Shown here piece after piece: positions 1-64,000 of a DNA stretch of 64,000 nt. Numbering within the stretch: position 1 is the first letter of the stretch; the number at the start of each line of letters is the position of its first letter. Source of the stretch: Alphaproteobacteria bacterium. Its GTDB lineage: Bacteria > Pseudomonadota > Alphaproteobacteria > Ferrovibrionales > Ferrovibrionaceae. A model generated the notes under the pieces. It did no database searches, had not been told where the DNA came from, and saw only the letters and a list, made by a program, of their open reading frames with translations. A program made the position numbers and the translations under genes. The stretch spans positions 310,001 to 374,000 of the forward strand of contig JAFKFH010000004.1 in the NCBI GenBank assembly GCA_017307375.1, given 5' to 3'.

Positions 1-169
1 TCTCGCTCTTCTTAACCCAGTCCAGCAGGGTCTGCGGCACGCAGGCGGTCTTCCCCGCAATCGACTCGATGGTCGCTCATCGCGAGGCATACTCTTGTTC
101 ATTGTCGAGCGTCGGCCTGACGGCACGCTCGCGGACCTCGGGTGAAAACTTGTTCGTCGTTCTACTCAT
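1..169 (-). pseudogene. IS3-family transposase OrfA, broken N-terminus
   Basis: From the ATG at 169 the minus strand reads MSRTTNKFSPEVRERAVR and, further on, AGKTACVPQTLLDWVKKSE, the helix-turn-helix start of IS3-family OrfA proteins. A TGA stands where the family has a tryptophan (after YASR), so the frame is interrupted at about codon 32. The gene also runs off the left edge. OrfA and OrfB together would catalyse transposition; this copy cannot make the full protein. The family call rests on motif recognition only. Confidence 0.6.
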
Positions 170-222
170 GATGGCCCCACCTTCTCAGGAGTTGAGCCCT
201 CCGGCAAACCCAGTGCGGTTCA
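1..222 (-). mobile_element. IS3-family insertion sequence, left-end fragment
   Basis: Read on the minus strand, the element begins at 222 with TGAACCGC followed by a purine-rich stretch, which resembles an IS3-family terminal repeat. A gene with the N-terminus of an IS3 orfA begins 53 bases further in. The sequence is cut by the window edge, so neither the other end nor the target duplication can be seen. The in-frame stop in the transposase gene suggests a dead copy. Confidence 0.6.
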
Positions 223-299
223 ATACCGGAATCAGGCACGGGCCGACGCCGTAAGGACTGAAGCCATGCTGAAAAACTCGGCCCATAACGGCCTCACAG

Positions 300-516
300 G
301 GGTGGCCGTGCGGGAACTGGCGAGCGAGGCACGCACCGGGCTTCGGCGGCTATCGGCGGGATCACGTCCGGGCTTTCGCCCAGCATGTCGAGGTCGCGGA
401 TGATGCTATCTACATCAATGGCAACAAAAACACGCTGTTGAGGACGCTGATAGCCAATGAGGGAGGGAAATCGGCGGGAATCGGCGTTCCCGGTTTTATG
501 ACAAGGTGGCGGAAAG
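300..516 (+). pseudogene. Serine recombinase family protein, C-terminal remnant with frameshift
   Basis: Two plus-strand frames together read like the C-terminus of the large recombinase/invertase proteins common in alphaproteobacteria. The first gives RELASEARTGLRR. The second gives YRRDHVRAFAQHVEV and then GIGVPGFMTRWRK. The switch of frame near 345 and the missing bulk of the gene mark it as a relic. It stops against the 3' end of tRNA-Ser, a typical integration site, so it may be the end of an old integrated element. Assignment is from remembered family sequence. Confidence 0.5.
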
Positions 517-596
517 GGTGGGATTCGAACCCACGGTGGGCTTGCACCCACGGCGGTTTTCAAGACCGCTGCCTTAAACCACTCGGCCACCTTTCC
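507..596 (-). tRNA. tRNA-Ser(TGA)
   Basis: The minus strand folds as a class II tRNA: acceptor GGAAAGG pairs with CCTTTCC, the anticodon loop CTTGAAA carries TGA, there is a long variable arm, and the T-arm reads GGTTCGAATCC. CCA is encoded at 509-507. It decodes UCA-type serine codons. Confidence 0.95.
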
Positions 597-750
597 GGGG
601 CCGCCTGTTTGGCATAACTCGGCGGTTCTGTCGATGGCAGGGTTGCACCGCTGATCGCACGGGTGTCCGGCTTCGGCAGTGGTTGCCGCCGGCCAGCCGT
701 GCTAAGGACTTGGGCCACAGGGCAGAACGCTCGAGGGTGGCGGATCGGGA

Positions 751-3700
751 ATGGGGCTTGCGCAAAACAGGCGGGCAGGGTGGTGGCGGCCGGCGGCGGT
801 GCTGGCCGGGATCGCCTGCCTCTTTCTCATGCTGTCGCTGTCCGCCGCCCGCGCCGTGCCGCAGGTGCTGGTGCTGGAGGACGGGCGGCCGAGCCACAAT
901 GCCGGGCCGGTGCTGGAATTCCTCAGCGATCCCGGCGAAACCCTCACCGTCGCCGATCTGGCCCGGCCCGAGGTCGCGGCCCGCTTCAAGGCCGATGGCG
1001 CCGCGGTGCCGGCGCTGGGTTTCAGCCGCGGCGGCTATTGGGCGCGGCTGACGCTGCGCGACCCGCGGCAGGTGCGCCGCGACCTGGTCCTGGTGTTCCA
1101 CGACGTCGGCGTCGACCATGTCCGGCTCTACGAGCCGGCGGGCGACGGCCTCGGTTTCACCGTGCGCGGCGACGGGCTGGGCGGGGCGACCGACCCGGCG
1201 ATGGAACAGCGCCGCTACATCTTCTTCCCGATCAGCCCGGCGGCCAATGCCGAGACCACCTATTACCTGCGGGTCGATACCGCGGGCTCGGCCCGGTTTC
1301 CCGTCACCATCGACGATGCGGCGGCGCGCGAGCGCACCGACCGGCGGGAAATCCTGCTGTTCGGCGTGCTGCTCGGCACCATGGTCGCGATTGCCGGCTA
1401 TCTCGTCTTCATCTGGGGCGCGATGCGCGAGCGCAGCCTGCTGCTGCTCGCCGCCCATACGCTGGGCCTGGCCGGCTATCTGATCGGCGTCTCGGGCATG
1501 CGGCGCGAACTGTTCGCCGCCACCTCGGGCGATGCGATCGCCATCGGCGTGCATGCGATGCTGGCGATCGCCATGGTCTTCGGCGTCTGGTTTGCCATCG
1601 AGGTGCTGGGGGCGCGGCGGCGCTTTCCCCGCTTCTACCGGATCGGGCTGGTGCTGATCGGGCTGTCGGTCGCGCATTTCGCGGTGGCGCTGTTCGACCG
1701 GCTGGGCGGGCGGTGGGCGGCGAGCAACCTGGTCGCGCTGCTGGTGGTCTATGTCGTCGCCCTCGGCCTCCATGCCTGGCGGCGCGGCGTGCCGGCCTCG
1801 GCCACCTTCACCCTGGCCTGGGGCATCCTGCTCGCCACTTCCGGGCCGCGGGCGCTGGTCGAACTGGGGCTCCTGCCCTATCACTCGTCGCTGGTCATCC
1901 TGGGCCAGGTCGGGCCGGGTTTCACCGCGATCTTCCTGGCCTTCACCCTGTCGCGGCTGATCCGCCAGCGCCAGGCCGAGGCCGAGGGCGAGCTGGCCGA
2001 AAGCCTCACCCGCTACGACCTCGCCGTCCGCTCGACCTCGGACGGCATCTTCGACGTCGACCTGCGCCGCGGCACGATCTTCTGTTCCGACCAGCTCTCG
2101 GCCCTGACCGGGCTGGAATCGGGGCCGATCCGCGCGGTGTCGGCCACCTGGTTCGCGCTGACCCACCCCGACGACGTGGCGGCCAACCGGCGCGCGCTGT
2201 CGCGGCTGATCCGCGGGCAGAGCGAGATCTGCGAAATCGAATACCGCTATCGCCGCCCCGACGGCTCGGGCGTCGGCTGGCTCAGCGGCCGGGCGCTGGC
2301 GGTGCGCGGCCGGACGCGGCGGGCGGTCCGCCTGGTCGGCTCGGCCACCGACATCACCGCCCGCAAGGCGGCCGAGGAAGCCTCGCGCGAGAGCGACGCC
2401 TTCGTCCGCGCCATCGTCGATACCGCGGTCGATGCCATCGTCACGATCGACGAGGAAAACCGGATCATCGAATACAACCCCGCCGCCTGCCGCATCTTCG
2501 GCCATGCCCGCGACATCGCCCTGGGCCAGCGCCTCGACCGGCTGCTGGTGCCCGAAATCTACCGCGCCGCGCATCTGTCGGGCATCGCCCATTACCTGCT
2601 GACCGGGGAAAGCCGGCTGCTGGGCCAGTCCTTCGAGGTCGAGGCGCTGCATGCCGACGGCCGGCTGATCCCGATCGAGATGCGGCTGTCCGATACCCGC
2701 ATCGGCGGCCGCCGCGTCTTCACCGCGTTCATGCGCGACATCACCGAACTGAAGCGGGCGCGGGCGCAGCTGATCGAGGCCAAGGAGACGCTGGAGCGGC
2801 GGGTCGAGGAACGCACCGGCGAGCTGACCCGCGAGGTGGCCGAGCGCCAGCAGGCCGAGGCGGCGCTGCGCGCCTCCGAAACCCTCTACAAGGGCATCTT
2901 CGCCAATTCGATGGCCGGCATCCTGGTGATGCAGCCGTCGGGCACGGTCACCCACTACAACGAGGCGATCTGGCGGATGATGGGCCGCGATGCCGATCCG
3001 GGCCTGGCCGGGTTGCGCGCGCAGGACCTGATCCACCCCGACGATCGCGAGCGGATGACGCGGTATTTCAGCCTGCTGGCCCGCGGCCTGGGCGAGCGGG
3101 TGGCCGAGGAATGCCGCTTCCCGCGCCGCGACGGCGTCGTCGGCTGGGCCCAGATCACCGCCTCGCCGCTGCGCGACGGCGACGGCCGGGTCGCCGGGGT
3201 GGTCGCCGTCGCCCTCGACGTCACCGAGCGCAAGGGCAACGAGGAGGCGCTGCTGACCGCGCGCGACGCCGCCCAGGCGGCGATGCGCGCCAAGTCGGAA
3301 TTCCTGGCGGTGATGAGCCACGAGATCCGCACCCCGATGAACGGCGTGCTGGGCATGGCCCGGCTGCTGATGCGCTCCGACCTCGACGAGGCCCAGCGCG
3401 ACCAGGTGCGCACGATCCTCGATTCCGGCACCGCGCTGCTCGGCATCCTCAACCGCATCCTCGATTTCTCCAAGCTCGAGGCCGGGCGGGCCGAGGTCGA
3501 CCTGGTCGAGTTCGCGGTCCGCCCGCTGGTGGCCGACTGCATGGCCCTGCTGGCCCCGCGCGCCGCCGAGAAGGAACTGCGCTTCGACTTCTCCCTGGCC
3601 GACAGCGTGCCGCCCTACTGCCTGGGCGATGCCAACCGCATCCGCCAGGTGCTGCTGAACCTGGTCGGCAACGCGCTGAAGTTCACCGCGGCCGGCGGCG

Positions 3701-4827
3701 TCACCGTCAGCGTCTACGGCGCGCCGATCCGCGACGGCCAGACGCTGGTCCGCTTCTCGGTGCGCGATACCGGCATCGGCATTGCCGACGAGGCCAAGAC
3801 GCGGCTGTTCTCGGAATTCGCCCAGGCCGATTCCTCGATCGCGCGGCGCTATGGCGGCACCGGCCTCGGCCTCGCCATTTCGCGCCGCATCGCCGAACTG
3901 CTGGGCGGCACGATCGGGGTGGAAAGCCGCGAGGGCGCCGGCTCGACCTTCTGGTTCGACGTGCCGCTGACGCCCCTGGCCGAGCTGAGCCCGGCCAAGC
4001 AGGCCTCGGGCGGCACGGCGCTGCCGCCGCTGCGCCTTCTGCTGGTCGAGGACAACCCGACCAACCAGAAGGTCGCGGCCATGCTGCTGCGCCAGGACGG
4101 TCACGCGGTCGACGTCGCCTCCGACGGGGCGGCCGCCCTGGAGCTGGTCGATGCCGGCGACTACGACGTCGTGCTGATGGACGTGCAGATGCCGGGAATG
4201 GACGGGCTGGAAGCGACGCGGCGGATCCGCGCCCGCACCGACGGCCGCGCCGCGGTGCCGGTCATCGCGATGACCGCCAATACCTTCCCCGAGGATATCG
4301 AGCAGTGCCGCGAAGCCGGCATGGACGCCCATGTCGGCAAGCCGTTCGACCCCGACCAGCTGTCGGGCATCATCCACGACATCCTGGCCGCCCAGGGCCG
4401 CGACATGATCGCGCTGATGGCGCGGGCGGTGGTGGCGCCGCTGCCGGTGCCGGCGATGCCCGAGATCGGCGGGCTGCTGCTCGACCCCGAGACGCTCGGC
4501 AAGCTGGAAAGCCGGCTGGGCCTGGCCGACGTGCACGACATGGTCGCCGAATTCCTCGACGGCCAGGAAGCGGCGCTGGCGGCGCTGGGCGAGGGCGACG
4601 ATGTGCCGCTGGACGCCCTGCGCCGGATCGCGCATACCGTCAAGGGCACCGCCGGCAGTTTCGGGCTCAGCCGCATCGCGGCGACCGCCACCGCCCTCGA
4701 TCTTGCCGGCAAGGCCGGCGACCGGGCCAAGGCGATGACGCTGCGGCAACGGCTGGTTCAGGCATTGAGCGACACGCGGCAGGGCATGGTCGACCGCTAC
4801 GGCCAGACCGTGGCGGCGGCGCAATAG
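751..4827 (+). CDS. Hybrid sensor histidine kinase, 7TMR-DISM type, with PAS, receiver and Hpt domains
   Basis: This 1358-residue membrane kinase senses an unknown signal and relays phosphate within one chain. A signal/membrane segment (about 12-35) is followed by a periplasmic 7TMR-DISMED2-like domain (to about 180), a 7TM block (about 185-390), and three PAS domains (about 415-840) with a short coiled segment before the last. The HisKA helix carries His857 in the motif MSHEIRTPMN. The ATPase domain has DTGIGI and GGTGLGLAI. A receiver has Asp1144 in LMDVQMPGMDG, and a C-terminal Hpt domain has His1295 in IAHTVKG. All phosphorelay residues are present, so it looks functional. No response regulator lies beside it; the output partner is probably elsewhere. 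The ATG at 751 precedes the hydrophobic segment directly. Confidence 0.93.
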   Translation: MGLAQNRRAGWWRPAAVLAGIACLFLMLSLSAARAVPQVLVLEDGRPSHNAGPVLEFLSDPGETLTVADLARPEVAARFKADGAAVPALGFSRGGYWARLTLRDPRQVRRDLVLVFHDVGVDHVRLYEPAGDGLGFTVRGDGLGGATDPAMEQRRYIFFPISPAANAETTYYLRVDTAGSARFPVTIDDAAARERTDRREILLFGVLLGTMVAIAGYLVFIWGAMRERSLLLLAAHTLGLAGYLIGVSGMRRELFAATSGDAIAIGVHAMLAIAMVFGVWFAIEVLGARRRFPRFYRIGLVLIGLSVAHFAVALFDRLGGRWAASNLVALLVVYVVALGLHAWRRGVPASATFTLAWGILLATSGPRALVELGLLPYHSSLVILGQVGPGFTAIFLAFTLSRLIRQRQAEAEGELAESLTRYDLAVRSTSDGIFDVDLRRGTIFCSDQLSALTGLESGPIRAVSATWFALTHPDDVAANRRALSRLIRGQSEICEIEYRYRRPDGSGVGWLSGRALAVRGRTRRAVRLVGSATDITARKAAEEASRESDAFVRAIVDTAVDAIVTIDEENRIIEYNPAACRIFGHARDIALGQRLDRLLVPEIYRAAHLSGIAHYLLTGESRLLGQSFEVEALHADGRLIPIEMRLSDTRIGGRRVFTAFMRDITELKRARAQLIEAKETLERRVEERTGELTREVAERQQAEAALRASETLYKGIFANSMAGILVMQPSGTVTHYNEAIWRMMGRDADPGLAGLRAQDLIHPDDRERMTRYFSLLARGLGERVAEECRFPRRDGVVGWAQITASPLRDGDGRVAGVVAVALDVTERKGNEEALLTARDAAQAAMRAKSEFLAVMSHEIRTPMNGVLGMARLLMRSDLDEAQRDQVRTILDSGTALLGILNRILDFSKLEAGRAEVDLVEFAVRPLVADCMALLAPRAAEKELRFDFSLADSVPPYCLGDANRIRQVLLNLVGNALKFTAAGGVTVSVYGAPIRDGQTLVRFSVRDTGIGIADEAKTRLFSEFAQADSSIARRYGGTGLGLAISRRIAELLGGTIGVESREGAGSTFWFDVPLTPLAELSPAKQASGGTALPPLRLLLVEDNPTNQKVAAMLLRQDGHAVDVASDGAAALELVDAGDYDVVLMDVQMPGMDGLEATRRIRARTDGRAAVPVIAMTANTFPEDIEQCREAGMDAHVGKPFDPDQLSGIIHDILAAQGRDMIALMARAVVAPLPVPAMPEIGGLLLDPETLGKLESRLGLADVHDMVAEFLDGQEAALAALGEGDDVPLDALRRIAHTVKGTAGSFGLSRIAATATALDLAGKAGDRAKAMTLRQRLVQALSDTRQGMVDRYGQTVAAAQ

Positions 4828-4850
4828 AAGCGGAGTGGGAAGCGTCGGCC

Positions 4851-5081
4851 ATGGTGGCGCGCAGGAAGAAATACGAAGTGGCCATTCATAATCGCACGGT
4901 GCGCGACACGCTGTACCAGGGCGAGCGCAACCGGACCGGCTATGCCGACGACTGGTCGCAGACCCATTACATCGAGGTTTCCGCGACCTCGGAGGACGAC
5001 GCCCGCCGCGCCCTGCTGCGACGCTATCCGCCCGACCGCGGCTTCGTCGTCGAGGCGGTCGTCTGCATCGAGCCGGATTGA
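4851..5081 (+). CDS. Conserved small protein, 76 residues
   Basis: The ATG at 4851 opens a basic start (MVARRKKYEVAIHNRTVR) followed by an acidic middle and a C-terminus ending in EAVVCIEPD. There is no signal peptide or membrane segment. It lies 23 bases after the sensor kinase, and its stop overlaps the TTG start of the transporter, so the three genes are probably co-transcribed. The even spread of charged and aromatic residues favours a real small cytoplasmic protein. Function unknown. Confidence 0.65.
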   Translation: MVARRKKYEVAIHNRTVRDTLYQGERNRTGYADDWSQTHYIEVSATSEDDARRALLRRYPPDRGFVVEAVVCIEPD

Positions 5082-5995
5082 GCGGGCCGGACGGCATCCG
5101 CCGCGAGGCCGTGGCCCTGTTCCTCGCCACCCCGGCGATGTTTGCGACCAACCTGCTGGTCGCCCGCGGGCTGGAGGGGGCGGTGCCGCCGGTGGCCCTG
5201 GCCTTCGGGCGCTGGACGCTGACCTTCCTGATGCTGGCCCCGATCGGCTGGCTGCCGCTGTGGCGCCAGCGGCGCCAGGCCCTGGCCGAATGGCCGGTGC
5301 TGCTGCTGCTCGGGCTGCTCGGCATGGGCCTTTGCGGCGCGCCGATCTATGCGGCCGGCATCACCACCACCGCGACCAACATGGGGCTGATCTATTCGGC
5401 CTCGCCGATCCTGATCGTCGCGCTGGGCCGGCTGTTCTGGGGCGATCCGGCGGGGCCGCGCCAGGCCGCCGGCATCGCGCTGTGCCTTGCCGGCGTCGTG
5501 CTCGTCATCGCCAAGGGCGATCCGGCCGTCCTGCTGGGGCTGCAGGTCACCGCCGGCGACCTGTGGGTGGCGCTGGCCACGGTATCCTGGGCGGTCTATT
5601 CGCTGCTGATCCGCCATCGGCCGGGCAGGCTGGACCTGCGGGCCCGGTTTGCGGCGATCACCCTGGCCGGCGTGCTGGTCAACCTGCCGGCGGTCATCGC
5701 CGAATCGGCCGTGGCGGGGCTGCCGGCCCTCGACCTGCGGGTCGTCGGCATCGTCGTCCTGCTGGCGCTGGTTCCCGGCCTCGGTGCCTTCCTGGCCTAC
5801 AACCGGCTGGTCGCGCTGATCGGCCCGGCCTCGACCGGGCTGATCATGTATCTGGTGCCGCTCTACAATGCGGGCCTCGCCTTTCTGCTGCTGGGCGAGC
5901 GGCCGCAGCTCTACCATCTGGCCGGGGCGGCGCTGATCCTGCCGGGGATCTGGGCGGCGACGCGGCCAGCCGGGCGGCCCAGACTGGAAGATTGA
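5078..5995 (+). CDS. EamA/DMT-family transporter
   Basis: The 305-residue protein has about ten hydrophobic segments in the two-fold pattern of drug/metabolite transporters. The first EamA repeat includes NMGLIYSASPILIVALG and the second LVPLYNAGLAFLLLGE, both characteristic of the family. Members usually export amino acids or metabolites across the inner membrane; the substrate cannot be read from the sequence. The start is TTG at 5078, overlapping the upstream stop (TTGA). It ends 51 bases before tRNA-Lys and is the last host protein gene before the prophage. Confidence 0.88.
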   Translation: MSGPDGIRREAVALFLATPAMFATNLLVARGLEGAVPPVALAFGRWTLTFLMLAPIGWLPLWRQRRQALAEWPVLLLLGLLGMGLCGAPIYAAGITTTATNMGLIYSASPILIVALGRLFWGDPAGPRQAAGIALCLAGVVLVIAKGDPAVLLGLQVTAGDLWVALATVSWAVYSLLIRHRPGRLDLRARFAAITLAGVLVNLPAVIAESAVAGLPALDLRVVGIVVLLALVPGLGAFLAYNRLVALIGPASTGLIMYLVPLYNAGLAFLLLGERPQLYHLAGAALILPGIWAATRPAGRPRLED

Positions 5996-6046
5996 CGGGG
6001 CTGCACCATGTCCCTATGGTGCGCCGCGTCCTGCTGGACCGCTTGT

Positions 6047-6122
6047 GAGCGCGTAGCTCAGCCGGTAGAGCATCTGACTTTTAATCAGGGGGTCCTGGGT
6101 TCGAGTCCCAGCGCGCTCACCA
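6047..6122 (+). tRNA. tRNA-Lys(TTT)
   Basis: Acceptor GAGCGCG pairs with CGCGCTC, the D-arm reads TAGCTCAGCCGGTAGAGCA, the anticodon loop CTTTTAA carries TTT, the T-arm reads GGTTCGAGTCC, and CCA is encoded. The tRNA is intact. Prophage sequence with an integrase gene begins immediately after it, so it is the likely integration target. Confidence 0.97.
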
Positions 6123-6125
6123 CTC
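6100..6125. other. Probable left attachment site (attL) in the tRNA-Lys 3' end
   Basis: Tyrosine integrases often use the 3' half of a tRNA gene and restore it on insertion. Here tRNA-Lys ends at 6122 and phage-type sequence with a leftward integrase follows within 135 bases. The core cannot be defined because the right junction is outside the window; the interval is indicative only. Confidence 0.45.
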
Positions 6126-6150
6126 TCAAGTCACTGATCTAACAGGACAA

Positions 6151-6172
6151 TTGGCCTCCTTCGGGAGGCCAA
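6151..6172 (+). terminator. Stem-loop terminator after tRNA-Lys
   Basis: A perfect 9-bp stem (TTGGCCTCC / GGAGGCCAA) closes a TTCG loop and is followed by AAATTCTTTC. It probably ends the tRNA-Lys transcript and may also stop leftward transcription leaving int. Confidence 0.75.
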
Positions 6173-6183
6173 ATTCTTTCGCA

Positions 6184-6220
6184 TTCCCACAAAACGAAAC
6201 ATGACCGTTCCCACAAAACG
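6184..6220. repeat. Two direct repeats between tRNA and integrase (possible arm-type sites)
   Basis: TTCCCACAAAACG occurs at 6184-6196 and again at 6208-6220, a 24-bp phase. The position between the probable attachment core and int is where integrase arm sites or excisionase sites normally lie. That role is inference. Confidence 0.55.
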
Positions 6221-6256
6221 GTCTCGTTTCGATCACGCTGGCCGCGACGGCGATCG

Positions 6257-7606
6257 TTACGCCGCGTCCTTCCCGCCGGCGCCGAGCGCCTGCCGCCACT
6301 CGAATCGCTTCCTGGCGAGTGCGGTGGCCTGTCGGTTGTTGCGCTGGGTGTAGCGGTTGAGCACCTGGCGGGTCTTATGGCCGCCGGCTGCCATCAGCTC
6401 CTGATCGGTGCCGCCGGCATCGCCGGCCTCGGTCAACCCGCCGTGCCGGAACGACGTGAACGTGCATTCCTCGGGCAGGTTGGCTGCCGCGCAGATCCGC
6501 GTCGAGATGTGCTTGAACGTGTCCATCTGGTAGGGCTGGTATGGCGCCTGCTCGCCACCGCGCTTGCGCATTGGCCGGTGCATGATGATCAGCGGGCCGA
6601 CCTGCGGCGTCTCGGCCAGCCGCGCCTCGAGCTCGGGGAACAACCGGGTGCCGTCCTCGTCGGCCAGGCTCTGCCAGATCAGCCGGTTGTTCTTGTTGTG
6701 CCTCACCCTGATCCGTCGGCCGGGCTCATAGTCGGTCCAGGATAGCCGGCCGACGATGTCGACCGCGCGCTGCACCCAGTAGTACCCGACCATCGCAGCG
6801 GTGCCGTGGGCGGGGTAGCCCAGGCGATCGGCCGCGGCGACATAGGCGGTCAGTTCCTCGATCGAGGCGGGGTAGGTCTCGTCGTCGTCGTCCGGCGCCT
6901 CGAGCTCCATCCGGGCGAACGGGTTGACCGCCGGCACCAGATCATTGCCCTCGGCCCGCTGGACCACGTTCCAGGCGCGCCTGATCGCGCGCATCGCCGC
7001 GTTCGCGGCCGAGATCATCGGCGGCCCGACCTCGACCTCGACGCCGTCGACAACTTCGGTCCGCCGGCGCTGCAGCAGTCGCTCGTACAGGCGGTCGGCC
7101 ACCACGGCCGTGACCTCGGTGGCCATCCTGCTGCCGAGCCTGGCGCCGCCCTTCAACTTGAAATCGCAGACCAGGCGCAGCGAACTGTCGTAGCCGTCTC
7201 GGGTTTTTTTCGAACGGCGCAAGTATTTGCTGTGGCCCTGGAATTGCCGGACCATCCAGTCGATGGTGCCCGGCAGGTTGCTCGGCCGGTTGGCCACCAC
7301 CTGCACGATGCCGCGCCGGGCCAGTCGCCAGGAGTCGAAGATTTCGTTGTTCCTGGTGGCCTTGGCCACGGCCGCGCCGTAGTCCATGCCGAGCGCCTCG
7401 TGGCTCACCGGGCAGGGATTGTCGCCGGTTCGCGCCCAGCTCGGCGGCTCCCAGTAATAGGCGACGCCCGCGGCGGTCTTCTTGTCCTTCATGTACTTGG
7501 GCCAGCCGTTCGGCTTGGCCCCGCGCACCCGCCGAGGCGGCCTAGATCTCGTCTTCGAGGCTGCTTTTCCCGCCATCCGGCCGGCGTCCCGCCCTGGTTT
7601 CGCCAT
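6257..7606 (-). CDS. int: Tyrosine-type phage integrase
   Basis: This 449-residue site-specific recombinase would insert and excise the prophage at tRNA-Lys. The C-terminal catalytic domain carries Arg387-His388 (FRHGG), His410 (AGGHKTRQ) and the nucleophile Tyr419 (LNRYTQ). A probable first catalytic arginine lies in YYWVQRAVDIVGRLSW. The N-terminal half has a basic start and a SAM-like core-binding region. The long arginine-rich leader and an internal methionine leave the exact start uncertain; 7606 overlaps the excisionase-like gene by 65 bases. Reading toward the tRNA is normal for integrases. Confidence 0.93.
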   Translation of the reverse strand: MAKPGRDAGRMAGKAASKTRSRPPRRVRGAKPNGWPKYMKDKKTAAGVAYYWEPPSWARTGDNPCPVSHEALGMDYGAAVAKATRNNEIFDSWRLARRGIVQVVANRPSNLPGTIDWMVRQFQGHSKYLRRSKKTRDGYDSSLRLVCDFKLKGGARLGSRMATEVTAVVADRLYERLLQRRRTEVVDGVEVEVGPPMISAANAAMRAIRRAWNVVQRAEGNDLVPAVNPFARMELEAPDDDDETYPASIEELTAYVAAADRLGYPAHGTAAMVGYYWVQRAVDIVGRLSWTDYEPGRRIRVRHNKNNRLIWQSLADEDGTRLFPELEARLAETPQVGPLIIMHRPMRKRGGEQAPYQPYQMDTFKHISTRICAAANLPEECTFTSFRHGGLTEAGDAGGTDQELMAAGGHKTRQVLNRYTQRNNRQATALARKRFEWRQALGAGGKDAA

Positions 7607-7841
7607 GGTCCAACAAGTCCTTAATGTGCCACTTGTCGACGTCGCCCACCACCCGGTAGGGCGCAGGGTAGAGCCCGGCGCCCACCTTGCGGCGGAAAGT
7701 CTCGACGCTCGGTTCGTCCACGAAGGCCGCGGCGGTCTCCGCGCGCATCAGCATCGGCCAGGCGCCTGGCGGCCCTTTCGGCCGCCGCTCGCCGTCCGCG
7801 CCATCCGGGGCGCGCCCACGATGGGCCCGACGGTCAGCCAT
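7542..7841 (-). CDS. Excisionase-like DNA-binding protein
   Basis: The 99-residue protein contains a short winged-helix/AlpA-like stretch (about residues 30-75: LMRAETAAAFVDEPSVETFR, ending in a WHIKDLL helix), with basic and acidic tails. Such proteins bend the attachment site and direct excision. Overlap with the integrase gene supports the role. The fold call rests on pattern only; a general regulator is the alternative. Confidence 0.6.
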   Translation of the reverse strand: MADRRAHRGRAPDGADGERRPKGPPGAWPMLMRAETAAAFVDEPSVETFRRKVGAGLYPAPYRVVGDVDKWHIKDLLDHGETRAGRRPDGGKSSLEDEI

Positions 7842-7856
7842 GGCGCGGCCCTGCCA

Positions 7857-8468
7857 TCAGCGCGCCTTGGCCGGATCGGCGACGATGTCGTCGACCCGGT
7901 TGTGGCGCAGGAACTGACCGATCCTGCCGGCCTTTGCCGCGGCCGCCCGATCGACACGGCCGGTGCGGACGTCGCCGCGTGCCGCCGCCAGCCGGATGGC
8001 CAGCTTCAGGTCGCCCAGTTCGCGCTCGAGGACGTCGCGCCCGGTCTCGCCGCTGCCAGGGTGCAGGCTGCCCGCGCCGAACCTCAAAATCTTGGCGACG
8101 GCCTGGATCACCTCGGCGGCCTCCTCGATCAGCAGGGCGGCGCGCTCCAACTCGGCCGGGCTGCAGGCCGATGGCTCGGGGCGCGACAGCCCGTCGATCA
8201 GCGGCAGCGATACCATCTTCGACAGGTCACCCGCCGACCAGGCATGCGCCCAGTCCTGCCGATAGTCGCAGACCGGGCAGACCCAGCCGCCCGGCGTCGC
8301 CTGCAGCAGCCCCATGTCCTGGCCGTAGGCGCGGGCATAGGCTGCATGCGCACCATCACCGCGCTCGCCGCCGCAGGTGTACGGGTGAAACACCTGGGCG
8401 TGCTGGTACCGGTTCAGCGCGGCGACCACCTGCGGCGGCCAGGGGGCACGGAGAAGATCCTCACTCAT
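7857..8468 (-). CDS. MazG-like / zinc-ribbon phage protein
   Basis: The 203-residue product has a cysteine pair region (YTCGG, then WVCPVCDYR at about 55-75) that could bind zinc. It is followed by a helical segment with LLIEEAAEVIQAVAKILRFG and a later ELGDLKLAI, which resembles the EExxE...ExxD pattern of MazG-type nucleotide pyrophosphohydrolases. If active, it would hydrolyse (d)NTPs and alter nucleotide pools in infection. The ATG at 8468 is chosen because it overlaps the upstream stop (ATGA). Family assignment is moderate. Confidence 0.6.
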   Translation of the reverse strand: MSEDLLRAPWPPQVVAALNRYQHAQVFHPYTCGGERGDGAHAAYARAYGQDMGLLQATPGGWVCPVCDYRQDWAHAWSAGDLSKMVSLPLIDGLSRPEPSACSPAELERAALLIEEAAEVIQAVAKILRFGAGSLHPGSGETGRDVLERELGDLKLAIRLAAARGDVRTGRVDRAAAAKAGRIGQFLRHNRVDDIVADPAKAR

Positions 8469-8869
8469 GCCGGGTTCCTTTCGGGCGGATGGCCCCGCGC
8501 GCGGCCATGATGCTCCATATCTGCCTCGCGGCGGCCTGCTCGCGGCCGGCGGGCAACAACTGGCCGCCCCCCCGCTTGCTGGCGCGACGCCTTGGCGACG
8601 ATCGCCGTCATGCTGTGGTCTGCTGCTGCCGGGACCACGACGAGGCCGAGATAACCAATGGCGGCCAGCGCCGCGTCGGCCTCGGCGCGGGCGAGCGTCG
8701 TGATCCGGATGGCCTCTGCGTCGCCCTTGGCTGCCTTCTTCCGCATCGACAGCCAACCATCGGTCGCGCCCAGCGCATCGTTGAGCGGGTGCGACCGATA
8801 AGCGTCCCACACCGCCCCGGCGACCAGGTCGGCGACGACGTCGGAAGGATGCGGGATGCGGTCAGCCAT
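8465..8869 (-). CDS. Phage hypothetical protein, 134 residues
   Basis: The start at 8869 gives MADRIPHPSDVVADLVAG, a predicted helical protein with a hydrophobic stretch AALAAIGYLGLVVVPAAAD and a very basic C-terminus. It is coupled to both neighbours by start/stop overlaps. No family recognised. Confidence 0.6.
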   Translation of the reverse strand: MADRIPHPSDVVADLVAGAVWDAYRSHPLNDALGATDGWLSMRKKAAKGDAEAIRITTLARAEADAALAAIGYLGLVVVPAAADHSMTAIVAKASRQQAGGRPVVARRPRAGRREADMEHHGRARGHPPERNPA

Positions 8870-9440
8870 AGTGCTGCTCCTCTGCGGCCGGTGAATGGCC
8901 GGCGACGCCGTCATCGGCGGCACCGCGGCGCCACAGGATCAGAGGCGCGTCGGCTGCGATGCGCTCCTTGCCGCGGGCCAGCGGATGTTTCGGCTGGCCG
9001 TCGCCGGTGAAGCCGAGCGCATAGAGCGAATAGCGGCCATCGTGGGATAGGGCCGCGACGACGAGCGGATCGTTCGACATCAGCCGGCCCCAAGCGGCGA
9101 TCCGGATATCGGCCTCGGCCGAGATCTCGCGGATCACCTCCAGCACCGATCGGCGGTGCGCCCGATAGCCCTCGAAATCGCGGGCGGCAAACTCGTCGCG
9201 CCAAGCGCGCATATCCGCGGGGTCGGTCGCGATGTAGGTCTCCTGGTTGCAGACCGTGTACCGGCCGATGCCGCGGGCCGGCAACAGCCGGTTGAGCGTG
9301 GCGATCGTCGGGTCGTTCTGGTCTGCCCCGGCTTTGGAGGGATTGGCCATGCAGACGACGGCGTGCTGGCCGTCGCAGAGGATGCGATCGAGCCGGAGCC
9401 TGAAGCGGCCGCAGGGGGAGAAGATGGCCGAGCTGTTCAA
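8862..9440 (-). CDS. DUF1643 domain protein
   Basis: The 192-residue sequence matches the DUF1643 pattern: an opening IFSPCGRFRLRLDR, then VVCMANPSKAGADQNDPTIA, and a central AAWGRL followed by LYALGFTGDGQPKHPL. The domain is frequent in phages and mobile islands and has no proven activity. The start is TTG at 9440, overlapping the previous stop as TTGA; the usual N-terminal motif lies directly after it, which supports this choice. Confidence 0.85.
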   Translation of the reverse strand: MNSSAIFSPCGRFRLRLDRILCDGQHAVVCMANPSKAGADQNDPTIATLNRLLPARGIGRYTVCNQETYIATDPADMRAWRDEFAARDFEGYRAHRRSVLEVIREISAEADIRIAAWGRLMSNDPLVVAALSHDGRYSLYALGFTGDGQPKHPLARGKERIAADAPLILWRRGAADDGVAGHSPAAEEQHYG

Positions 9441-10063
9441 CGTCGACCTCCAGCTGCGATGTTAGCAGCCAGGTCGGCCTTTCGCTGCTGCCATACAGCA
9501 TCCTGGCGGCACTTCATTTCGGCCTGGGCCCCGCGAATCATCGCCTGTCCGGCAGTCGTGCCAAGCCAGTACGCGACGTGCTCGACAACCTCGACGTCAG
9601 CGGCAGTGGCCTCGACATGCGCCGCCCGCATCCGGAGGCAAGCCAGCAGGCCAAAATCGCTCTCCTGGCGCAGTTGCTCCTCGGTCAGCATCAGCGTCTC
9701 GATCAGCCGGCGGCCGAAGTTGACGTAACCCAAGCGAAGGTTTTCCAGCGCGAACTGGGCAACGTAGGCTTGACCCAAGACCGGCCAGGTCTTCGCGAGA
9801 CGGTTGGCCTCGAACAGGTAGGCCTGCCCAATGTTGGTCCCGAGCCACATGATGAAGGACGCGGCCAGCGATGCATCGCGCTGCCGCGGCCTACCGCCAA
9901 GGTTGGCCAGGATGTCGCCGAGGACGCCGCGGTCGCCCGGGTCGATCCAGTGGGGCGCGCGGTCCATAAGGGCGCGCCATCGCTCGGCGAACACCTGCTC
10001 GCCGATGTGGCCGGCCCTCGGCGGGCGGATCGGCCTATGATCGAGGACGACAGGGCCGTTCAT
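9437..10063 (-). CDS. Phage hypothetical protein, 208 residues
   Basis: From the ATG at 10063 the protein starts MNGPVVLDHRPIRPPRAG and is mostly amphipathic helix, with recurring FGRRL, YLFEANRLAK and VEHVAYWLGTTAGQAMI segments. No catalytic motif or signal peptide is visible. It belongs to the leftward operon. Function unknown. Confidence 0.6.
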   Translation of the reverse strand: MNGPVVLDHRPIRPPRAGHIGEQVFAERWRALMDRAPHWIDPGDRGVLGDILANLGGRPRQRDASLAASFIMWLGTNIGQAYLFEANRLAKTWPVLGQAYVAQFALENLRLGYVNFGRRLIETLMLTEEQLRQESDFGLLACLRMRAAHVEATAADVEVVEHVAYWLGTTAGQAMIRGAQAEMKCRQDAVWQQRKADLAANIAAGGRR

Positions 10064-10076
10064 CGTGCTGTTCCCA

Positions 10077-10415
10077 TCATTCCGGAAACTCCTGGCCGAG
10101 TGCCTTGGCGGCATCGATCAGCGAAAGCTTGAGCGCCGCGGTGTAACCGTGCGTTTCGATGCGCGGCATCATCGTGTCGGGGAACAGCGCGCCAGGCTCC
10201 AGCTGATCCACGGGGACGGCAACCAGGGCGCCCGGCAGGGCAGGGCAGGCCGTGTGCGGCCGGGCAACGCTCGGCGGCCGAGACCGCGGGCCGCCGCTGC
10301 AATGTCGATCGGCCGCGACGCAATAGTCGCTGTAGTTGCCATGGCGCTCCCGATAGGCTGAGCAACCCTCGCAGGTCAGGGTGACGACGGCCTGGGGCCC
10401 GAGACGATCGGTCAC
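10077..10415 (-). CDS. Cysteine-rich small phage protein
   Basis: The 112-residue product starts at a GTG (10415) overlapping the upstream stop. Its N-terminal half has four cysteines (TCEGC, DYC, RHC), consistent with a small zinc-binding knuckle, followed by a proline-rich linker and a helical end (TAALKLSLIDAAKALGQEF). No family recognised. Confidence 0.55.
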   Translation of the reverse strand: MTDRLGPQAVVTLTCEGCSAYRERHGNYSDYCVAADRHCSGGPRSRPPSVARPHTACPALPGALVAVPVDQLEPGALFPDTMMPRIETHGYTAALKLSLIDAAKALGQEFPE

Positions 10416-10648
10416 AGCAGAGCCTCCGCTTCCAGTTCAGCGATCGATATATCGCGCCGAGGAGCGATCGCAGCCAGCGCGTGCCCGCGGAGGATCTCGC
10501 GCAGCCGGCCGGGGATCGGCACGAACACCGCCCCCATCAGCCGGGCGAGGTGATGGGCCGGATCGGCGCACCCCCTTAAGCGGCGATAGGTCTGCCGCAT
10601 CGCCTCGCGGGCGACGCGACGGTCACTCCTGGTCATGGCAGCGCCCAT
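10412..10648 (-). CDS. Basic phage protein, 78 residues
   Basis: A short arginine-rich helical protein (MTRSDRRVAREAMRQTYRRL) with an acidic C-terminus (SIAELEAEALL). Its ATG at 10648 overlaps the stop of the preceding gene (ATGA); a second in-frame ATG lies at 10636. Function unknown. Confidence 0.5.
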   Translation of the reverse strand: MGAAMTRSDRRVAREAMRQTYRRLRGCADPAHHLARLMGAVFVPIPGRLREILRGHALAAIAPRRDISIAELEAEALL

Positions 10649-10992
10649 CAGATACCAGCCCCATCGATCAGTGCCGGCTCGCGTGCGTTGCCCGGCAGGT
10701 TGCCAAACGCCGCGACCCAGGCGTCGCCGGGCTCGCGCTCGAGCCGAAGCCGGGCCGCTGCCAGCGCCTTCCGTGCGATCTGCCCCGGCGTGTCATCATC
10801 CATGTCCGCGATGCGCTCCAGGGCAGCCTCCATCTCGCGGCCTTCTGCCGAGATGTTGCCGTCCGCGATCACGACCGGCACGGCGCCGGGTAGCACCGCT
10901 GTGCGATAGCGGAGGGCGTCGCAAAAGGCGTGGCGGCCGCGCTCGTCGACGATGAACACCACGGAATAGAAATGTGGCTCCATCACGCTCAT
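10648..10992 (-). CDS. Phage hypothetical protein, 114 residues
   Basis: From the ATG at 10992, which overlaps the upstream stop, the protein begins MSVMEPHFYSVVFIVDERGR and contains a helical charged middle (EGREMEAALERIADMDDDTPG). The first 30 residues look like a beta-rich fold. No recognised family. Confidence 0.55.
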   Translation of the reverse strand: MSVMEPHFYSVVFIVDERGRHAFCDALRYRTAVLPGAVPVVIADGNISAEGREMEAALERIADMDDDTPGQIARKALAAARLRLEREPGDAWVAAFGNLPGNAREPALIDGAGI

Positions 10993-11699
10993 CTTGAAAC
11001 CTGATCGATATTTTTGAGGGCTACGGTGAAGGTCGTGGCCGAGACCCAGGGGTTTAAGTCCCACGCGCCGGCGCCGTGGAGGTGGTTCCATAGACGGCTG
11101 TAAACCTGTCTCTCCGACCAGGCAGCCTGGGCCAGATCATCGCCCAAGTCGCGCAACGTCGGCTCCTGCGTGCCTTCGGCCGCGGCGTCGGCCTCGTCGA
11201 TGTCCTGCAGGTGCTGCACCCGAACATCGGTCACCAGCAGCGTGATCCTGCTGTGGCGGCGGAACATGAAGCGGGCATTGCGCTTGTGCCAGAAGGGCGT
11301 TGCAAAGTCGCTCAGGTGCCGGGAGCGGCGGAACCTCGCCGGCGGATCGTAGAGAACCTCGTCGCTGTCGGCGACGAAGGCCCACTTCTGCCGGCCGCCG
11401 CGCGTCAGCTCGCCCTCGATCGGGACCCAATGGCCGAACCGATAGTGCTCCTCGCGCACCCATAGGCGATCCCCGGGGGACGCGATGCGCAGTCGCTTGC
11501 GGAAAGACGAAGATTTGAAGTTCGCCACCGTGCTGCCGCGATCGCCGATTGTCTGGCCATAGTTCCATTTGCCGACAATCAGGTTGCCCTGATCATCGAC
11601 CCGCGGTTGCGGATTGAGGTAACGCCGCGTCTGGGTCTTCCGCCCATCGCGCAGCGCGAGGCTCATGGGCCGCGAGAACGGGATCGGCAAGTCAGCCAT
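10989..11699 (-). CDS. ASCH-like phage protein (first copy)
   Basis: The 236-residue protein has the layout of a family common in phages and often annotated as ASCH-domain. It opens with PIPFSRPMSLALRDGRKTQTRR, then GDRLWVREEHYRF, then RITLLVTDVRVQHLQDIDEADAAAEG, and closes with WNHLHGAGAWDLNPWVSATTF. ASCH proteins have a PUA-like fold that binds RNA or modified nucleotides; the role in phages is unproved. A diverged second copy lies at 16352-17206. Confidence 0.75.
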   Translation of the reverse strand: MADLPIPFSRPMSLALRDGRKTQTRRYLNPQPRVDDQGNLIVGKWNYGQTIGDRGSTVANFKSSSFRKRLRIASPGDRLWVREEHYRFGHWVPIEGELTRGGRQKWAFVADSDEVLYDPPARFRRSRHLSDFATPFWHKRNARFMFRRHSRITLLVTDVRVQHLQDIDEADAAAEGTQEPTLRDLGDDLAQAAWSERQVYSRLWNHLHGAGAWDLNPWVSATTFTVALKNIDQVSR

Positions 11700-12588
11700 T
11701 GCGGGCTTCCTTCCTCAGCAACCGATCCATCTCGGCGATGCAGAGGGCGGCAGCCCTTTTCAGGTCGGTGTAACGGTCCTTAGGCTTCCACCACTTCGCT
11801 TCCCAGGGCCAGATCTCGCGGATGATGTAGTTGTTGATGAGGGAGAAGATGCCGCTGACCGATCCCCGCCTGAGATCCGAAATGCCGGCGACATAGGCGT
11901 AGGACGCTGCGGCACGAGCCATGCAACCGTCGTCATGTTGAACATCGTGCTCGGGCGTCCAGCCCTCGACCTCGACATGCCGGCGACGCTCGGCCGCGAC
12001 GTCGATCATTGCCTGGCTCGGCACACCGAACTGCTGCATGAGGCGTTCGCGATCAGCGATGGCGTCGCTGACCATGGCCCAGGCCTCGGGCTGGTGGCCG
12101 CCGATGCCGGTCCCCATGCGCTTCATGAAGCCGTCGAGGATGCCCCAGACTTCGTTCTGGAAGCGGTTGAGGGCGGCGCCAGATGCTTTGCTCTCGTCTT
12201 CCGCCTTCTCGGCCCTAGCGATCAGCCGCTTGCATTCTTCCTCCTGGCCTTCGACCCATATCTCAAAATCGACGGCAAGGTGGATTTCGTCATCGGCCTG
12301 ATAGTCGACGCCTAGCTTCTGAAGGCGGTCCTTGATGCGCACGGCCCATTCTGGCCAGGGGCCAACGCGCTCGGTTTCCAAGTCTTCCTTCAGCCGGCCG
12401 ATCTGGGCGGTCTGCGCGCGGATATGGGAAAGCAGACGCTGAAGGCGGTCATCGCCGGCGCCGTAGCCGGCCTGCGTTGTGATGTTCCGCAGTTCGGTGT
12501 CGCTCAGCAGGATGGCCGGGACTTGCCCGGCGGCAGCCTCCCCGACATGATCCTTGGCAACGGGGGAAACAGGGGGCTGATCAGCCAT
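11692..12588 (-). CDS. Conserved phage protein with EGWTPEHD motif
   Basis: The start at 12588 gives a protein of 298 residues. The N-terminal half is coiled coil (LSHIRAQTAQIGRLKEDLE and later segments). The C-terminal 110 residues have a motif set seen in many phages: ERRRHVEVEGWTPEHD, ARAAASYAYVAG, PWEAKWWKPKDRYTDLKRA, and a final CIAEMDRLL. The conserved block is of unknown function; I would expect a nucleotide- or nucleic-acid-related role but cannot show it. The divergent gene at 12587 begins on the opposite strand within the start codon. Confidence 0.7.
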   Translation of the reverse strand: MADQPPVSPVAKDHVGEAAAGQVPAILLSDTELRNITTQAGYGAGDDRLQRLLSHIRAQTAQIGRLKEDLETERVGPWPEWAVRIKDRLQKLGVDYQADDEIHLAVDFEIWVEGQEEECKRLIARAEKAEDESKASGAALNRFQNEVWGILDGFMKRMGTGIGGHQPEAWAMVSDAIADRERLMQQFGVPSQAMIDVAAERRRHVEVEGWTPEHDVQHDDGCMARAAASYAYVAGISDLRRGSVSGIFSLINNYIIREIWPWEAKWWKPKDRYTDLKRAAALCIAEMDRLLRKEARNG

Positions 12589-13333
12589 GTCGGGGACTTT
12601 TCTCAAAAGGCTGGGAGCAGCAGTTGCATCGGGCTATGCCGCCGGCACCATGGCCGGGCTCGCCATGGGGTTCATCGCGGTCTGGCCAGGCCTGCCGGCG
12701 GGCTGGTTCACGAGCCAGGAGGCTGCCGCCTGGGTGCAGGCGATCGGGTCGATTGGTGCAATTTTGGTGGCCATTGCAGTACCGGCCAAAATGGAGCGGG
12801 ATCGCAGGCGACATCAGGAGGAGGCTGAGGCGATTCAAGGCCGTGCGCTCGCAGTTATCCTGGCGCCTTCCTATAGCGCGCTGCTGAAGGATCTCATGAC
12901 GATTGTTGAGCGCATCGAAGCGTTCATGCCGAATGCCGAATTGATGCCGAATAGTCCGCTGACACAAAACGACTGGATATCGATCAAGTTGGACGTGCCA
13001 GACCCTTTGATCGGAGCGGCCGAACGCATGCATCTGATGGGGCACGCCGCCGGCACCCAGGCTGTGCGTGCGATTGCAAAAGCTGAGCTCTATCGTGTCG
13101 TATGGAGAAGAGAGGTTGCGCTTCGCGGGCCCCTGTTCCTTAAGGTTCTCAAGGATCTTGCTTCGGCTGCGTCGGAAGCTTCGCGCGCGGCGAGGAATGA
13201 TCTTCGGAGCATTGCCGGCCCGCCTCTTTTTGACGTAAGTCGCCACGTCCCTACGGCTCCCTCGGGATCGGGTTCGACACCCCAGCCCGCACCATCGGCA
13301 GCCGGCCCTTCGGTAGGTCCGTCGTCTCCATGA
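12587..13333 (+). CDS. Single-pass membrane protein running against the operon
   Basis: The 248-residue product has hydrophobic segments at about 10-30 and 48-66 (WVQAIGSIGAILVAIAVP) followed by a basic, coiled cytoplasmic part and a proline/serine-rich tail. The WVQAIGSIGAILVAI pattern is common in small proteobacterial inner-membrane proteins of unknown role. It lies on the opposite strand to all neighbours, filling a gap in the leftward operon, and its 3' end overlaps the 62-residue gene on the other strand. It is probably an independently expressed insertion. Confidence 0.6.
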   Translation: MSGTFLKRLGAAVASGYAAGTMAGLAMGFIAVWPGLPAGWFTSQEAAAWVQAIGSIGAILVAIAVPAKMERDRRRHQEEAEAIQGRALAVILAPSYSALLKDLMTIVERIEAFMPNAELMPNSPLTQNDWISIKLDVPDPLIGAAERMHLMGHAAGTQAVRAIAKAELYRVVWRREVALRGPLFLKVLKDLASAASEASRAARNDLRSIAGPPLFDVSRHVPTAPSGSGSTPQPAPSAAGPSVGPSSP

Positions 13334-13439
13334 CCGACAGGTCGACCTGCAGGCCAGCCTGCACAGCCGCGGTGACCACCTCGTTGAGGGCGTCGGCAGC
13401 GGCATAGACCGATTGAGCGAGCTCGCGGGGCGACGTCAT
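13251..13439 (-). CDS. Small phage protein, 62 residues
   Basis: MTSPRELAQSVYAAADALNE starts a short helical protein, followed by VVTAAVQAGLQVDLSVMETT and a proline-rich end, a shape frequent among small phage accessory proteins. The ATG overlaps the stop of the membrane peptide upstream. Its 3' end is antisense to the end of the plus-strand membrane gene. Confidence 0.55.
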   Translation of the reverse strand: MTSPRELAQSVYAAADALNEVVTAAVQAGLQVDLSVMETTDLPKGRLPMVRAGVSNPIPREP

Positions 13440-13576
13440 GAGCAGGCCCGCATCACGGCGCCGCCGACGGCCCCGATCACCATCATGCCAATGATGGCGA
13501 GGAGCAGTATGGCGAGATCGCGCCAGACCTCGTCTACGAGGTCGCGCTTGCCCTGCGGAGGCGGCCTTTCGGGCAT
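13436..13576 (-). CDS. Membrane peptide, 46 residues
   Basis: A short gene with a hydrophilic start (MPERPPPQGKRDLVDEVWRD) and one clear transmembrane helix (LAILLLAIIGMMVIGAVGG). Its start touches the stop of the 121-residue gene and its stop overlaps the next ATG as ATGA, so it sits exactly in the translational chain. Tight coupling and membrane pattern support a real gene. Function unknown. Confidence 0.6.
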   Translation of the reverse strand: MPERPPPQGKRDLVDEVWRDLAILLLAIIGMMVIGAVGGAVMRACS

Positions 13577-13941
13577 CAGGCGCCCCGCTTCCTGCCGGTG
13601 CGAAGCGGCAGGACCGCGACGGCCTTGCCGCTGTCCGCCACGATCGCCTTGCGATCCGGCTCGTAGTGGACCAGGACGTAGGCGGCAGCGATCAGTCGAT
13701 CATCGCAGATCGAGAATATCGGATAGCTGCCGCCGCTCGACCGGGCTCGCGCAGCCCGGTTCTCGGCCTCGATCGCTGCCTTCGAGGCAAGCATTTCGGC
13801 CAGGCTGACACCGTTCAATGCTGCAAGATCCGGCTTGTGATCGATGATGCCCTGCGCCCAGAGATAGGCGTTCTGTATTGCGGTGCTGATCGCGCGAGCG
13901 CGATCCAGCGGCATGGCGCTGACGGAGGTCTCCTCGGTCAC
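13576..13941 (-). CDS. Phage hypothetical protein, 121 residues
   Basis: The protein starts MTEETSVSAMPLDRARAIST, is helical for about 70 residues, and ends in a basic LRTGRKRGA. No domain recognised. It is coupled to both neighbours by overlapping start and stop codons. Confidence 0.55.
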   Translation of the reverse strand: MTEETSVSAMPLDRARAISTAIQNAYLWAQGIIDHKPDLAALNGVSLAEMLASKAAIEAENRAARARSSGGSYPIFSICDDRLIAAAYVLVHYEPDRKAIVADSGKAVAVLPLRTGRKRGA

Positions 13942-14129
13942 GCGATCAGCCCTCCGATTTCGAGGTCGGGGCGCAGGGCCGGCAACTGGTGCCGCGGCTT
14001 CGGCGCGAGCGCCTGGATGCCACCGGGCAAGACCGACCAGCTGGCGCGGGCCTGGTCCGGCGTGGCCGGGCCGGCGTAGCGCTCGGCGCCGGCCTTCATG
14101 ACGAAGCGGTTCTGATGCTGATCAGCCAT
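13938..14129 (-). CDS. Small phage protein, 63 residues
   Basis: The ATG at 14129 gives MADQHQNRFVMKAGAERYAG. The start lies inside the end of the upstream gene, which is the pattern of the whole operon. No family recognised. Confidence 0.5.
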   Translation of the reverse strand: MADQHQNRFVMKAGAERYAGPATPDQARASWSVLPGGIQALAPKPRHQLPALRPDLEIGGLIA

Positions 14130-14646
14130 TGGCAGTCTCCAGGGCAATGGTGAAGTTGGCGCCGGGCCGCCGGCGGCAAGTCGGGCGGAATGCCAGGTGA
14201 CGCAGGATCTCGGGCCGCCGAGCAATCTCCTCGGCCGGCAGATCCTCGCGGCCGATCTCGATCAGGCCCTTGCGCTTCAGGAAGTGAATGGCGTGAAGCC
14301 GGCGCGATTTGTCGCCGCCCAGGGCAGCCGCGACCTCCGCCTCGACCTCGCGCAAGCCGCGAAACTCGACCGGCACGACGTTCCAGGCGATCGTTTCATC
14401 CGGCCCAAGGACCGGCGGGGTCGCGAGCGCCGTCACGGCCGCGGAGAGGTCCGCGACCTCTTTCCCATCGACCAGGAAGACGCAGTCGCGCGCCCGGCCA
14501 TCGGCACTCGGCCGATGGAGCTGGTAGACGCGAGGAAAGCCGGTGCTCGTCCAGCCGTAGCCGTGCCCCCGAGGCCCATAGTTGTAATGGTCGGGCGGGG
14601 TGCGCCAGCCGCCGTTGAGGATCGCCTCCGGCGTCGGCTCAGCCAT
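14122..14646 (-). CDS. Phage hypothetical protein, 174 residues
   Basis: Starting at 14646 (MAEPTPEAILNGGWRTPPDH), the protein has an aromatic, glycine-rich N-terminal part (YNYGPRGHGYGW) and a helical C-terminal half with clustered arginines (ARRPEILRHLAFRPTCRRR). No catalytic motif is visible. It overlaps both neighbours slightly. Confidence 0.55.
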   Translation of the reverse strand: MAEPTPEAILNGGWRTPPDHYNYGPRGHGYGWTSTGFPRVYQLHRPSADGRARDCVFLVDGKEVADLSAAVTALATPPVLGPDETIAWNVVPVEFRGLREVEAEVAAALGGDKSRRLHAIHFLKRKGLIEIGREDLPAEEIARRPEILRHLAFRPTCRRRPGANFTIALETANG

Positions 14647-15358
14647 GGTGCGCCTGCCGCATCTTGGCGATCGCGTCGCGCAGGACCTCGGCCGGGGTGC
14701 AGCCACGTTCGGCCGCCACCTGCTCGAGCACCGCATTGCACTCGGCGGCAACCCTCTCGCTCGGGCTGGCGAGTGCCTCGGCGGCCTGCTGACGCACGAG
14801 CGCCCGGATCCGCTCCGCCTCGCCTGCATCGTTCGCAGGGTCAGGCCGTCCCGAGCGGAGGTGGTCGTTCAGTGGGCAAGACGGCTTGTGACCGGTGGCG
14901 CGGTCATCCTCGACATGCTCGTTGCAGACCGGGCACCAGAGGCCGCAGCTGATCGGGGTGTCGCCCGGGCAGTCGAATTCCTCGTAGACGATGCGATCGC
15001 GGCCGAGTTGGAGTAGCCCCGCGATCCGTTCCTTGAGCGACGCGACCTCTCGCTGCGCAGCCCGTCGCGCTTCGACCTCGCGGCTGTTCTCCGAGAGCAG
15101 CTCGGCAACCCGGCGCGCATGCTCGGGGTCGATCGCCCGCGCGGTCGGCACCGGGTCGGCCAGCCAGGTCATCCGAGCCAGAAAGCTATCGACGGTGCAG
15201 CTGTAGGTCTCGCCCTGGGCATCGTGATAGTGGATCGTCGGCGCGAACCCGACCTTGGGCGGCTGGCGCATGTTGCTGTAGCCGTCGACGTGGTAGACCT
15301 GACCGGGGCGGCGTTCCCAGGTCGAGCCGATGGTGGGCAGGGTCGAGGCGTCAGCCAT
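14639..15358 (-). CDS. Phage protein with possible zinc-binding cysteines
   Basis: The 239-residue product begins with a beta-rich region (STWERRPGQVYHVDGY) of the kind seen in small phage DUF proteins. A coiled segment follows, then a cysteine/histidine patch at about 140-165 (SCGLWCPVCNEHVED, GHKPSCPLNDH) that fits a zinc site, and finally a helical end. It lies mid-operon. Function unknown. Confidence 0.6.
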   Translation of the reverse strand: MADASTLPTIGSTWERRPGQVYHVDGYSNMRQPPKVGFAPTIHYHDAQGETYSCTVDSFLARMTWLADPVPTARAIDPEHARRVAELLSENSREVEARRAAQREVASLKERIAGLLQLGRDRIVYEEFDCPGDTPISCGLWCPVCNEHVEDDRATGHKPSCPLNDHLRSGRPDPANDAGEAERIRALVRQQAAEALASPSERVAAECNAVLEQVAAERGCTPAEVLRDAIAKMRQAHHG

Positions 15359-15734
15359 GGTGCGGAGCCTTTCTGGCGTTCGATGCCGCCACGGATTGAG
15401 GGATGATCTTGAGGCGCTTAAGCTTCGCGACGATCGCCGCGGTCTGGGGCACGACAGGCCCGACGTCGCCGTCGATGATGCCGGCGCCAGGCATCGAGGT
15501 GGCCAAGGCCTCGACCTCAGCGCAGCGCACCGGGAAGCGATGCCAGCGGCCGCCTTCCTTCAGCGCGTAATAGCTGCCGCATTCCTCGATCTGATCGCGG
15601 GTGTACCGGCCTGCCCAGGCCAGCGGGTAGGCGTAGTTCGAGTTCTTGGGCCGCCAGAAGGTGACGTAGGGATTGCGGCGCCATTCGGGGCGGATGTCGA
15701 CGATGAAGAACTCGTCGGAGGATTGATCGCTCAT
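15351..15734 (-). CDS. Phage hypothetical protein, 127 residues
   Basis: MSDQSSDEFFIVDIRPEWRR starts a protein rich in aromatic residues in its first 70 positions (YVTFWRPKNSNYAYPLAWAG). The middle resembles small phage proteins of unknown function that sense or bind nucleotides, but no firm match can be made. It overlaps the next gene by 8 bases. Confidence 0.55.
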   Translation of the reverse strand: MSDQSSDEFFIVDIRPEWRRNPYVTFWRPKNSNYAYPLAWAGRYTRDQIEECGSYYALKEGGRWHRFPVRCAEVEALATSMPGAGIIDGDVGPVVPQTAAIVAKLKRLKIIPQSVAASNARKAPHHG

Positions 15735-16054
15735 GGCCCCACCTCGGCATCTGGCCAGCCGATGGGTATGAGCGTCATGCGATATCCATTGCTCTCGGCA
15801 TTTGACCAGAACTCCATGACGAAATTCTCATCGAGCTTGACGGTCAGGCGATCGTTCAGGTGTCGCTTGACGAAGATAAGGGCGAGGCGCTCCCGCACGC
15901 GCGACTTCTGGCAATTGAGCAGCTTCATGCCGCCGGGCGCGAAGTTGTTGAAGTCGGCATGGTGGGCCACGACGTGTCCATCGGGCGTGGTGATGACGCC
16001 GCAGACGCCCTTGAGCTGGGTTGGCGGTTCGGCGGGGAGCGAAGCGAGCGTCAT
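15731..16054 (-). CDS. Phage hypothetical protein, 107 residues
   Basis: From the ATG at 16054 (MTLASLPAEPPTQLKGVCGV) the protein is a compact alpha/beta sequence with HADFNNFAPGGMKLLNCQ and a basic RERLALIFVKRHLNDRL segment. No family recognised. Start and stop overlap both neighbours. Confidence 0.5.
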   Translation of the reverse strand: MTLASLPAEPPTQLKGVCGVITTPDGHVVAHHADFNNFAPGGMKLLNCQKSRVRERLALIFVKRHLNDRLTVKLDENFVMEFWSNAESNGYRMTLIPIGWPDAEVGP

Positions 16055-16305
16055 GCTGCCAGTTCCTGTGCTGGTTGATCGGGTGCCGGATGCCAGGTCC
16101 AGCCGAAGACGTGGAGGCCGACATAGCGGCCCCAGTTGGGCGCCTCGGCGGCCGGCAAGGGGCTCGGCGCATCCAGGCGCTGCATCCAGAAGCCGCGCCG
16201 CCCATCGTGATGCAGGCAGCGATAGAGGCGCCCTTCCCACGACGCGAAGACCCTGCCGACGATGCGGTCCGCCGGGATCGGTTTCGGCTCGAGCGGGCGC
16301 TGCAT
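16051..16305 (-). CDS. Small tryptophan-rich phage protein, 84 residues
   Basis: The sequence contains RIVGRVFASWEGRLYRCLHH and GRYVGLHVFGWTWHP, a beta-rich pattern. It begins at 16305, overlapping the stop of a 16-residue reading frame. Function unknown. Confidence 0.5.
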   Translation of the reverse strand: MQRPLEPKPIPADRIVGRVFASWEGRLYRCLHHDGRRGFWMQRLDAPSPLPAAEAPNWGRYVGLHVFGWTWHPAPDQPAQELAA

Positions 16306-16355
16306 CAGCTGGCCCCGTCGGTCGGCGGCGCCTCGACCTCGATTGCGTGAGTCAT
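16305..16355 (-). CDS. Tiny coupled reading frame, 16 residues
   Basis: MTHAIEVEAPPTDGAS begins on the ATGA overlap with the second ASCH-like gene, and its stop shares a base with the next start. It may serve to pass ribosomes along rather than to make a working peptide, or be a chance frame. Its exact fit between two genes is the only evidence. Confidence 0.3.
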   Translation of the reverse strand: MTHAIEVEAPPTDGAS

Positions 16356-17206
16356 GCTGCCAGCCCTTCGCGGGTATCGATGTTGGCCTGTTCGACGCTG
16401 CATGTCAGGGCAACGGCCCATGGATTGTTCGCCCAGCGCGTGGTGTTGCGTCGAGCCCCTCGCATACGGTCCCACCGGCGGGCGAAAACCTGACGCCCAG
16501 ACCATGCAGCCTGCGCGAGGTTGCCGCCGAGATCCTGCGGCGCCGGGGGTCGGATGCCTGCGGCGACAGCATCGTCGTCGGTGGCATCCTGGACGCGCAG
16601 CACCCGGACATGCTCGACAAGAAGGGTCATTCGGCTGGCCCAGCGCGGCATCTCGCTGCGATGGCGCCAGCCAATCTCGGCCGGGAAGAGTTTGCGGCCT
16701 CGCAGGTCGTTGACCGGATAGAATTCGCTCGGGTTCAGGTCCTCGCCATCGGCCCTATAAAACAGGCCGGCCTTCGTGCCGCCCCTGGGGTCGCCAGTCA
16801 GGTAGTCCCGTGGGTCGCCGTAGATAGTCCGGTCCCACGCAAACGCGCCGTATTCACCACCGGTCTCATAGTCGAGCGTCTCACGAACGACCTGCCAGGC
16901 CTCGCGCACCCAAAGGCGCTGGCCCGGCACGAACCCGACATCAAACGTGTGCCGGCCCTGTCGATCGTCGCGGGTCCACCAGCACCAAGTCGCAGACATG
17001 CCCCGCGGGTTCTCCGGCGTCTTCCGCTCGCTGCAATAGGCATCAAGATAGGGCGCCGGGTGCTTTGGTTGGTGGCGCGGGTGGATATCGTCGAGCGCCG
17101 GCGGCTCAGGCACTTCGGATTGCAGCGGCCGCCAGATCTGCGTCTGTTGCCCGGCGCGAACGGCCAGTACCTCGTGCGGGGAGAGGTCGATGGGGCGGTC
17201 GGTCAT
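16352..17206 (-). CDS. ASCH-like phage protein (second copy)
   Basis: The 284-residue protein follows the same plan as the gene at 10989-11699: ALPHEVLAVRAG-type opening with QQTQIWRPLQ, then GQRLWVREAWQVV, then PRWASRMTLLVEHVRVLRVQD and an end with RWDRMRGARRNTTRWANNPW. It is longer because of insertions in the first half. The TQTRR core of the usual family is changed to TQIWR here, so the ligand-binding face may differ. Two diverged copies in one operon suggest separate roles. Confidence 0.7.
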   Translation of the reverse strand: MTDRPIDLSPHEVLAVRAGQQTQIWRPLQSEVPEPPALDDIHPRHQPKHPAPYLDAYCSERKTPENPRGMSATWCWWTRDDRQGRHTFDVGFVPGQRLWVREAWQVVRETLDYETGGEYGAFAWDRTIYGDPRDYLTGDPRGGTKAGLFYRADGEDLNPSEFYPVNDLRGRKLFPAEIGWRHRSEMPRWASRMTLLVEHVRVLRVQDATDDDAVAAGIRPPAPQDLGGNLAQAAWSGRQVFARRWDRMRGARRNTTRWANNPWAVALTCSVEQANIDTREGLAA

Positions 17207-17634
17207 GCTGCGAGCCTCACGGTCGCGTCCCGCAGGAATTCCGCGAAGGTCAGGTCAGGGCAGCAGTCGCTGATGGCGAGCCAACGCGAGTACCTCGCCC
17301 GGCTTGGTGTAGCTGCGGGCACAATCGCGGTTTGCCCCCCGTAGGCCACTGTGAAGGCCTTGGTCGGCGCGTGCAGCGAGGCGAGGTGCGATTGCAGGGC
17401 GTGGCGGCCTGCCTCCGTCACGCTGAAAAAGGCCATTTGGCCGGCGCTCCCTGTGAACCGCCAGTGCGGCGAGGCGCGGAAGGAATTGGCCAGATCGCTA
17501 CGGGTATCGATTGCGAAGTAATTTCGATAGCTCTTCTTCAGCGGCCAGATCGGCCTTCCCAAGGCGTGGTCGATATGATCCATCGCCTTGTCCTTCAGGT
17601 AGCGGTCGACCGAGGGGTTGTCTGTCACAGGCAT
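17203..17634 (-). CDS. Phage hypothetical protein, 143 residues
   Basis: The protein begins MPVTDNPSVDRYLKDKAMDH, has a central aromatic stretch (SYRNYFAIDTRSDLANSF) and a segment FFSVTEAGRHALQSHL that resembles small phage proteins acting with others. No signal peptide or membrane helix. Function not recognised. Confidence 0.55.
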   Translation of the reverse strand: MPVTDNPSVDRYLKDKAMDHIDHALGRPIWPLKKSYRNYFAIDTRSDLANSFRASPHWRFTGSAGQMAFFSVTEAGRHALQSHLASLHAPTKAFTVAYGGQTAIVPAATPSRARYSRWLAISDCCPDLTFAEFLRDATVRLAA

Positions 17635-18662
17635 ACCTCCGGCATCCCGTTGTGCTCGACACCGTCGAGGAGTCTGCCGGCGCGGGCTTTGCCGACGCGG
17701 GCCATATAGATCGAGCCTGGCTCAGTGCTGCGCCCGGTCTCGTTCAGGACGTCGGAGCAGGATCTGCCGCTCGGATGGACGATGGTGACGCGGCCGGACC
17801 TGACGTCGCCGCCAAGGTCACCGCCGGGGTGCGGCTTGTGCAGTACCCATTCGCCATTCTGCTTGTGGAAGTAGGCGGTATCGGTGTCACGGCAGTCGTC
17901 GCGCAGCCTGCGAAACCATTTCGTGTGCGTAGGCCTGCCTGTGCTGCCCGTCTCCCCGCCATCGATCACTAGGCGGATGCGCTCCCGCACGTAGCCGGGG
18001 TCGACATCGCCGATGCGCATCCACTTCCCTTCGAGCGCGTCGAAGGTGGCCCGGTGGCCGTCATACGGCCGCGGGATGGCGCGGAGGTTCACCTCACCCA
18101 GCAGCGGCTCGGCCGAGACGAAACGGATCACTGCCGGCACATCGAGCAGGTAGCGCAACCGCAGGTTGGCCATGGCCTGGTTTTCGACGGTGACGCCGAG
18201 CCACACGTTCGGCGGCGGCTGGCGCTTGTGGATCCATGAGTAGAGCCATGCCAACAGCGCGCTGCGCTCGGCCGCGACCGCCGCGTCGAAGGCACGACGC
18301 AGCTGATTCAGGATGTTCATCGGCCGCTTGGTCAGCAGCATCCAGTCGAGGCCCGGCGTCTCCCGGATCTCGTCCAGCAGGTCCACCAGCCATTCTATCG
18401 GCACCTGGTTGTCCCAGGGGTCGCCGAGCGAGGGCGCGAACACCCGCCGGCGGACGCCGTCGGCAAGGGCCTTTCGGTGCCAGCGTCGCGGCAGCTTCCA
18501 GTTCGCGGCGCTGGTTCGCCGACGCTCGGCGAAATCTCCGCCCATACGCCCTTCGACCAGCGCCTTGGCGTAGCAGCTGTCGCAGGCCGCCGAGATCTGC
18601 GTGCAACCGATCCACGGGTTGAACGTATGATCGGTCCACTGGATGCCGGTTTGCTCACCCAT
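17625..18662 (-). CDS. Phage Gp37/Gp68 family protein (DUF5131), radical SAM-like
   Basis: The 345-residue product starts GIQWTDHTFNPWIGCTQIS, the signature of the Gp37/Gp68 family. Cysteines 20, 27 and 30 (CTQISAACDSCYA) could bind an iron-sulfur cluster as in radical SAM enzymes. Further family blocks are RVFAPSLGDPWDNQVP, LDWMLLTKRP, NVWLGVTVENQ and IRFVSAEPLLG. The reaction is unknown; the fold suggests radical chemistry on nucleic acid or a nucleotide (inference). The family is common in phages and integrative elements. Confidence 0.85.
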   Translation of the reverse strand: MGEQTGIQWTDHTFNPWIGCTQISAACDSCYAKALVEGRMGGDFAERRRTSAANWKLPRRWHRKALADGVRRRVFAPSLGDPWDNQVPIEWLVDLLDEIRETPGLDWMLLTKRPMNILNQLRRAFDAAVAAERSALLAWLYSWIHKRQPPPNVWLGVTVENQAMANLRLRYLLDVPAVIRFVSAEPLLGEVNLRAIPRPYDGHRATFDALEGKWMRIGDVDPGYVRERIRLVIDGGETGSTGRPTHTKWFRRLRDDCRDTDTAYFHKQNGEWVLHKPHPGGDLGGDVRSGRVTIVHPSGRSCSDVLNETGRSTEPGSIYMARVGKARAGRLLDGVEHNGMPEVCL

Positions 18663-18870
18663 GGCGGCCCCCCAGCATCACCTTGCGGGCGCGGATCTTG
18701 GCCCGCGCACGATCAATGAGTCGGCCAGTGACCGTCTCGGGCAGCGCTCGCCCGCGAGCCACGATCGTCGCGACGTCGTCGAGCGCGTCATCGGCGCCGA
18801 GCAGCGCGACCATGGCAGCGAACGCGGCGGACTTGGGGCGAAGGGTCTGGTCGATCGGAGCGGGATACAT
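18655..18870 (-). CDS. Small helical phage protein, 71 residues
   Basis: MYPAPIDQTLRPKSAAFAAM opens a helical protein ending in a very basic RLIDRARAKIRARKVMLGG, which could contact nucleic acid. The ATG touches the stop of the exonuclease gene. No family recognised. Confidence 0.5.
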   Translation of the reverse strand: MYPAPIDQTLRPKSAAFAAMVALLGADDALDDVATIVARGRALPETVTGRLIDRARAKIRARKVMLGGRHG

Positions 18871-19745
18871 CAGAAGTCCTCACCGTCGTCGCTGTCGTCA
18901 ATCTCGCGGTCCTGGTGGTCCGCGCCGTCGTCCTGCAGCTGGGGCGGATAGCGCCGCTCAAGCTCGGTTCGCGCCGTGTAGATCACGTCGGCGTCGAAAT
19001 CCCGGGCGAGCACCCAATGCAGGAAGTCATCGTCGACATCGATCCACCGGCCGCCCTTGTGGTTTCCAAACGGCACCCGGGCGAGCAGGGCCGGCGCCAC
19101 CGTCCAGGCCTCGGCCTGTTCCACGCTGATGTCGCCAAGGAGCGAGACCAGCAGGTTGGCGGTGACGAAGGCGTCCGGCGCCGCCCGGTGGGCCGGGTTG
19201 GCGTAGCGGCGATCGAAACCGCCGGGGTCGCGCCAGAACCGCAGCACCTGGTTGGAATGGCGCGGCGCCTCGGGCCACAGCCGAAGCGCCAGCTTGCGGG
19301 CGCAGATCCACCTGGCGGGGCCGATCACGTCGGGCGTCAGCCACGCCTGTTCGGTTTCGACGCCGAATGCGGCCCATGCGACGATCTGTTCGCCCGGCGC
19401 CACGGCCCGCAGGCGTGGCAGCACCGTGGCCCAGTCGGGCGCGCCGACCAGGTCGCCTGCCGTCAGCTGGTTCACCGCCTGGGCCTCGGGCATGATCGGT
19501 CGCCACGGGTTGACGAGCCTCGCGGTCGGCCCACCGGGCCGCAACATCCAGGTCGGCCGGCCCAGCAGGTCGTACCCCCAGGGTACCAGGTCGATCCAGC
19601 CGGCCTCGATCACCGCGTGATCGGGCGGCAGGCCGCCGGTCGTCTCGAAATCGACCACGCGGATGATCGGCGCGGGGCCGCCATCGGGCGGTCGCCGCAC
19701 GGCGCGGCCGGTCATGCGGGCGAGAATGCGCCGGAGAAACGTCAT
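18870..19745 (-). CDS. DnaQ-like 3'-5' exonuclease with ExoX-type C-terminus
   Basis: The 291-residue protein carries the DEDD exonuclease motif I as DFETTG (Asp32, Glu34). A later AHRAAPDAFVTANLL supplies the His and Asp of motif III (DEDDh type). The C-terminal part (VPFGNHKGGRWIDVDDDFLH, then DADVIYTARTELER) matches the ExoX-like C-terminal module. It would degrade single strands or trim 3' ends in phage recombination or nucleotide salvage. It is one of few clear enzymes in the left arm. Confidence 0.85.
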   Translation of the reverse strand: MTFLRRILARMTGRAVRRPPDGGPAPIIRVVDFETTGGLPPDHAVIEAGWIDLVPWGYDLLGRPTWMLRPGGPTARLVNPWRPIMPEAQAVNQLTAGDLVGAPDWATVLPRLRAVAPGEQIVAWAAFGVETEQAWLTPDVIGPARWICARKLALRLWPEAPRHSNQVLRFWRDPGGFDRRYANPAHRAAPDAFVTANLLVSLLGDISVEQAEAWTVAPALLARVPFGNHKGGRWIDVDDDFLHWVLARDFDADVIYTARTELERRYPPQLQDDGADHQDREIDDSDDGEDF

Positions 19746-20053
19746 TGCGCGCCCTCCGACCGCAGCGCGGCGGCGATCGCCTCTTCGACGGCGCGCCGCA
19801 GCCCGATCAGCATGGGCACGGGCGCCGATTTCGGGCCGCCGGGCGTGACCATGCGGCCGGATCGGACATAGAGATCGTCGACGGGCAGCGGGGATGAGCC
19901 GCCCGGCAGTTCGAGCCAGTCGAACCGCGGCCGGCCATCAACCAGCTGGGCGCCGCATGCCAGCCATTGCCGGCCCCCGGTCAGGACGATCAGGTCGCGG
20001 CGCTCGGTGGTGGCGTCGGCGGTTTCGGGCCTGGCAAGGGTCTCCGCGCTCAT
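19742..20053 (-). CDS. Phage hypothetical protein, 103 residues
   Basis: The sequence (RRDLIVLTGGRQWLACGAQL, later WLELPGGSSPLPVDDLYVR) looks like a small beta-rich protein with a helical end (MLIGLRRAVEEAIAAAL). It overlaps the exonuclease start by four bases. No family recognised. Confidence 0.5.
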   Translation of the reverse strand: MSAETLARPETADATTERRDLIVLTGGRQWLACGAQLVDGRPRFDWLELPGGSSPLPVDDLYVRSGRMVTPGGPKSAPVPMLIGLRRAVEEAIAAALRSEGAQ

Positions 20054-20592
20054 TCGGCCTCGACGCTCTCATAGGGCAGAACCAGGCCCGACGTGCCGAG
20101 CACGCCGGCCGCACGTTCCCCTGCCGACAGATGCCCGAATGCTGCGATGCTGACCGTGTAGCAGGCATGTTTCCGGTCGATCTGCACGATCACCCCGTCC
20201 ATCCCGTCGAAGCGGCAGGCATCGCCCTCGGCAAGCTCGGGAATGATGTTGTGCAGCGCCACCCACGTCGCGACCGCCGTTCTTTGGGCCTGAGCGACAA
20301 TGCCTGTCCAGCTGTCGAGGATCTCGACCAGCTCGGCGTCCGGCGACACCGAGGAATGGTCGTCCAGGTACCTCGCGATTTCGTAGCCGTCATGCATGCC
20401 AGCAACCGCCGGCGTCAGGACGGCAATCCAGTCCTCAGGGGTACTGGCCGCCTCGTCCCAGTCCATGCACCGCTTGGCCAACTCGGCAATCGCGTCGGCC
20501 GTCACGAAGGCCATGTCGCGGGCCGGCCGGGGCGAGTGCTTGATGATCTGCCGGGCACAAACCCCCGGAAACGGAAGAGGAGCCTCGTTCAT
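20050..20592 (-). CDS. Phage hypothetical protein, 180 residues
   Basis: MNEAPLPFPGVCARQIIKHS starts a mainly helical protein. The C-terminal half (VIVQIDRKHACYTVSIAAFG) is beta-rich. No motif permits a functional call. Coupled to both neighbours. Confidence 0.5.
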   Translation of the reverse strand: MNEAPLPFPGVCARQIIKHSPRPARDMAFVTADAIAELAKRCMDWDEAASTPEDWIAVLTPAVAGMHDGYEIARYLDDHSSVSPDAELVEILDSWTGIVAQAQRTAVATWVALHNIIPELAEGDACRFDGMDGVIVQIDRKHACYTVSIAAFGHLSAGERAAGVLGTSGLVLPYESVEAE

Positions 20593-21290
20593 GCGGACGC
20601 TTCCTGGAGCTTTTCGAGGGCGACGTGGGTGTCGAGCACCACGCCGGAGTTGATCCGGATCGTGATGGGCTGGCCGCGCAGTGCATGCGCCGGCAGGCGC
20701 CGCCGCTCGGTCAGGTCCCGGGCCTGGCGCTGCACTTCGTCGAGCAGGATGCCGGCGGCCGAAAGGACGGCGAGGGCCATGGCGCCGCGATCGGGTGCCG
20801 GCTGAAGGGGATCGCCGGTCGCCGCGCGCAACCGTGCCATGCGCCGGTCGACCAGGTCCTGCGGCGGCGTGCCGAGATGTAAAGCGATCGCCTTCAGCGC
20901 GGCCGCGGCCTCGGCGATGCGCAGCGGCTGGATCACGACGTCGCGGCTGACCGCGTTTACCAACAGGTCGAAGACGTTGCCGCCGAAACTGACCGCGGTG
21001 GCAGCCGGGGTGTCGGCCGCGATCTCGCGGGTCGCCGGCGCCGCGAAGTCGAGCGCCACGCCGCGCCGGTCGGCCAGCGCGGCCAGCAGGATCAATGCGT
21101 CGGCGATGTTGGGGCCGCAGGTCTCGGCCGGCGCGTCGAACAGCATGGCCGCGGCCTGATGGCGCGCCGCCTCGACATGACGGCGGATGCGATAGGCCAC
21201 GTCGATATCCGAGGCCGGCGCGTAGCCGTGCGCCGTGGCCCAGCGCGCCACCGACCTGACCGTTTCGTGCTGCACTGGGGCCGCGGTCAT
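20589..21290 (-). CDS. Phage hypothetical protein, 233 residues
   Basis: From the ATG at 21290 (MTAAPVQHETVRSVARWATA) the protein is an all-helical, alanine-rich sequence with regularly placed arginines. The segment LILLAALADRRGVALDFAAP recurs in related form in the 130-residue gene at 21823-22215 (VVTALADRRGAALSPADFTF), suggesting shared ancestry of part of these two genes. Function unknown. Confidence 0.5.
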   Translation of the reverse strand: MTAAPVQHETVRSVARWATAHGYAPASDIDVAYRIRRHVEAARHQAAAMLFDAPAETCGPNIADALILLAALADRRGVALDFAAPATREIAADTPAATAVSFGGNVFDLLVNAVSRDVVIQPLRIAEAAAALKAIALHLGTPPQDLVDRRMARLRAATGDPLQPAPDRGAMALAVLSAAGILLDEVQRQARDLTERRRLPAHALRGQPITIRINSGVVLDTHVALEKLQEASA

Positions 21291-21826
21291 TCGGCCGCTT
21301 CCGTTGCCGCGACGGTGGCGGCGGGCTGGTCGTACCAGACCCGATGGTCGGCGGGCAGCCACGCCTCGAACTCGGCCATCATCTCGGTAAGGTCGGGGTG
21401 GCGGTCCATCGTGCCGCCCTGGTCGCCGCGCTGGGAGAGGATCAGCAGGAAGCCGCGCGGCCCGTGCGGGCAGATCTCCCCGCGGATCCGGGCGGCATGG
21501 CAGAGCAGGACGAACAGCGTCAGCGACTGGGTATCGAAGGTCGACATCCCGCGCGAAACCACCGGTACGGCAATGCTTTCATGGCTGCCGTGGAACCAGC
21601 AAATTTCGTCCCAGTCGATCCGCGCGTTGTAGATGCCGCCCAGCACCATGCCGAGGATGTCGAAGGCCTTGGCCTGAAACGCCGTCAGCTTTTCCGGACC
21701 GTTGCGCCAACCGCGACCGGCGCTTGCCCTGGCCGCAGCGGCACCTTGGCGGCGCTGATCAAGGGACTTGACCACGGCCATGTTGCGCTCGACCCAGCCG
21801 GCATGGTCGACCAGGGCATAGCTCAT
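21287..21826 (-). CDS. Phage hypothetical protein, 179 residues
   Basis: Starting at 21826 (MSYALVDHAGWVERNMAVVK), the protein has a helical core containing AFDILGMVLGGIYNARIDW and an aromatic C-terminal end (EAWLPADHRVWYDQPA). No recognised domain. Confidence 0.5.
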   Translation of the reverse strand: MSYALVDHAGWVERNMAVVKSLDQRRQGAAAARASAGRGWRNGPEKLTAFQAKAFDILGMVLGGIYNARIDWDEICWFHGSHESIAVPVVSRGMSTFDTQSLTLFVLLCHAARIRGEICPHGPRGFLLILSQRGDQGGTMDRHPDLTEMMAEFEAWLPADHRVWYDQPAATVAATEAAE

Positions 21827-22215
21827 CGGGCGGCCTGCACGGTGAGGAGTTGGCGGCCCTGGGCCCGCCGGCGGGCCGGGCGCACCCGCTCGGTCCGGTC
21901 GACGAACCCGAGGCCGATGAGCAGGAAGGTGAAATCGGCCGGCGACAGCGCCGCGCCGCGCCGGTCGGCGAGCGCCGTGACGACGTCGCCGAACCTCGCC
22001 AGCACGTGCCAGGCATCGTCCCAGGCGAGGAGCTTCGGCGCTACCCTGCCGCTGCCGAGGCGTTCCCACGCCATCGACATTTCGCCGAATGTCCCGCAGG
22101 GTTCGGCGTCGTAGAGGCCGAACGAGATCATGTCGACCACGGCGGGGTCAGGGTACGCGGCATCGCGGAACCACCAGGCCTGCGAGTGATGGTGAAACCC
22201 CCGGATCTCGGTCAT
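21823..22215 (-). CDS. Phage hypothetical protein, 130 residues
   Basis: MTEIRGFHHHSQAWWFRDAA begins a protein with a histidine/tryptophan-rich N-terminus, a helical middle and a basic C-terminus (RTERVRPARRRAQGRQ). Partial likeness to the 233-residue gene is noted there. Function unknown. Confidence 0.5.
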   Translation of the reverse strand: MTEIRGFHHHSQAWWFRDAAYPDPAVVDMISFGLYDAEPCGTFGEMSMAWERLGSGRVAPKLLAWDDAWHVLARFGDVVTALADRRGAALSPADFTFLLIGLGFVDRTERVRPARRRAQGRQLLTVQAAR

Positions 22216-22313
22216 CAGGCCCAGGCCTTCGCGACGATGTAGAAGATGGCGCCGGTCAGCAGCACGCTGATCGCGGGCAGGGCGGCGGGGTGAAAGAACG
22301 CGCGCTCAAGCAT
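22215..22313 (-). CDS. Membrane peptide, 32 residues
   Basis: The whole peptide is one membrane helix with a short soluble start (MLERAFFHPAALPAISVLLT, then GAIFYIVAKAWA). It overlaps the ProQ-like gene by 8 bases and shares a base with the next start, so it is part of the coupled chain. A regulator of a membrane protein or a small inhibitor is possible; nothing more can be said. Confidence 0.5.
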   Translation of the reverse strand: MLERAFFHPAALPAISVLLTGAIFYIVAKAWA

Positions 22314-22839
22314 CGGCGCTGGCCTCTGCCCGGGCCTCCGCGCGGCGCTGGGCGCGAAGCTGCCGCAGTTCGCGGCTTCGGCGCTCGGCCCGCGCGTGCA
22401 TCTGCAACCGGGCCTCGGCCCGCTGCCGCGCCGCGGCGCTGACCAGACCCGCCGGCTCGCCCTCCAGGTCGATCCGCTCATCGAAACCCAGTAGGCCGCG
22501 GGCGTAGCGTGGCCCAACCGTGTAGTCGTGAATGGCCCTGCGAATGCGCTTTCTGGTGAGCGGCTCCCCATCCAGGCCGATGACGCCGCGCGCGATGACG
22601 TCGCGGTCGATCCCGATCTTCAGCGGCCGTTTCGGGCTGATCCCGCCGGCCTTGGAGAACGCGGCCGGGAATGCCGCCGCCAGCGCCAGCCTATCCTTTG
22701 TCACGATGGCGCGGCGTTCGCTTCCGGTCAGAGGGCGATCCTCGGCGGGCGCGGCGGGCGGAGCGGCGATACGGTCTTCGCAGGCGCCGGGCGCCGGGGC
22801 CGTAAGGAGGACGGGGATCAGGTCGACCGCGTCGGACAT
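22306..22839 (-). CDS. ProQ/FinO-domain RNA chaperone
   Basis: The 177-residue protein has a central ProQ/FinO domain (about 45-125). The signatures are LALAAAFPAAFSKAGG, PLKIGIDRDVIARG, RKRIRRAIHDYTVGPRYARG and a final ERIDLEGEPAG. A proline-rich leader precedes it and a very basic arginine/alanine helix follows, as in RNA-binding members. These proteins bind structured RNA and control conjugation or many small RNAs. In a phage it could protect phage RNA or act on host mRNAs (inference). The ATG at 22839 shares a base with the upstream stop. Confidence 0.85.
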   Translation of the reverse strand: MSDAVDLIPVLLTAPAPGACEDRIAAPPAAPAEDRPLTGSERRAIVTKDRLALAAAFPAAFSKAGGISPKRPLKIGIDRDVIARGVIGLDGEPLTRKRIRRAIHDYTVGPRYARGLLGFDERIDLEGEPAGLVSAAARQRAEARLQMHARAERRSRELRQLRAQRRAEARAEASADA

Positions 22840-23633
22840 CAGAAATACCTCCGGGCTTGGGCGACGATCTCGGGGTCGTCGACGGCGGGATAGACGGGCG
22901 GGGCACCGGGTGCGGCCCTGGGCGGGTCCGGCGGCTGGATGCGCCGCCGGACGCAAAGGATGTCGATCGCGAAGGCGCCGTCCGGCCGGCTCTCGACCCG
23001 CTGGACCAGCGCGGTCACCGGCACTCCGGCATCGGCCGCGCCCGTCGTCTCCAGGGCCTCGGCCAGCGCGGCAAGGTGCGCGGCGAGCGACCGGGCGGGG
23101 AACATGCCGCCCTCGGCCGGCTTCATGACGTAGCTGACCAGCTGGTCGCGCATCCCGTCGGCCATGAGGCGGATCTTGATCGGTGCGCGGCATTCCGGGC
23201 AGCTGACGCCGACGGTACCGATAGCCCCGCCTCCGAACTCGACCGGGCCGAGCTTGAGGTGGTGCCGCGCAAAGAAGGTCAGGCCGAGCCAGGCGTCCGC
23301 CAGCAATCGCCCGTGATCCTGCCGATCGGCGCCCAGCTCGCGGGCCAGCCGGTTTACCGCGCGGGCCATCACGGTGGCGGCGGCCAGAACGTCGTTCTCG
23401 GTTCCTGCGCACTCGGTCAGTGCGCCATCACGGGGCAACCGGACGCCCAGATTCGCGGCAATGGATGTGACGCCCTGCATGCATCGGTCGACCGCTGGCC
23501 GCAGCCGCATCGGGTTCCGGTCCCTCTGGTCGCCGCGGCCGGCCAATGCGTCCTTCAGGCCGACATGCGCTTCTTCCAGCGTCGAGGCGATGAGGCGCGC
23601 TTCGGCTTGGAGGGGACCGATTGGGCCGTCCAT
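22839..23633 (-). CDS. Phage hypothetical protein, 264 residues
   Basis: The protein from 23633 (MDGPIGPLQAEARLIASTLE) is helical, with a small cysteine pair (VSCPECRAPIKIRLM) about residues 145-160 that may bind a metal together with other residues. The C-terminus ends in a proline-rich stretch. It is second in the leftward operon. No family recognised. Confidence 0.55.
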   Translation of the reverse strand: MDGPIGPLQAEARLIASTLEEAHVGLKDALAGRGDQRDRNPMRLRPAVDRCMQGVTSIAANLGVRLPRDGALTECAGTENDVLAAATVMARAVNRLARELGADRQDHGRLLADAWLGLTFFARHHLKLGPVEFGGGAIGTVGVSCPECRAPIKIRLMADGMRDQLVSYVMKPAEGGMFPARSLAAHLAALAEALETTGAADAGVPVTALVQRVESRPDGAFAIDILCVRRRIQPPDPPRAAPGAPPVYPAVDDPEIVAQARRYF

Positions 23634-24226
23634 CACAGCCGCCCCCGCAGATCGGCCACCGCGGCGCGCGCGGCGGCCTGCAGCATGCCGGCCGGAACCC
23701 AATCGGCCATGCGCTCGGCCTCGTTCAGCAGGTCGGCGGTGTCGAGAATGTCGACCAGCAGCTTGGTCCGGCGCTCGACGTAGACCTCGTCGGCGGGCAG
23801 GCAGCTTGCCAACTGACGGCGGATCGTCTCGACGATGCCGGCGACGTCGCCGGGCGGCACGTAGAGGAAGGCGGCGCGGGCCTCGGCGAGCGTGGTGAAC
23901 AGCCCGTGGGCGATATCCACCCGGCAGGCGCCTTCGCGATCGGGTATCCAGCCCTGGGCAGCATCCCACCTGATGGGCGTTGCCATCCGCACCGTCCACT
24001 CGACCTCCGCGCCGCCGCCGGCGCGATAGGTGCGCCCGGCCAGCAGGGTGGCGACGATGTCGTCGATATCGACGACATCGGGATCTTGGGGAGCGAAGAA
24101 AGCTTCGGCCGTCATCTCGACGCCGTGGGTTTCGCCGTCATCGACCCAGAGGCGAAGGCGCTGGGCCAGCAGGTGTGCCGGAATGCCGGCGAGATGAGGC
24201 GCGAAGGGAAGGGCCAGTATCGACAT
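23633..24226 (-). CDS. First gene of the leftward operon, 197 residues, unknown
   Basis: The ATG at 24226 follows a strong ribosome site (AAGGAGG with suitable spacing), unlike the coupled genes behind it. The protein begins MSILALPFAPHLAGIPAHLL and has an acidic region (DPDVVDIDDIVATLLAG) and a helical C-terminal half. About 125 bases upstream lies an operator-overlapped promoter, so this gene heads the early left transcript. No known family. Confidence 0.65.
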   Translation of the reverse strand: MSILALPFAPHLAGIPAHLLAQRLRLWVDDGETHGVEMTAEAFFAPQDPDVVDIDDIVATLLAGRTYRAGGGAEVEWTVRMATPIRWDAAQGWIPDREGACRVDIAHGLFTTLAEARAAFLYVPPGDVAGIVETIRRQLASCLPADEVYVERRTKLLVDILDTADLLNEAERMADWVPAGMLQAAARAAVADLRGRL

Positions 24227-24346
24227 TGCCGCCTCCTTATCCGCCGCCGGCCCGACGCAGAGGTTCGGGAGGGAGGAAACCGACCGGAGCCGGCGGCGGA
24301 CAGTCGCCGGAGGGCCTCCGGCTGCACCGGCCCATGCGGGCTGGTG

Positions 24347-24398
24347 CAAATAGGTATAGGCCTATAATGGTGGCGACGTCAATAGGCAAAAACCTATT
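24347..24398 (-). promoter_or_regulatory. Left operator/promoter (OL/PL-like)
   Basis: On the minus strand a promoter TTGACG / 18 nt / TATACC reads toward the first leftward gene. It is overlapped by operator sequences: AATAGG (24349-24354), the perfect palindrome TATAGGCCTATA (24355-24366) and the inverted repeat AATAGG-N6-CCTATT (24381-24398). The block at 24347-24364 matches 17 of 18 bases at 30798-30815, so the same repressor should act at both sites. Confidence 0.75.
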
Positions 24399-24742
24399 TG
24401 AAGTTGCCGATGAGGCAACTCGGCGCGCTTTTTCGGCTCATTCCAACGGGGATCGGACAGGGGCACCCGCCATAGCGACGTCACCTTGCGCTCGCATCGA
24501 ATCGTCCCGGCGGCTGAGGCTGGCCAAATGCCAAGGAAACAGGTTGGGCGATCGTCGAGGGGGATCTGTCGCGTCTGCGTGGGTGGAAGCCCCTGATCGT
24601 AGGCGACCCGTTCGACGGCCGCCACAAAACCGGTCGCCCGGGCTGGGTTCGCAGACTGCCGGGAGCGAGAATTTCCGCCGGTGCCGTCCGACGGAAATCG
24701 GTCTGGGTTCAATTGGGCCCTAAAAAAGCACCCTGGTACGGC
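24399..24742. other. Non-coding or decayed stretch between PL and the cargo genes
   Basis: No complete gene with a convincing start lies here. A plus-strand frame from about 24517 to 24765 without a usual start codon reads KPLIVGDPFDGRHKTGRPGW and ends KKAPWYGLRQLLEG. This looks protein-like and may be the tail of a gene truncated when the AT-rich cargo arrived. It is not recognised. Confidence 0.35.
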
Positions 24743-25576
24743 CTACGTCAGTTGCTTGAAGGGTAATGTGCCTCGAACATGGCTGGCATCGGCGAGGCTC
24801 TTTATTAACCTCTCACGATCAGCTGCCTCCAACCAGTTGTAGGAGTCATGAGAATAATCAGAAAGCAAGGTAATGTTCTCAGAGAATTGTTTTTTTAGTG
24901 AAGGGTCGACTGCATACACACCGATCGTTCGCGTCTTCTTGTACTTCTTCCTTGCCTTATCAAGCACGATAGATTTGTAAGCTGCTTCATCAATATTTGC
25001 CGACTGCTTTCTTAAATCTAAAGCGCTGGCGACATGTAATACACCATTTTTCATTGCGAAGTCGGCGGTCAAGCCCTCGTTGCCGGCGATAGCATAGTTC
25101 CGAACAATCCGTCCTTTCTTGATCGCTTCGTCGGGCGCGGCGAGAAGCTTAATCTTGCGAAAGGCCGCCGCCATTTCGGTGATGATCCTGGGCTGGCGCT
25201 GTGCCTTCGCCTTTGCTGGTATATCCACTAGAGCCGCCAGAAGGCTGGACACTTGTTCTTGATAGTCATCTTCGCCGGACGCCTTGAACCAGCCGAGAGA
25301 CGATGACCTAATAAGCCCGGAAAGCAGGGATTGTTCGCCCACTATGTCCGTGGGCGGTATGCCCGCCCTCCGGAGATTGCTCAGCAAATTTGCTGCACCG
25401 GAAATCGCATCTTCCCAGGTTCTGCCAGTGAGCGCACGCAATTTCGCGTCTGCATGGCGAAAGCGGCAGTCAACGCCTTCGTTCGTGAAAACCACGATTC
25501 CAATGTTGACTTTTTCGCCCCGGCGGTCGTCAGGCGTTGCGACTAAGATTGAGTATTCATAGATACGATCCATCAT
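24743..25576 (-). CDS. DUF3037-like partner of a HipA-like kinase
   Basis: The 277-residue protein starts YEYSILVATPDDRRGEKVNI followed by GIVVFTNEGVDCRF, the pattern of DUF3037 proteins (YSxxxxxPDxxRGExVNIGVVxF). A helical middle and a basic C-terminal part follow. DUF3037 genes are often next to HipA-like kinase genes (recalled association), as here, with a 20-base overlap. It could be a target or antagonist of the kinase. Base composition is clearly more AT-rich than the surrounding phage, which suggests recent acquisition. Confidence 0.7.
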   Translation of the reverse strand: MMDRIYEYSILVATPDDRRGEKVNIGIVVFTNEGVDCRFRHADAKLRALTGRTWEDAISGAANLLSNLRRAGIPPTDIVGEQSLLSGLIRSSSLGWFKASGEDDYQEQVSSLLAALVDIPAKAKAQRQPRIITEMAAAFRKIKLLAAPDEAIKKGRIVRNYAIAGNEGLTADFAMKNGVLHVASALDLRKQSANIDEAAYKSIVLDKARKKYKKTRTIGVYAVDPSLKKQFSENITLLSDYSHDSYNWLEAADRERLIKSLADASHVRGTLPFKQLT

Positions 25577-26300
25577 TAAATCCTTGTCGTATCAAATCTA
25601 GACGTTGGTCTCTACTTGAATTCCACCAAGAAAGTATAGCATCCCTTTGAGTGTCTGTCACCCAGTTTTTTGGGTGACTATTGATGATGTCTGATACTCT
25701 CGCTTCATGCACTTTTGAAATGCTGTTCAAAGTTTTATCTATTTCATTCTGCATGAGATACTTGCCAAATACAGACGTGATCATTCGCGCACACATCATG
25801 GTATTGTCTTTGTCTTTGAAAGGGAGGTCGCCGGGTGGAAATCCACTGTCAAGCCATGCTCGGGAGAAATCTATTGCAAGCATTCCATAGGTATTTGTTA
25901 AGTTTCGAACTATATAGTTACTAAAATGTCTGTCCGGATTAAATACAAAATGGTCAAAGGCCCATATTTTAGAAAGCGTAGAAGCGAATTCGTCGATTTT
26001 TAATTTATTGTTTGCCAATAAAACGCGCCAGTCCTCGGCTGCCACGCCGCCCTCCCATCGCGATCCGAATGCATATTCTCCGGTGGGTAGCTCAACCTGA
26101 GCAAACGGCGGAACGGCTATTCCGACGCTTGCGGCCAAGCAACTGCAAAACCACTCATTGTGCGGCGTCGTGAGATGGCTGCTCCGATCCTTGATCACGT
26201 ATTCCATGCCATCGTCGCACGCGGCGATGCCAAGGAAATCCGCGCCGTTCACGAGGCTCTTCGGGAGCATGCGCTTAATCTGAAGCTTGGCAATGAGCAT
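25557..26300 (-). CDS. HipA-like protein kinase
   Basis: From the ATG at 26300 the 247-residue protein has a HipA/PI3K-like catalytic core. Lys37 lies in EYVIKDRS (ATP binding), the catalytic loop is NPDRHFSNYIV (Asp123, Asn128), and Asp144 in LAIDFSRAW is a metal ligand. Shorter than classical HipA, it lacks the N-subdomain 1 and fits the compact HipA-like group. It would phosphorylate a protein target; the target is unknown. A GTG at 26363 could extend it but would overlap the next gene. AT-rich and adjacent to the DUF3037 gene, it looks like a mobile toxin or defence module (inference). Confidence 0.75.
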   Translation of the reverse strand: MLIAKLQIKRMLPKSLVNGADFLGIAACDDGMEYVIKDRSSHLTTPHNEWFCSCLAASVGIAVPPFAQVELPTGEYAFGSRWEGGVAAEDWRVLLANNKLKIDEFASTLSKIWAFDHFVFNPDRHFSNYIVRNLTNTYGMLAIDFSRAWLDSGFPPGDLPFKDKDNTMMCARMITSVFGKYLMQNEIDKTLNSISKVHEARVSDIINSHPKNWVTDTQRDAILSWWNSSRDQRLDLIRQGFNDGSYL

Positions 26301-26329
26301 CAAAGACGAATGCCTCTCCAAAGCGGGGT

Positions 26330-26662
26330 TCAGTTTAGGGTGCGACAGCCGGCCGCTCGACACCCTTCCGAGCGGTTCTTGCCGGCATCAATCACCCTCA
26401 GGTTCGATGCCGCGCCACAGCTCGAGGCAGACTGTCCTGTTAGAAAGCACTGCTTCACCGGCTTGATATGGTCGAGGTCCTTGCCGGACGCTTTGCCGCG
26501 CTCACCGGACGGGTCGATCAGCGCCTTGTTGGCCGTGTAGGATTTCTCGGTATGCTTCCGGACTTCAGCGCGATAGGCCGCGTATGCCGGGTCTTTGGCC
26601 CAGCTGGCAGCTGGTGCGACGCTAAGCGCCATGGCGAGCACGGCGGTTCCGACGCGTGCCAT
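26330..26662 (-). CDS. Exported HNH-like small protein
   Basis: A 22-residue signal peptide (MARVGTAVLAMALSVAPAAS, then WAKD) is followed by a short helical part and a core DLDHIKPVKQCFLTG ... ASNLRVIDAGKNRSEGC. The DHI...NL...KNRSEG order is that of HNH-type nucleases, with four cysteines that could bind metal or form disulfides. The last His of a normal HNH site is not evident, so activity is uncertain. It is probably periplasmic or secreted, and lies in one leftward unit with its neighbours. Confidence 0.6.
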   Translation of the reverse strand: MARVGTAVLAMALSVAPAASWAKDPAYAAYRAEVRKHTEKSYTANKALIDPSGERGKASGKDLDHIKPVKQCFLTGQSASSCGAASNLRVIDAGKNRSEGCRAAGCRTLN

Positions 26663-27231
26663 TACTCCGTGCCACCGGGCACCACTCGGTACCCGCAGAA
26701 CCTGCAGACTTTTGCCGCCGCCTTTATCGTCTCTGCGCAGTCGGGACAGGTCATCGTGTCGCCCGGCGGCGGGGCCTGAACTCTGGCAGGCTGGTCGATC
26801 GGCCTAAGTCGCGGAGGCGGTTGATAGTCGGCGGAGGGTTTTACCGCGCGGGCCGCGCTCATCGCCTTCAAAATCTCTTGCCGGATCCTGCCGATGTACG
26901 TGCCATCACGGCTCATCAGTGCTGTCACGGCTCCCGACGATGTCGATATCTCCAGCGCGTGGCTCAAGAACCTGTTGATCGCAGGCCAGATCGTGGCGGC
27001 GGCGATAGCCAGACAAATCAGGCCGCCCAGCGGAGAGCCTGTTTGGAAGAACGCCGGACTGAACAGGATCAGGAGCATGCCGAACCCAGCCAGGAGAATC
27101 CTCCCGATGCCGATCGGCGGCTTCCCGGAAGTGACGGAATTTATCGTCGGTACCGCGTAGGAGGTCGCCCCTATGCGGACTAATTCCTCGGTGATTTCAA
27201 TTCTGCTGTCGCGATAGATCAGATCGCCCAT
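26662..27231 (-). CDS. DUF6232-like membrane protein with C-terminal zinc ribbon
   Basis: The start at 27231 has a good ribosome site (GGGGGAG) and gives 189 residues. The first 45 form a beta-rich PH-like start (DSRIEITEELVRIGATSYAV), then two membrane helices (ILLAGFGMLLILFSP and GGLICLAIAAATIWPA). A linker leads to a zinc ribbon CPDCAETIKAAAKVCRFCGY. This combination is common in bacterial proteins of unknown role. It heads a four-gene leftward unit ending with the DUF3037 gene. Confidence 0.7.
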   Translation of the reverse strand: MGDLIYRDSRIEITEELVRIGATSYAVPTINSVTSGKPPIGIGRILLAGFGMLLILFSPAFFQTGSPLGGLICLAIAAATIWPAINRFLSHALEISTSSGAVTALMSRDGTYIGRIRQEILKAMSAARAVKPSADYQPPPRLRPIDQPARVQAPPPGDTMTCPDCAETIKAAAKVCRFCGYRVVPGGTE

Positions 27232-27419
27232 CGTTTGCTCCCCCAAGCACCTGATGATCTCATCGGTTGTCAAAGGGAGAGTCAAGCCGCCTTGGTCTGG
27301 CGTCAAAGGAGATGGCGCCCAGGCGGCCGCTACACGTTGTCGGGGATCTCGATTGCTATGGCGCAGATGGTCGCCGCCTGGGCGCAATCCAGGGCGATGT
27401 TTCGACCTGGATCGCTAGT

Positions 27420-27707
27420 TCAGCGCTCCTTCGCCGGCAGCTTTGCCGCCTGCCTCAGCGCATCGTTCATCCTGCCTTGCCAGCCATCGCCTGAGGCCTT
27501 GAACGCGGCGATCACGTCCCGGTCCAGGCGGATGCTGATCGCCTCCTTGGTCTCGTCCGCCGGAGGCCTGCCGCGCCGCTTGGCCAGAAAGCCGGCGGGC
27601 AGAACATCTCGCCCGCGCTTGGCCTGCGCGAAGTCCTCTTCGGTCCATTCCGGGCTGTCCATCACCGCAGCCTCGTCCTCCGCCGTGTACCCCTTACGAC
27701 TGGTCAT
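27420..27707 (-). CDS. brnA: BrnA-family antitoxin
   Basis: The 95-residue protein ends in a ribbon-helix-helix segment (EAISIRLDRDVIAAFKASGD, then WQGRMNDALRQ), characteristic of BrnA. The N-terminal part is acidic and would cover the toxin. BrnA binds BrnT and represses the shared operon. Its start lies inside the end of brnT, as in most brnTA pairs. Confidence 0.88.
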   Translation of the reverse strand: MTSRKGYTAEDEAAVMDSPEWTEEDFAQAKRGRDVLPAGFLAKRRGRPPADETKEAISIRLDRDVIAAFKASGDGWQGRMNDALRQAAKLPAKER

Positions 27708-27960
27708 AGCCCTCGCGCTCCTTCCTGTTCGCCGGCCGCATCGAGATCACGCTGATGGCCTCGGTGCCGAGCGGGGAGAAAACCACCACGATCACCCGGT
27801 CGCCCAGCAGGCCGATGGCCTTGAACCGCGGGCGATCGCTGTTGCCCTGGTGGGTCGGGGCGATCAGCGCATCTTCCCAACCGAACCGCTCGGCGTGCGC
27901 CAGGTCGATGCCGTGGCGGGCGAGGTTGGCGAGGCGCTTCGGTTCGTCCCAGGTGATCAT
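27694..27960 (-). CDS. brnT: BrnT-family toxin (RelE-like ribonuclease)
   Basis: The 88-residue sequence shows the BrnT pattern: WDEPKRLANLARHGIDLAHA, RFKAIGLLGDRVIVVVFSP, and a closing AISVISMRPANRKERE with the conserved arginines. BrnT is an RNase-type toxin that slows translation under stress. The toxin gene comes first and is followed by brnA with a 14-base overlap. Just upstream is a 20-bp palindrome, a good operator. Confidence 0.9.
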   Translation of the reverse strand: MITWDEPKRLANLARHGIDLAHAERFGWEDALIAPTHQGNSDRPRFKAIGLLGDRVIVVVFSPLGTEAISVISMRPANRKEREGYDQS

Positions 27961-27962
27961 GG

Positions 27963-28012
27963 ATTATTGTATATACAATAATTCGGGCCGCCGCAACATA
28001 AATGTATATACA
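27963..28012. promoter_or_regulatory. brnTA operator palindromes
   Basis: A perfect 20-bp palindrome (ATTATTGTAT/ATACAATAAT, 27963-27982) begins three bases before the brnT start, and TGTATATACA recurs at 28003-28012. The shared core GTATATAC suggests two BrnA(-BrnT) binding sites over the promoter. Confidence 0.8.
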
Positions 28013-28077
28013 AAAAATAGTGCGGGCGCGGACCGGTGCGTAAGCCGTTCGTCGACACGAGAGCGGCCGGTGGGTGC

Positions 28078-28344
28078 TTACGCCTGCTTTTTCTTTCTGC
28101 CGCGCTTCAGCGGCGGCGGCATCACCGTGTCGGCCGGGATCTCCTCGAGGAGCCGGGACGCGGGTACGCCGAGCCCGGCTGCCAGCCTCTCCAGCCGATC
28201 GAGGCCGATGCCTGCGCGCTTACGCAATATTCGCCAGCAATAGCTATCGGAGATGCCCGACAACTCGGCCAGGCGCTCGACCGACAGGCCGCGCTCGTGG
28301 CAGAGCAGCCGCAGGTTCTGTTCGAGGATGGTGCGCAGCCGCAT
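28078..28344 (-). CDS. XRE-family transcriptional regulator, 88 residues
   Basis: The protein is an HTH_XRE domain (about 1-65: NLRLLCHERGLSVERLAELS, recognition region SGISDSYCWRILRKR) with a short proline and lysine-rich tail. It has no ligand domain. It lies between brnT and the divergent LuxR-type gene and may regulate one of them. It is not the main phage repressor, which sits next to the Cro-like gene. Confidence 0.8.
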   Translation of the reverse strand: MRLRTILEQNLRLLCHERGLSVERLAELSGISDSYCWRILRKRAGIGLDRLERLAAGLGVPASRLLEEIPADTVMPPPLKRGRKKKQA

Positions 28345-28606
28345 GCCCGCAATCGATCACGGCGCGCCCGCTCGAAAAACCTGGACGATCGGTCGGTAAT
28401 TCGGTGATCATCGCCTAGGCTCGGCCGGGGAGTACATTCTGCGCCGAGGATCTGTGCCCAATCGCTCGCCCGTTCCGCGTGTGCCATTGCAAAAAATTCG
28501 CGGCACAATTTCTAAGGCTGGTAGCGAGTTACGCGATCTCCGATTGTTTTTGTGGTGCCCTAGGATTCTAGGTTGCGGCCCCATTGGGTTGTGTTACGGT
28601 TTACGT
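28345..28606. other. Divergent intergenic region with palindrome
   Basis: This stretch separates two divergent regulator genes. It holds CCTAG-GATT-CTAGG (28559-28572) and the first CCATTGGGTTG repeat (28581-28591), whose second copy lies inside the gene at 28626-28636. The repeats bracket the start codon and may be an autoregulatory operator. No gene is visible. Confidence 0.5.
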
Positions 28607-29677
28607 ATGGGGATCGGGGGCGACACCATTGGGTTGCAGGATTTGCCTGCGGACTTGGGCGACACCGCGACGGCGCTGATAGCCAACGCGGCCAGTGTCG
28701 GCGGCGCAATTCTCCTTCTTGACCCTAACGACCGGGTCGCCCTCGCAAACGAGCGACAGCGCCAGCTGATGCCTGTGCCCGAATATGTGGGCCTCACCTA
28801 CACCGAACTTTTCTGGCTGCTGCAGCGCGCTGGTCTGCTGGGCAATCCTGCTGCGAGGGCAAACCCTTCAGCGTGGCTGGAGGTTTCCCAGATTGTTCGC
28901 ACTACCCAAACCTTCACCCAAACGATTTACGCCTATCCTACCGGCCGGGTGGCGATGTCAAATCGCCGCCTCGACAACGGCTGGTCGATACAACTGCGCC
29001 ATCCGGTGGGTGAACTGGCCGACGTTGATCCTGAAGCCGTCCTGCTAACGGCCGTGCGCGCCACCCGTGACGTTGCAGCATTGCGCCGCGCCCTAAACCG
29101 GACTGAGGTTGGCACGGCAATCCTGACCGGGAGCGGCGCACGCTTGTACGCCAACGATGCGTTCGACGACCTCGTGCGCAAGGCCAACGGGCTCGTGTCG
29201 GCGGCGGGAGGGCGTGTAGCTGCCGCGCATCCGGACGATGAGCAACACTGGCAAGACGCGCTGCGCGCCGCGGTCGCTGGCGGCCGCGGCCTCGCCTTGC
29301 TGCGGCGTAGAGGCGGGACAACGGCGCTCGCCGTCAATCTGCTGCCCGGTGAGCACGAGAATACTGTCATTGTGCTGGCTGCCGTGCCGCGTCAACGACT
29401 TTCCTCGCCGGCGGCCGACTGGCTCCGCGAACTCGGGCTTCGAGCGTCAGAGGTCGAAGTGCTTGGGGCGATGATGCAAGGCATGCCTACCTCGGCGATC
29501 GCGTCTCAGCTCGATGTGACGCCGGGAACAATCAACGCGGCGATCAGTCGGGCGCGAACGGCCCTGCGCGATCGAGGTCTTTCCGTCGACGGACCGGGGC
29601 TGCTGGCACTGGCCCTTCAGATGTCGACGATCACGAGGGCCCCATCGGAGGGGCGAACAGGAGGGCAAGATGGTTGA
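28607..29677 (+). CDS. PAS-like / LuxR-type HTH regulator
   Basis: The 356-residue protein has an N-terminal PAS-like region (AILLLDPNDRVALANERQRQ, about 30-130), a second sensor-like part, and a C-terminal LuxR-type HTH (LRASEVEVLGAMMQGMPTSA followed by IASQLDVTPGTINAAISRAR). It should be a cytoplasmic transcription factor responding to a small ligand or redox state. The ATG at 28607 is used; the longer frame upstream has no support. It overlaps the following 139-residue gene and reads against the neighbouring cargo. Confidence 0.75.
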   Translation: MGIGGDTIGLQDLPADLGDTATALIANAASVGGAILLLDPNDRVALANERQRQLMPVPEYVGLTYTELFWLLQRAGLLGNPAARANPSAWLEVSQIVRTTQTFTQTIYAYPTGRVAMSNRRLDNGWSIQLRHPVGELADVDPEAVLLTAVRATRDVAALRRALNRTEVGTAILTGSGARLYANDAFDDLVRKANGLVSAAGGRVAAAHPDDEQHWQDALRAAVAGGRGLALLRRRGGTTALAVNLLPGEHENTVIVLAAVPRQRLSSPAADWLRELGLRASEVEVLGAMMQGMPTSAIASQLDVTPGTINAAISRARTALRDRGLSVDGPGLLALALQMSTITRAPSEGRTGGQDG

Positions 29678-30089
29678 GACGATCACCCAGGACTTTGTTG
29701 CGTCGACTTACGGGAAATCCCTCATTGCGACGGGGATGACCGCTGACCAGGTTGGGCAGGGCTATCAAGATCTCCGGATCATCCTCGAAGCATGCGGCCA
29801 TGCCGGGGTGCAGAAATTTGCGATGACCGACCTGGCTGACCGCGTGCTGCACGAGGTGCTGGATACCGACGCGCTCGGCACGTTCGTGGCCGACGTCTGG
29901 GGCGCCGGATCTCGCCTGGTCCACGATACCGATGCCTGGGGCACGCCGGAGTTCGCCGAGGCTTGGCGCAACACGCGCGCCGCTTTCGCCGAGGCTGGCA
30001 TCACTCTCGCCCCGGAAGCGGGAGTAGCGCGTTCCGACGGGCGAGCGGCAGCCTTCTGCCTGATTTTCGTTCCTGCGCCAGTGCATTGA
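29670..30089 (+). CDS. Unknown 139-residue partner of the LuxR-type regulator
   Basis: The ATG lies inside the end of the regulator gene and has a strong ribosome site (CAGGAGGGCAAG). The protein (MVETITQDFVASTYGKSLIA, DLADRVLHEVLDTDALGTFV) is soluble and helical with an acidic middle. Tight coupling suggests a functional pair. No family recognised. Confidence 0.65.
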   Translation: MVETITQDFVASTYGKSLIATGMTADQVGQGYQDLRIILEACGHAGVQKFAMTDLADRVLHEVLDTDALGTFVADVWGAGSRLVHDTDAWGTPEFAEAWRNTRAAFAEAGITLAPEAGVARSDGRAAAFCLIFVPAPVH

Positions 30090-30149
30090 TGCGCATAGGC
30101 TGAGCGTTCATTGTGCGGGGGCGAAAGCCCCCGCCGTTTCGGGGTGACG

Positions 30150-30413
30150 ATGACCGGGAGCAGGATCGAAGCGACGTTTGAGCGCTTCTTCGCCGAGCTG
30201 GTGGCGGAAGGGTTCAGTGCTGAAGATGCCGAGGCGGCCGCGGTCCGTGGTTGCGCGTCATTCTACAGCCTTACTGTCCAGGCCCTTGAAGTTCATCTTC
30301 GCGGGCGGTTGCTTCATCGGGCTCCTCGTTCCGATAAATCTGAATTGCCTTCCTCGCGAGTTTCCCGGGGTCGGTTGGCTTTCCCTCGTAGATACTACAG
30401 GCGGCCGCAATAG
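30150..30413 (+). CDS. Uncertain small reading frame antisense to the repressor end
   Basis: MTGSRIEATFERFFAELVAE starts a plausible helical protein, but the last 45 residues are antisense to the repressor gene and are arginine-rich, as shadow frames are. It may be a gene that has lost its proper end. Low confidence. Confidence 0.35.
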   Translation: MTGSRIEATFERFFAELVAEGFSAEDAEAAAVRGCASFYSLTVQALEVHLRGRLLHRAPRSDKSELPSSRVSRGRLAFPRRYYRRPQ

Positions 30414-30741
30414 ATCGCCGCAACAGGTCATAGTTTATCAAATTGAAGCTCTGCCCAGGTTTTACCGGCAAGCTTGTATCGCGTTCGGACAAGTTCGGTC
30501 GAGTATCTGGCTTTAGAACAACTCTCGGCTGACTGCGAAGATCATCGGCTGAAACTTGTAGGATTTTCGCAAGTTCATCTCGGACGTCCTCTTTTAGAGA
30601 GGCCGGTACGCCGCGTTCGATGAACTGCTGAATGTATGCGTGATTTTTGCCCAGCGAAATCGAGACCTCTCGCATGTTGAGGCTCAGTTCTTTGATGCGG
30701 TTCAGAACCAGCTGGCGCACATGTTCGGACATAGGAAGCAT
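30271..30741 (-). CDS. Phage repressor (CI-like), short form
   Basis: The 156-residue protein begins with a helix-turn-helix domain in the style of alphaproteobacterial prophage repressors: RIKELSLNMREVSISLGKNH followed by AYIQQFIERGVPASLKEDVR. The usual C-terminal peptidase S24 self-cleavage domain is not visible; the rest is a charged helical part. Induction may therefore not use RecA-type cleavage (inference). It is divergent from the Cro-like gene across shared operators. MSEHV (30732) is an alternative start. Confidence 0.8.
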   Translation of the reverse strand: MLPMSEHVRQLVLNRIKELSLNMREVSISLGKNHAYIQQFIERGVPASLKEDVRDELAKILQVSADDLRSQPRVVLKPDTRPNLSERDTSLPVKPGQSFNLINYDLLRRSIAAACSIYEGKPTDPGKLARKAIQIYRNEEPDEATAREDELQGPGQ

Positions 30742-30829
30742 CCTATTTCGGGTTCCTGTTGCCGCCCACTAGGAACATGCCTATCGATGCCGCTTGACAA
30801 ATAGGAATAGGCCTACACAATAGGCCTAT
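30742..30829. promoter_or_regulatory. Right operator region with divergent promoters (OR/PR/PRM-like)
   Basis: A rightward promoter TTGACA (30794-30799) / 17 nt / ACAATA (30817-30822) ends six bases before the Cro-like ATG. A leftward one, TTGTCA / 17 nt / TGTTCC, overlaps its -35 box. Operator half-sites AATAGG/CCTAT occur repeatedly: CCTATT at 30742, AATAGGAATAGG at 30800-30811, and palindrome ATAGGCCTAT at 30820-30829 over the start codon. It shares an 18-bp block with the left operator. Confidence 0.8.
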
Positions 30830-31046
30830 GTTGACGCGCGAAACGTTCCTGGCCGAGATCGAGGCGTTCCTGAAAGCATCGGGCATGACGGCGACTGCTT
30901 TCGGCAAGGAGGCTGTCAGCGATCCGAATTTTGTCTTCGATCTGCGGCGTGGGCGCCGGGCCAACCTTGAATTGGTTGAAAAAGCGCAGCGACTTATCGC
31001 CAAGCACGCGCCGGTCGAGGCTACCCGAACCGGTGAGGCCGCCTGA
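30828..31046 (+). CDS. Cro-like small regulator
   Basis: The 72-residue protein (RETFLAEIEAFLKASGMTAT, AFGKEAVSDPNFVFDLRRGR) follows the pattern of short HTH proteins next to repressors in alphaproteobacterial prophages. It heads the rightward early operon. No ribosome site precedes the ATG, and the promoter places transcription start at or within a few bases of it, so the mRNA may be leaderless. Confidence 0.75.
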   Translation: MLTRETFLAEIEAFLKASGMTATAFGKEAVSDPNFVFDLRRGRRANLELVEKAQRLIAKHAPVEATRTGEAA

Positions 31047-31255
31047 TGGCGCCGGCCGCGATGCTCGCCTCCGATGGCCGCGGGCAGGCGCTGGCCGCCT
31101 TCGTGCTGCATGCGCATCGGCCGCCTCGGGCGATGGCGCAACCGCTCACCGATATCCATCAGCCGCGCCCCCCGATCCGTCGCCTGCTGACGACGGATGA
31201 ACTGATCGCCGCGCTTGCGGCCGAAACCGATCCGAGCCCTGCGGTGCGCCCATGA
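31046..31255 (+). CDS. Small phage protein, 69 residues
   Basis: The ATG overlaps the Cro-like stop (TGATG). The protein (FVLHAHRPPRAMAQPLTDIH, RRLLTTDELIAALAAETD) is soluble with a proline-rich centre. No family recognised. Confidence 0.5.
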   Translation: MAPAAMLASDGRGQALAAFVLHAHRPPRAMAQPLTDIHQPRPPIRRLLTTDELIAALAAETDPSPAVRP

Positions 31256-31446
31256 CCGACCTGCTCGACCTCCGGCAGATCGCCCTGGTCCTGGTCTGGG
31301 CCGCCCTCAGCGGCGGCACGATCGGGCTGATCGTCTACGGCGCATGGCGCCTCTGGCGCGCCTACACCCATCCCGAGCCGGCCGACCTCGCCGAGGGCGA
31401 GGACGGGCTCGACTGGGTGCGCTCCCGCAACGGGGAGAGCGGCTAG
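31252..31446 (+). CDS. Single-pass membrane protein, 64 residues
   Basis: One membrane helix (IALVLVWAALSGGTIGLIVY) is followed by an acidic cytoplasmic tail (DLAEGEDGLDW). It overlaps the upstream gene as ATGA and is directly followed by another membrane peptide gene. The pair may act together; role unknown. Confidence 0.6.
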   Translation: MTDLLDLRQIALVLVWAALSGGTIGLIVYGAWRLWRAYTHPEPADLAEGEDGLDWVRSRNGESG

Positions 31447-31644
31447 ATGAACTGGTTCTTCTCCGACGCCTGCGACCAGGTCGGCCGGATACTCATCCTG
31501 CTGTTCGCCGCCGTGCTGTTCCTCGGTTGCATCGCCGCGGCCATCGGCTTCATCGCCGCCGGGCGCGAGGTGCTGGCGGCGCTGTTCATCCTGTTTGCCA
31601 TCGGCCTGGCGCTGGGTGCCGGCCGGCTGATGGTGAGGCGCTGA
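31447..31644 (+). CDS. Two-helix membrane protein, 65 residues
   Basis: Two hydrophobic segments (ILILLFAAVLFLGCIAAAIG and VLAALFILFAIGLALGAG) with a short turn between them give a holin-like or superinfection-exclusion-like shape. The early position argues against a lysis holin. It begins at the base after the upstream stop. Function unknown. Confidence 0.55.
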   Translation: MNWFFSDACDQVGRILILLFAAVLFLGCIAAAIGFIAAGREVLAALFILFAIGLALGAGRLMVRR

Positions 31645-31645
31645 G

Positions 31646-31705
31646 ATGGCGATCGCACGGGCCTTCGCCATCGTCGCCCCGGTCCGGGCGGGTGGCCGCG
31701 CATGA
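31646..31705 (+). CDS. Tiny coupled reading frame, 19 residues
   Basis: MAIARAFAIVAPVRAGGRA fills the space between the two-helix protein and the HTH protein and ends on an ATGA overlap. It may act only in translational coupling. Confidence 0.3.
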   Translation: MAIARAFAIVAPVRAGGRA

Positions 31706-32130
31706 CGGATGCGGACGACATGGGCGACGTCGCGCCCGGCTTCCGGCAGAAGCTCGAAGCGCGCGATTTCCGGGTTTGCCGCCTCTACACGGTCGATCGT
31801 CTGTCGATGCCGGATATCGCCCGGCAGACGAGCCTGAGCCGCAGCGCGATCCACGGGATCCTGCATCGCTACGGCGTCCCGATCCGGGAGCGAGGCGGCG
31901 CGAACCGGCCGAGGATGTCGGCCTATGGCCCCTTCCGGCCGACGCGCATGCACCCGGCCGATCTGGGCCTCGTCTTTCGTGCATCCGGTCTGAGCGACAT
32001 CGATCTCCATGGCGCCAGGATGTACCAGGCCACCGCGCATGTCTGCACCCGCGGTCAGGCAGATCTGCATGCCGCCGCCACGGCCGGCCAGCCCCTTCAG
32101 ACCCAACAGCACAACGGGGAAACCGCATGA
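31702..32130 (+). CDS. HTH DNA-binding protein, 142 residues
   Basis: A helix-turn-helix of the resolvase/sigma-like type (YTVDRLSMPDIARQTSLSRS then AIHGILHRYGVPI, about 25-65) is followed by a basic part. It is likely a regulator within the early operon. Stop and next start overlap. Confidence 0.65.
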   Translation: MTDADDMGDVAPGFRQKLEARDFRVCRLYTVDRLSMPDIARQTSLSRSAIHGILHRYGVPIRERGGANRPRMSAYGPFRPTRMHPADLGLVFRASGLSDIDLHGARMYQATAHVCTRGQADLHAAATAGQPLQTQQHNGETA

Positions 32131-33236
32131 TCGCCAGCGCGTCGGCGCGCCAGCGCCTCGCCGCCGCCCTCGACCGTCGCATCGGTCCGGGCAAATCCGT
32201 CTCCCAGAAGGTCGCGGCGGCGGGCGTCGGCCGCAGCGCCGATACGATCGGCCGCTGGATGCGCGACGAGGTGGCCGCGCCGGTCGACGGCATCGCCGAG
32301 CTGGACCGGTTCTTCGCCGCCCGCGGCGATTTCGACCTGCTGGCCGAGGTGTTCCCCGAGATGGCCGCGCGCCGGCCCGCCGCCGTGCCTGCAGGCGATC
32401 GGGCCTTCGTGATCAGCGACGATGGCCACATGGTCACCGCGCCCCATGGCCCGGCCCAGCATGTGCGCGAGGTGCTGCGGCTGCATCCCGCGGCCCAGGT
32501 CGACGCGCCGGTCTATGCGCTGCGCATGCTCGGCTGGGTCGAGCTTACGGCCCGCACCGACGGGCGCCTGATCATCCGCAAGGCGGTCGGGGTCAGCCCC
32601 GAGGCGGCGCGGCGGGCGGCGGCATGGCTGGCCGAGCAGGGCAGAGCCTGGCTCGATATCGAGATCAGAACGCTGCAGGGCGAGGCCTGGGCCGCCCGCC
32701 GGTACGATACGCTGCGCGCCGCCGTCGCCGCGCTCGAGGCCGCTGCCGCGAATGTCGATCTGGCCGACCAGATTTCCACCAGCATCCGGGCGGCACGGCT
32801 GAACCCCGACACGATGGCCGACCCGGCCCAGGTCGCATTGCGCCGGGCATGGTGCGGCCGTGCCGCGCCGCTCGACAGCATGCTGGCCGAACTGCGCACG
32901 CTGCCCGGGCACGAGCGTGCCTCGCTGCTGCGGCGCGACGATGACGGGTGGACCGTGGTCTCGGCCGGGCCGGGCACCTGCCTGCGCCGCGATCTCGATG
33001 GCCGCCGCCTCGCCGACATGCGCGACCAGGTCTACGGCGACATGGTCGCGGCCCAGCTGGACGCGGTAATGGCCGAGGGCCAGCCGGCCCTGCACGATCT
33101 CGCCATCCGAACCCGGTTCGACGGTGGCGCCTATCGCCGGCTGGCCCTGCCGTTGGCCGGGCCGGGCGGCCTGCCTTTCGTACTGTCCCTGGCCGACATC
33201 TATCAGGCCCCGCGGGCCGGCGGGGCGATCGGCTGA
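32127..33236 (+). CDS. HTH and PAS-like phage regulator, 369 residues
   Basis: From the ATG at 32127 an XRE-like N-terminal part (SVSQKVAAAGVGRSADTIGR, WMRDEVAAPVDGIAEL) is followed by helical regions and a C-terminal PAS-like end (FDGGAYRRLALPLAGPGGLP). Similar proteins occur in alphaproteobacterial prophages. It may sense the state of the host cell. The order of domains is seen; function is inference. Confidence 0.6.
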   Translation: MIASASARQRLAAALDRRIGPGKSVSQKVAAAGVGRSADTIGRWMRDEVAAPVDGIAELDRFFAARGDFDLLAEVFPEMAARRPAAVPAGDRAFVISDDGHMVTAPHGPAQHVREVLRLHPAAQVDAPVYALRMLGWVELTARTDGRLIIRKAVGVSPEAARRAAAWLAEQGRAWLDIEIRTLQGEAWAARRYDTLRAAVAALEAAAANVDLADQISTSIRAARLNPDTMADPAQVALRRAWCGRAAPLDSMLAELRTLPGHERASLLRRDDDGWTVVSAGPGTCLRRDLDGRRLADMRDQVYGDMVAAQLDAVMAEGQPALHDLAIRTRFDGGAYRRLALPLAGPGGLPFVLSLADIYQAPRAGGAIG

Positions 33237-34069
33237 TGATCGTGCCCGGCGCCGTTCCCTATCTCGACGCCCTCACCGGCGACGCGCTCGGCCGCGCCGA
33301 CCGGCAGGCGGTAGGGCTCGATACCGCCCCGAGGCTGGTCAACGCGGCCTGCGAGGCCGGCCTCGTCCCCTGGGTCAGCCATGACCTCGGCACACTGGCC
33401 GCGATCAAGGCAGAGGATCCGGACCGCGCCAGCTTCTACCAGCTTTCGCGGGCCGCCCTGCATCCCGAGGCCGGCCGGCACGACACCGCGATCGTGGTTC
33501 TCACCGATGGGGGCCGCCCGGTAGCGTCAGGCTCGGTCCGCATCCGCTGGATCGACGGCACGCTGCGCGAGGCGCTGGAAAGCCGGACGCTGCTCTACGC
33601 CGATCCGCGCCAGGCGCCGGACGGCGAGGCGGTGATCTGCCGCGCCGCCAAGGCCACCGAAATCCGCTCCTGCGACGTGGCCGTCGCCGGCGGGCTGTGG
33701 GTGTCGCGCCAGCACACCACGGCCGACAGCCGCGTCAACCGCCTGCTGGTCCGCCTGCTGACACTGATCGCCACCGCGAACTATCGCTGGTCATGGTGCA
33801 TCTCGGTCAGCCACCCGCCGCTGATGCGGCGCGCATTCCCGGTCTATGGGGCCGACGGGGTCGAGGCCGGGGTGATCGTCACTGTCGATGGCGTGCCGAT
33901 CGAGACGGTGCTGATCCACGCCAGCCGCATGCGGTTCCTGGAAAACCTGCGCCTGCCGGCCTTCGCCGATCCGGGGGCCGACCTCGGCCAGCCCGCACCG
34001 GCCGACGTGCAGCGGGCGGCCGCGACGCGTCATGCCCTCGCCGGCATGGCCATGGAGGGCACGGCATGA
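33236..34069 (+). CDS. Phage hypothetical protein, 277 residues
   Basis: The 277-residue protein begins MIVPGAVPYLDALTGDALGR. Its centre (GGLWVSRQHTTADSRVNRLL) and C-terminal half (AFPVYGADGVEAGVIVTVDG) resemble an acyltransferase-like alpha/beta fold, but no motif proves this. It shares a base with the upstream gene and couples to a 27-residue frame. Confidence 0.5.
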   Translation: MIVPGAVPYLDALTGDALGRADRQAVGLDTAPRLVNAACEAGLVPWVSHDLGTLAAIKAEDPDRASFYQLSRAALHPEAGRHDTAIVVLTDGGRPVASGSVRIRWIDGTLREALESRTLLYADPRQAPDGEAVICRAAKATEIRSCDVAVAGGLWVSRQHTTADSRVNRLLVRLLTLIATANYRWSWCISVSHPPLMRRAFPVYGADGVEAGVIVTVDGVPIETVLIHASRMRFLENLRLPAFADPGADLGQPAPADVQRAAATRHALAGMAMEGTA

Positions 34070-34149
34070 CGCGGCCAGATCAAGCGCTGTTCACGCGTTC
34101 AGCCGCGGCGGCATCAGCCTTGACGGGATCAGCAGCGAGGGTGTGCTGA
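34066..34149 (+). CDS. Tiny coupled reading frame, 27 residues
   Basis: The frame (MTRPDQALFTRSAAAASALT, GSAARVC) starts on an ATGA overlap and its stop shares a base with the methyltransferase start. It may transfer ribosomes to the methyltransferase gene. Evidence is position only. Confidence 0.3.
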   Translation: MTRPDQALFTRSAAAASALTGSAARVC

Positions 34150-36323
34150 TGGCGCAACACGCGAAGGCCATTGCCACGGCTGGCGATCTGTTCGACCACG
34201 AGGCGCCCAGCCTGCCGCGTGGCCGGCGGCCGGGTCCGATGCGCGGCGAGCGCCGGGCGACCAGCCGCACCGATCGCCGCAGGCTGGCGGACGAGCGGCG
34301 CCGTGCCTGGAAGTTGGGCGACGGTATCAACGTGGTGCTGTTCGCGGGTGTCGGCGGGGCCTGCCAGGGTATCGAGGATGCCGGCTACCCGGTCCACATC
34401 GCGCTGAACCACGACGAAGTCGCAATTGCCGCGCATCGGGCGTTGCACCCCCATACCGAGCACATCCAGGCCGATATCTTCGAGGTCGACCCGTTGAAGG
34501 CGACACGCGGCCGGCGGATCAGGATCCTTTGGGGCAGCCCGGATTGCACCCACCATTCGGTCGCGGTGGGCGGCGCGCTGCTATCGAACCGCGTCCGGTC
34601 GATGCCCTGGCAGCTGTGCCGTTGGACCGGCACGCATCGCAAGCGCGGTCTGGGTCCGGACATGGTTTTCCTCGAGAACGTCCGCGAGATCCGGTCCTGG
34701 TCGCGGCTGATCGCCAAGCGCTGCAAGCTCACCGGCCGCGTGATCAAGGTCGACGGGACCGTCGCGGCACCGGGCGAGGTCGTGCCGCGCAAGCTGCAGG
34801 CACTGACGCGCGACACCAACAAGCGCAAGGCCGGCCGCCGGTACCGGCGCTGGGTCAAGCACATGCTCGGCTTCGGCGGCGTGTACCAGGATCGCGACCT
34901 CGTGATCGGCCATTACGGCGTGCCGACCACCCGCAAGCGCCTGTTCGGCGTCGCCCGCTACGATGGTGGCGCGATCGCGTGGCCCGAACAGACCCACGAT
35001 TACCGGCATGAGGAAACGGTCCGTTCCGGCCGGCTGTTGCCGCACGTGCCGGCCGCGCAGATCATCGACTGGTCGCTGCCGATCAACTCGATCTTCGACC
35101 GCGAGAAGGCCCTCGTCCGCGCGACCGAACAGCGGCTGGCCGATGGCGTCAAGCGCTTCGTGCTGCAGGCCGCGCAGCCCTTCCTGGTGCGACTGACCCA
35201 CCAGGGCCAGCGCCCGCCGCTCGATCTGGCCGACGCGATGACGACGATCACCGGGGCACATCGCGGCGAGATCGGCCTCGCCGTGCCGACGCTGGTCTCG
35301 ACCACGCATCGGACCAAGGGCAAGCGCCGCGCCGCCCATGATGGTGCCGATGCCGCGCCGACGTTTACCGCCGGGGTCAAGGGCGGAGAGTTCGCGGTGA
35401 TGTCGACCTTCGTGGCCGAGCATCGCGGCAACTCGGTCGGTCAGCCGATCGACCGGGCCCTCGGTGCTCAGACGGCGGTCGAGCACCACGCGCTGGCCGG
35501 CACCTGGCTGGTCCAGAACAACACCGGCATGGTCGGGCATTCGCCCCTCGATCCGGTGCCAGCGCTGGTCACCCGCGAAGGTCCGGTAGCGGTCGGGGCC
35601 GCGTGGCTCGCCCAGCACAACACCGGCAATGTCGGGCGCGACCTCGGCGAAGGCCTCGGTGTCATCACCACGGTGCCCAACCAGCAGCAGGTGGCGGCGG
35701 CCCTCCTGGTCCACCAGCGCGGTACCGGCGTTCCGACCTCGGTCGAGGACGCCATGCGCACCCTGGCCACCGGCGGCGGCAAGGGCGGCGATCATGTCGG
35801 GGTCGGCGCGGCGTTCATCGCCGAATACTACGGCACCGGCGGCCAGCACCAGGATATGCGCGACGGGCTGAACACCCAGCCGACGCGGGATCGCTTCGCC
35901 CCGGCCATGGCCGAGATGCAGGCGCCGCCGCTGACCGATGCGCAGCTGGCGCGGGCCCGGCAGGTCGCGGCCTTCCTGAGGAAGTACGGCGCATGGGATG
36001 GCCCAGGCGAGTTCGTGACGGTCGGCCCCTACATCATCGCCGATATCGGAATGCGTATGTTGCGGCCCCACGAGGCCGCGGCCGCGCACGAACTGCGCCT
36101 TCCCGAGACCATCGAGCTCCCGAAGCGCCACACCCGCGGCCCCCTGAAGGGCCAGCCGGTGATCGGCGACGACGGCAAGGTCGTCATGCTGCGCCAGCCG
36201 CTGAACAAGACCCAGGCCATGCGCCTGGTGGGCAACAGCGTCCCGCCGCGCATGGCCCGCCTGCTGGTCGAGGCGAATGCGCCCGATGCCTTCGATCCAT
36301 CGCTCGAAAGGATGGCTGCCTGA
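34149..36323 (+). CDS. DNA cytosine-5 methyltransferase with repeat-expanded middle
   Basis: At 724 residues this is much longer than typical C5 methyltransferases. Motif I is VLFAGVGGACQG (about 63-74). The catalytic Cys133 lies in GSPDCTHHS, a P-D-C form seen in phage members. Motif VI is ENVRE (176-180), motif VIII QDRDLVIGHYGVPTTRKR, and motif X LVGNSVPPRMA. Between about 350 and 575 are several degenerate repeats of about 40 residues with a core like AxLxxHNTGxVG, probably a multi-target recognition region. It would methylate several cytosine sites and shield phage DNA from host restriction (inference). Confidence 0.88.
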   Translation: MAQHAKAIATAGDLFDHEAPSLPRGRRPGPMRGERRATSRTDRRRLADERRRAWKLGDGINVVLFAGVGGACQGIEDAGYPVHIALNHDEVAIAAHRALHPHTEHIQADIFEVDPLKATRGRRIRILWGSPDCTHHSVAVGGALLSNRVRSMPWQLCRWTGTHRKRGLGPDMVFLENVREIRSWSRLIAKRCKLTGRVIKVDGTVAAPGEVVPRKLQALTRDTNKRKAGRRYRRWVKHMLGFGGVYQDRDLVIGHYGVPTTRKRLFGVARYDGGAIAWPEQTHDYRHEETVRSGRLLPHVPAAQIIDWSLPINSIFDREKALVRATEQRLADGVKRFVLQAAQPFLVRLTHQGQRPPLDLADAMTTITGAHRGEIGLAVPTLVSTTHRTKGKRRAAHDGADAAPTFTAGVKGGEFAVMSTFVAEHRGNSVGQPIDRALGAQTAVEHHALAGTWLVQNNTGMVGHSPLDPVPALVTREGPVAVGAAWLAQHNTGNVGRDLGEGLGVITTVPNQQQVAAALLVHQRGTGVPTSVEDAMRTLATGGGKGGDHVGVGAAFIAEYYGTGGQHQDMRDGLNTQPTRDRFAPAMAEMQAPPLTDAQLARARQVAAFLRKYGAWDGPGEFVTVGPYIIADIGMRMLRPHEAAAAHELRLPETIELPKRHTRGPLKGQPVIGDDGKVVMLRQPLNKTQAMRLVGNSVPPRMARLLVEANAPDAFDPSLERMAA

Positions 36324-36748
36324 TGTTCGATCACGAGGGCCTGATCCAGCAGCTCGAGGCGTGGCGCAGCCACGACCCCGTTCTCGACCGCGCGCTGTCC
36401 GACCAGGTGCTGCGCGCCGACGGATGGTTCACCGAGGACCATCCGGGCGTCTATGGGCGCGTGGTCTGGCGGCGGCAAGGCGAGCCGCGGCAGTACGGCG
36501 TCCAGGATCACCGCCCGCATCCGGTGGTCGACTTTGTGGCGGCCCGGGCACTGCTGCCGCAGCCGATCAGCTATTGCATGGCCTACGTGGCGGGCGAGGC
36601 CTCGGCGACCGTTGCCAGCCTGCGGCACGGGCGGAGCTTCATCGGCGCCAGCCCGGCGGAGACGGTCGCGCTGCTGATCGCGATCTTCCGATATCGCGCC
36701 TTCGACGCGCGCGCCAGCCTGCTTCAGCAGCCGGCAGGTGCCGCATGA
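36323..36748 (+). CDS. Phage hypothetical protein, 141 residues
   Basis: The frame begins MFDHEGLIQQLEAWRSHDPV and is soluble, with an aromatic N-terminal half and a helical end (ETVALLIAIFRYRAFDARAS). The ATG shares a base with the methyltransferase stop. No family recognised. Confidence 0.55.
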   Translation: MFDHEGLIQQLEAWRSHDPVLDRALSDQVLRADGWFTEDHPGVYGRVVWRRQGEPRQYGVQDHRPHPVVDFVAARALLPQPISYCMAYVAGEASATVASLRHGRSFIGASPAETVALLIAIFRYRAFDARASLLQQPAGAA

Positions 36749-37068
36749 CCTCGGCGACCCGGCGGCAGCTCATGACGACAAGTGCCTTGAGCGGCCCGAT
36801 TGCCGCCGCCGCCTATGTCGTGGCGGCGGGCGGAACTCGACCGGGTATCGCCAGGGGCGGCGCGATGGGCAAGTCCCATCATTTCGTCACCCGTCTCATC
36901 CATTCGGCCGCCGAAGCGGCCGACGAAATGCCGGCCCTGCCGGCGTCGCCCGCCGGAGTGCGTCCGGCTGTTTCCTCCCACGACTTGGCCGGCGCCACTA
37001 CCTCCGCCGTGGCGCCGGTCCTTTCGGGAGGCACCGCCGCGCCCGCGGCAACCATCCGGGAGAACTGA
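36745..37068 (+). CDS. Phage protein with a hydrophobic N-terminus, 107 residues
   Basis: MTSATRRQLMTTSALSGPIA starts with two arginines before a weakly hydrophobic stretch (ALSGPIAAAAYVVAAGG), vaguely like a Tat signal but short. The rest is low-complexity alanine/proline-rich. Possibly exported; uncertain. Confidence 0.45.
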   Translation: MTSATRRQLMTTSALSGPIAAAAYVVAAGGTRPGIARGGAMGKSHHFVTRLIHSAAEAADEMPALPASPAGVRPAVSSHDLAGATTSAVAPVLSGGTAAPAATIREN

Positions 37069-37070
37069 CC

Positions 37071-37793
37071 ATGGCCAATGTCGTGGGTATCGCCGCCGAG
37101 CAACTGCAACAGATCGTCTCTCGCGTCGAACGCCTTGAGGAAGAGAAGAAGGGCATCGCCGACGACATCAAGGAGGTCTACGCCGAAGCCAAGTCGAACG
37201 GCTTCGACGTCAAGATCATCCGCAACGTGATCAAGCTGCGCAAGCTCGACCGCGCCGCGCTGCGCGAGATGGACGAGATGATGCAGCTCTATCGCGAAGC
37301 GGTCGAGATGCCCGTCGAAACCTCGGGGCACGAGGTCGCCCAAGACAACGAAGCCGCGATCCTGCTGGGCGCGCTGGCGGGGATGGTGCCGAAGTCGGGC
37401 CAGATCCTGATCAATACCTCCCACGGAGGCATTCGCATCACCCGGGACCGCGGCGGCAAGATCGTCGCCGAACTGGTTACGCCCCGGTCCGCCGGCAAGC
37501 CCAGCGATGCAGCGCGAGGCGGCGCGAGCGGCGCTGACAACAAGGAGGCGGACGCTGACTGCGGGGGCGGGGATGGGGCAAAGCCCTCCAAGGCCAGCGA
37601 ACCGGCAAAGCAGAAGTCGCTCGACCTGCCCGATGTCGATGAAGCCGGGGCGGAGGAACTTGGCCGCCAATATGCGCGGGATGGCCGCCCCGTGCTCGAC
37701 AATCCGTTCCCCTTCCGCGACCCGCGACAGCCGCGGTTCGACAAGGGATGGCGCGCCGAGTCCGGCTCGGACGGCATGGGGCCTAAGACCTGA
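37071..37793 (+). CDS. GapR-domain protein fused to an RMF-like C-terminus
   Basis: Residues 1-80 match GapR/DUF2312: a coiled coil (LQQIVSRVERLEEEKKGIAD, DIKEVYAEAKSNGFDVKIIR) that clamps overtwisted AT-rich DNA and stimulates topoisomerases. The middle is a low-complexity linker. The last 50 residues (EELGRQYARDGRPVLDNPFP, FRDPRQPRFDKGW) match ribosome modulation factor-like domains that bind ribosomes. A DNA-topology clamp and a ribosome-binding module in one chain is notable. It is next to an AAA+ ATPase gene. Confidence 0.8.
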   Translation: MANVVGIAAEQLQQIVSRVERLEEEKKGIADDIKEVYAEAKSNGFDVKIIRNVIKLRKLDRAALREMDEMMQLYREAVEMPVETSGHEVAQDNEAAILLGALAGMVPKSGQILINTSHGGIRITRDRGGKIVAELVTPRSAGKPSDAARGGASGADNKEADADCGGGDGAKPSKASEPAKQKSLDLPDVDEAGAEELGRQYARDGRPVLDNPFPFRDPRQPRFDKGWRAESGSDGMGPKT

Positions 37794-38752
37794 TGGCACG
37801 GTCGAGGGCGTTCGACGATCATCAGCGTCACCTGCTGCAGTTCGGCGACGTGCTGATGCCGGACGCGGCATCCGAGCCGATCCTGGCGCCGGACATCAAG
37901 TCGGCGTTGCTGGAATGGCTTGAGGAGATCTGGGCCGACCACGAGTTGCAGGCGGTCGGGTTGACGCCCCGCCGCCGCGCCATGTTCTCGGGGCCGCCGG
38001 GCGTCGGCAAGACGACCCTTGCCCATCACCTGGCGGCGCGCCTGCGGCTCCGGATGCTCGCGGTGCAACCCGAGCGTCTGTCGAGCAAGTATGTCGGCGA
38101 GCACGCCCGCAACATCGGCGAACTCTTCGCTGTGGCAACGGCCCAGGCCGATCCGGTGATCCTGTTTCTGGATGAGTTCGACTCGGTGGCCGGCGAGCGC
38201 CGCGCCGCCCAGCAGGCCGCTGATGACGATCGCAATTCCGCGATCAACGCGCTGCTGCAGGCGATGGACCGGCACAACGGTTTCGTCATCGCGGCGACGA
38301 ACCACGCGGACCGGGTTGATCCGGCCGTCTGGCGGCGCTTCGACATCCATATCGAACTGGCCTTGCCGGGGCAGACCGAACGACAGGAAATCATCAAGCG
38401 CTACCTTGCGCCCTACGGCATGCCGTCGCGTCAGGTGGAGCTATTCGCCGAGGCGCTGGAAACAGCATCGCCTGCCCTGATCCGCGGGCTGTGCGAGAAC
38501 GTCAAGCGCAATCTCGTGCTCGGCCACAAGCTGAGCTGGCCGATGCAGCGCGAGGCCGTGTTCGCGCGGGCGATTGCGGCGGTTAGCCCGCACCCGGATC
38601 TCGGAAAGCCGCGCCTCTGGACCCACAAGGTCGAAGACGTCGCCATCCGGGCGATGAGCTGGCCGCTGGCTCTCGCCGTTGACCTGCCGGCGGAAACCGC
38701 GAGCGAACCCGAGACTGATCCGAAGGTCGCTCGATTTCCGGGGCCGCGCTGA
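37793..38752 (+). CDS. AAA+ ATPase
   Basis: The 319-residue protein has Walker A GPPGVGKTT, Walker B ILFLDEFDS, sensor 1 IAATNHADR and an arginine-finger region WRRFDIHIELALP. The sequence resembles single-ring AAA remodelling ATPases of phages, more than DnaC helicase loaders. It follows the GapR-RMF gene with one base overlap, so the two may cooperate in DNA or protein remodelling during replication (inference). Confidence 0.85.
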   Translation: MARSRAFDDHQRHLLQFGDVLMPDAASEPILAPDIKSALLEWLEEIWADHELQAVGLTPRRRAMFSGPPGVGKTTLAHHLAARLRLRMLAVQPERLSSKYVGEHARNIGELFAVATAQADPVILFLDEFDSVAGERRAAQQAADDDRNSAINALLQAMDRHNGFVIAATNHADRVDPAVWRRFDIHIELALPGQTERQEIIKRYLAPYGMPSRQVELFAEALETASPALIRGLCENVKRNLVLGHKLSWPMQREAVFARAIAAVSPHPDLGKPRLWTHKVEDVAIRAMSWPLALAVDLPAETASEPETDPKVARFPGPR

Positions 38753-39318
38753 TGTCGAGCCGCCCGCGCAACCTCGCTGCCTTGCAGAAGATGCTGCATC
38801 GGAGCGCCGCCAAGATCGTGTCGGTGTCGCCGCTGAAGGCGCGGCCGCGCGAGCGGCGCAGCGCGAAGGGCAGCATGGCCGCGCTGGCCTGGGACCTGCC
38901 GTCCGAACAGGGACGGGAGCGGGAGCATGTCCGGCTCGACCTGAAGATGCCTCCGGCGCTGTCGCGCTGCTTCACCAATGTGCCGGGTGTCGGCCGGGTC
39001 AAGACGAAGGTCTACCGGCTCTGGATCGCCGAGGCGCTGGACACGATCGGCAGGGCCAGGGTCGGGCGGGTTTCCGGCAAGGTCACGGTGGTGGTGGCGA
39101 TGCGCCGCCGGCCGCGCGCCGACGCCGACAACAGGCTGAAGGCGCTGGGCGACATCCTGAAGACTGCCGGCATTATCCGCGACGACAGCCTCGTCGATGC
39201 CTGGCACGTCGCCTGGGCCGATACCGGTCGCGGCGTGCGCATGCTGGTCCGCCCGTTCCGCCAGGAAGACCTGGTCGATCCCGCCCTGATCGGCCAGCCG
39301 GGTGATGACGCCCGATGA
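38752..39318 (+). CDS. rusA: RusA-family Holliday junction resolvase
   Basis: The C-terminal 120 residues match RusA: a start MPPALSRCFTNVPGVGRVKT, the acidic catalytic motif PRADADNRLKALGDIL (Asp124, Asp126), and IIRDDSLVDAWHVAW with a further acidic residue. A basic N-terminal extension of about 60 residues precedes it. RusA cuts four-way junctions made during phage recombination. Its stop lies inside the next small gene. Confidence 0.88.
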   Translation: MSSRPRNLAALQKMLHRSAAKIVSVSPLKARPRERRSAKGSMAALAWDLPSEQGREREHVRLDLKMPPALSRCFTNVPGVGRVKTKVYRLWIAEALDTIGRARVGRVSGKVTVVVAMRRRPRADADNRLKALGDILKTAGIIRDDSLVDAWHVAWADTGRGVRMLVRPFRQEDLVDPALIGQPGDDAR

Positions 39319-39565
39319 ATTCGCAACCCAGCACCAGCGGGCCGTCGCCCGCCTCGCCGGGGCCGTGCGCGGCAAGCGCCGCCTGCGGGAGGCGGAACTG
39401 GTCAGCCTCGTGGCCCGCAAGCTTCGCCTCGAACGGCGCGACCACGTTGTCGCCGCCGCGATCGCCGAGGCGCAGCGCCTCCTCGCCGAGATCCGCCGAC
39501 GGGCCGACACCGCAAGGCCGGCCCAAGGCGACCTGTTCGACCCCAGCCATTGGAGGGTGAAGTGA
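39305..39565 (+). CDS. Small helical phage protein, 86 residues
   Basis: MTPDEFATQHQRAVARLAGA starts an arginine-rich helical protein (LVARKLRLERRDHVVAAAIA). It overlaps the resolvase gene and ends on a GTGA overlap. A GTG at 39302 is the other possible start. Function unknown. Confidence 0.5.
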   Translation: MTPDEFATQHQRAVARLAGAVRGKRRLREAELVSLVARKLRLERRDHVVAAAIAEAQRLLAEIRRRADTARPAQGDLFDPSHWRVK

Positions 39566-39912
39566 AGCGATTGCTGATTGCCGCCGCTGCCGTCCTGCTG
39601 CCCGCGCTGGCGCTCGCCCATGGCGATGCCGCCTGGATCCAGCACGATCCCCGCTATGTCGACCAGCGCAACATCCATTGCTGCGGCGAGCACGATTGCG
39701 AGCGCGCCCCGGCCGATGCCGTCCGCGCGACCGACGAGGGATGGCTGATCGTCGGTACCGGCCAGATCGTGCCCTACGCGCGGTTCGGCCATGGGCTGTT
39801 CTGGTCGATCGATGCCGATTTCTGGTGGTGCCGCTACACCTATGACGTCGCCGAGTACGGCAACCAGGCGGGCGAGGTGCGCTGCCTGTTCGTGCCGGGG
39901 ACGGCGTCGTGA
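39562..39912 (+). CDS. Exported cysteine-containing phage protein, 116 residues
   Basis: A GTG start at 39562, with the ribosome site TGGAGGGTGAA, gives a signal peptide (KRLLIAAAAVLLPALALAHG) followed by a compact domain with HCCGEHDCERA and WWCRYTYD. The cysteines may form disulfides in the periplasm. Similar exported proteins occur in alphaproteobacterial phages. Function unknown. Confidence 0.65.
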   Translation: MKRLLIAAAAVLLPALALAHGDAAWIQHDPRYVDQRNIHCCGEHDCERAPADAVRATDEGWLIVGTGQIVPYARFGHGLFWSIDADFWWCRYTYDVAEYGNQAGEVRCLFVPGTAS

Positions 39913-40508
39913 TCGCCCCGATGCGCGGTACCCAGCGCGACCGCCGGCCGGCTACGCAGCCCGCCGGTAAGCCAGCGTCCCCCGAACCGCGCCCGCGGGC
40001 CTCGGCGTTCGCCGCGCTCGACGCTTTGCGCGAGGCGGCCAGGATCCGCGAGGCCGCGGTGGCGAGCCTCTACCGTGCCGATCACACCGACGCGCAGATC
40101 GCTGCGGCCCTCGACATGTCGGAAAGTGCCGTGGCCGGGATCCGCCAACGGCTGGGCCTGCTGGTTCGTCCGGCGCGGCGTCGCTTCAGCCGGGACGAGA
40201 TCCTTGCGCTCGAGGCGAAGATCGAGGCCGCCGTCTGCGAGGGCAAGAGCGATCCGCAGATCGCCGACGCCCTCGGCGTCACCGTGCGGTTCGTCTCCGA
40301 CGCGCGTGACCGGCTCGACCTGATCGAGACGCGGCCGCCGGTGCGGGAAACCTGCGAGGCGCTCGAAGCGGCGTTGCTGGCATCGGGCGGGCGTTTCGAG
40401 GACCACCCGGCCGCCGCGGCGCGTAACGCCCTGCACGAACCCATCCCGGACTACCGGTGCCGCTGGTTCCGGCGCTTCCCGCCCGGTTTCCGGTCGAGCC
40501 TGGCTTGA
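39909..40508 (+). CDS. Double HTH-like phage regulator, 199 residues
   Basis: Two helix-turn-helix-like segments (YRADHTDAQIAAALDMSESA then VAGIRQRLG; and CEGKSDPQIADALGVTVRFV then SDARDRLD) sit about 60 residues apart. Such proteins appear in groups in phage early regions. The start is GTG at 39909, overlapping the upstream stop. It may regulate replication or late genes (inference). Confidence 0.65.
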   Translation: MIAPMRGTQRDRRPATQPAGKPASPEPRPRASAFAALDALREAARIREAAVASLYRADHTDAQIAAALDMSESAVAGIRQRLGLLVRPARRRFSRDEILALEAKIEAAVCEGKSDPQIADALGVTVRFVSDARDRLDLIETRPPVRETCEALEAALLASGGRFEDHPAAAARNALHEPIPDYRCRWFRRFPPGFRSSLA

Positions 40509-40525
40509 GCATTCAGGAGCATCAC

Positions 40526-41227
40526 ATGCGCCCCATGCGCCGCCCCAACATCGCGAACCCCGCCGTCAAGAAGCGCGTCGACGAGCGGATCTGCCGGATG
40601 CGCCGCGACCAGCAGCCGACCCCGAGCATTCACGATATCTCCCGCGCTGTCGGCCTGTCGCGGTCCTACGTCCAGCGGGTGCTGGAAGCCTCCGGACTGC
40701 GCGCGGCCGGACTTACCGCGGCGCCGGTCACGAACTTCTCGCGGATCGTCGGCAGCAACGAGCTGATGGCCTATATCGCCGAGGCGCGCGAGCGCAATGC
40801 CAGCGACGACGAGATGGCCGCCCATCTCGGTTGCAGCGACGACACGATCCAGCGGGTCCGGCGCCAGATCGGCTGGGTTCGGGCGCATACGTCGACCTCG
40901 CCCCAGGAACGGCAGTCGCGCAACGATCGCATCCGGGCGCTGTACGAGGAACACGACGGTGACCTCAGGTTGATTGCCGCGGCCCTGGGCATGCAGACCT
41001 CGGCCGTCGAGCACATCGCGCACAAGATCGGCCTGATCGAAGCTTCGCGGGCGGCGCGGCGCGCAGTGTTCGGCGCGCGCCTCGCGGCCGCGGCACAGGC
41101 CTGCGGCCGGGCGCCCGAGAAGGCCTATGTCGACGATCCTCGGCAGGCGGCCCTGTCGCTCCTGATCGCGCCCCGCTACGTGGCGATCAGCCGGCAGTAT
41201 GTCGGCGCGCAGTCGAGCGCCGCCTGA
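40526..41227 (+). CDS. Multi-HTH phage protein, 233 residues
   Basis: The ATG at 40526 follows CAGGAGC. Three HTH-like units are visible: SIHDISRAVGLSRSYVQRVL, ASDDEMAAHLGCSDDTIQRV and DLRLIAAALGMQTSAVEHIA. Layout and spacing resemble the preceding gene, which suggests a duplicated family. A DNA-binding role is likely; target unknown. Confidence 0.65.
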   Translation: MRPMRRPNIANPAVKKRVDERICRMRRDQQPTPSIHDISRAVGLSRSYVQRVLEASGLRAAGLTAAPVTNFSRIVGSNELMAYIAEARERNASDDEMAAHLGCSDDTIQRVRRQIGWVRAHTSTSPQERQSRNDRIRALYEEHDGDLRLIAAALGMQTSAVEHIAHKIGLIEASRAARRAVFGARLAAAAQACGRAPEKAYVDDPRQAALSLLIAPRYVAISRQYVGAQSSAA

Positions 41228-43116
41228 TGGCCCAGGCGCGCCACCGGGATATTCGTGGCCCCGACCTGACCGCTGGAGAGATCTGGCCGGACGGCCAGCG
41301 CCCCCACAGCGTCGACGCGGTGGTCGCGGCCGACGACTATCAGCGTTTTCTCGAAGGCAAGATCCGGCTGGCCGCGAATTTTGGGATCGAGGTTGACCCC
41401 GCCGAGGTCAACCCGATCCTGAAGCCGCATCAGCGCGCCATCGTGCTGTGGGCGCTGCGGGGTGGCCGGCGGGCGATCTTCGCCTCGTTCGGCCTCGGCA
41501 AGACCTTCATGCAGCTGGAAATCCTGCGGCTGGTCGTGGCGCATCTGTCGGGCCGGCTCGGGCCGGCCGGCATCGCCCCGAACGTGCTGGCCGATCCGCC
41601 GGCCGCAGCCCGCGCGCTGCTGGTCGCACCGCTCGGCGTCCGGCAGGAATTCATGGGCGACGTTCGCGCGCTGGCCACCGGCGAGCATCCCGCCATCTCG
41701 GCCGAGCAGCGCGCCGAACTGGCCGCCTGGCAGGCTGGCCGGCCCGATCGGGTGATGACGCTGACATTCATTCGATCGGATGCCGAGGCCTCTGGTCCGG
41801 GCGTCTATATGACGAACTACGAGACGGTGCGTGAGGGCAAGCTCGACGTCATGCGCTTCGCCGCCGCCTCGCTCGACGAAGCGGCGATCCTGCGCGGTTT
41901 CGGGGGCTCGAAGACGTTCCGCGAGTTCATGCGGCTTTTCGACGGCATGCGCTGGAAGTGGGTGGCGACCGCCTGCCCGAGCCCGAACGAATACATCGAG
42001 ATGCTGGTCTATTCAGCTTTCCTCGAGGTGATGGACATCGGCCAGGCCAAGACGCGGTTCTTCAAGCGGAACAGCGAGCAGGCCGACAAGCTGACCCTGC
42101 ATCCGCACAAAGAACGGGAGTTCTGGTTGTGGGTCGCGTCCTGGGCCTTGTTCATCACCAAGCCGAGCGACCTCGGGGCCGAGTTCAGTGACGCCGGCTA
42201 CGACCTGCCGCCGCTCGATGTCCACTGGCACGAGATCGCGACCGACCATCGCGACGCCGGTTCCGAGCGCGGCGGCCAGTACCGGCTGCTGCGCGAGGAC
42301 GCGGTGGGCGTGGTCCAGGCCTCGCGCGAGAAGCGCCACAGCCTGTCGGCCCGGATCGCCAAGATGATGGAGATCCGGGAGATCGACCCCGGGGCGCACC
42401 GGATCATCTGGCACGACCTTGAGGCCGAGCGGCTGGCGATCGAGGCGGCGATCCCGGGCATCACCAGCGTCTATGGCTCCCAGGCGCTGGAACAGCGCGA
42501 GGAAGCGATCGTCGCTTTCTCGAACGGCCGGTTTCAGGAACTGGCGACCAAGCCGATGATCGCCGGCGCCGGCTGCAATTTTCAGCGCCATTGCGCCTGG
42601 GCCGTTTATCTCGGCATCGGCCACAAGTTTCACGATTTCATCCAGTCGATCCATCGCCTGCTGCGCTTCCTGCAGACCCGCGGCGTTCGTATCGACCTGA
42701 TCTACACCGAGGCCGATCGAGATCCGCCGGATCGGGTGGTCGGCATGAGCCGGGACGATGTCAACGCCCTGGTGGCCCGCGTGATCGGCACGCTGAAGCG
42801 GGCGCGGCTGGCCACCGGCAGGGAAGACGATACCCAGCTCGACATTGCGCGAGCGCTCGCCGCCGCCGGGATCGACTTCCAGCGCGAACACCGCCTGACG
42901 CCCGCCGATCGCCTTGACTTCTGGCTCGACGGCCTGGTCATCGAGGTCAAGTTGCGCGCCAACTCGAAGGCGGCGATCTACCGCCAGCTGGAGCGATACG
43001 CCCGGCATCCCGACGTCAGGGCGATCCTGCTGATCACCGGCACCGCCATGGGGCTGCCGCCAGAGATCGAAGGCAAGCCGGCCTATTACCTCAGCGTGGG
43101 GGCATCATGGCTCTGA
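41227..43116 (+). CDS. SF2 helicase fused to a PD-(D/E)XK-like nuclease domain
   Basis: The 629-residue protein has a helicase core with Walker A FGLGKTF (88-94), DEAA as motif II (217-220), and later SF2 motifs including a second RecA-like part (VYGSQALEQREEAIVAFSNG, TKPMIAGAGCNFQRHCAWAV, QSIHRLLR). The last 80 residues show a nuclease-like set: Glu554, Asp564 and Glu573-Val-Lys575 (DGLVIEVKLRANSKAAIYRQ). Phage helicases of this type often carry a methylase here instead. It may be a replication or recombination helicase that cleaves DNA. Confidence 0.8.
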   Translation: MAQARHRDIRGPDLTAGEIWPDGQRPHSVDAVVAADDYQRFLEGKIRLAANFGIEVDPAEVNPILKPHQRAIVLWALRGGRRAIFASFGLGKTFMQLEILRLVVAHLSGRLGPAGIAPNVLADPPAAARALLVAPLGVRQEFMGDVRALATGEHPAISAEQRAELAAWQAGRPDRVMTLTFIRSDAEASGPGVYMTNYETVREGKLDVMRFAAASLDEAAILRGFGGSKTFREFMRLFDGMRWKWVATACPSPNEYIEMLVYSAFLEVMDIGQAKTRFFKRNSEQADKLTLHPHKEREFWLWVASWALFITKPSDLGAEFSDAGYDLPPLDVHWHEIATDHRDAGSERGGQYRLLREDAVGVVQASREKRHSLSARIAKMMEIREIDPGAHRIIWHDLEAERLAIEAAIPGITSVYGSQALEQREEAIVAFSNGRFQELATKPMIAGAGCNFQRHCAWAVYLGIGHKFHDFIQSIHRLLRFLQTRGVRIDLIYTEADRDPPDRVVGMSRDDVNALVARVIGTLKRARLATGREDDTQLDIARALAAAGIDFQREHRLTPADRLDFWLDGLVIEVKLRANSKAAIYRQLERYARHPDVRAILLITGTAMGLPPEIEGKPAYYLSVGASWL

Positions 43117-44771
43117 CCTACGGTACTGCCCGTATCGAGGACGGCTATTGGGTGCTCGACAACCTGCCGCCCCATGCCTGCATGCGGTTCAAGGACGTGT
43201 TCCCCAGGACCGGCCGCACCGCCCGACTGCCCTTCAAGTTCAAGGTGTCGCCGGCGTCGAGCGCCGACCTCGAATGGTTCATGGCGCGCTACCCGCTGGA
43301 GATCGCCGCCAACGACCAGGCCGAGATGGTCGCCGGCCGGGAGACGCAGCAGCGCGCCTTCGAAGCCGCCGCGGCGATCCTGGCGCCTGGGTGGGAGCCG
43401 CCACCGCTGATCGGCTTCCGTGAGGGCCAGGCATTGCGGCCCTACCAGGCGCAGGCGGTGCAGTTGTGCATGGCTCGCCGCGGGCTGCTGCTGGGCGACG
43501 ACCTCGGGTTGGGCAAGACCTTCGTCGGCTGTGGGCTTATGGTCCAGCCGGGCACGCTGCCCTGCGCGGTGGTGACGCCGGTCCATCTCCAGAGCCAGTG
43601 GCTCAAGGTGGTCCGGGCCGTCACGACTTTGCGGGTCCACGTCGTCAAGAAGATGCGGCCCTACGATCTGCCGCCGGCCGACGTCTACCTGTTCCGCTAC
43701 AGCCAGCTGCGCGGCTGGTTCGATGTGTTCGGAAGCGGGTTCTTCCGGTCGGTCATCTTCGAGGAAGCGCATGAGCTCCGGACCGGCCTTGCCTCTGACA
43801 AGGGCCGGGCGGCCAAACAGTTGGCGGAGAATGCTGGCTGGCGCCTCGGGCTGACCGCGACGCCCGTGCAGGGCTACGGCACGGAAATCCATCCGGTGAT
43901 GTCGTTCATCAACGACGAGGTTCTGGGGCCGTTCGAGGAATTCCACAGAGAGTGGCTGCCGCTCGATGACGAGAAGGCGCGCGGCCTCGGCTCATACCTG
44001 CGCGACCAGGGCGTCTACCTGCGCCGCACCAAGGCCGACGTCGGCCAGCAGCTGCCGCCGGTGAACCGGATCGTCGAGACGATCGACTGGGATGCCAAGA
44101 CGCTGGAGCGGGTCGAGGACCTGGCCCGCCAGTTGGCGATCAAGGCGGTGAACGGCAGTTTCATGGAGCGCGGCCAGGCTGCGCGGGATCTCGACCTGAT
44201 GGTGCGTCGCGCCACCGGCGTGGCCAAGGCGCGCGCGGTGGCGCTGTTCGTCCGCCTGCTCTGCGATGCGGGCCGCAAGGTGCTGCTCGCCGGCTGGCAC
44301 CGCGACGTCTACGACATCTGGCTCAAGGAGTTAGCCGCGCTCAAGCCGGCCATGTACACCGGAAGCGAATCGCCCAAGCAGAAGGCTGATGCGATCGAGG
44401 CCTTCGTGTCTGGCGAGGCGCAGGTCCTGATCATCTCGCTACGGGCCGGCGCTGGCATCGACGGGCTGCAGCACGTCTGCTCGACGGTCGTTGCAGGCGA
44501 ACTGGACTGGCAGCCGGGCGTCCACAACCAGCTGATCGGCCGACTGGATCGCGAGGGTCAGACCGAGCCGGTCGACGCTTTCTTTCTGATCGCGCAGGAC
44601 GGTTCGGACCCGCCGATGGTCGAGGTCTTGGGGATCAAGTCGTCGCAGGCGGCCGCGATCACCGACCCGTTGGGCCAAGCCGTCGCGACGCCGGCTGACG
44701 AAAGCCGCATGCGGGCGCTGGTACAGCGCTATCTGCGACCCGGCGATGTCCAGGTCGAGGTGGCGGCATGA
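43107..44771 (+). CDS. SNF2-type DNA helicase/translocase
   Basis: The 554-residue protein begins in the end of the first helicase gene (10-base overlap). It has Walker A DDLGLGKTFVG (131-141), an EEAHE motif II (219-223), GLTATPVQG as motif III, and C-terminal motifs LLAGWHRDVYD, LIISLRAGAGIDGLQH and QLIGRLDREGQ. A substrate-recognition domain is in the first 100 residues. It should move along double-stranded DNA by ATP hydrolysis. Tandem location suggests the two helicases act as a unit. Confidence 0.88.
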   Translation: MALTYGTARIEDGYWVLDNLPPHACMRFKDVFPRTGRTARLPFKFKVSPASSADLEWFMARYPLEIAANDQAEMVAGRETQQRAFEAAAAILAPGWEPPPLIGFREGQALRPYQAQAVQLCMARRGLLLGDDLGLGKTFVGCGLMVQPGTLPCAVVTPVHLQSQWLKVVRAVTTLRVHVVKKMRPYDLPPADVYLFRYSQLRGWFDVFGSGFFRSVIFEEAHELRTGLASDKGRAAKQLAENAGWRLGLTATPVQGYGTEIHPVMSFINDEVLGPFEEFHREWLPLDDEKARGLGSYLRDQGVYLRRTKADVGQQLPPVNRIVETIDWDAKTLERVEDLARQLAIKAVNGSFMERGQAARDLDLMVRRATGVAKARAVALFVRLLCDAGRKVLLAGWHRDVYDIWLKELAALKPAMYTGSESPKQKADAIEAFVSGEAQVLIISLRAGAGIDGLQHVCSTVVAGELDWQPGVHNQLIGRLDREGQTEPVDAFFLIAQDGSDPPMVEVLGIKSSQAAAITDPLGQAVATPADESRMRALVQRYLRPGDVQVEVAA

Positions 44772-45673
44772 AAAGCGGCTACACAACCGGCCGCTGGTCC
44801 AACGGATTGGCTGAATGGACCCAGGGCGACACCGCATTCCTATCGGTGGCGTTCACCTGGCGGCTGGACGACGCTTACATGCGCGCGCTTTGGTACCGGG
44901 CGCAGGGGTATCGCGTCAGGGCTGGCGGCCCGGGCATCTTCACGCGCAAGCACTACTTGGCCGATGTCGCTGAAATCGGTGGGGAAATCCCCGACGCGAT
45001 CGCCCGCCACAACCCGATGGCCACGTTCGCCAGCCGTGGCTGCCCGGTTGGGTGCTGGTTCTGCATCGTGCCCAAGATGGAGGGGCGCGACTTCACCCTG
45101 TTGCCGGAATTCGAGCCACGGCCGGTATTGTGCGACAACAACCTCTCGGCGCTACCGGCCGATTATCAGAGCCATATCGTCCAGCGCTACCGCGCGGCCG
45201 GCGTTCCGCTGCTCGATGCCAACAGCGGGTTCGAGCCGGCAACGTTCGATGACGAGGTCTATGAGCGCTGGGCACCGATCAACCGTGGCCCTTGGCGCTT
45301 CGGTTATGACGAAACCACCGAAGGCGCTCAGGTCCAGCGGGTCATGCAGATGCTGCGGGCCCGCGACATGCGGCCACATCGCATTCGGGTCTACGTGATG
45401 ATCGGCGCCGAACCGTTCGCCGCGTGCATGGATCGCATAAGGCGCGTCATCGATTGGGGCGGTGAGCCGCACTGCCAGCCATTTATCAAGCTTAATGCGC
45501 TCCACAAGAAGCCGAACGTGCGACACGACTGGACGCCAGGGCTGCTAACCGATGTCGCACGGTGGGCAAACCGCCGCTACTGGAAATACACCGACTTCGC
45601 CGACTACCAGCGTTCTGGTGCAGCGGCTCGCGCTCAAGGCCACGACGATCTTTTCGAGGGTGCTGCGGCATGA
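44768..45673 (+). CDS. Phage radical SAM protein
   Basis: Cysteines 92, 96 and 99 in TFASRGCPVGCWFCIVPKME form the radical SAM CxxxCxxC motif. A later GFEPATFDDEVYERWA and YVMIGAEPF fit the TIM-barrel core. The protein is shorter (301 residues) than most and has no second cluster motif. Phages use radical SAM enzymes for DNA modification or nucleotide analogues; the substrate is unknown. It overlaps the SNF2 helicase gene as ATGA. Confidence 0.85.
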   Translation: MKSGYTTGRWSNGLAEWTQGDTAFLSVAFTWRLDDAYMRALWYRAQGYRVRAGGPGIFTRKHYLADVAEIGGEIPDAIARHNPMATFASRGCPVGCWFCIVPKMEGRDFTLLPEFEPRPVLCDNNLSALPADYQSHIVQRYRAAGVPLLDANSGFEPATFDDEVYERWAPINRGPWRFGYDETTEGAQVQRVMQMLRARDMRPHRIRVYVMIGAEPFAACMDRIRRVIDWGGEPHCQPFIKLNALHKKPNVRHDWTPGLLTDVARWANRRYWKYTDFADYQRSGAAARAQGHDDLFEGAAA

Positions 45674-46074
45674 TGTCGCGAGATGGCGCGCCTATCGTGG
45701 ACGAGGTGCTGGCCGCCGCGCTTGCGGACATCGCGGATCCCGTCGAGGCGATCATTCGGGACTGTCCGACGGCGCTCGGGCACAACGTCGTGAACGGCTC
45801 GCTGGGAAAGCCGACGAAGATTGTCCGGCTTGCGTGCAGTCACTTCACGATAACGGATCGCCGCGCTACCTGCCCATGCCGACGGTGCGGCGCGATGATC
45901 CGCGCCGGCTATGACTACGACGCCTTCCGCCGGCTCGGCGCACTGGATGAATTCGATTGGCCGAAAGATCGCCTGAAGAACATCCATCAACCGCGCCGGG
46001 GCGACAGTCGCTGGACATCGCAGGGCCGACGTGACCTCGAGCCCGAAGCTGATGCTGCCGGGGTCATGGCATGA
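45670..46074 (+). CDS. Phage protein with a zinc-binding-like patch, 134 residues
   Basis: MMSRDGAPIVDEVLAAALAD begins at 45670, on an ATGA overlap. The middle (LACSHFTITDRRATCPCRRC) has spaced cysteines and a histidine fitting a zinc site. It may accompany the radical SAM enzyme in the same unit. No family recognised. Confidence 0.55.
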   Translation: MMSRDGAPIVDEVLAAALADIADPVEAIIRDCPTALGHNVVNGSLGKPTKIVRLACSHFTITDRRATCPCRRCGAMIRAGYDYDAFRRLGALDEFDWPKDRLKNIHQPRRGDSRWTSQGRRDLEPEADAAGVMA

Positions 46075-46559
46075 TCTGGCGCCTGTCGAACCGGGCCGAT
46101 CCGCACGCCCTCATGCTGGCCGACCGGCACTATAGCCGCCAGAAGCCAGGCACCCGCCAGTTTGTCGCCCCGGGCGGCTGCATCGTCCTGCTCTCGGTCT
46201 GCGGCCGCGCCCTGTGGGTGTCACTGCGCCAGCGCATCGTCAAGCACGCTTGGCCGGGGGCATGGGCATGCGCGTTGTTTCGCAACGAGGGAGCAGGGCT
46301 GGCCAGCGACCTGATTGCCCAGGCACTGGCGGCAACCAGGTCGATCGGGGGCAATCCTCCGCCGGCGGGCGTCATCACCTTCGTTGATCCAGATATGGTC
46401 CGCCGCAAGCGTGATCCTGGCCTGTGCTTTTTGCGGGCTGGCTTCCGGGTCGTCGGCGCGACGCGCAAGGGGCTGATCGTTCTGCAGATGCCTGCGCTCC
46501 AGGTGCCGGCGCCGATCGCGCCATTGGGCCAGCAGTTCACATTCGGTGGTGCGGCGTGA
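46071..46559 (+). CDS. Conserved phage protein, acetyltransferase-like, 162 residues
   Basis: The start MIWRLSNRADPHALMLADRH and YSRQKPGTRQFVAPGGCIVL is a pattern conserved among phages, with an alpha/beta organisation that may be GNAT-like. No acetyl-CoA-binding motif is certain. The following gene resembles it and may come from duplication. Confidence 0.6.
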   Translation: MIWRLSNRADPHALMLADRHYSRQKPGTRQFVAPGGCIVLLSVCGRALWVSLRQRIVKHAWPGAWACALFRNEGAGLASDLIAQALAATRSIGGNPPPAGVITFVDPDMVRRKRDPGLCFLRAGFRVVGATRKGLIVLQMPALQVPAPIAPLGQQFTFGGAA

Positions 46560-47050
46560 ACTGGTCCTGGCAGTACGCGGATCTCGACGACAGCGCGGTC
46601 GGGCGGTATGGCGCCCGGCGCGATTGGGCGCAGCTCGGGACATGCTGCGTTCTCTCGGCCGCCGGGCCGACCTGGGTCGCGCTGCGGCCGGCCGAACCGC
46701 TGCCGCAATGGCCGGATTGCTGGCTGCTGCTGATGTTCAAGGTCAGCACCTTCGCGGTGCAAGCCGCCGTCGACGCGCTAGCGATCGAGGCCCTGCGCCG
46801 CACGCGCCGCCATCTCGGCGACCCGCCCGCCAGCGGCATCGTCGCCTTCGTCGGCCAGCAGCGGTTCGACTATCTGACCTGGCCGCCCCCGGCGGTGGCC
46901 GCGCTGGTTCATGCCGGCTTCGCGCGCGTCGGCATCGCCGAGGACGGCGCTGAGATCCTGCAATTGCCGCCCGATCGTTTCCCGCCGGCCTGGGCCGGCA
47001 GGGCCATCACCCGGCATGCCCGGCGCTCCACCCGCTTGGTGCGGCCATGA
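46556..47050 (+). CDS. Phage protein related to the preceding gene, 164 residues
   Basis: A GTG at 46556 overlaps the upstream stop. The protein (NWSWQYADLDDSAVGRYGAR, IVAFVGQQRFDYLTWPPPAV, LVHAGFARVGIAEDGAEILQ) shares the layout of the preceding gene, including the ITFVDP-like centre and xAGFRxVG end. Function unknown. Confidence 0.55.
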   Translation: MNWSWQYADLDDSAVGRYGARRDWAQLGTCCVLSAAGPTWVALRPAEPLPQWPDCWLLLMFKVSTFAVQAAVDALAIEALRRTRRHLGDPPASGIVAFVGQQRFDYLTWPPPAVAALVHAGFARVGIAEDGAEILQLPPDRFPPAWAGRAITRHARRSTRLVRP

Positions 47051-47075
47051 TTTTCGCCAATGTCCGGAGTACCTC

Positions 47076-48392
47076 ATGAGCGACGACGGGTTCCCCGCCA
47101 TCGACCTGACCAGCGCGCCGCCGATCGAGCCGCTCGTCCCGCCGGAAGTCGACCTACGCGGCCTGCTGTACATGCCGCTCTATGGCGACCTCCTGATCAA
47201 GTCGCGGGGATGGATCCTCGCCAGCGGCGACGGTGCGAAGGCGATGATCCAGCTGTGGTGCCATGCCTTCACCCACGAGGTTCCGGCCGCCAGTCTGCCC
47301 AACGACGACCGCCTGCTCGCCTCCTATGCGGGCTACGGCGCCGGCCCGGACGGGCGGAAGGCCTGGTCTCGGGTGAAGGGCGAGGCGCTGTGGAAATGGC
47401 AGCTGGCGACCGACGGGCGGCTGTACCACCCGATCCTCGCCGGCATCGCCCTGCGATCCTGGTCCGGCCGCACCGCGGCCAGTGCGCTGCCGAAGTCGAG
47501 CGATGCCAGCCGCCAGGCACGGCACCGCGCCAAGGTGGCCGGCCGGCGCCGCGAACTCGCCACGTTGGGCATCGCCGCGCCGAAGGGCGCCACGCTCGCC
47601 GAACTCGACGAGATGATGCGTGACGCCCTGGGTGACGTCTCGCCGGCCGTGACCGGGGACGGGGATGGTAACGCGCATGGTGACGCTGTCGTCACGGTCG
47701 ATGACGCTCCCGTAACGCGCGATGGTGACGTTACGCGTAACGCTCTGACCGTTACGCGTAACGCTTCGGCCGTTACGACCATCGTGACGCGTAACGCCCC
47801 CGTCACGCCCCAAGGGAAAGAGACAGTTGAAGGTCAAGGGACAGGGGTTACTACCGAAAATAATCCAGCAGCGCAGCTAATCACCGGACAGCGTGAGAGT
47901 GACGGGCTGCGCTGCGCCCAGGATGAATTGGTCTATGAAGTCGCCAGGGCCGCGGTGCGCGCCGCCGGGCTCGACGAAGGCCATGTCGAGACGGAATTCG
48001 ACGTCGTCCAAGGCTGGCTGCGGCACGGTGTCGGGAAGACGGCGATCCTGCAGGTCGTGCAGGCCAAGGTCATCCAGGCCCGCAAGGCCGGCAAGCGCAT
48101 CGGCTCGCTGGCCTATTTCACGGCGCCCCTGCGCGACAGCGTCGCCGGCCCGGCGCAGCACGACATCAAGCCCACCGTCACGGTTGACCCGGCCCAGCGG
48201 GCCGAATACTGGCGCCGCCGGCTGCGCGACTGCATCTCGGCCGATGGTTGGGACGTGAACAGGTGGCGCCGTGACATCGATGGGCCTGCCCCCCCGATGC
48301 TCGGCCATCGCGTGCCGGCCGAGATCCTGGCTGAGGCCGACTTCCGCCCGCATTTCCCGAGCCTGTTTCCCGCCTCCACGGCGGCCGCTTGA
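47076..48392 (+). CDS. Phage replication initiator-like protein (DUF1376-type) containing the probable origin
   Basis: The N-terminal part (YMPLYGDLLIKSRGWILASG, AMIQLWCHAFTHEVPAASLP) matches DUF1376, a winged-helix-like domain of phage replication proteins. A low-complexity threonine/valine-rich part (180-260) is encoded by iterons. The C-terminal 150 residues are helical (VYEVARAAVRAAGLDEGHVE). It may bind its own gene as lambda O does and bring in host helicase. It begins 25 bases after the upstream gene. Confidence 0.7.
   Translation: MSDDGFPAIDLTSAPPIEPLVPPEVDLRGLLYMPLYGDLLIKSRGWILASGDGAKAMIQLWCHAFTHEVPAASLPNDDRLLASYAGYGAGPDGRKAWSRVKGEALWKWQLATDGRLYHPILAGIALRSWSGRTAASALPKSSDASRQARHRAKVAGRRRELATLGIAAPKGATLAELDEMMRDALGDVSPAVTGDGDGNAHGDAVVTVDDAPVTRDGDVTRNALTVTRNASAVTTIVTRNAPVTPQGKETVEGQGTGVTTENNPAAQLITGQRESDGLRCAQDELVYEVARAAVRAAGLDEGHVETEFDVVQGWLRHGVGKTAILQVVQAKVIQARKAGKRIGSLAYFTAPLRDSVAGPAQHDIKPTVTVDPAQRAEYWRRRLRDCISADGWDVNRWRRDIDGPAPPMLGHRVPAEILAEADFRPHFPSLFPASTAAA
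47668..47797. repeat. Iterons inside the replication gene, probable origin
   Basis: GTTACGCGTAAC occurs at 47730-47741 and 47751-47762, with half-site GTTACG at 47772: a strict 21-bp phase, two helical turns. A variant GTGACGCGTAAC lies at 47784-47795, and GTAACGCG occurs at 47668 and 47712. A less GC-rich stretch (47810-47885) follows and could melt first. This matches initiator-gene origins such as lambda ori. Confidence 0.65.
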
Positions 48393-48445
48393 CGATCCCC
48401 ATCACCCGCGCCTCAGCGGCGCCCGCTCCAGTCAGGAGGATGCCC

Positions 48446-48826
48446 ATGACCGCCCCGACTTCCGCCCATGCCGCCGCGCTGTTCAAGTTGCCGGACACGT
48501 TCTCGCTGCCGGCCAGGATCACCTTCGACGAGCCGGCGCCCGTTTTCGGTCGCGTCCCCGGCATGGGGCGCTGCGTCGTCGCCTCGAGGATGACTGGTCT
48601 GTTCCCGTTCGTTCCGCCCGCCATCGGCATGCGGCACGTCGACATGGCACGGGATGCACTCCGCCGGGCTGGTCACGATGCCGGCCGCGCGGTGATCTCT
48701 CTGGCCTACGACTATCCCGGCCAGTGGATCAATGCCCGGCGCCGCGGCAGTCCACGCGCCCTGAAGATCGTCGTCACGATCCCCTGCAAGCCGTTCCGGG
48801 TGGCGAAGACGGCGAGGGCTGCGTGA
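48446..48826 (+). CDS. Phage protein, 126 residues, unknown
   Basis: The ATG at 48446 follows AGGAGG with normal spacing. The protein (FKLPDTFSLPARITFDEPAP, MRHVDMARDALRRAGHDAGR) has a beta-rich N-terminus and a helical centre. No family recognised. Confidence 0.6.
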   Translation: MTAPTSAHAAALFKLPDTFSLPARITFDEPAPVFGRVPGMGRCVVASRMTGLFPFVPPAIGMRHVDMARDALRRAGHDAGRAVISLAYDYPGQWINARRRGSPRALKIVVTIPCKPFRVAKTARAA

Positions 48827-48996
48827 TGGTCAAGGCCGTTCCCGATGTGAGTGCCGCCTCGGATCAATATGAGGCTGATCGCCCTGCCACAGGCAGGCCG
48901 GGCGCTGAGCAGCGGCAGGTCGCAACGCGCCGCGACGGCGCGGAAGACAAAGCCTATCCGGCTGCCACAGACGGCCAGCCGTTCCGGGACTGGTGA
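48826..48996 (+). CDS. Small hydrophilic phage protein, 56 residues
   Basis: MVKAVPDVSAASDQYEADRP starts at 48826, touching the previous stop. It is hydrophilic with no clear structure. Overlap with both neighbours supports translation; function unknown. Confidence 0.4.
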   Translation: MVKAVPDVSAASDQYEADRPATGRPGAEQRQVATRRDGAEDKAYPAATDGQPFRDW

Positions 48997-49238
48997 TCAT
49001 GATGATGGTGGCGACGAAGATGGCATCGACCCCGAAGACGGACCCGGCTCTTCCGGTCGTGGTGGAAGCACTGGCCGAGGTCGACGGCATGACAGATCTG
49101 CTCGCAATCGTCAGGGAGGAGGTCGACCTCGAGCGCATGTCTGGGCTTGAGGAAGGTCTGCGTCGCGATGCGTCGGCGCTGATCACCGGGCTGGCCCGGC
49201 GCGGCTATGTGATCGTGCAGGCCGACGATGGGAAGTAG
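48993..49238 (+). CDS. Small helical phage protein, 81 residues
   Basis: A GTG at 48993 overlaps the previous stop (GTGA); ATG codons at 48999-49005 are alternatives. The protein (ALAEVDGMTDLLAIVREEVD, GLRRDASALITGLARRGYVI) is helical. It overlaps the DUF6456-like gene. Confidence 0.5.
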   Translation: MIMMMVATKMASTPKTDPALPVVVEALAEVDGMTDLLAIVREEVDLERMSGLEEGLRRDASALITGLARRGYVIVQADDGK

Positions 49239-50211
49239 AGCAAGCAAGAGGGTCGGCGGTTCGCGCAAACAGGTCGTAGCCGACCTGCCGACAGCAGCGT
49301 CTACCGTCATCGGTGCCCAACTGATCACCCGCAGGGAGGAATTGAACGCTCTGGCGAACGAGCTCGGGGCAAAGGTGAAGGTCCTTACCGATCGAGCCGA
49401 GAGGGGCGAGAAGGTTCGAGGACTACGCAATGCTCGCCACCAGTTGAGGAAGGCGATGGACGAGCGGGACAGGATCAGCGGGCAAATCGCTGAGATTGAC
49501 AGGCGATTGGCGGCAGGAACTTCGGTGACGGGGGCTTTAGATACGCCCCTTGACCCGAACGCTCCAACACCGGAGCGGCTTGCCAAGGGCGATGTCTATC
49601 AAGGGAAGCACCATATCGTGGACGAGACCGAGCCGACCAAGGTCCGAGAAAACTTCACCGGCTATCGCTCGCAAGCGGCAATCGATCACTACCTTGCTTG
49701 CGGGATCATCGACGAGACACAGTGGCGGGCGGGCGACATGCTGCGCGCTGACTATTTCCGCGCCGAGATGGTGCGCGGCGTTACCGCAAGCTACGCTGAG
49801 CCAACAGGCCCCGGAGATGGTGATGCTGCCCTCGAAGTGGTCGCTGCGCGCACCAGCTTGGCTGGAGCAATGTCGGCCGTTGGCCCCGCCTTATCTGGCG
49901 TGGTGGTTCACGTCGTCTGCCTTGGTCAAACTGCCAAAAGCTGGTCGGAGCAAAATGGGCGAAAAGGGCGGCAGGCGGAAACCGAGGGGATGGCTCTACT
50001 GAAGGCAGGCCTGTTTAACCTTGCCGTCTACTACGGTTTGGTCGCGGCGCCTGAGCCCGCGATCGATCGCGCCGCACGGATCTCATCGGGTCCAGATGTT
50101 GATGCGCCAACTGCTAAGCCGGCCAGTCCGCTTGAGCCGCAGTTCTTGATGGTCCCCCATGCGGGGCGCGATGGGCGGAAAGTCCTGTCCGTCGCGAAAT
50201 CAGCCGGTTGA
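49228..50211 (+). CDS. DUF6456-like protein, candidate late-gene regulator
   Basis: The C-terminal half matches the DUF6456 pattern: ACGIIDETQWRAGDMLRADY, GVTASYAEPTG, AGAMSAVGPALSGVVVHVVC, LKAGLFNLAVYYGL. The N-terminal half is coiled coil. DUF6456 proteins in alphaproteobacteria are DNA-binding-like. It is the last early gene, directly before a strong promoter, terminator-like hairpin and terminase, the place of Q-type antiterminators or late activators, so a late regulator role is inferred. Confidence 0.65.
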   Translation: MGSRASKRVGGSRKQVVADLPTAASTVIGAQLITRREELNALANELGAKVKVLTDRAERGEKVRGLRNARHQLRKAMDERDRISGQIAEIDRRLAAGTSVTGALDTPLDPNAPTPERLAKGDVYQGKHHIVDETEPTKVRENFTGYRSQAAIDHYLACGIIDETQWRAGDMLRADYFRAEMVRGVTASYAEPTGPGDGDAALEVVAARTSLAGAMSAVGPALSGVVVHVVCLGQTAKSWSEQNGRKGRQAETEGMALLKAGLFNLAVYYGLVAAPEPAIDRAARISSGPDVDAPTAKPASPLEPQFLMVPHAGRDGRKVLSVAKSAG

Positions 50212-50284
50212 CACCCGCGCGGGGGTTTGGCATAAACATTGTGGGTTTAGAAGTGTGCCCGGCAGCCAGAGATGGTCGCCGGGC
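50208..50284 (+). promoter_or_regulatory. Late promoter and promoter-proximal hairpin
   Basis: TTGACA (50208-50213) and CATAAA (50231-50236) are 17 bp apart. About 15 nt after the likely start, GCCCGGC (50257-50263) pairs with GCCGGGC (50278-50284), and GCAGTTCTTTC follows. The arrangement resembles lambda pR'-tR', where an antiterminator frees late transcription. Confidence 0.6.
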
Positions 50285-50711
50285 GCAGTTCTTTCAGAGG
50301 CACCAAGGTCTGCGCCAGCTCGGCGCTCCGAGCCGGCCCGGCTCGATCAGGTCCATCTCTATTCCTTTCCAGTCCGCTTAGGCGGGCCGCCTGCAGGCAC
50401 CGTCTGCCAGGGCGCCCGCGCCCCGTGGCCTGCCGTCGACCGCGCCTGCTGCCACGTAGCGCCCGGCGCGGGCCTGGCCGGGCCTGGCCGGGCCTGGGGC
50501 GGGGTCGCGGGTCCTCCCGAGGGGGCATCGCCCGCGGGTGGCCCCAGCCCTCGATTTCGCGCGTTTTTCGGGTTTCGGTGCAACGCAACACCTTGTTGCG
50601 TCCGGCTCGCGGCACGCGAGGTTTGTCGGTCAAGTCTCTGAATTTTCGCAAAAATTGCGCGTTGCGACGCCTGTTCGGTGTTGCGCGGAGGTCGGAGGCG
50701 AGCAACGCAAC
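50285..50711. promoter_or_regulatory. Untranslated late leader with tandem and inverted repeats
   Basis: No convincing gene lies here. The leader holds a 10-bp tandem repeat GGCCTGGCCG (50471-50500, almost three units). It also holds a set of CGCAACA/TGTTGCG elements: CGCAACA-CCT-TGTTGCG (50584-50600), TGTTGCG (50679-50685) and CGCAACA (50706-50712) across the terminase start. Binding by a late regulator or the terminase small subunit (a cos or pac role) is possible. Confidence 0.5.
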
Positions 50712-51455
50712 ATGGCTCCGCGCAACGGCTCCAAAAAGCCCAAACTCATCTCCAAAGCCGAGTATGCGGCGAAGATCGGGGTCAATCGGTCCCAGATCAC
50801 CCGTTACGTGGCGAAAGGCATGCCGTCACACGGCGGCATGATCGATCCGGACGAGGCCGACTGGTGGCGCCAGCAGAACCTCGATCCCACGAAGCCCAAG
50901 TCGAAGGTCACCGACCGGCAGGTTGGCAAGGCGAAGGCTGCTTCGGCGGACAACCCCGCTCCCCCGAAGCAGCCGGCACCGCCGCCCAAGCAACCGGACG
51001 GGCCGCCGCCGGGCAACGAAGAGCCCGGTTGGTCGCCCGACGGGTTCCAGACCTCCGGGGTCATCGTCCATTTCCCCGATGGCTCGAAGATGGACCTGCT
51101 ACAGATCGCCGATCTGACGACGGCGACCCGGATCGACAAGTTCTGGGCAGGCGAACTGAAGCGCCGCGAGGTGATGCTCCACGATAAGGAGCACTATCCG
51201 CGCGCCGACGTCGACGCGGCGACCAACGCCGCGGTTCTGATGTTCAAGAACGGCCTGCTCGGCCTAGGTCGGCGCTTGGCCGGCCGGCTCGAAGGCAAGA
51301 ACCTCGCCGAGCGCGAGCTGATCATTCGGGAAACATTGCGGCGGGCACTGGAAAAGCTCGCCGAGAAGCTGTCGGCTGCCGTGGCGGGGGATATTCAGGA
51401 GGCGGGTGAGGAACCGTCCCCCGACGATGACAGCGATCAGCCCGAAGGCGATTGA
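50712..51455 (+). CDS. Terminase small subunit (Nu1-like)
   Basis: The 247-residue protein opens with a DNA-binding winged HTH (KAEYAAKIGVNRSQITRYVA, KGMPSHGGMIDPDEADWWRQ), like lambda Nu1. A proline-rich linker and a coiled C-terminal part for oligomerisation follow. It recognises the packaging site and recruits the large subunit, whose gene overlaps its end. The ATG at 50712 follows a CGCAACA element. Confidence 0.85.
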   Translation: MAPRNGSKKPKLISKAEYAAKIGVNRSQITRYVAKGMPSHGGMIDPDEADWWRQQNLDPTKPKSKVTDRQVGKAKAASADNPAPPKQPAPPPKQPDGPPPGNEEPGWSPDGFQTSGVIVHFPDGSKMDLLQIADLTTATRIDKFWAGELKRREVMLHDKEHYPRADVDAATNAAVLMFKNGLLGLGRRLAGRLEGKNLAERELIIRETLRRALEKLAEKLSAAVAGDIQEAGEEPSPDDDSDQPEGD

Positions 51456-53412
51456 GCTGCTGCGGCAGTGGTCGGGCATTCTCCGGCCACCGCCGAAGCG
51501 CACCACCGATGAGTGGGCGGCGAAGTCGGTAGAACTGCCGGACACATCCTCGGAGCCGGGCGAGTACGACCCGAGCCGCACGCCATACAACATCCCGATC
51601 ATGCGGGCCTTCGACGATCCGCGCTGGAAGCAGATCGTCGTCGTCATGGGCTCGCAGATGGGCAAGACGCTGACGTTCTGCCTGGTGATCGGCCGCCGCC
51701 TCGACGACGATCCTGTCCCGATCATGTACGTCGGTCCCGACCGGAACTTCGTCGAGGACACCTTCGAGCCCCAGTTCATGGGCCTGCTGAGGTCGAGCAA
51801 GTCGCTGCGCCGCAAGACATTGTGGGGCAAAGCGCAAAAGAAGGTCCGCAAGATCATCAACGGCGCGGTGCTGCGCCTCGCCTGGGCCGGCTCGGCCTCG
51901 CAGCTGGCCGGCCAGCCTGCCGGGCTCGTCCTGCTCGACGAACGCGACCGGATGGGCGACCTGCAGGGCGAGGGCGACCCCGGCACGCTGGGCGACGCCC
52001 GCCTCAACAGCTATGCCAACGGAAAGTTGGGCACCATCTCGACGCCGCTCGAAGGCAATGTCGAAACCGAGGCCCATCCCGTTACCGGGATGATCCACTG
52101 GAAACTGGCCGAGCCGGAGGAGGTCACCAGCCCGACCTGGGCCTTGTGGCAGGAAGGCACCCGCTACGAATGGGCCTGGCCGTGCCCGCACTGCGGCACA
52201 TACTTCGTGCCCAGACATTCGCTGTTGCGCTGGTCGAAGCCCGCGGATGGCTCGAAGGTGACGCCGGCTCAAGCGCGCCGATCGGCCTACATGGTCTGCA
52301 CGAACCCCGATTGCGACTGCCATACGGCCGGGTTGACGATCGAGGACAGCGACAAGCCGGCGATGAATGCGCGCGGCCGGTTCCTCGCGCCGGGACAGTG
52401 GGTCAACGAGAAGGGCGAGGTTGAAGGCAGCGAGCCGGATACGGACGTTGCATCGTTCTGGGTCTCCGGCCTGGCGTCGCCTTTCGTCAGTTGGGGCGAG
52501 CGCGCATCGAAGTTCGTCCGGGCCGTCCGCTCCGGCAAGCCGGCCAAGATCCAGGGCGTGATCAACACCGGTTTCGGCGAACTCTACCGCATCGCCGGTG
52601 AAGCGCCGAAACCGACCGCGGTGCAAGCGCGCCGCCGTCCCTATCGGATGGGTGAAGTACCTCTCGGTGGGCAGCGCCTTGCGTTGACGGTCGACGTGCA
52701 GAAGCGCTCGCTGATCTACGTCATCCGCGCCTGGGGCGCCCGGTGGGAGAGTTGGCTGGTCAAGGCTGGCGAGCTTTTTGGCGAAACCGACCAGGATGGC
52801 GTCTGGACTGATCTGGCCCGGATCCTGGATGACCAGTATGGCAGCCTCGGCATCAGCCTGTGCCTGATCGACTACGGTTACAGGCCTGGCGACAAGGAAG
52901 TGCGGCCAACCCACGCTGTTACGGATTTCTGTCGGCGCGTCGGCTTCCTGCGCGCCAGGCCGATCCGCGGCAAGAGCCACCTGAAGGGGTCGCCGATCGG
53001 CACGTTCCAGACAGAGGTCCGGACCGACGGCAAGAAGAAGATCTTCGGCATCCGCGGCCACGAGCTTGATACCGATGTTTTCAAGTCCTGGGTTCACGCC
53101 CGGCTGCGCTGGCCCGCCGATCAACCGGGGGGCTGGCATGTGCCGGAAGATGTGCCCGAGGAGTACTGCCAGCAGATCGTTGCGGAGAGCCGCATCGCCC
53201 TGCCATCGGGCAGGGGGCATTGGAAGCGGCACGGACCGAACCACTACCTCGACTGCGAGATGATGCAGGTCGCCGCCGCGAACCTCCTGCAGGTCCAGAC
53301 CTTGCGTCCGCCTGCGGAACCGGCCGCGACCGACGAGCCACCGGCCCCCTCGTCCGCGCCGCCGTCGCCGGCCCGCCGGATTGTCCGTGTCGCTGCACCG
53401 AAAGGCCTCTGA
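51406..53412 (+). CDS. terL: Terminase large subunit, GpA family
   Basis: The 668-residue packaging motor has Walker A GSQMGKT (82-88) and Walker B GLVLLDERDRMGD (173-185), plus a zinc-like patch WPCPHCGTYFVPRHS and CTNPDCDCH. The C-terminal nuclease part includes LTVDVQKRSLIYVIRAWG and a run LIDYGYRPGDK. It belongs with lambda gpA (endonuclease and ATPase). The GTG at 51406 overlaps the small-subunit gene; ATG 51427 is an alternative. Confidence 0.92.
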   Translation: MRNRPPTMTAISPKAIELLRQWSGILRPPPKRTTDEWAAKSVELPDTSSEPGEYDPSRTPYNIPIMRAFDDPRWKQIVVVMGSQMGKTLTFCLVIGRRLDDDPVPIMYVGPDRNFVEDTFEPQFMGLLRSSKSLRRKTLWGKAQKKVRKIINGAVLRLAWAGSASQLAGQPAGLVLLDERDRMGDLQGEGDPGTLGDARLNSYANGKLGTISTPLEGNVETEAHPVTGMIHWKLAEPEEVTSPTWALWQEGTRYEWAWPCPHCGTYFVPRHSLLRWSKPADGSKVTPAQARRSAYMVCTNPDCDCHTAGLTIEDSDKPAMNARGRFLAPGQWVNEKGEVEGSEPDTDVASFWVSGLASPFVSWGERASKFVRAVRSGKPAKIQGVINTGFGELYRIAGEAPKPTAVQARRRPYRMGEVPLGGQRLALTVDVQKRSLIYVIRAWGARWESWLVKAGELFGETDQDGVWTDLARILDDQYGSLGISLCLIDYGYRPGDKEVRPTHAVTDFCRRVGFLRARPIRGKSHLKGSPIGTFQTEVRTDGKKKIFGIRGHELDTDVFKSWVHARLRWPADQPGGWHVPEDVPEEYCQQIVAESRIALPSGRGHWKRHGPNHYLDCEMMQVAAANLLQVQTLRPPAEPAATDEPPAPSSAPPSPARRIVRVAAPKGL

Positions 53413-53414
53413 CC

Positions 53415-53633
53415 ATGGCATTCACCCAAGCTCAGGTTGACGCCCTGAAGGACGCGATCGCGGCCGCAGGCATTGACCAGGAGGTCGAGTACGCGGACGG
53501 CAGCCGCGTGAAGCGCATGACGCCGGCGCAGGCGCGCGATCTGTTGGCCATGATGGAGGCCGACGTCAAGGCGACGGCCCCGTCGGCGCCGATCCGTCGC
53601 ATCATCGTCACGACGTGCAAGGGCATTTGGTGA
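53415..53633 (+). CDS. gpW-like head-tail joining protein
   Basis: The 72-residue protein (MAFTQAQVDALKDAIAAAGI, EVEYADGSRVKRMTPAQARD) matches the size and pattern of gpW, which joins the head to the tail. It sits between terminase and portal genes as in lambda. The stop touches the portal start. Confidence 0.8.
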   Translation: MAFTQAQVDALKDAIAAAGIDQEVEYADGSRVKRMTPAQARDLLAMMEADVKATAPSAPIRRIIVTTCKGIW

Positions 53634-55174
53634 TGCCGCGCGTCCGGACCCTGTACGGGCCGAACAGCGAGGTGCTGAAACAGTTCGTGCCAACGCCGCG
53701 CGGGCCCTCGATGGTCGCCTTCGACGCCGCCGGCTCGGGTCGCCGCCTGTCGACCTGGCAACCGCCGCGAGGCACGTCGATGGCCAGCATCGTGCGCTCC
53801 GATTTGCGCGATTTGCGCGATCGCAGCCGCGATGCGGTCCGCAAGTCGCTCTACGCCTCCGCCGCGAAGCAGAGCTGGGTCGGCAACGTCGTCGGCACCG
53901 GCATCAGCCTGTCGTCGATGGTCGAGGGCGACACCGGGCTGCAGCAGGCGATCAAGGCGCTGTGGGAGGAATGGACCGACGAGGCCGATGCAGAGGGCGT
54001 GTCGGACCTCTATGGCATGCAGCGCACCGTCGCGTCTGCGCTATTCGAGGCCGGAGAGATCTTCGTCAGGTTCCGGCCGCGCCGGCTCGGCGACGGCCTT
54101 TCCGTTCCGCTGCAACTGCAGTTGATCGAGTCGGAACAGGTGCCGCTCGAGAAGAACGAGGTGTTGCCCAACGGCAATATCGTGCGGATGGGGATCGAGT
54201 TCGACCGGGTGATCCAGAGCCGGCGTGTCGCCTACTGGATGTTCCGCAATCACCCCGGCGACTACGGTACCGGCCAGGCGCTCGGCGATCTGGTGCGCGT
54301 CCCCGCGACCGAAGTCCTGCATATCTTCGACCCTCTGCGTCCCGGCCAGATTCGCGGCATTCCCAAGCTCGCTACGTCGCTGCTGACACTGTGGGAACTC
54401 GACAAGTTCACGGACAACGTGCTGGTGAAGCAGACGATCGGCGCCGGCTTCACCGGCTTCTTTACCTGGACGGCGTCCGGCGACAACGGTCCTCCGCTCG
54501 GCGCTGCAAAACCCGACGGCGCGCCGGCGGACAGTACGGTCGGGTTCACCACCGTCGAGCCCGGCACATTCCCCGAGTTGCCGCCGGGCGCGGATGTGAA
54601 GTTCGCCACGCCGCCCGATATCGGTGCGCAGTTCGAGGCCTTCATGAAGGTCAACCTTCGCGCGATCGCCTCTGCGCTGGACGTCCTGTACGAGCATCTG
54701 ACCGGCGACTATGCCGGCGTGACCTATACCAGCATGCGCGCTGCCGTCCTCGAGATCCGGCGCCGCATCGAGCAGTTGCAGCACCACGTGCTGATCTTCC
54801 AACTGTGCCGACCGATCTACTGGCGCTGGCTCGAGGCGGCCGTACTGGCGGGCGCCCTGCCGACACTGAGTGCGAGCCGCTACGTCAACGACCAGCGTGC
54901 GGTCCGCAAGGCACGCTGGCTGCCGGATCCATGGCCTTGGGTTGATCCGATCAAGGATCGCATGGCCGAGATCTTGGCCGTTCGCGCCGGCATGAAATCG
55001 CTTTCCGACGTGATCGAGCAGGAAGGCGAAACGACCGCGGACACGCTTCGCCAGCTCTCGGAGGACTTCAAGCTGGCCTTCGATACCTACGACCTGATCC
55101 TCGACAGCGATGCCAGCCGCACCGCGAAGAGCGGCGCCGTCCAGAAGGCCGAGAGCGCCGCCCTCGGCGGCTGA
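53633..55174 (+). CDS. Portal protein, lambda family
   Basis: This 513-residue protein matches lambda gpB. Blocks include RDLRDRSRDAVRKSLYASAA, KQSWVGNVVGTGISLSSMVE, LQLIESEQVPLEKNE and GDYAGVTYTSMRAAVLEIRR. It forms the dodecameric ring by which DNA enters the head. It is full length. The ATG at 53633 overlaps the upstream stop. Confidence 0.93.
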   Translation: MPRVRTLYGPNSEVLKQFVPTPRGPSMVAFDAAGSGRRLSTWQPPRGTSMASIVRSDLRDLRDRSRDAVRKSLYASAAKQSWVGNVVGTGISLSSMVEGDTGLQQAIKALWEEWTDEADAEGVSDLYGMQRTVASALFEAGEIFVRFRPRRLGDGLSVPLQLQLIESEQVPLEKNEVLPNGNIVRMGIEFDRVIQSRRVAYWMFRNHPGDYGTGQALGDLVRVPATEVLHIFDPLRPGQIRGIPKLATSLLTLWELDKFTDNVLVKQTIGAGFTGFFTWTASGDNGPPLGAAKPDGAPADSTVGFTTVEPGTFPELPPGADVKFATPPDIGAQFEAFMKVNLRAIASALDVLYEHLTGDYAGVTYTSMRAAVLEIRRRIEQLQHHVLIFQLCRPIYWRWLEAAVLAGALPTLSASRYVNDQRAVRKARWLPDPWPWVDPIKDRMAEILAVRAGMKSLSDVIEQEGETTADTLRQLSEDFKLAFDTYDLILDSDASRTAKSGAVQKAESAALGG

Positions 55175-55202
55175 ACCCACGAGAACATCAGGAGGGCCGC
55201 GC

Positions 55203-56678
55203 ATGTCGACTGCGCCACGCCAACAGTTCCCCTATTTCCGGGTCGCCGAGCGCATGTTCAATGTGCCGCTGCTGATCCACCCGCTCAAAGCCCAGGTGAT
55301 CGGCAATTTTGTCGCCGAACGAATGGGCATGCCACCGGTTACGCTCGACGTCGGCGAATACGACCAGGGCGTGAGCAGGCGCGCGAAGCCTGCCGCAGTA
55401 GACCCTGCGATCGCGGTCATTTCGATCCACGGCTCTACCGTGCACCGGTCGTCGTATATGGATGCGATGTCGGGCCTCATCTCCTATGAGGAGATCACGG
55501 CTGCCCTGCGCGAAGCGCGTGCCGACGCAACGGTCGGCGCCATTCTGCTTGACGTCGACTCCTTCGGCGGCGAGGCGGCCGGCTGCTTCAGCCTGTGCGA
55601 GGAAATTCGCGCAACCCGCGCAGATAAGCCGGTCTGGGCCATCGTCAACGAGCACGCCTATTCCGCCGGCTGCGCCATCGCCACCTCTGCCGATCGGGTC
55701 TATCTGCCTCCCAGCGCCGGCATGGGATCGATCGGCGTGCTCTGGATCCACATGGATATGTCCGGTGCCGATGCCCAGGCCGGCGTCCAGTACACCCCAA
55801 TCTACGCCGGTGCCCGCAAGATCGACTATTGGGGGCACGCACCGCTGTCCGACGAGGCGCGCGCCGCCGAGCAGTCCTCGATCGACGGGCTCTACGAGCT
55901 GTTCTGCAATTCGGTCGGCCTCGGCCGCGGGAAGCGCATGACCGCTGCTGTCGCACGCGCGACCGAGGCTGCCTGCTACCAGGGCGCGGCTGCGGTCACC
56001 GCCGGCCTTGCCGACCAGATCGGCACCATCGACGACGCTATTCGAGATCTCGCCGCCGCCATGCCGCGCCGCGCGAGTACTGCCCGCGGCCGGTCCGCCG
56101 CGGTTCCCACCAACGCCACGAACCTGGAGGTCGACATGGCGAACGAGATTGCGGCGGACAACAGCGCTGCCGCGACCGATACCAACACCGAAGCCACGGG
56201 CATCAACCCGGCTGCGCCGACCGCCGGCCAGTCGGGTGCGTCGATCGATGCCGGCGTCACGGCCGAGGTTCACGCTGCGGCGATCGAAGCGGCGCGGGCC
56301 GAGGCCCATGCGGCCGGCAAGCTCGAAGGGCTCGAGGTCGGGCGCAAGGAAGGCTTCGAGGCGGGCCGGAAGGAAGGCCATGCGGCCGGTGTCAAGGAAA
56401 CCAAGGATTGGGCGGCGGAAGTCACCGCCCACTGCCAGGTCGCCAAGATGCCCGAGCTGGCGACGGCCGCGATCACGCAGGGTATGACGATGGAGACCCT
56501 GCGGATCACCACCAATGCCGCAGCCGTCGCCGCGGCGGCCGCTACCGAGGTTGCGACCAGCAACGGTGGTGGCATGGGCTACACCATCACGCGTGAGGCG
56601 GCGCGTGACCCGCAGGCCTATCGGAAGGCCCGGGAAGCCGCCGCCGCGGCCGGCCAGTCCGTCACCATCATCGACTAA
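55203..56678 (+). CDS. S49-type head maturation protease with C-terminal scaffold
   Basis: The first 300 residues match phage S49 peptidases. Nucleophile Ser154 lies in EHAYSAGCAIATSADRVY and general-base Lys206 in AGARKIDYWG, with DVDSFGGEAAG as the oxyanion region. The last 180 residues are an alanine/glutamate-rich coiled scaffold with AGKLEGLEVGRKEGFEAGRK. The ATG follows AGGAGGGCCGCGC. It cuts the scaffold and itself in the immature head. Confidence 0.9.
   Translation: MSTAPRQQFPYFRVAERMFNVPLLIHPLKAQVIGNFVAERMGMPPVTLDVGEYDQGVSRRAKPAAVDPAIAVISIHGSTVHRSSYMDAMSGLISYEEITAALREARADATVGAILLDVDSFGGEAAGCFSLCEEIRATRADKPVWAIVNEHAYSAGCAIATSADRVYLPPSAGMGSIGVLWIHMDMSGADAQAGVQYTPIYAGARKIDYWGHAPLSDEARAAEQSSIDGLYELFCNSVGLGRGKRMTAAVARATEAACYQGAAAVTAGLADQIGTIDDAIRDLAAAMPRRASTARGRSAAVPTNATNLEVDMANEIAADNSAAATDTNTEATGINPAAPTAGQSGASIDAGVTAEVHAAAIEAARAEAHAAGKLEGLEVGRKEGFEAGRKEGHAAGVKETKDWAAEVTAHCQVAKMPELATAAITQGMTMETLRITTNAAAVAAAAATEVATSNGGGMGYTITREAARDPQAYRKAREAAAAAGQSVTIID
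56136..56678 (+). CDS. Nested scaffold protein (Nu3-like), in-frame internal start
   Basis: An ATG at 56136 preceded by CTGGAGG (56124-56130) lies exactly where the protease domain ends and the scaffold begins. It gives a 180-residue scaffold (MANEIAADNSAAATDTNTEA). Lambda makes its scaffold Nu3 the same way from within gene C. Translation from this site is inferred from the ribosome site. Confidence 0.6.
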   Translation: MANEIAADNSAAATDTNTEATGINPAAPTAGQSGASIDAGVTAEVHAAAIEAARAEAHAAGKLEGLEVGRKEGFEAGRKEGHAAGVKETKDWAAEVTAHCQVAKMPELATAAITQGMTMETLRITTNAAAVAAAAATEVATSNGGGMGYTITREAARDPQAYRKAREAAAAAGQSVTIID

Positions 56679-56696
56679 TCGGGGAGATCCTCAACT

Positions 56697-57836
56697 ATGA
56701 CCAACGTCATCAATGCCTATGATCCGCTCTGGTATGCGCAGGAGTCGCTGATCCAGCTCGAGAAGGTGCTCGGCATGGCCTCGCGCGTGCACCGCGGCTA
56801 CGACAAGGAGCCGACGCAGCTTGGCTCGACCATCAAGATCCGCCGCCCGGGCACCTTCGTGGCTCAGAACGTCGGGACGAACGATACGCAGGACCTCAAG
56901 CCCGACCTGATCGACATCGTTGTCGATCAGTGGAAGGGCGTGCGTTTCGCCCTGACCGACAAGGACCTCGCGGCCACCGGCGACGCCATCATCAACGACC
57001 ACATCCGTCCGGCTGCGGTCGCCATCGCGGACGCCATCGACCAGGATCTCTGCAAGCTGGCCGATGATATCCCCTGGTACATCGACGTCGGCGCGACCGC
57101 GGGCATCGCCGATCTGACCGCGGCCCGCAAGATCATGTTCGACAACAAGGTGCCGCTGACCGATGCCGCCAAGCTCCATTTCATGCTCGACGGCGACATG
57201 GAGGCGGACCTGCTCGGCCAGCCTGCGTTCACCCAGTTCAACGGCGGCGGTGCCGATGCGGTGGCCGCCCAGCAGGACGCGGTGATCGGCCGGCGCTTCG
57301 GGTTCTGGCTCTTCGCCAACCAGAACGTGCAGTCCCACACCAAGGGAACCGCGTCGACCGGCACCATGGCTCTCACGGCGGACTTCACCAAGGGCGCCAC
57401 GATCATCGGCGTTGACGCGGGTTCCGTGACCGGCACGCTGGTCAAGGGCGACAGCTTCGTCATCGCCGGCAACACCCAGCGCTACGTGGTCACCGCAACC
57501 TCGACCGCCGCGGGCAACATCTTCTCGGCGGTGCAGATCTTCCCGCCGCTGGTGCAGGACTATCCGAACAATGCTGTCGTCACTGTGTCGCTCGACGACC
57601 ACAGCGAGGCGATGGCTTTCCACAGCAATGCCTTCGCCCTGGCGATGGCGCCGCTGTCGGATCGGGCTGCCGATCTGGGTGCGCGGGTCGCGACCGTGTC
57701 CGATCCGATCACCAACCTGTCGCTGCGCTCCTCGATCTGGTGGGAGGGCGGCTCGTCCTCGATCAATGTGCGTATCGACGCCCTTTGGGGCGTCAAGACG
57801 CTCGATCCGAACCTGGCGGTGCGCGCCCGGAACTGA
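56697..57836 (+). CDS. Major coat protein, P22 gene 5-like
   Basis: The 379-residue protein resembles P22-type coat proteins: MTNVINAYDPLWYAQESLIQ, STIKIRRPGTFVAQNVG, VDQWKGVRFALTDKDLA and a C-terminal AFHSNAFALAMAPL. The ribosome site is GGGGAGAT. It forms the capsid shell. A hairpin follows, which could lower expression of later genes relative to coat. Confidence 0.88.
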   Translation: MTNVINAYDPLWYAQESLIQLEKVLGMASRVHRGYDKEPTQLGSTIKIRRPGTFVAQNVGTNDTQDLKPDLIDIVVDQWKGVRFALTDKDLAATGDAIINDHIRPAAVAIADAIDQDLCKLADDIPWYIDVGATAGIADLTAARKIMFDNKVPLTDAAKLHFMLDGDMEADLLGQPAFTQFNGGGADAVAAQQDAVIGRRFGFWLFANQNVQSHTKGTASTGTMALTADFTKGATIIGVDAGSVTGTLVKGDSFVIAGNTQRYVVTATSTAAGNIFSAVQIFPPLVQDYPNNAVVTVSLDDHSEAMAFHSNAFALAMAPLSDRAADLGARVATVSDPITNLSLRSSIWWEGGSSSINVRIDALWGVKTLDPNLAVRARN

Positions 57837-57859
57837 TCACCGGTACCTGAAAGCCCTGC

Positions 57860-57881
57860 GGGCGCCGCGTTTGCGGCGCCC
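57860..57881 (+). terminator. Stem-loop after the coat gene
   Basis: A perfect 9-bp GC stem (GGGCGCCGC / GCGGCGCCC) with a GTTT loop. There is no U-tract, so partial termination or mRNA 3'-end protection is more likely than full termination. Confidence 0.55.
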
Positions 57882-57913
57882 GTGACGCCGAACTGACCTC
57901 TGGAGAGCCCAGC

Positions 57914-58282
57914 ATGTCCAAGATCGAAACCGTCAAGATCGTCGATCCCGATCGCGACGGCGACTATCTCGTGATCGAGAAACACTCCTTCAACCCGTCC
58001 CTTCACCGGCTCTTCACGGAACCTGTGCAGGCGCCGGCACCCTTCGGTGATGACGAAGCCGAACTGGTCGAGGGCGTAGCCCTTGCCGACCACGAGGCCG
58101 CAGTCCAGACCGCGCGCGCCGAAGGCTACGAGGCAGGTCTGACTGCCGGCCGTGAGGAGGGGCGCGCGGAGGGTTACGAGACCGGTCTGGCTGCCGGCCG
58201 CGCCGCGGCGAACGATGAGCCGAAGCCGCTGGCGGAACAGACCGGCAATGCTGGCCGGAACAAGCCGCGCAATTTGTCCTGA
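57914..58282 (+). CDS. Coiled head protein, 122 residues
   Basis: The start (ATCGAAACCG after CTGGAGAGCCCAGC) gives a protein with an acidic beginning and a repeated helical part (AEGYEAGLTAGREEGRAEGY). This repeat resembles the scaffold part of the protease gene, suggesting a related coiled-coil origin. It may act in capsid assembly; function not recognised. Confidence 0.6.
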   Translation: MSKIETVKIVDPDRDGDYLVIEKHSFNPSLHRLFTEPVQAPAPFGDDEAELVEGVALADHEAAVQTARAEGYEAGLTAGREEGRAEGYETGLAAGRAAANDEPKPLAEQTGNAGRNKPRNLS

Positions 58283-58300
58283 CCGATCGGGTGGCGCGCC

Positions 58301-59146
58301 TTGACCTTCGATCCCGGATCCATGCTAGGCACGGTGTTCGGCACCTTCGGACAGGCCGCCACCTATCAGCCCCCCGCCGGCGCCCCGGTGCCCTGCCGCG
58401 CCATCCCGCAAGGTCTCGCCCGCCAGGTCGATATCGGCGGGGTGAAGCTGATGCTGGGTCAATCGGCCTGGCACCTGCGGCGCGCCGAGTTTGGCGCTGC
58501 GCCTGCGCCTGGCGGCACGCTCACCATCGGGTCCAGGACCTGGACGATCGATGTCGTCGAGCCATCGGCCGATGATCCGCTCGAGCTCAAGTGGCAGGTG
58601 CGTGCCGAATGGGGCAAGCCGATCGTGCTGCGCGCGACGGACGGGCAGGGGGCGACGGCCAATCCGCCGATCGTCGACGGCTTGGTCGTCGACGGAACCG
58701 TGGCCGGCGCTGCGACGTCGATCGCCTTGCGCGCCGGCTTCGCGTCGGGCCAGCTGCGTGCGGGCGACGTGCTGCGCATTGGCGGTACCGACCTCGTGGT
58801 GGCGGCATCGGTATCGGCCGCCGGCAATGGCTTTGCCGCCGTCCCGCTTGCGTCGGGTGCTCCGGCCCCGATCGCCGATGGCGTGGTCGTCGAACCCCGC
58901 TTCGCCCGCGACTTCCAGGTGATCGGCGCCGAGGTCGAGTATGCGGCGCACGAGATCGTCGGCGGGGTACAGGCCGGCGACCGCCGCCTGATCGTGCTGC
59001 GCGCCGCGCTCGAGGCGGCCGGCTATTTCGAGGCGCCGTCTACCAAAGTCCAGGTCCAGCATCTCGGCACCTGGTTGACCGTAGTGAGCGCGACAGCGAT
59101 CGGCACCGGCGCCGAGCATGTCGCTTGGGACCTGCAGCTGCGATGA
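58301..59146 (+). CDS. Head-tail joining protein, 281 residues
   Basis: The start is TTG at 58301. The C-terminal half is beta-rich, and blocks such as GGTLTIGSRTWTIDVVEP in the first half resemble lambda FII-type joiners. It follows the coat protein and precedes tail genes, which supports the role. The overlapping stop with the next gene shows coupling. Confidence 0.65.
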   Translation: MTFDPGSMLGTVFGTFGQAATYQPPAGAPVPCRAIPQGLARQVDIGGVKLMLGQSAWHLRRAEFGAAPAPGGTLTIGSRTWTIDVVEPSADDPLELKWQVRAEWGKPIVLRATDGQGATANPPIVDGLVVDGTVAGAATSIALRAGFASGQLRAGDVLRIGGTDLVVAASVSAAGNGFAAVPLASGAPAPIADGVVVEPRFARDFQVIGAEVEYAAHEIVGGVQAGDRRLIVLRAALEAAGYFEAPSTKVQVQHLGTWLTVVSATAIGTGAEHVAWDLQLR

Positions 59147-59748
59147 CGACGGCGTTCTCCGCCCGCGCCGCGGCCGGGATCTCGGAGCATGTCCGCGAGC
59201 GGCTGCGCCAGCAGCATGCCCAGATCGCCCAGCGGGCCAGGGCAGGGGTAGAAGCGCGGCAGGGCCGGATGCCGACCGAGGTGATCGTCGACGGCCGCCG
59301 CGGCGCCGCCGAGGCCTCGGTCAAGGCCTTCGGCAACATCGTCTACCGCTTCGACGCTGCACCGCGCGCGGCCGAGGAAGCCATGCTGGTCGCCGAAGGC
59401 CTGTCGCCGGTCGACCGCTCGTCCGACGCCGACAACCGCGTCTTCGCCAAGTCGTTCCTGTTCCTCGTCGACGGCGCCGAGGCCACGCTCGACGCAGCGA
59501 AGCCAGGGTCGGAGATCATCCTGGTCAACCGGCGCTTCGGCTACAGCCGGCGTCTGGAGAAGGGTTGGTCGCTGCAGGCGCCGGCCGGCGTGATGGAAGT
59601 CGTCGCGGCGCTGCTGCAACCGCGTTGGCGCCGCTCGGTGCTGGTCGAATTCGGCTACCGGCCGATCGAGGGGCTGGCCGACGACGAGCGCGACGAGCCG
59701 CGTGGCCGGTACCCGGTCATCCTGTTCCGCGGGCGGGCATTCCTGTGA
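59143..59748 (+). CDS. Head-tail or tail completion protein, 201 residues
   Basis: MTTAFSARAAAGISEHVRER starts a helical N-terminus followed by an alpha/beta part with FRFDAAPRAAEEA-like and VNRRFGYSRRLEKGW segments. The place corresponds to tail completion/HK97 gp10-type proteins. Exact function not proven. Start overlaps the upstream stop. Confidence 0.55.
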   Translation: MTTAFSARAAAGISEHVRERLRQQHAQIAQRARAGVEARQGRMPTEVIVDGRRGAAEASVKAFGNIVYRFDAAPRAAEEAMLVAEGLSPVDRSSDADNRVFAKSFLFLVDGAEATLDAAKPGSEIILVNRRFGYSRRLEKGWSLQAPAGVMEVVAALLQPRWRRSVLVEFGYRPIEGLADDERDEPRGRYPVILFRGRAFL

Positions 59749-60200
59749 GCGCGGCAGCGGCGATCGCGGCGGTGCAGGCATGGCTGGCGGCGCCGAGTTA
59801 TACCGAACTGCCGGTCCTGTGGGAACGTCCGCAGGCCGGTTTTCCGACGCTCGGGCCCAGCCGCCAGCCGGCGCCCTGGGTGCTGGCGGAAATGCCGTTC
59901 GGCTCCGGGGTCACCTCGCCCGGCCGGCGCGGTCAGCGCCTGCGCCGCAAGGTGGGCCTGTTGCGCGCCTACGTGCTGACGCCGCGGTCGATGGGGGCCG
60001 ATGCCGGCATGCCCTACGCCGACCACCTGGACGCGATGATCGACAACGCCGCGGTCGAGGCGGGCGAGGCGGGCCGCTACGTGCAGTTCGGCAACTCGGC
60101 CATCGTCACCGGGCGCGACCTTCTGCGCATCGCCGGTCCGGCGGCCGACAGCTTCGACGTCGTCCTGGTCCAGGCGACCTTCACCTATTTCCACCGCTGA
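59745..60200 (+). CDS. Tail terminator-like protein, 151 residues
   Basis: The start is GTG at 59745. The small alpha/beta protein (AAIAAVQAWLAAPSYTELPV, WERPQAGFPTLGPSRQPAPW, FDVVLVQATFTYFHR) fits the size and place of tail terminators (lambda U type), before the tail tube gene. Confidence 0.6.
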   Translation: MSAAAAIAAVQAWLAAPSYTELPVLWERPQAGFPTLGPSRQPAPWVLAEMPFGSGVTSPGRRGQRLRRKVGLLRAYVLTPRSMGADAGMPYADHLDAMIDNAAVEAGEAGRYVQFGNSAIVTGRDLLRIAGPAADSFDVVLVQATFTYFHR

Positions 60201-60283
60201 CGGTGGATGTCCCGCCGGCCTGACGCCGGCACCCGCGCCCGTGACCGGGCCCGATCCCCAACCAGACCGTGGAGAACGTCGTC

Positions 60284-61516
60284 ATGGGTTACCAGACGCA
60301 GAGCAACAGCTATATCGCCGCGAAGGCGCAGTCGGCCCTGGGCTCCCAGGCCTCGGGCAGCGGCGCCAAGATCCTGCCGGTGGTCGGCGGCACGCCGGGC
60401 AAGGTGACGAAGGCGGTCACCGCCTCCAACCTGGTCCGACGCGACGGCATGCGTACCCGCGGCCGGCACGGCTCGCAGAAGACGGCCGGCGCCTATTCGA
60501 GCGAGCTGATGCTCGGCGCCTTCGACGAGGTGATGCAGGCGGTGATGCGCGGCACCTGGAGCGCAGCCGACCTGGCGGTGACCAACTCGACCAGCGCGAT
60601 GTCGTCGGCGACGCTTTCGGCCAGCGGCAGCACCGTCACCTTCTCGGCCGGCTCGATCATCACCGCCGGCTACCGCGTCGGCGACGTGCTGCGCAACAGC
60701 GTCGGTCTGAATGTTGCCGACCAGGGGAAGAACCTGCGCGTCACCGGGATGACGGCGACCACGATCACCTTCGCCGAAACCCTGACCACGGTCTCGGGCC
60801 CGGTGGCGACCTGGAGCTTCACCCGGCCCGGCCGGGTGCTGATCAACCCCGCCCCGGGTTCGATCATCCGCCGCTACTTCACGATCGAGGAACACGAGAT
60901 CGATATCGACGGCTCGGAAATCTTCACCGATGCCGTGTTCGGCATGATGAAGTTCTCGATGCAGCCGGATGGCGAGGTGCTGTTCGACCCGAGCTGGACC
61001 GGCACCGGCCAGTTCGAGAGCAAGACCGGCGTCAGCGCGCCGCATTTCACCAGCCCGACCGATCCGACCGGTACCCCGCTTGCCGTCGCCGACGCCACCG
61101 TGCGCCTGGGCACGGTCGACCTGGTCGACATGACCACCTTCGAGCTCACCGTCAATCTCGGCCTCAATGCTCCGGTCGTCGCCGCGGCGAAGTATTCGCC
61201 CGACGTCTTCGACGGCCAGATGTCGATCGGCGGCAATGTCACCGCGCTGCGCTCCGACATGTCGCGGGTCTCCCAGTTCCTCAACGAGGACCAGCTGTCG
61301 ATGCATGTGCTGTGCACCGACGAGCCCGGTACCGGTTTCGTCTCGCTCTACCTGCCGAACTTCACCTTCGGTGGCGTCGACAAGTCGGCGCTGAGCCGCC
61401 AGGGCGGCCCGCGCACCCAGCAGCTGGCCATCCCCGAGGACCTCGTCGGCATCGACACTCGCGGCGGCGCCTACGACCCGACGATGCTCAAGATCCAGGT
61501 CTCCAACGCGACCTGA
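60284..61516 (+). CDS. Tail tube protein (Phage_tube_2-like)
   Basis: The 410-residue protein starts at 60284, with GGAG eleven bases upstream. It opens MGYQTQSNSYIAAKAQSALG and is mostly beta-strand with RRDGMRTRGRHGSQKTAG, a pattern of large tail-tube proteins. It would build the tail tube that the tape measure sets in length. A GTG at 60269 is an alternative start. Confidence 0.8.
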   Translation: MGYQTQSNSYIAAKAQSALGSQASGSGAKILPVVGGTPGKVTKAVTASNLVRRDGMRTRGRHGSQKTAGAYSSELMLGAFDEVMQAVMRGTWSAADLAVTNSTSAMSSATLSASGSTVTFSAGSIITAGYRVGDVLRNSVGLNVADQGKNLRVTGMTATTITFAETLTTVSGPVATWSFTRPGRVLINPAPGSIIRRYFTIEEHEIDIDGSEIFTDAVFGMMKFSMQPDGEVLFDPSWTGTGQFESKTGVSAPHFTSPTDPTGTPLAVADATVRLGTVDLVDMTTFELTVNLGLNAPVVAAAKYSPDVFDGQMSIGGNVTALRSDMSRVSQFLNEDQLSMHVLCTDEPGTGFVSLYLPNFTFGGVDKSALSRQGGPRTQQLAIPEDLVGIDTRGGAYDPTMLKIQVSNAT

Positions 61517-61551
61517 TCCCGGTGCCTGCGGCCCTGGCGGGCCGCGTGGCG

Positions 61552-61583
61552 GGCCGGCGGCGTAATCGGGGGCGCCGCCGGCC
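61552..61583 (+). terminator. Stem-loop after the tail tube gene
   Basis: GGCCGGCGGCG (61552-61562) pairs perfectly with CGCCGCCGGCC (61573-61583) around a 10-nt loop. As after the coat gene, it may protect or attenuate the mRNA of a very abundant protein. No U-tract. Confidence 0.5.
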
Positions 61584-61611
61584 ACCTTCCCCCGCCCCGG
61601 ACGAGGTGACC

Positions 61612-61854
61612 ATGCCCAAGAACTACACGACCACCGACACCGGTCCAGCGGCCGAGGCCGCGTCGCCGGCCCCGGTCGACCACCCCGCCGCCATCCGTGA
61701 TGCCGCCGGGGCGCTTGCCGCGGCGATCGCGGCCGGCATCGCGGCAGGCTACGCCGTCGAATGGCCCCACAGCATCGCCGGCATTGCCGGGATCGCCGTG
61801 AGCGCGACCGCCCGCGTCGCCGAACTTGCCGAGGCCGACCCTTCGGCGACCTGA
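61612..61854 (+). CDS. Small tail-region protein, 80 residues
   Basis: MPKNYTTTDTGPAAEAASPA starts a proline/alanine-rich protein with a mildly hydrophobic helix (ALAAAIAAGIAAGYAVEW). It sits between tail tube and chaperone genes. Function unknown. Confidence 0.55.
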   Translation: MPKNYTTTDTGPAAEAASPAPVDHPAAIRDAAGALAAAIAAGIAAGYAVEWPHSIAGIAGIAVSATARVAELAEADPSAT

Positions 61855-61912
61855 CCAACCCGGTCGCCCAGGCCTTCCGATCAAGATCCCTGCCAACCCC
61901 CCGAGGAACGAC

Positions 61913-62353
61913 ATGACCAACGCCTTCGATATCGATGTCTTCGACACCGCCGATACCGCCGAACTGACCATGGTCCACCCCGTGACGGGCGAACCGACCA
62001 CCTGGGTCTGGACGCTCGCCGGCCCGGGCCACCCGAAGACGATCGAGCAGTCGAACCGCATCGCGCGCGAGCGGCTCGACCAGGAGCGCCAGAAGGAGCA
62101 GGCGCGCGTCAACGGCAAGAAGTGGCACGAGCCGCGCCGCGAGCCGGAGGAAGAGCGCCGCCGCAACTGCGCCTATTTCGCCGAGCGCGTCGTGGCCTGG
62201 TCGCCCTGCCGCATCAACGGCGCGGACTATCCGTTCTCGACCGAGAACTGCATCGCCATCCTCGCCGATCCCCGCAAGCCGAAGATCTTCAACCAACTGG
62301 CGACCTATTTCGCCGGTGACGAGGCTTTTACCGCGCGCTCCGCGACGAACTGA
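61913..62353 (+). CDS. Tail assembly chaperone (G-like)
   Basis: The 146-residue protein (MTNAFDIDVFDTADTAELTM, TWVWTLAGPGHPKTIEQSNR, NCIAILADPRKPKIFNQLAT) matches the phage tail chaperone pattern. It lies between tail tube and tape measure. Near its end, a TTTT run allows a -1 shift into the following frame, as in lambda G/GT. Confidence 0.8.
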   Translation: MTNAFDIDVFDTADTAELTMVHPVTGEPTTWVWTLAGPGHPKTIEQSNRIARERLDQERQKEQARVNGKKWHEPRREPEEERRRNCAYFAERVVAWSPCRINGADYPFSTENCIAILADPRKPKIFNQLATYFAGDEAFTARSATN

Positions 62354-62709
62354 TCGTAGCGGCCGAGCACCGCTTCGCGCTGGGGCGCAGAAACAAGGAT
62401 GGCCACACCGAGCGGCAGCACCTCGAAGGGTTGCTCGCTCGGGCCAAGACCGAGGCCCGCCGCGAGGAACTCGAGGCCAGGCTGCTCGGTCCCGCCGTGC
62501 CGCCTGCCGGCCTCTATCTCTGGGGCTGGTTCAACGAGTTGAGTGATGCGCGCGGGGCCGGCGGTCTCGGCCCCGCGCCGATTTCCTACCCCGATATCCT
62601 CGCCTGGTCCCGCCTCACAGGACGCCGCCCGGCGCCCTGGGAGATCGGCGTGATCAAGGCGTTGGACCTCGTCTACCTCACCTGCACCCAGGCGCCGGCC
62701 GATGACTGA
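62326..62709 (+). CDS. GT-like C-terminal extension reached by -1 frameshift
   Basis: In the -1 frame the sequence after TTTT (62326-62329) reads FYRALRDELIVAAEHRFALG, then GLYLWGWFNELSDARGAGGL, and ends at 62709. No good start precedes it, so it is probably made as a fusion with the G-like protein. The fusion carries tape-measure-binding ability in other phages. The shift site is inferred from the reading frames. Confidence 0.65.
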   Translation, partial: FYRALRDELIVAAEHRFALGRRNKDGHTERQHLEGLLARAKTEARREELEARLLGPAVPPAGLYLWGWFNELSDARGAGGLGPAPISYPDILAWSRLTGRRPAPWEIGVIKALDLVYLTCTQAPADD

Positions 62710-62750
62710 TCGGCCGGCGTCGCTCCCCTGACAACCGACCGGAGGCACCG

Positions 62751-64000
62751 ATGGCCACATCCGCTGTCACCGACATCTACACGGTTGTCCTCGAGGTCGA
62801 CGCCCGCTCGGGCGCCGCCGTGCTGAAGCAGACCGAAGCGGCGATGGGCAACACGGCGGGCGCCGCCGAGAAGCTCGTGCAGCGGGTCAAGGACCTGACC
62901 GCCACGATGGAAGGCAGCAGCGCTGCCGACCGGACCAAGCTGCGCACGATCGAGGGGGTCGACGGCGCGATCACCCGTCTGATTACCAAGACCATGACGC
63001 CCTACGAGCGCTCGTTGCGCGATGTCGAGCGGGCCGAGCAATTGGCAGCCCAGGCCCGCAAGCTCGGCAGCGCCCAGGCCGACGCCGCGGCCGCGGCGGT
63101 CGAGCGTCTGCGGATGCGGACCGACGCCCTCAGCGGCGCGGCGAACGACAATGCCGAGACGATGCGCAAGGCCAGCACCACCATCGCCGGCATGGAGGGG
63201 GCCGCCGCATCGCTTACCGGCCGGCTCGGCGCGCTCGGTACCGCACTGTCGGGCCTGGGCCCGCTGGGCATTGCCCTCGGTGCGACCCTGGCCGCCGCCG
63301 GCGCGGCCGCCGGGCTGATGGTCTCGGCCGGCGAAAAGATCAACGCGTTGGACGGCAAGCTGCGGATCGCCACCGGGTCGGCCCAGGGCGCGGCAGTCGC
63401 GTTCGACGCGATCTACGCGTCGGCGCGGCAGATCGGCCTGCCGATCGAGGCCGGCATCGATCTCTTCGGTCGCATGACGCTCGCGGCCAAGGACCTCGGC
63501 GCGACGCGCTCCGAAGTTCTCAAGCTCACCGATACCATCCAGAAGTTCGCAGTCGCGGGCGGCTCCTCGGCCCAGGAGGCGGCCTCCGGTGCCCAGCAGC
63601 TCGGCCAGGCCCTGGCCTCGGGCGTGCTGCAGGGCGACGAGTTGCGGTCGATCCTCGAGAACATGCCGCTGCTCGCCCGCGCCCTGGCCGATGGTCTCAA
63701 CACCTCGGTGGGCCGGCTCCGCGACATGGGCGCGGCGGGCGAACTGACCTCGCAGCGGGTGTTTCAGGCGATCGTCTCGCAGTCGGCGCAGGCCGACAAG
63801 ATGTTCGGCCAGTTGGGCGACAGCGTCGAACGCGCCCAGGCCCGCATGGGCAACGCCTGGGACGTGCTGCTCGCCCGGCTGAACAAGATCTTCGGGGCCT
63901 CGGAGGCGCTGGCGCGGGTCTACAACAACCTTGCCAAGGGCATGGAGGCGATCACCCCGACGGCAGATACAGACCGGCTGGGCAGGCTGCTGCAGGAGCG
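62751..64000 (+). CDS. Tape measure protein, N-terminal part
   Basis: The ATG at 62751 follows CCGGAGGCACCG. The visible 416 residues contain a coiled N-terminus, a membrane-like stretch (ALSGLGPLGIALGATLAAAG and neighbours) and the tape measure core (YASARQIGLPIEAGIDLFGR, GDELRSILENMPLLARALAD). It sets tail length and helps DNA entry. The gene is cut by the window edge. Confidence 0.9.
   Translation, partial: MATSAVTDIYTVVLEVDARSGAAVLKQTEAAMGNTAGAAEKLVQRVKDLTATMEGSSAADRTKLRTIEGVDGAITRLITKTMTPYERSLRDVERAEQLAAQARKLGSAQADAAAAAVERLRMRTDALSGAANDNAETMRKASTTIAGMEGAAASLTGRLGALGTALSGLGPLGIALGATLAAAGAAAGLMVSAGEKINALDGKLRIATGSAQGAAVAFDAIYASARQIGLPIEAGIDLFGRMTLAAKDLGATRSEVLKLTDTIQKFAVAGGSSAQEAASGAQQLGQALASGVLQGDELRSILENMPLLARALADGLNTSVGRLRDMGAAGELTSQRVFQAIVSQSAQADKMFGQLGDSVERAQARMGNAWDVLLARLNKIFGASEALARVYNNLAKGMEAITPTADTDRLGRLLQE

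Follow-up and report, generated by a model that had tools for sequence, protein, structure and literature searches.

This prophage, in contig JAFKFH010000004.1 of an Alphaproteobacteria bacterium, encodes a chimeric helicase-nuclease gene directly followed by the gene for a second motor. The arrangement raises the questions of what the tail of the helicase is, how it came to be there and which of the two motors it serves. The window (the whole stretch of DNA analysed) comprises 64,000 nucleotides, and all features given below lie on its forward strand.

The chimeric gene, hereafter HEL-NUC (629 aa, 41227-43116), joins an SF2 helicase to a putative PD-(D/E)XK nuclease. It overlaps by 10 nt the gene of an SNF2-family translocase (554 aa, 43107-44771), which in turn overlaps by 4 nt that of a radical SAM protein (301 aa, 44768-45673; CxxxCxxC present, phrog_9298 at E 2e-15). 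Both overlaps had been claimed in the original prediction and are confirmed by the ORF coordinates. Its placement of the genes in a replication region is supported as well, since a PHROG scan identified replication and recombination genes around HEL-NUC: a replication-type protein and a RusA-like Holliday junction resolvase (38752-39318), the latter a context for a role in recombination. Along the whole of HEL-NUC, and also across the junction between its two halves, the frequency of G or C at third codon positions stays at 0.74-0.98 in blocks of 50 codons, so that the gene reads as a single coding frame. A single-frameshift assembly artefact was rejected as its source, since one frameshift cannot delete about 370 methylase residues and join the remainder in frame at the start of the nuclease.

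A predicted nuclease domain in the place of a methylase

The first part of HEL-NUC is a helicase core (residues ~38-499, 41338-42723) in which Walker A (K92), motif II (D217-E218) and motif VI (R477/R480) are conserved. Residues 38-497 match PHROG DNA-helicase profiles (phrog_16, E 9e-29); the complete protein has no Pfam match at E≤1. The same helicase is found in phage helicase-methylases of the phrog_16 type, such as those of Rhizobium phage RR1-A (AGN34432.1; 61% identical over 76% of the HEL-NUC query), Pseudomonas phage D14I (57.6% over 78%) and Paracoccus phage Pthi1. These proteins, however, end in a methylase where HEL-NUC has its nuclease. PF01555 is matched at E 1.5e-12 in both RR1-A and Pthi1; D14I has no PF01555 match at E≤0.5, yet it matches a model built from such methylase C-termini. 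The two architectures part at a seven-residue junction, PPDRVVG (42724-42744), the point at which the relatives run on into a linker and the methylase. Among 203 distinct complete helicase relatives, mostly the best-matching entries of longer lists and exclusive of 6 incomplete and 4 truncated ORFs, the C-terminal domain is a methylase in 200, nothing in two and a nuclease in one, HEL-NUC itself; of three nuclease-bearing entries initially distinct, two are copies of HEL-NUC clipped at locus ends. The claim that a nuclease-like tail replaces the usual methylase is thus borne out. Pfam and comparison with the relatives both indicate that the HEL-NUC protein lacks the methylase, and the methylase domain of RR1-A, used as query, found no match in the source genome, the same search detecting it in two control genomes. 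The C5-type DNA methyltransferase encoded elsewhere in the prophage (34032-36323) is distinct from this missing domain.

The tail (residues 507-629, 42745-43113) begins at an ATG near the start of free-standing relatives. Residues 516-627 match phrog_5928, a family of unknown function (E 3e-29), and the last 89 residues of the protein gave a weak Pfam match to PDDEXK_3 (E 0.29). Seven residues (E, E, D, E, K, Q and Y) are invariant in all of 117 distinct nuclease domains. They include two catalytic-type residues, E533 (42823-42825) and D564 (the D of PD, 42916-42918), the E and K of the ExK motif E573-V-K575 (42943-42951), and Q587 and Y591 of a Q-xxx-Y sequence (42985-42999) which we take to be a QxxxY motif of the RecB/Cas4 kind. 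E573 and K575 are exactly the two residues that had been named for mutation.

An AF2 model of the domain (pLDDT 92.7, pTM 0.87) has helices (H) and strands (E) in the order H27-40, E46-50, E56-61, E64-69, H75-86 and E93-98, with E533 at the beginning of the first helix. Its top matches among solved structures, as found by VIA-align, are restriction endonucleases; BglII aligns at Z 10.4 (rmsd 3.2, 117 aligned) and BamHI is also among the fold matches. Bax1 aligns at Z 7.3 (rmsd 2.4, 83 aligned), a value below 8 that may mean a common arrangement only; the structure of Bax1 is matched in this way while Pfam leaves the VRR-NUC profile unlisted for HEL-NUC at E≤1. Plain Foldseek comparison of the model with the PDB gave nothing at E≤0.001, the best match (2.9e-3) being likewise a restriction endonuclease, and sequence searches of solved structures with the HEL-NUC protein or the nuclease profile gave no convincing relative, so that fold comparison alone succeeded. 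Judged from sequence and model, the tail of HEL-NUC is a complete predicted PD-(D/E)XK nuclease domain. The decisive point of the original prediction, whether the C-terminus folds as a restriction-endonuclease core, was put to the model and a nuclease fold was obtained. The proposed limits, residues 540-629, placed the nuclease correctly and made it somewhat too short. In the full-length model, the helicase core is confidently folded over most of residues 61-500; the tail has low confidence there because the alignment contained no nuclease rows, and the orientation of the domains is not given.

The domain shares QxxxY with Cas4 and differs from it in its cysteines. Cas4 has four cysteines for an iron-sulphur cluster, the cluster being stated for one Cas4 (PMC4176176), whereas residues 507-629 of HEL-NUC include no cysteine and therefore cannot hold a cluster of this type.

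The genetic partner of the nuclease

The protein encoded directly after HEL-NUC matches PF00176 (E 2e-15) and PF00271 above the Pfam cut-off, and its SNF2 motif columns I, II, III and VI are conserved. As sole query, it retrieved a sample of 58 viral loci, three of them too short to judge. Each of the 55 loci that can be evaluated, the present one among them, has the nuclease, which lies directly upstream in 47, at a greater distance upstream and on the same strand in 6, and fused to the C-terminus of SNF2 in 2. A second sample (the best 80 of 477) gave the same result, with the nuclease in 78/78 loci (68 directly upstream, 10 at 0.3-2.7 kb upstream), although this sample is less neutral, its query alignment consisting of SNF2 proteins near the nuclease and its contigs being partly those of the first sample. 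C-terminal SNF2-nuclease fusions number four (L190, an Armatimonadetes MAG; L282, a Vibrio plasmid; L440; and L444). A further candidate (L104), with the nuclease at the N-terminus, was left uncounted: the C-terminus of its nuclease is lost where the frame enters SNF2, which looks like a frameshift. Sequence identities of the nuclease and SNF2 proteins correlate (r 0.89 over 122 loci, a few of them entered twice; 0/500 permutations as high), as those of co-inherited genes do in any case, and this locus itself shows a moderate rank correlation (Spearman 0.63).

Free-standing pairs of the same two families, with overlapping genes, occur in Ruegeria phage 45A6 (ANH49073/ANH49074; its nuclease is 46% identical to that of HEL-NUC) and in Paracoccus phage Pyei1, and the genes annotated as "Cas4 family exonuclease" and "DNA helicase" in Arthrobacter phages are the same pair. 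These phages encode the nuclease in a gene of its own, whereas HEL-NUC carries it as the C-terminal part of a different helicase. The pair adjoins DNA-metabolism genes in several phages (DNA polymerase III beta; a RusA-like resolvase with a single-stranded DNA-binding protein). Gene neighbourhoods indicate that by descent the nuclease belongs with the downstream SNF2 translocase, as its regular genetic partner, and is not an accessory of the helicase. The translocase-plus-nuclease design originally proposed thus holds for the presence of a nuclease and a motor; its partner by descent, however, is SNF2 (55/55 and 78/78 loci), not the helicase to which it is attached. Nucleases of the phrog_5928 family accordingly appear as regular gene partners of an SNF2 translocase family in phages, and also beside helicases on large plasmids. 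To our knowledge, little has been established about the roles of this SNF2 class in phages; the pair offers a simple, testable motor-nuclease system, small enough for biochemistry.

Origin and rarity of the fusion

Comparison of the sequences gives good support to HEL-NUC being a prophage chimera that combines the helicase of a common phage helicase-methylase with a usually separate small nuclease from directly upstream of SNF2. Helicase-methylase sequence lies within 5 kb in 12/79 other SNF2 loci, each time upstream and on the same strand, and the order helicase-methylase, nuclease, SNF2 recurs in other loci. In one of these (L367) the stop of the helicase-methylase overlaps the start of the nuclease by 4 nt; in another (L157) just one 45-codon ORF separates the two. 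Seen from the helicase side, the link is loose: the nuclease or SNF2 was found in the surrounding sequence of only 13 of the 223 other helicase loci examined. In 10 of the 13 (two contigs being counted twice) the helicase-methylase precedes them, all on the same strand; the exceptions have SNF2 first (L213, L261) or on the other strand (L108). Since this order recurs, loss of the methylase would yield the fusion: in an operon of this kind, in-frame loss of the methylase and of the gene junction would make HEL-NUC. We regard this as most simply explaining how the nuclease may have been joined to the helicase. An equivalent illegitimate recombination would be another route. RR1-A, the closest named helicase relative among the matches listed, has no copy of the nuclease or of SNF2 in the 21 kb examined, which puts recombination between phages on an equal footing with an internal deletion.

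The fusion was seen in one genome. An IMG/VR contig has identical proteins and may derive from the same data. A second helicase-nuclease fusion was found neither among 125 distinct nuclease domains nor among the 58 viral loci retrieved with SNF2. HEL-NUC as query gave no other fusion in genome samples of 61 relatives and 385 members of the class, nor did the nuclease profile in 398 genomes of the phylum. Of 312 matching phage records (60 of them listed), one covers at least 80% of HEL-NUC, and it is a helicase-methylase; of 57 matching plasmid records (20 listed), none does so. The search for further fusions with the same order, suggested at the outset, thus returned none beyond HEL-NUC, the order recurring only as separate genes. 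In the literature searched, to which most subscription journals do not belong, no description of the nuclease-SNF2 pair or of the fusion was recognised. The component parts are known, their combination in HEL-NUC is new, and the fusion looks like a rare event.

Candidate roles of the fused nuclease

The chimera is a natural experiment on whether tethering or shared evolution decides which motor the nuclease follows. We infer that the nuclease continues to act with SNF2, the motor encoded directly after it. The reading that we consider probable combines the chimeric origin with a nuclease that continues to serve the SNF2 motor in a phage DNA-processing module while being covalently attached to another one. 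SNF2 would track along duplex DNA and remodel or branch-migrate replication or recombination intermediates, and wherever this motor halted, at a structure or an end, the nuclease would cut, in a partnership resembling that of archaeal XPB and Bax1. XPB and Bax1, for which a heterodimer is reported (PMC7293015), are likewise an SF2 motor and a PD-(D/E)XK nuclease with a VRR-Nuc-like core, encoded by two adjacent genes; Bax1, however, is larger and has further domains, its likeness to the HEL-NUC nuclease is one of fold, and the pair described here is known from genetic linkage only. A similar division of labour has been proposed for jumbo phages, in which Snf2-type helicases, in the place of UvsW, and RecB-family proteins of the restriction-endonuclease fold, as candidate junction resolvases, would act in recombination-dependent replication (PMC7824862); the parts of that account available to us contain neither the nuclease-SNF2 pair nor the fusion. 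The fusion would bring a second motor into the SNF2-nuclease complex and give up methylation of phage DNA. More tentatively, HEL-NUC and SNF2 might form one two-motor nuclease machine, in which the fusion bridges two SF2 motors across one cutting site and a DNA-marking module has become a cutting module. If so, it would exemplify in nature the exchange of a motor's modification arm for a cutting arm.

The original prediction pointed out that the translocase-plus-nuclease design recurs in defence and anti-plasmid systems. On a reading of this kind, the module would be a weapon for superinfection exclusion or of a restriction-like type: incoming DNA would be scanned by the motors, and whatever lacks phage methylation would be cut by the nuclease. 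In archaea, defence functions are predicted for operons of a methylase and an SNF2-nuclease (PMC7641849), and the predicted COG1743-DUF499-SWI2/SNF2-nuclease-EVE restriction system in the same source places an SNF2 motor and a PD-(D/E)XK nuclease near a methylase. In HEL-NUC, however, it is a different helicase that carries the nuclease, and PHROG scans of 29 other ORFs of the window named neither DUF499 nor EVE. The prophage still has its C5 methylase, a gene annotated as a restriction alleviation protein comes after the SNF2 gene in phage D14I, and methylases, of different kinds, directly abut the nuclease in some relatives (7/107 loci; phage 45A6; a Pseudomonas koreensis plasmid). Yet of 107 nuclease-SNF2 loci, 80 (all but 27) could be assessed upstream, and a methylase lies within 4 kb there in 31; downstream, one lies at this distance in 3/107. 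These counts are lower bounds obtained with six seed types; none of these types is obligate, and with the six seeds no fixed methylase-nuclease-SNF2 triad was found. The SNF2 protein matches many PADLOC defence models (39 families, best ZorD at E 1e-19), but at the superfamily level: its bit scores fall an order of magnitude or more below the curated NCBIfam cut-offs (DrmD 60.5 vs 610, DpdE 28.1 vs 500, ZorD 22.5 vs 1500), so that it fails membership of DISARM, Dpd and Zorya. A defence island was rejected on these grounds. PADLOC lists nothing for HEL-NUC itself at E≤1, the fusion took a methylase away and added none, and the pair lies near DNA-metabolism genes in several phages. The defence suggestion is thus unsupported, and we consider a role of this kind unlikely.

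Nor does it seem probable that the nuclease now serves the attached helicase as a single-chain helicase-nuclease, SNF2 being an independent motor. The two are covalently tethered, the helicase motifs are intact and the seven-residue junction is short enough that it would keep the domains close; the link, however, is unconserved (1/203 distinct helicases), and even here the nuclease lies directly before SNF2, to whose C-terminus it is fused in four other sequences. Least likely of all, to judge from the sequence, would be a recent accident of little meaning, in which an internal ATG (42745) still allows separate translation of the nuclease and the fusion protein is a by-product that does no harm: that ATG, near the start of the free-standing relatives, is kept, a weak GGTG-type ribosome site (judged by eye) precedes it and the fusion is a single occurrence, but the frame is open and compositionally normal throughout and all catalytic-type residues are kept, so that HEL-NUC is not visibly decaying.

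One point against a role of the nuclease in resolving junctions is that such a role could be redundant, the prophage already having a RusA-like resolvase.

The helicase and its C-terminal nuclease

The ORFs, overlaps and coordinates initially reported for HEL-NUC (41227-43116), the adjacent SNF2 translocase (43107-44771) and the radical SAM gene were all correct; the last (44768-45673; phrog_9298) overlaps the SNF2 gene by 4 nt. The observation of a helicase with a nuclease-like tail overlapping SNF2 was confirmed by a family match, by an AF2 model and by invariant residues. Residues 516-627 match phrog_5928, a PHROGs family of unknown function (E 3e-29), and E533, E554, D564, E573, K575, Q587 and Y591 are invariant in 117 of 117 distinct nuclease sequences. 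The AF2 model, built from an alignment of 26 sequences (mean pLDDT 92.7, pTM 0.87), has the helix-strand order of a restriction-endonuclease core, the fold predicted for this C-terminus. Structural comparison agrees, with matches to BglII (Z 10.4, rmsd 3.2, 117 aligned), BamHI (Z 9.7, rmsd 3.3, 119 aligned), a Pyrococcus repair endonuclease (Z 8.0, rmsd 2.6, 87 aligned), EndoMS (Z 7.7, rmsd 3.0, 90 aligned), Bax1 in complex with XPB (Z 7.3, rmsd 2.4, 83 aligned) and McrBC (Z 7.0, rmsd 3.2, 96 aligned), values below 8 possibly reflecting a common arrangement only. Plain Foldseek with the same model gave no match at E≤0.001. Sequence and model thus identify the tail as a predicted nuclease with an E-D-ExK active site and a QxxxY motif. 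The E-SD-EVK motif described for the phage resolvase Hjc_15-6 is comparable (PMC8805305).

The helicase motifs of HEL-NUC are intact. To gather relatives, the whole protein served as the first query; an alignment restricted to the helicase followed, from which the best 80 of 353 and the best 80 of 574 confirmed matches were taken. Leaving aside 6 incomplete and 4 truncated ORFs, distinct relatives with a complete C-terminus carry a methylase domain in 200 cases, nothing in 2 and a nuclease in 1, HEL-NUC itself; both helicases with a bare C-terminus (L108 and L110) have a methylase gene nearby. The methylase model used for counting was built from the C-termini of the helicase-methylase relatives themselves, and PF01555 (Pfam) agrees with it in two of three phage proteins tested. 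As a query, the methylase of Rhizobium phage RR1-A found no match in the window genome and matches in two control genomes. The original interpretation is partly supported: a nuclease in the methylase position stands (200 versus 1), while the partnership shifts, the nuclease pairing with SNF2 (55 of 55 loci, below). The fusion is a single case among the sequences collected, its activity being putative.

Pairing of the nuclease with SNF2

Distinct free-standing relatives found with the nuclease as query lie just upstream of SNF2 in 36 cases and farther away in 4, with no SNF2 seen in 1. Since this sample is silent on SNF2 genes lacking a nuclease, SNF2 was then used as the starting point. A first survey of SNF2 relatives (best 80 of 477), whose query alignment was taken from SNF2 proteins near a nuclease, placed the nuclease directly upstream in 68 loci. 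In 10 more it lies on the same strand, upstream by 0.3-2.7 kb; two loci were cut too short and none lacked it. The window SNF2 protein as sole query yielded 58 loci, 3 of them cut too short. Among the 55 evaluable, the nuclease is directly upstream in 47 (window locus counted), farther upstream in 6 and fused to the SNF2 C-terminus in 2; none is without it. The two samples share contigs, and both cover relatives of the window SNF2 rather than more distant SNF2 helicases. C-terminal fusions occur in an Armatimonadetes MAG (L190), a Vibrio plasmid (L282) and two viral contigs exceeding 150 kb (L440, L444).

Pairwise identities of nuclease and SNF2 over 122 loci correlate with r 0.89 (0 of 500 permutations as high), although co-travelling genes correlate to some degree anyway. 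Large plasmids carry the pair as well: the nuclease occurs in 59 plasmid records, and four of five regions opened have a separate nuclease gene followed by a helicase gene, the remaining one being the Vibrio fusion. Gene pairing indicates that the nuclease belongs with SNF2. This pairing is the most useful result, and HEL-NUC is an unusual rearrangement of it. On the Azospira plasmid pAZI09 (L286, 5354-9053), the nuclease-SNF2 pair and one hypothetical gene come before a DUF4031 gene and genes of queuosine salvage, which hints at a connection to modified bases.

That nuclease-SNF2 forms a restriction system carries little weight. Systems of methylase plus SNF2-nuclease figure in a published prediction (PMC7641849), but the SNF2 protein scores far under the cut-offs of named defence proteins. 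Moreover, when six kinds of methylase were sought around 107 distinct nuclease-SNF2 loci, one lay immediately upstream in 7, within 4 kb upstream in a further 24 and within 4 kb downstream in 3; none was present within 4 kb in 49, and 27 could not be judged. None of the six is therefore a constant partner.

Origin of the fusion

Of 79 other loci in the first SNF2 survey, 12 have helicase-methylase sequence no more than 5 kb from SNF2, upstream and on the same strand every time; L412 and L437, from the second, show the same order. In L367 the helicase-methylase stop and the nuclease start overlap as GTGA, the nuclease gene in turn abutting SNF2; in L157 only one 45-codon ORF separates helicase-methylase and nuclease. 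In HEL-NUC, helicase similarity stops near residue 499 and is followed by seven residues and then an ATG near the starts of free-standing nucleases. Given these gene orders and this junction, loss of the methylase from an operon ordered helicase-methylase, nuclease, SNF2 would account for the fusion, recombination between phages being as possible as internal deletion. The helicase-methylase ORF of L367 (1406-4645) has a long extra segment in its helicase domain, overlapping a 196-codon ORF in another frame (2194-2781), possibly an inserted homing-type gene.

Viewed from the helicase, the association looks looser. Apart from 5 copies of the window locus, the 228 helicase loci include only 13 with nuclease or SNF2 in the stretch available. 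In 10 of these (two contigs counted twice) helicase-methylase leads and the strand is shared; L213 and L261 begin with SNF2, and in L108 SNF2 lies on the opposite strand. Directly after DNA polymerase III beta, Paracoccus phage Pthi1 (L004) carries helicase-methylase and Pyei1 (L287) the nuclease-SNF2 pair, as if the two were interchangeable.

Possible function and prophage surroundings

The SF2 motor XPB and the nuclease Bax1, whose genes are neighbours, assemble into a complex (PMC7293015), and Snf2 helicases with RecB-type nucleases have been proposed to serve recombination in jumbo phages (PMC7824862). By analogy, we infer that SNF2 would move along duplex DNA while the nuclease cuts structures encountered. 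The fused helicase would contribute a second motor and lose methylation. Because mobile elements are proposed to use helicase-methylase couplings to shield incoming DNA from restriction (PMC5512222), the prophage may have forfeited that benefit; speculatively, its C5 methylase (34032-36323) might compensate.

The prophage, in a host genome of 7.5 Mb, appears to begin beside tRNA-Lys (6047-6122) with an integrase (6257-7606); terminase, portal, protease and major head genes follow from 50538 on. The reported genes come after a RusA-like resolvase (38752-39318) and before a gene for a replication-type protein (46911-48392). Given this resolvase, the HEL-NUC nuclease need not be the sole junction-cutting enzyme. 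Identical copies of HEL-NUC and SNF2 occur on an 83-kb IMG/VR contig, perhaps derived from the same data as the window genome. An AAA ATPase (37793-38752) closely matches PADLOC IetA (E 7e-54) and phrog_3757; the gene just before it (36738-37793) matches phrog_4212 alone and no PADLOC family. Two adjacent, partly overlapping ORFs (46071-46559 and 46424-47050) both match phrog_24928 (E 1e-46 and 4e-8) and look like a diverged tandem duplication.
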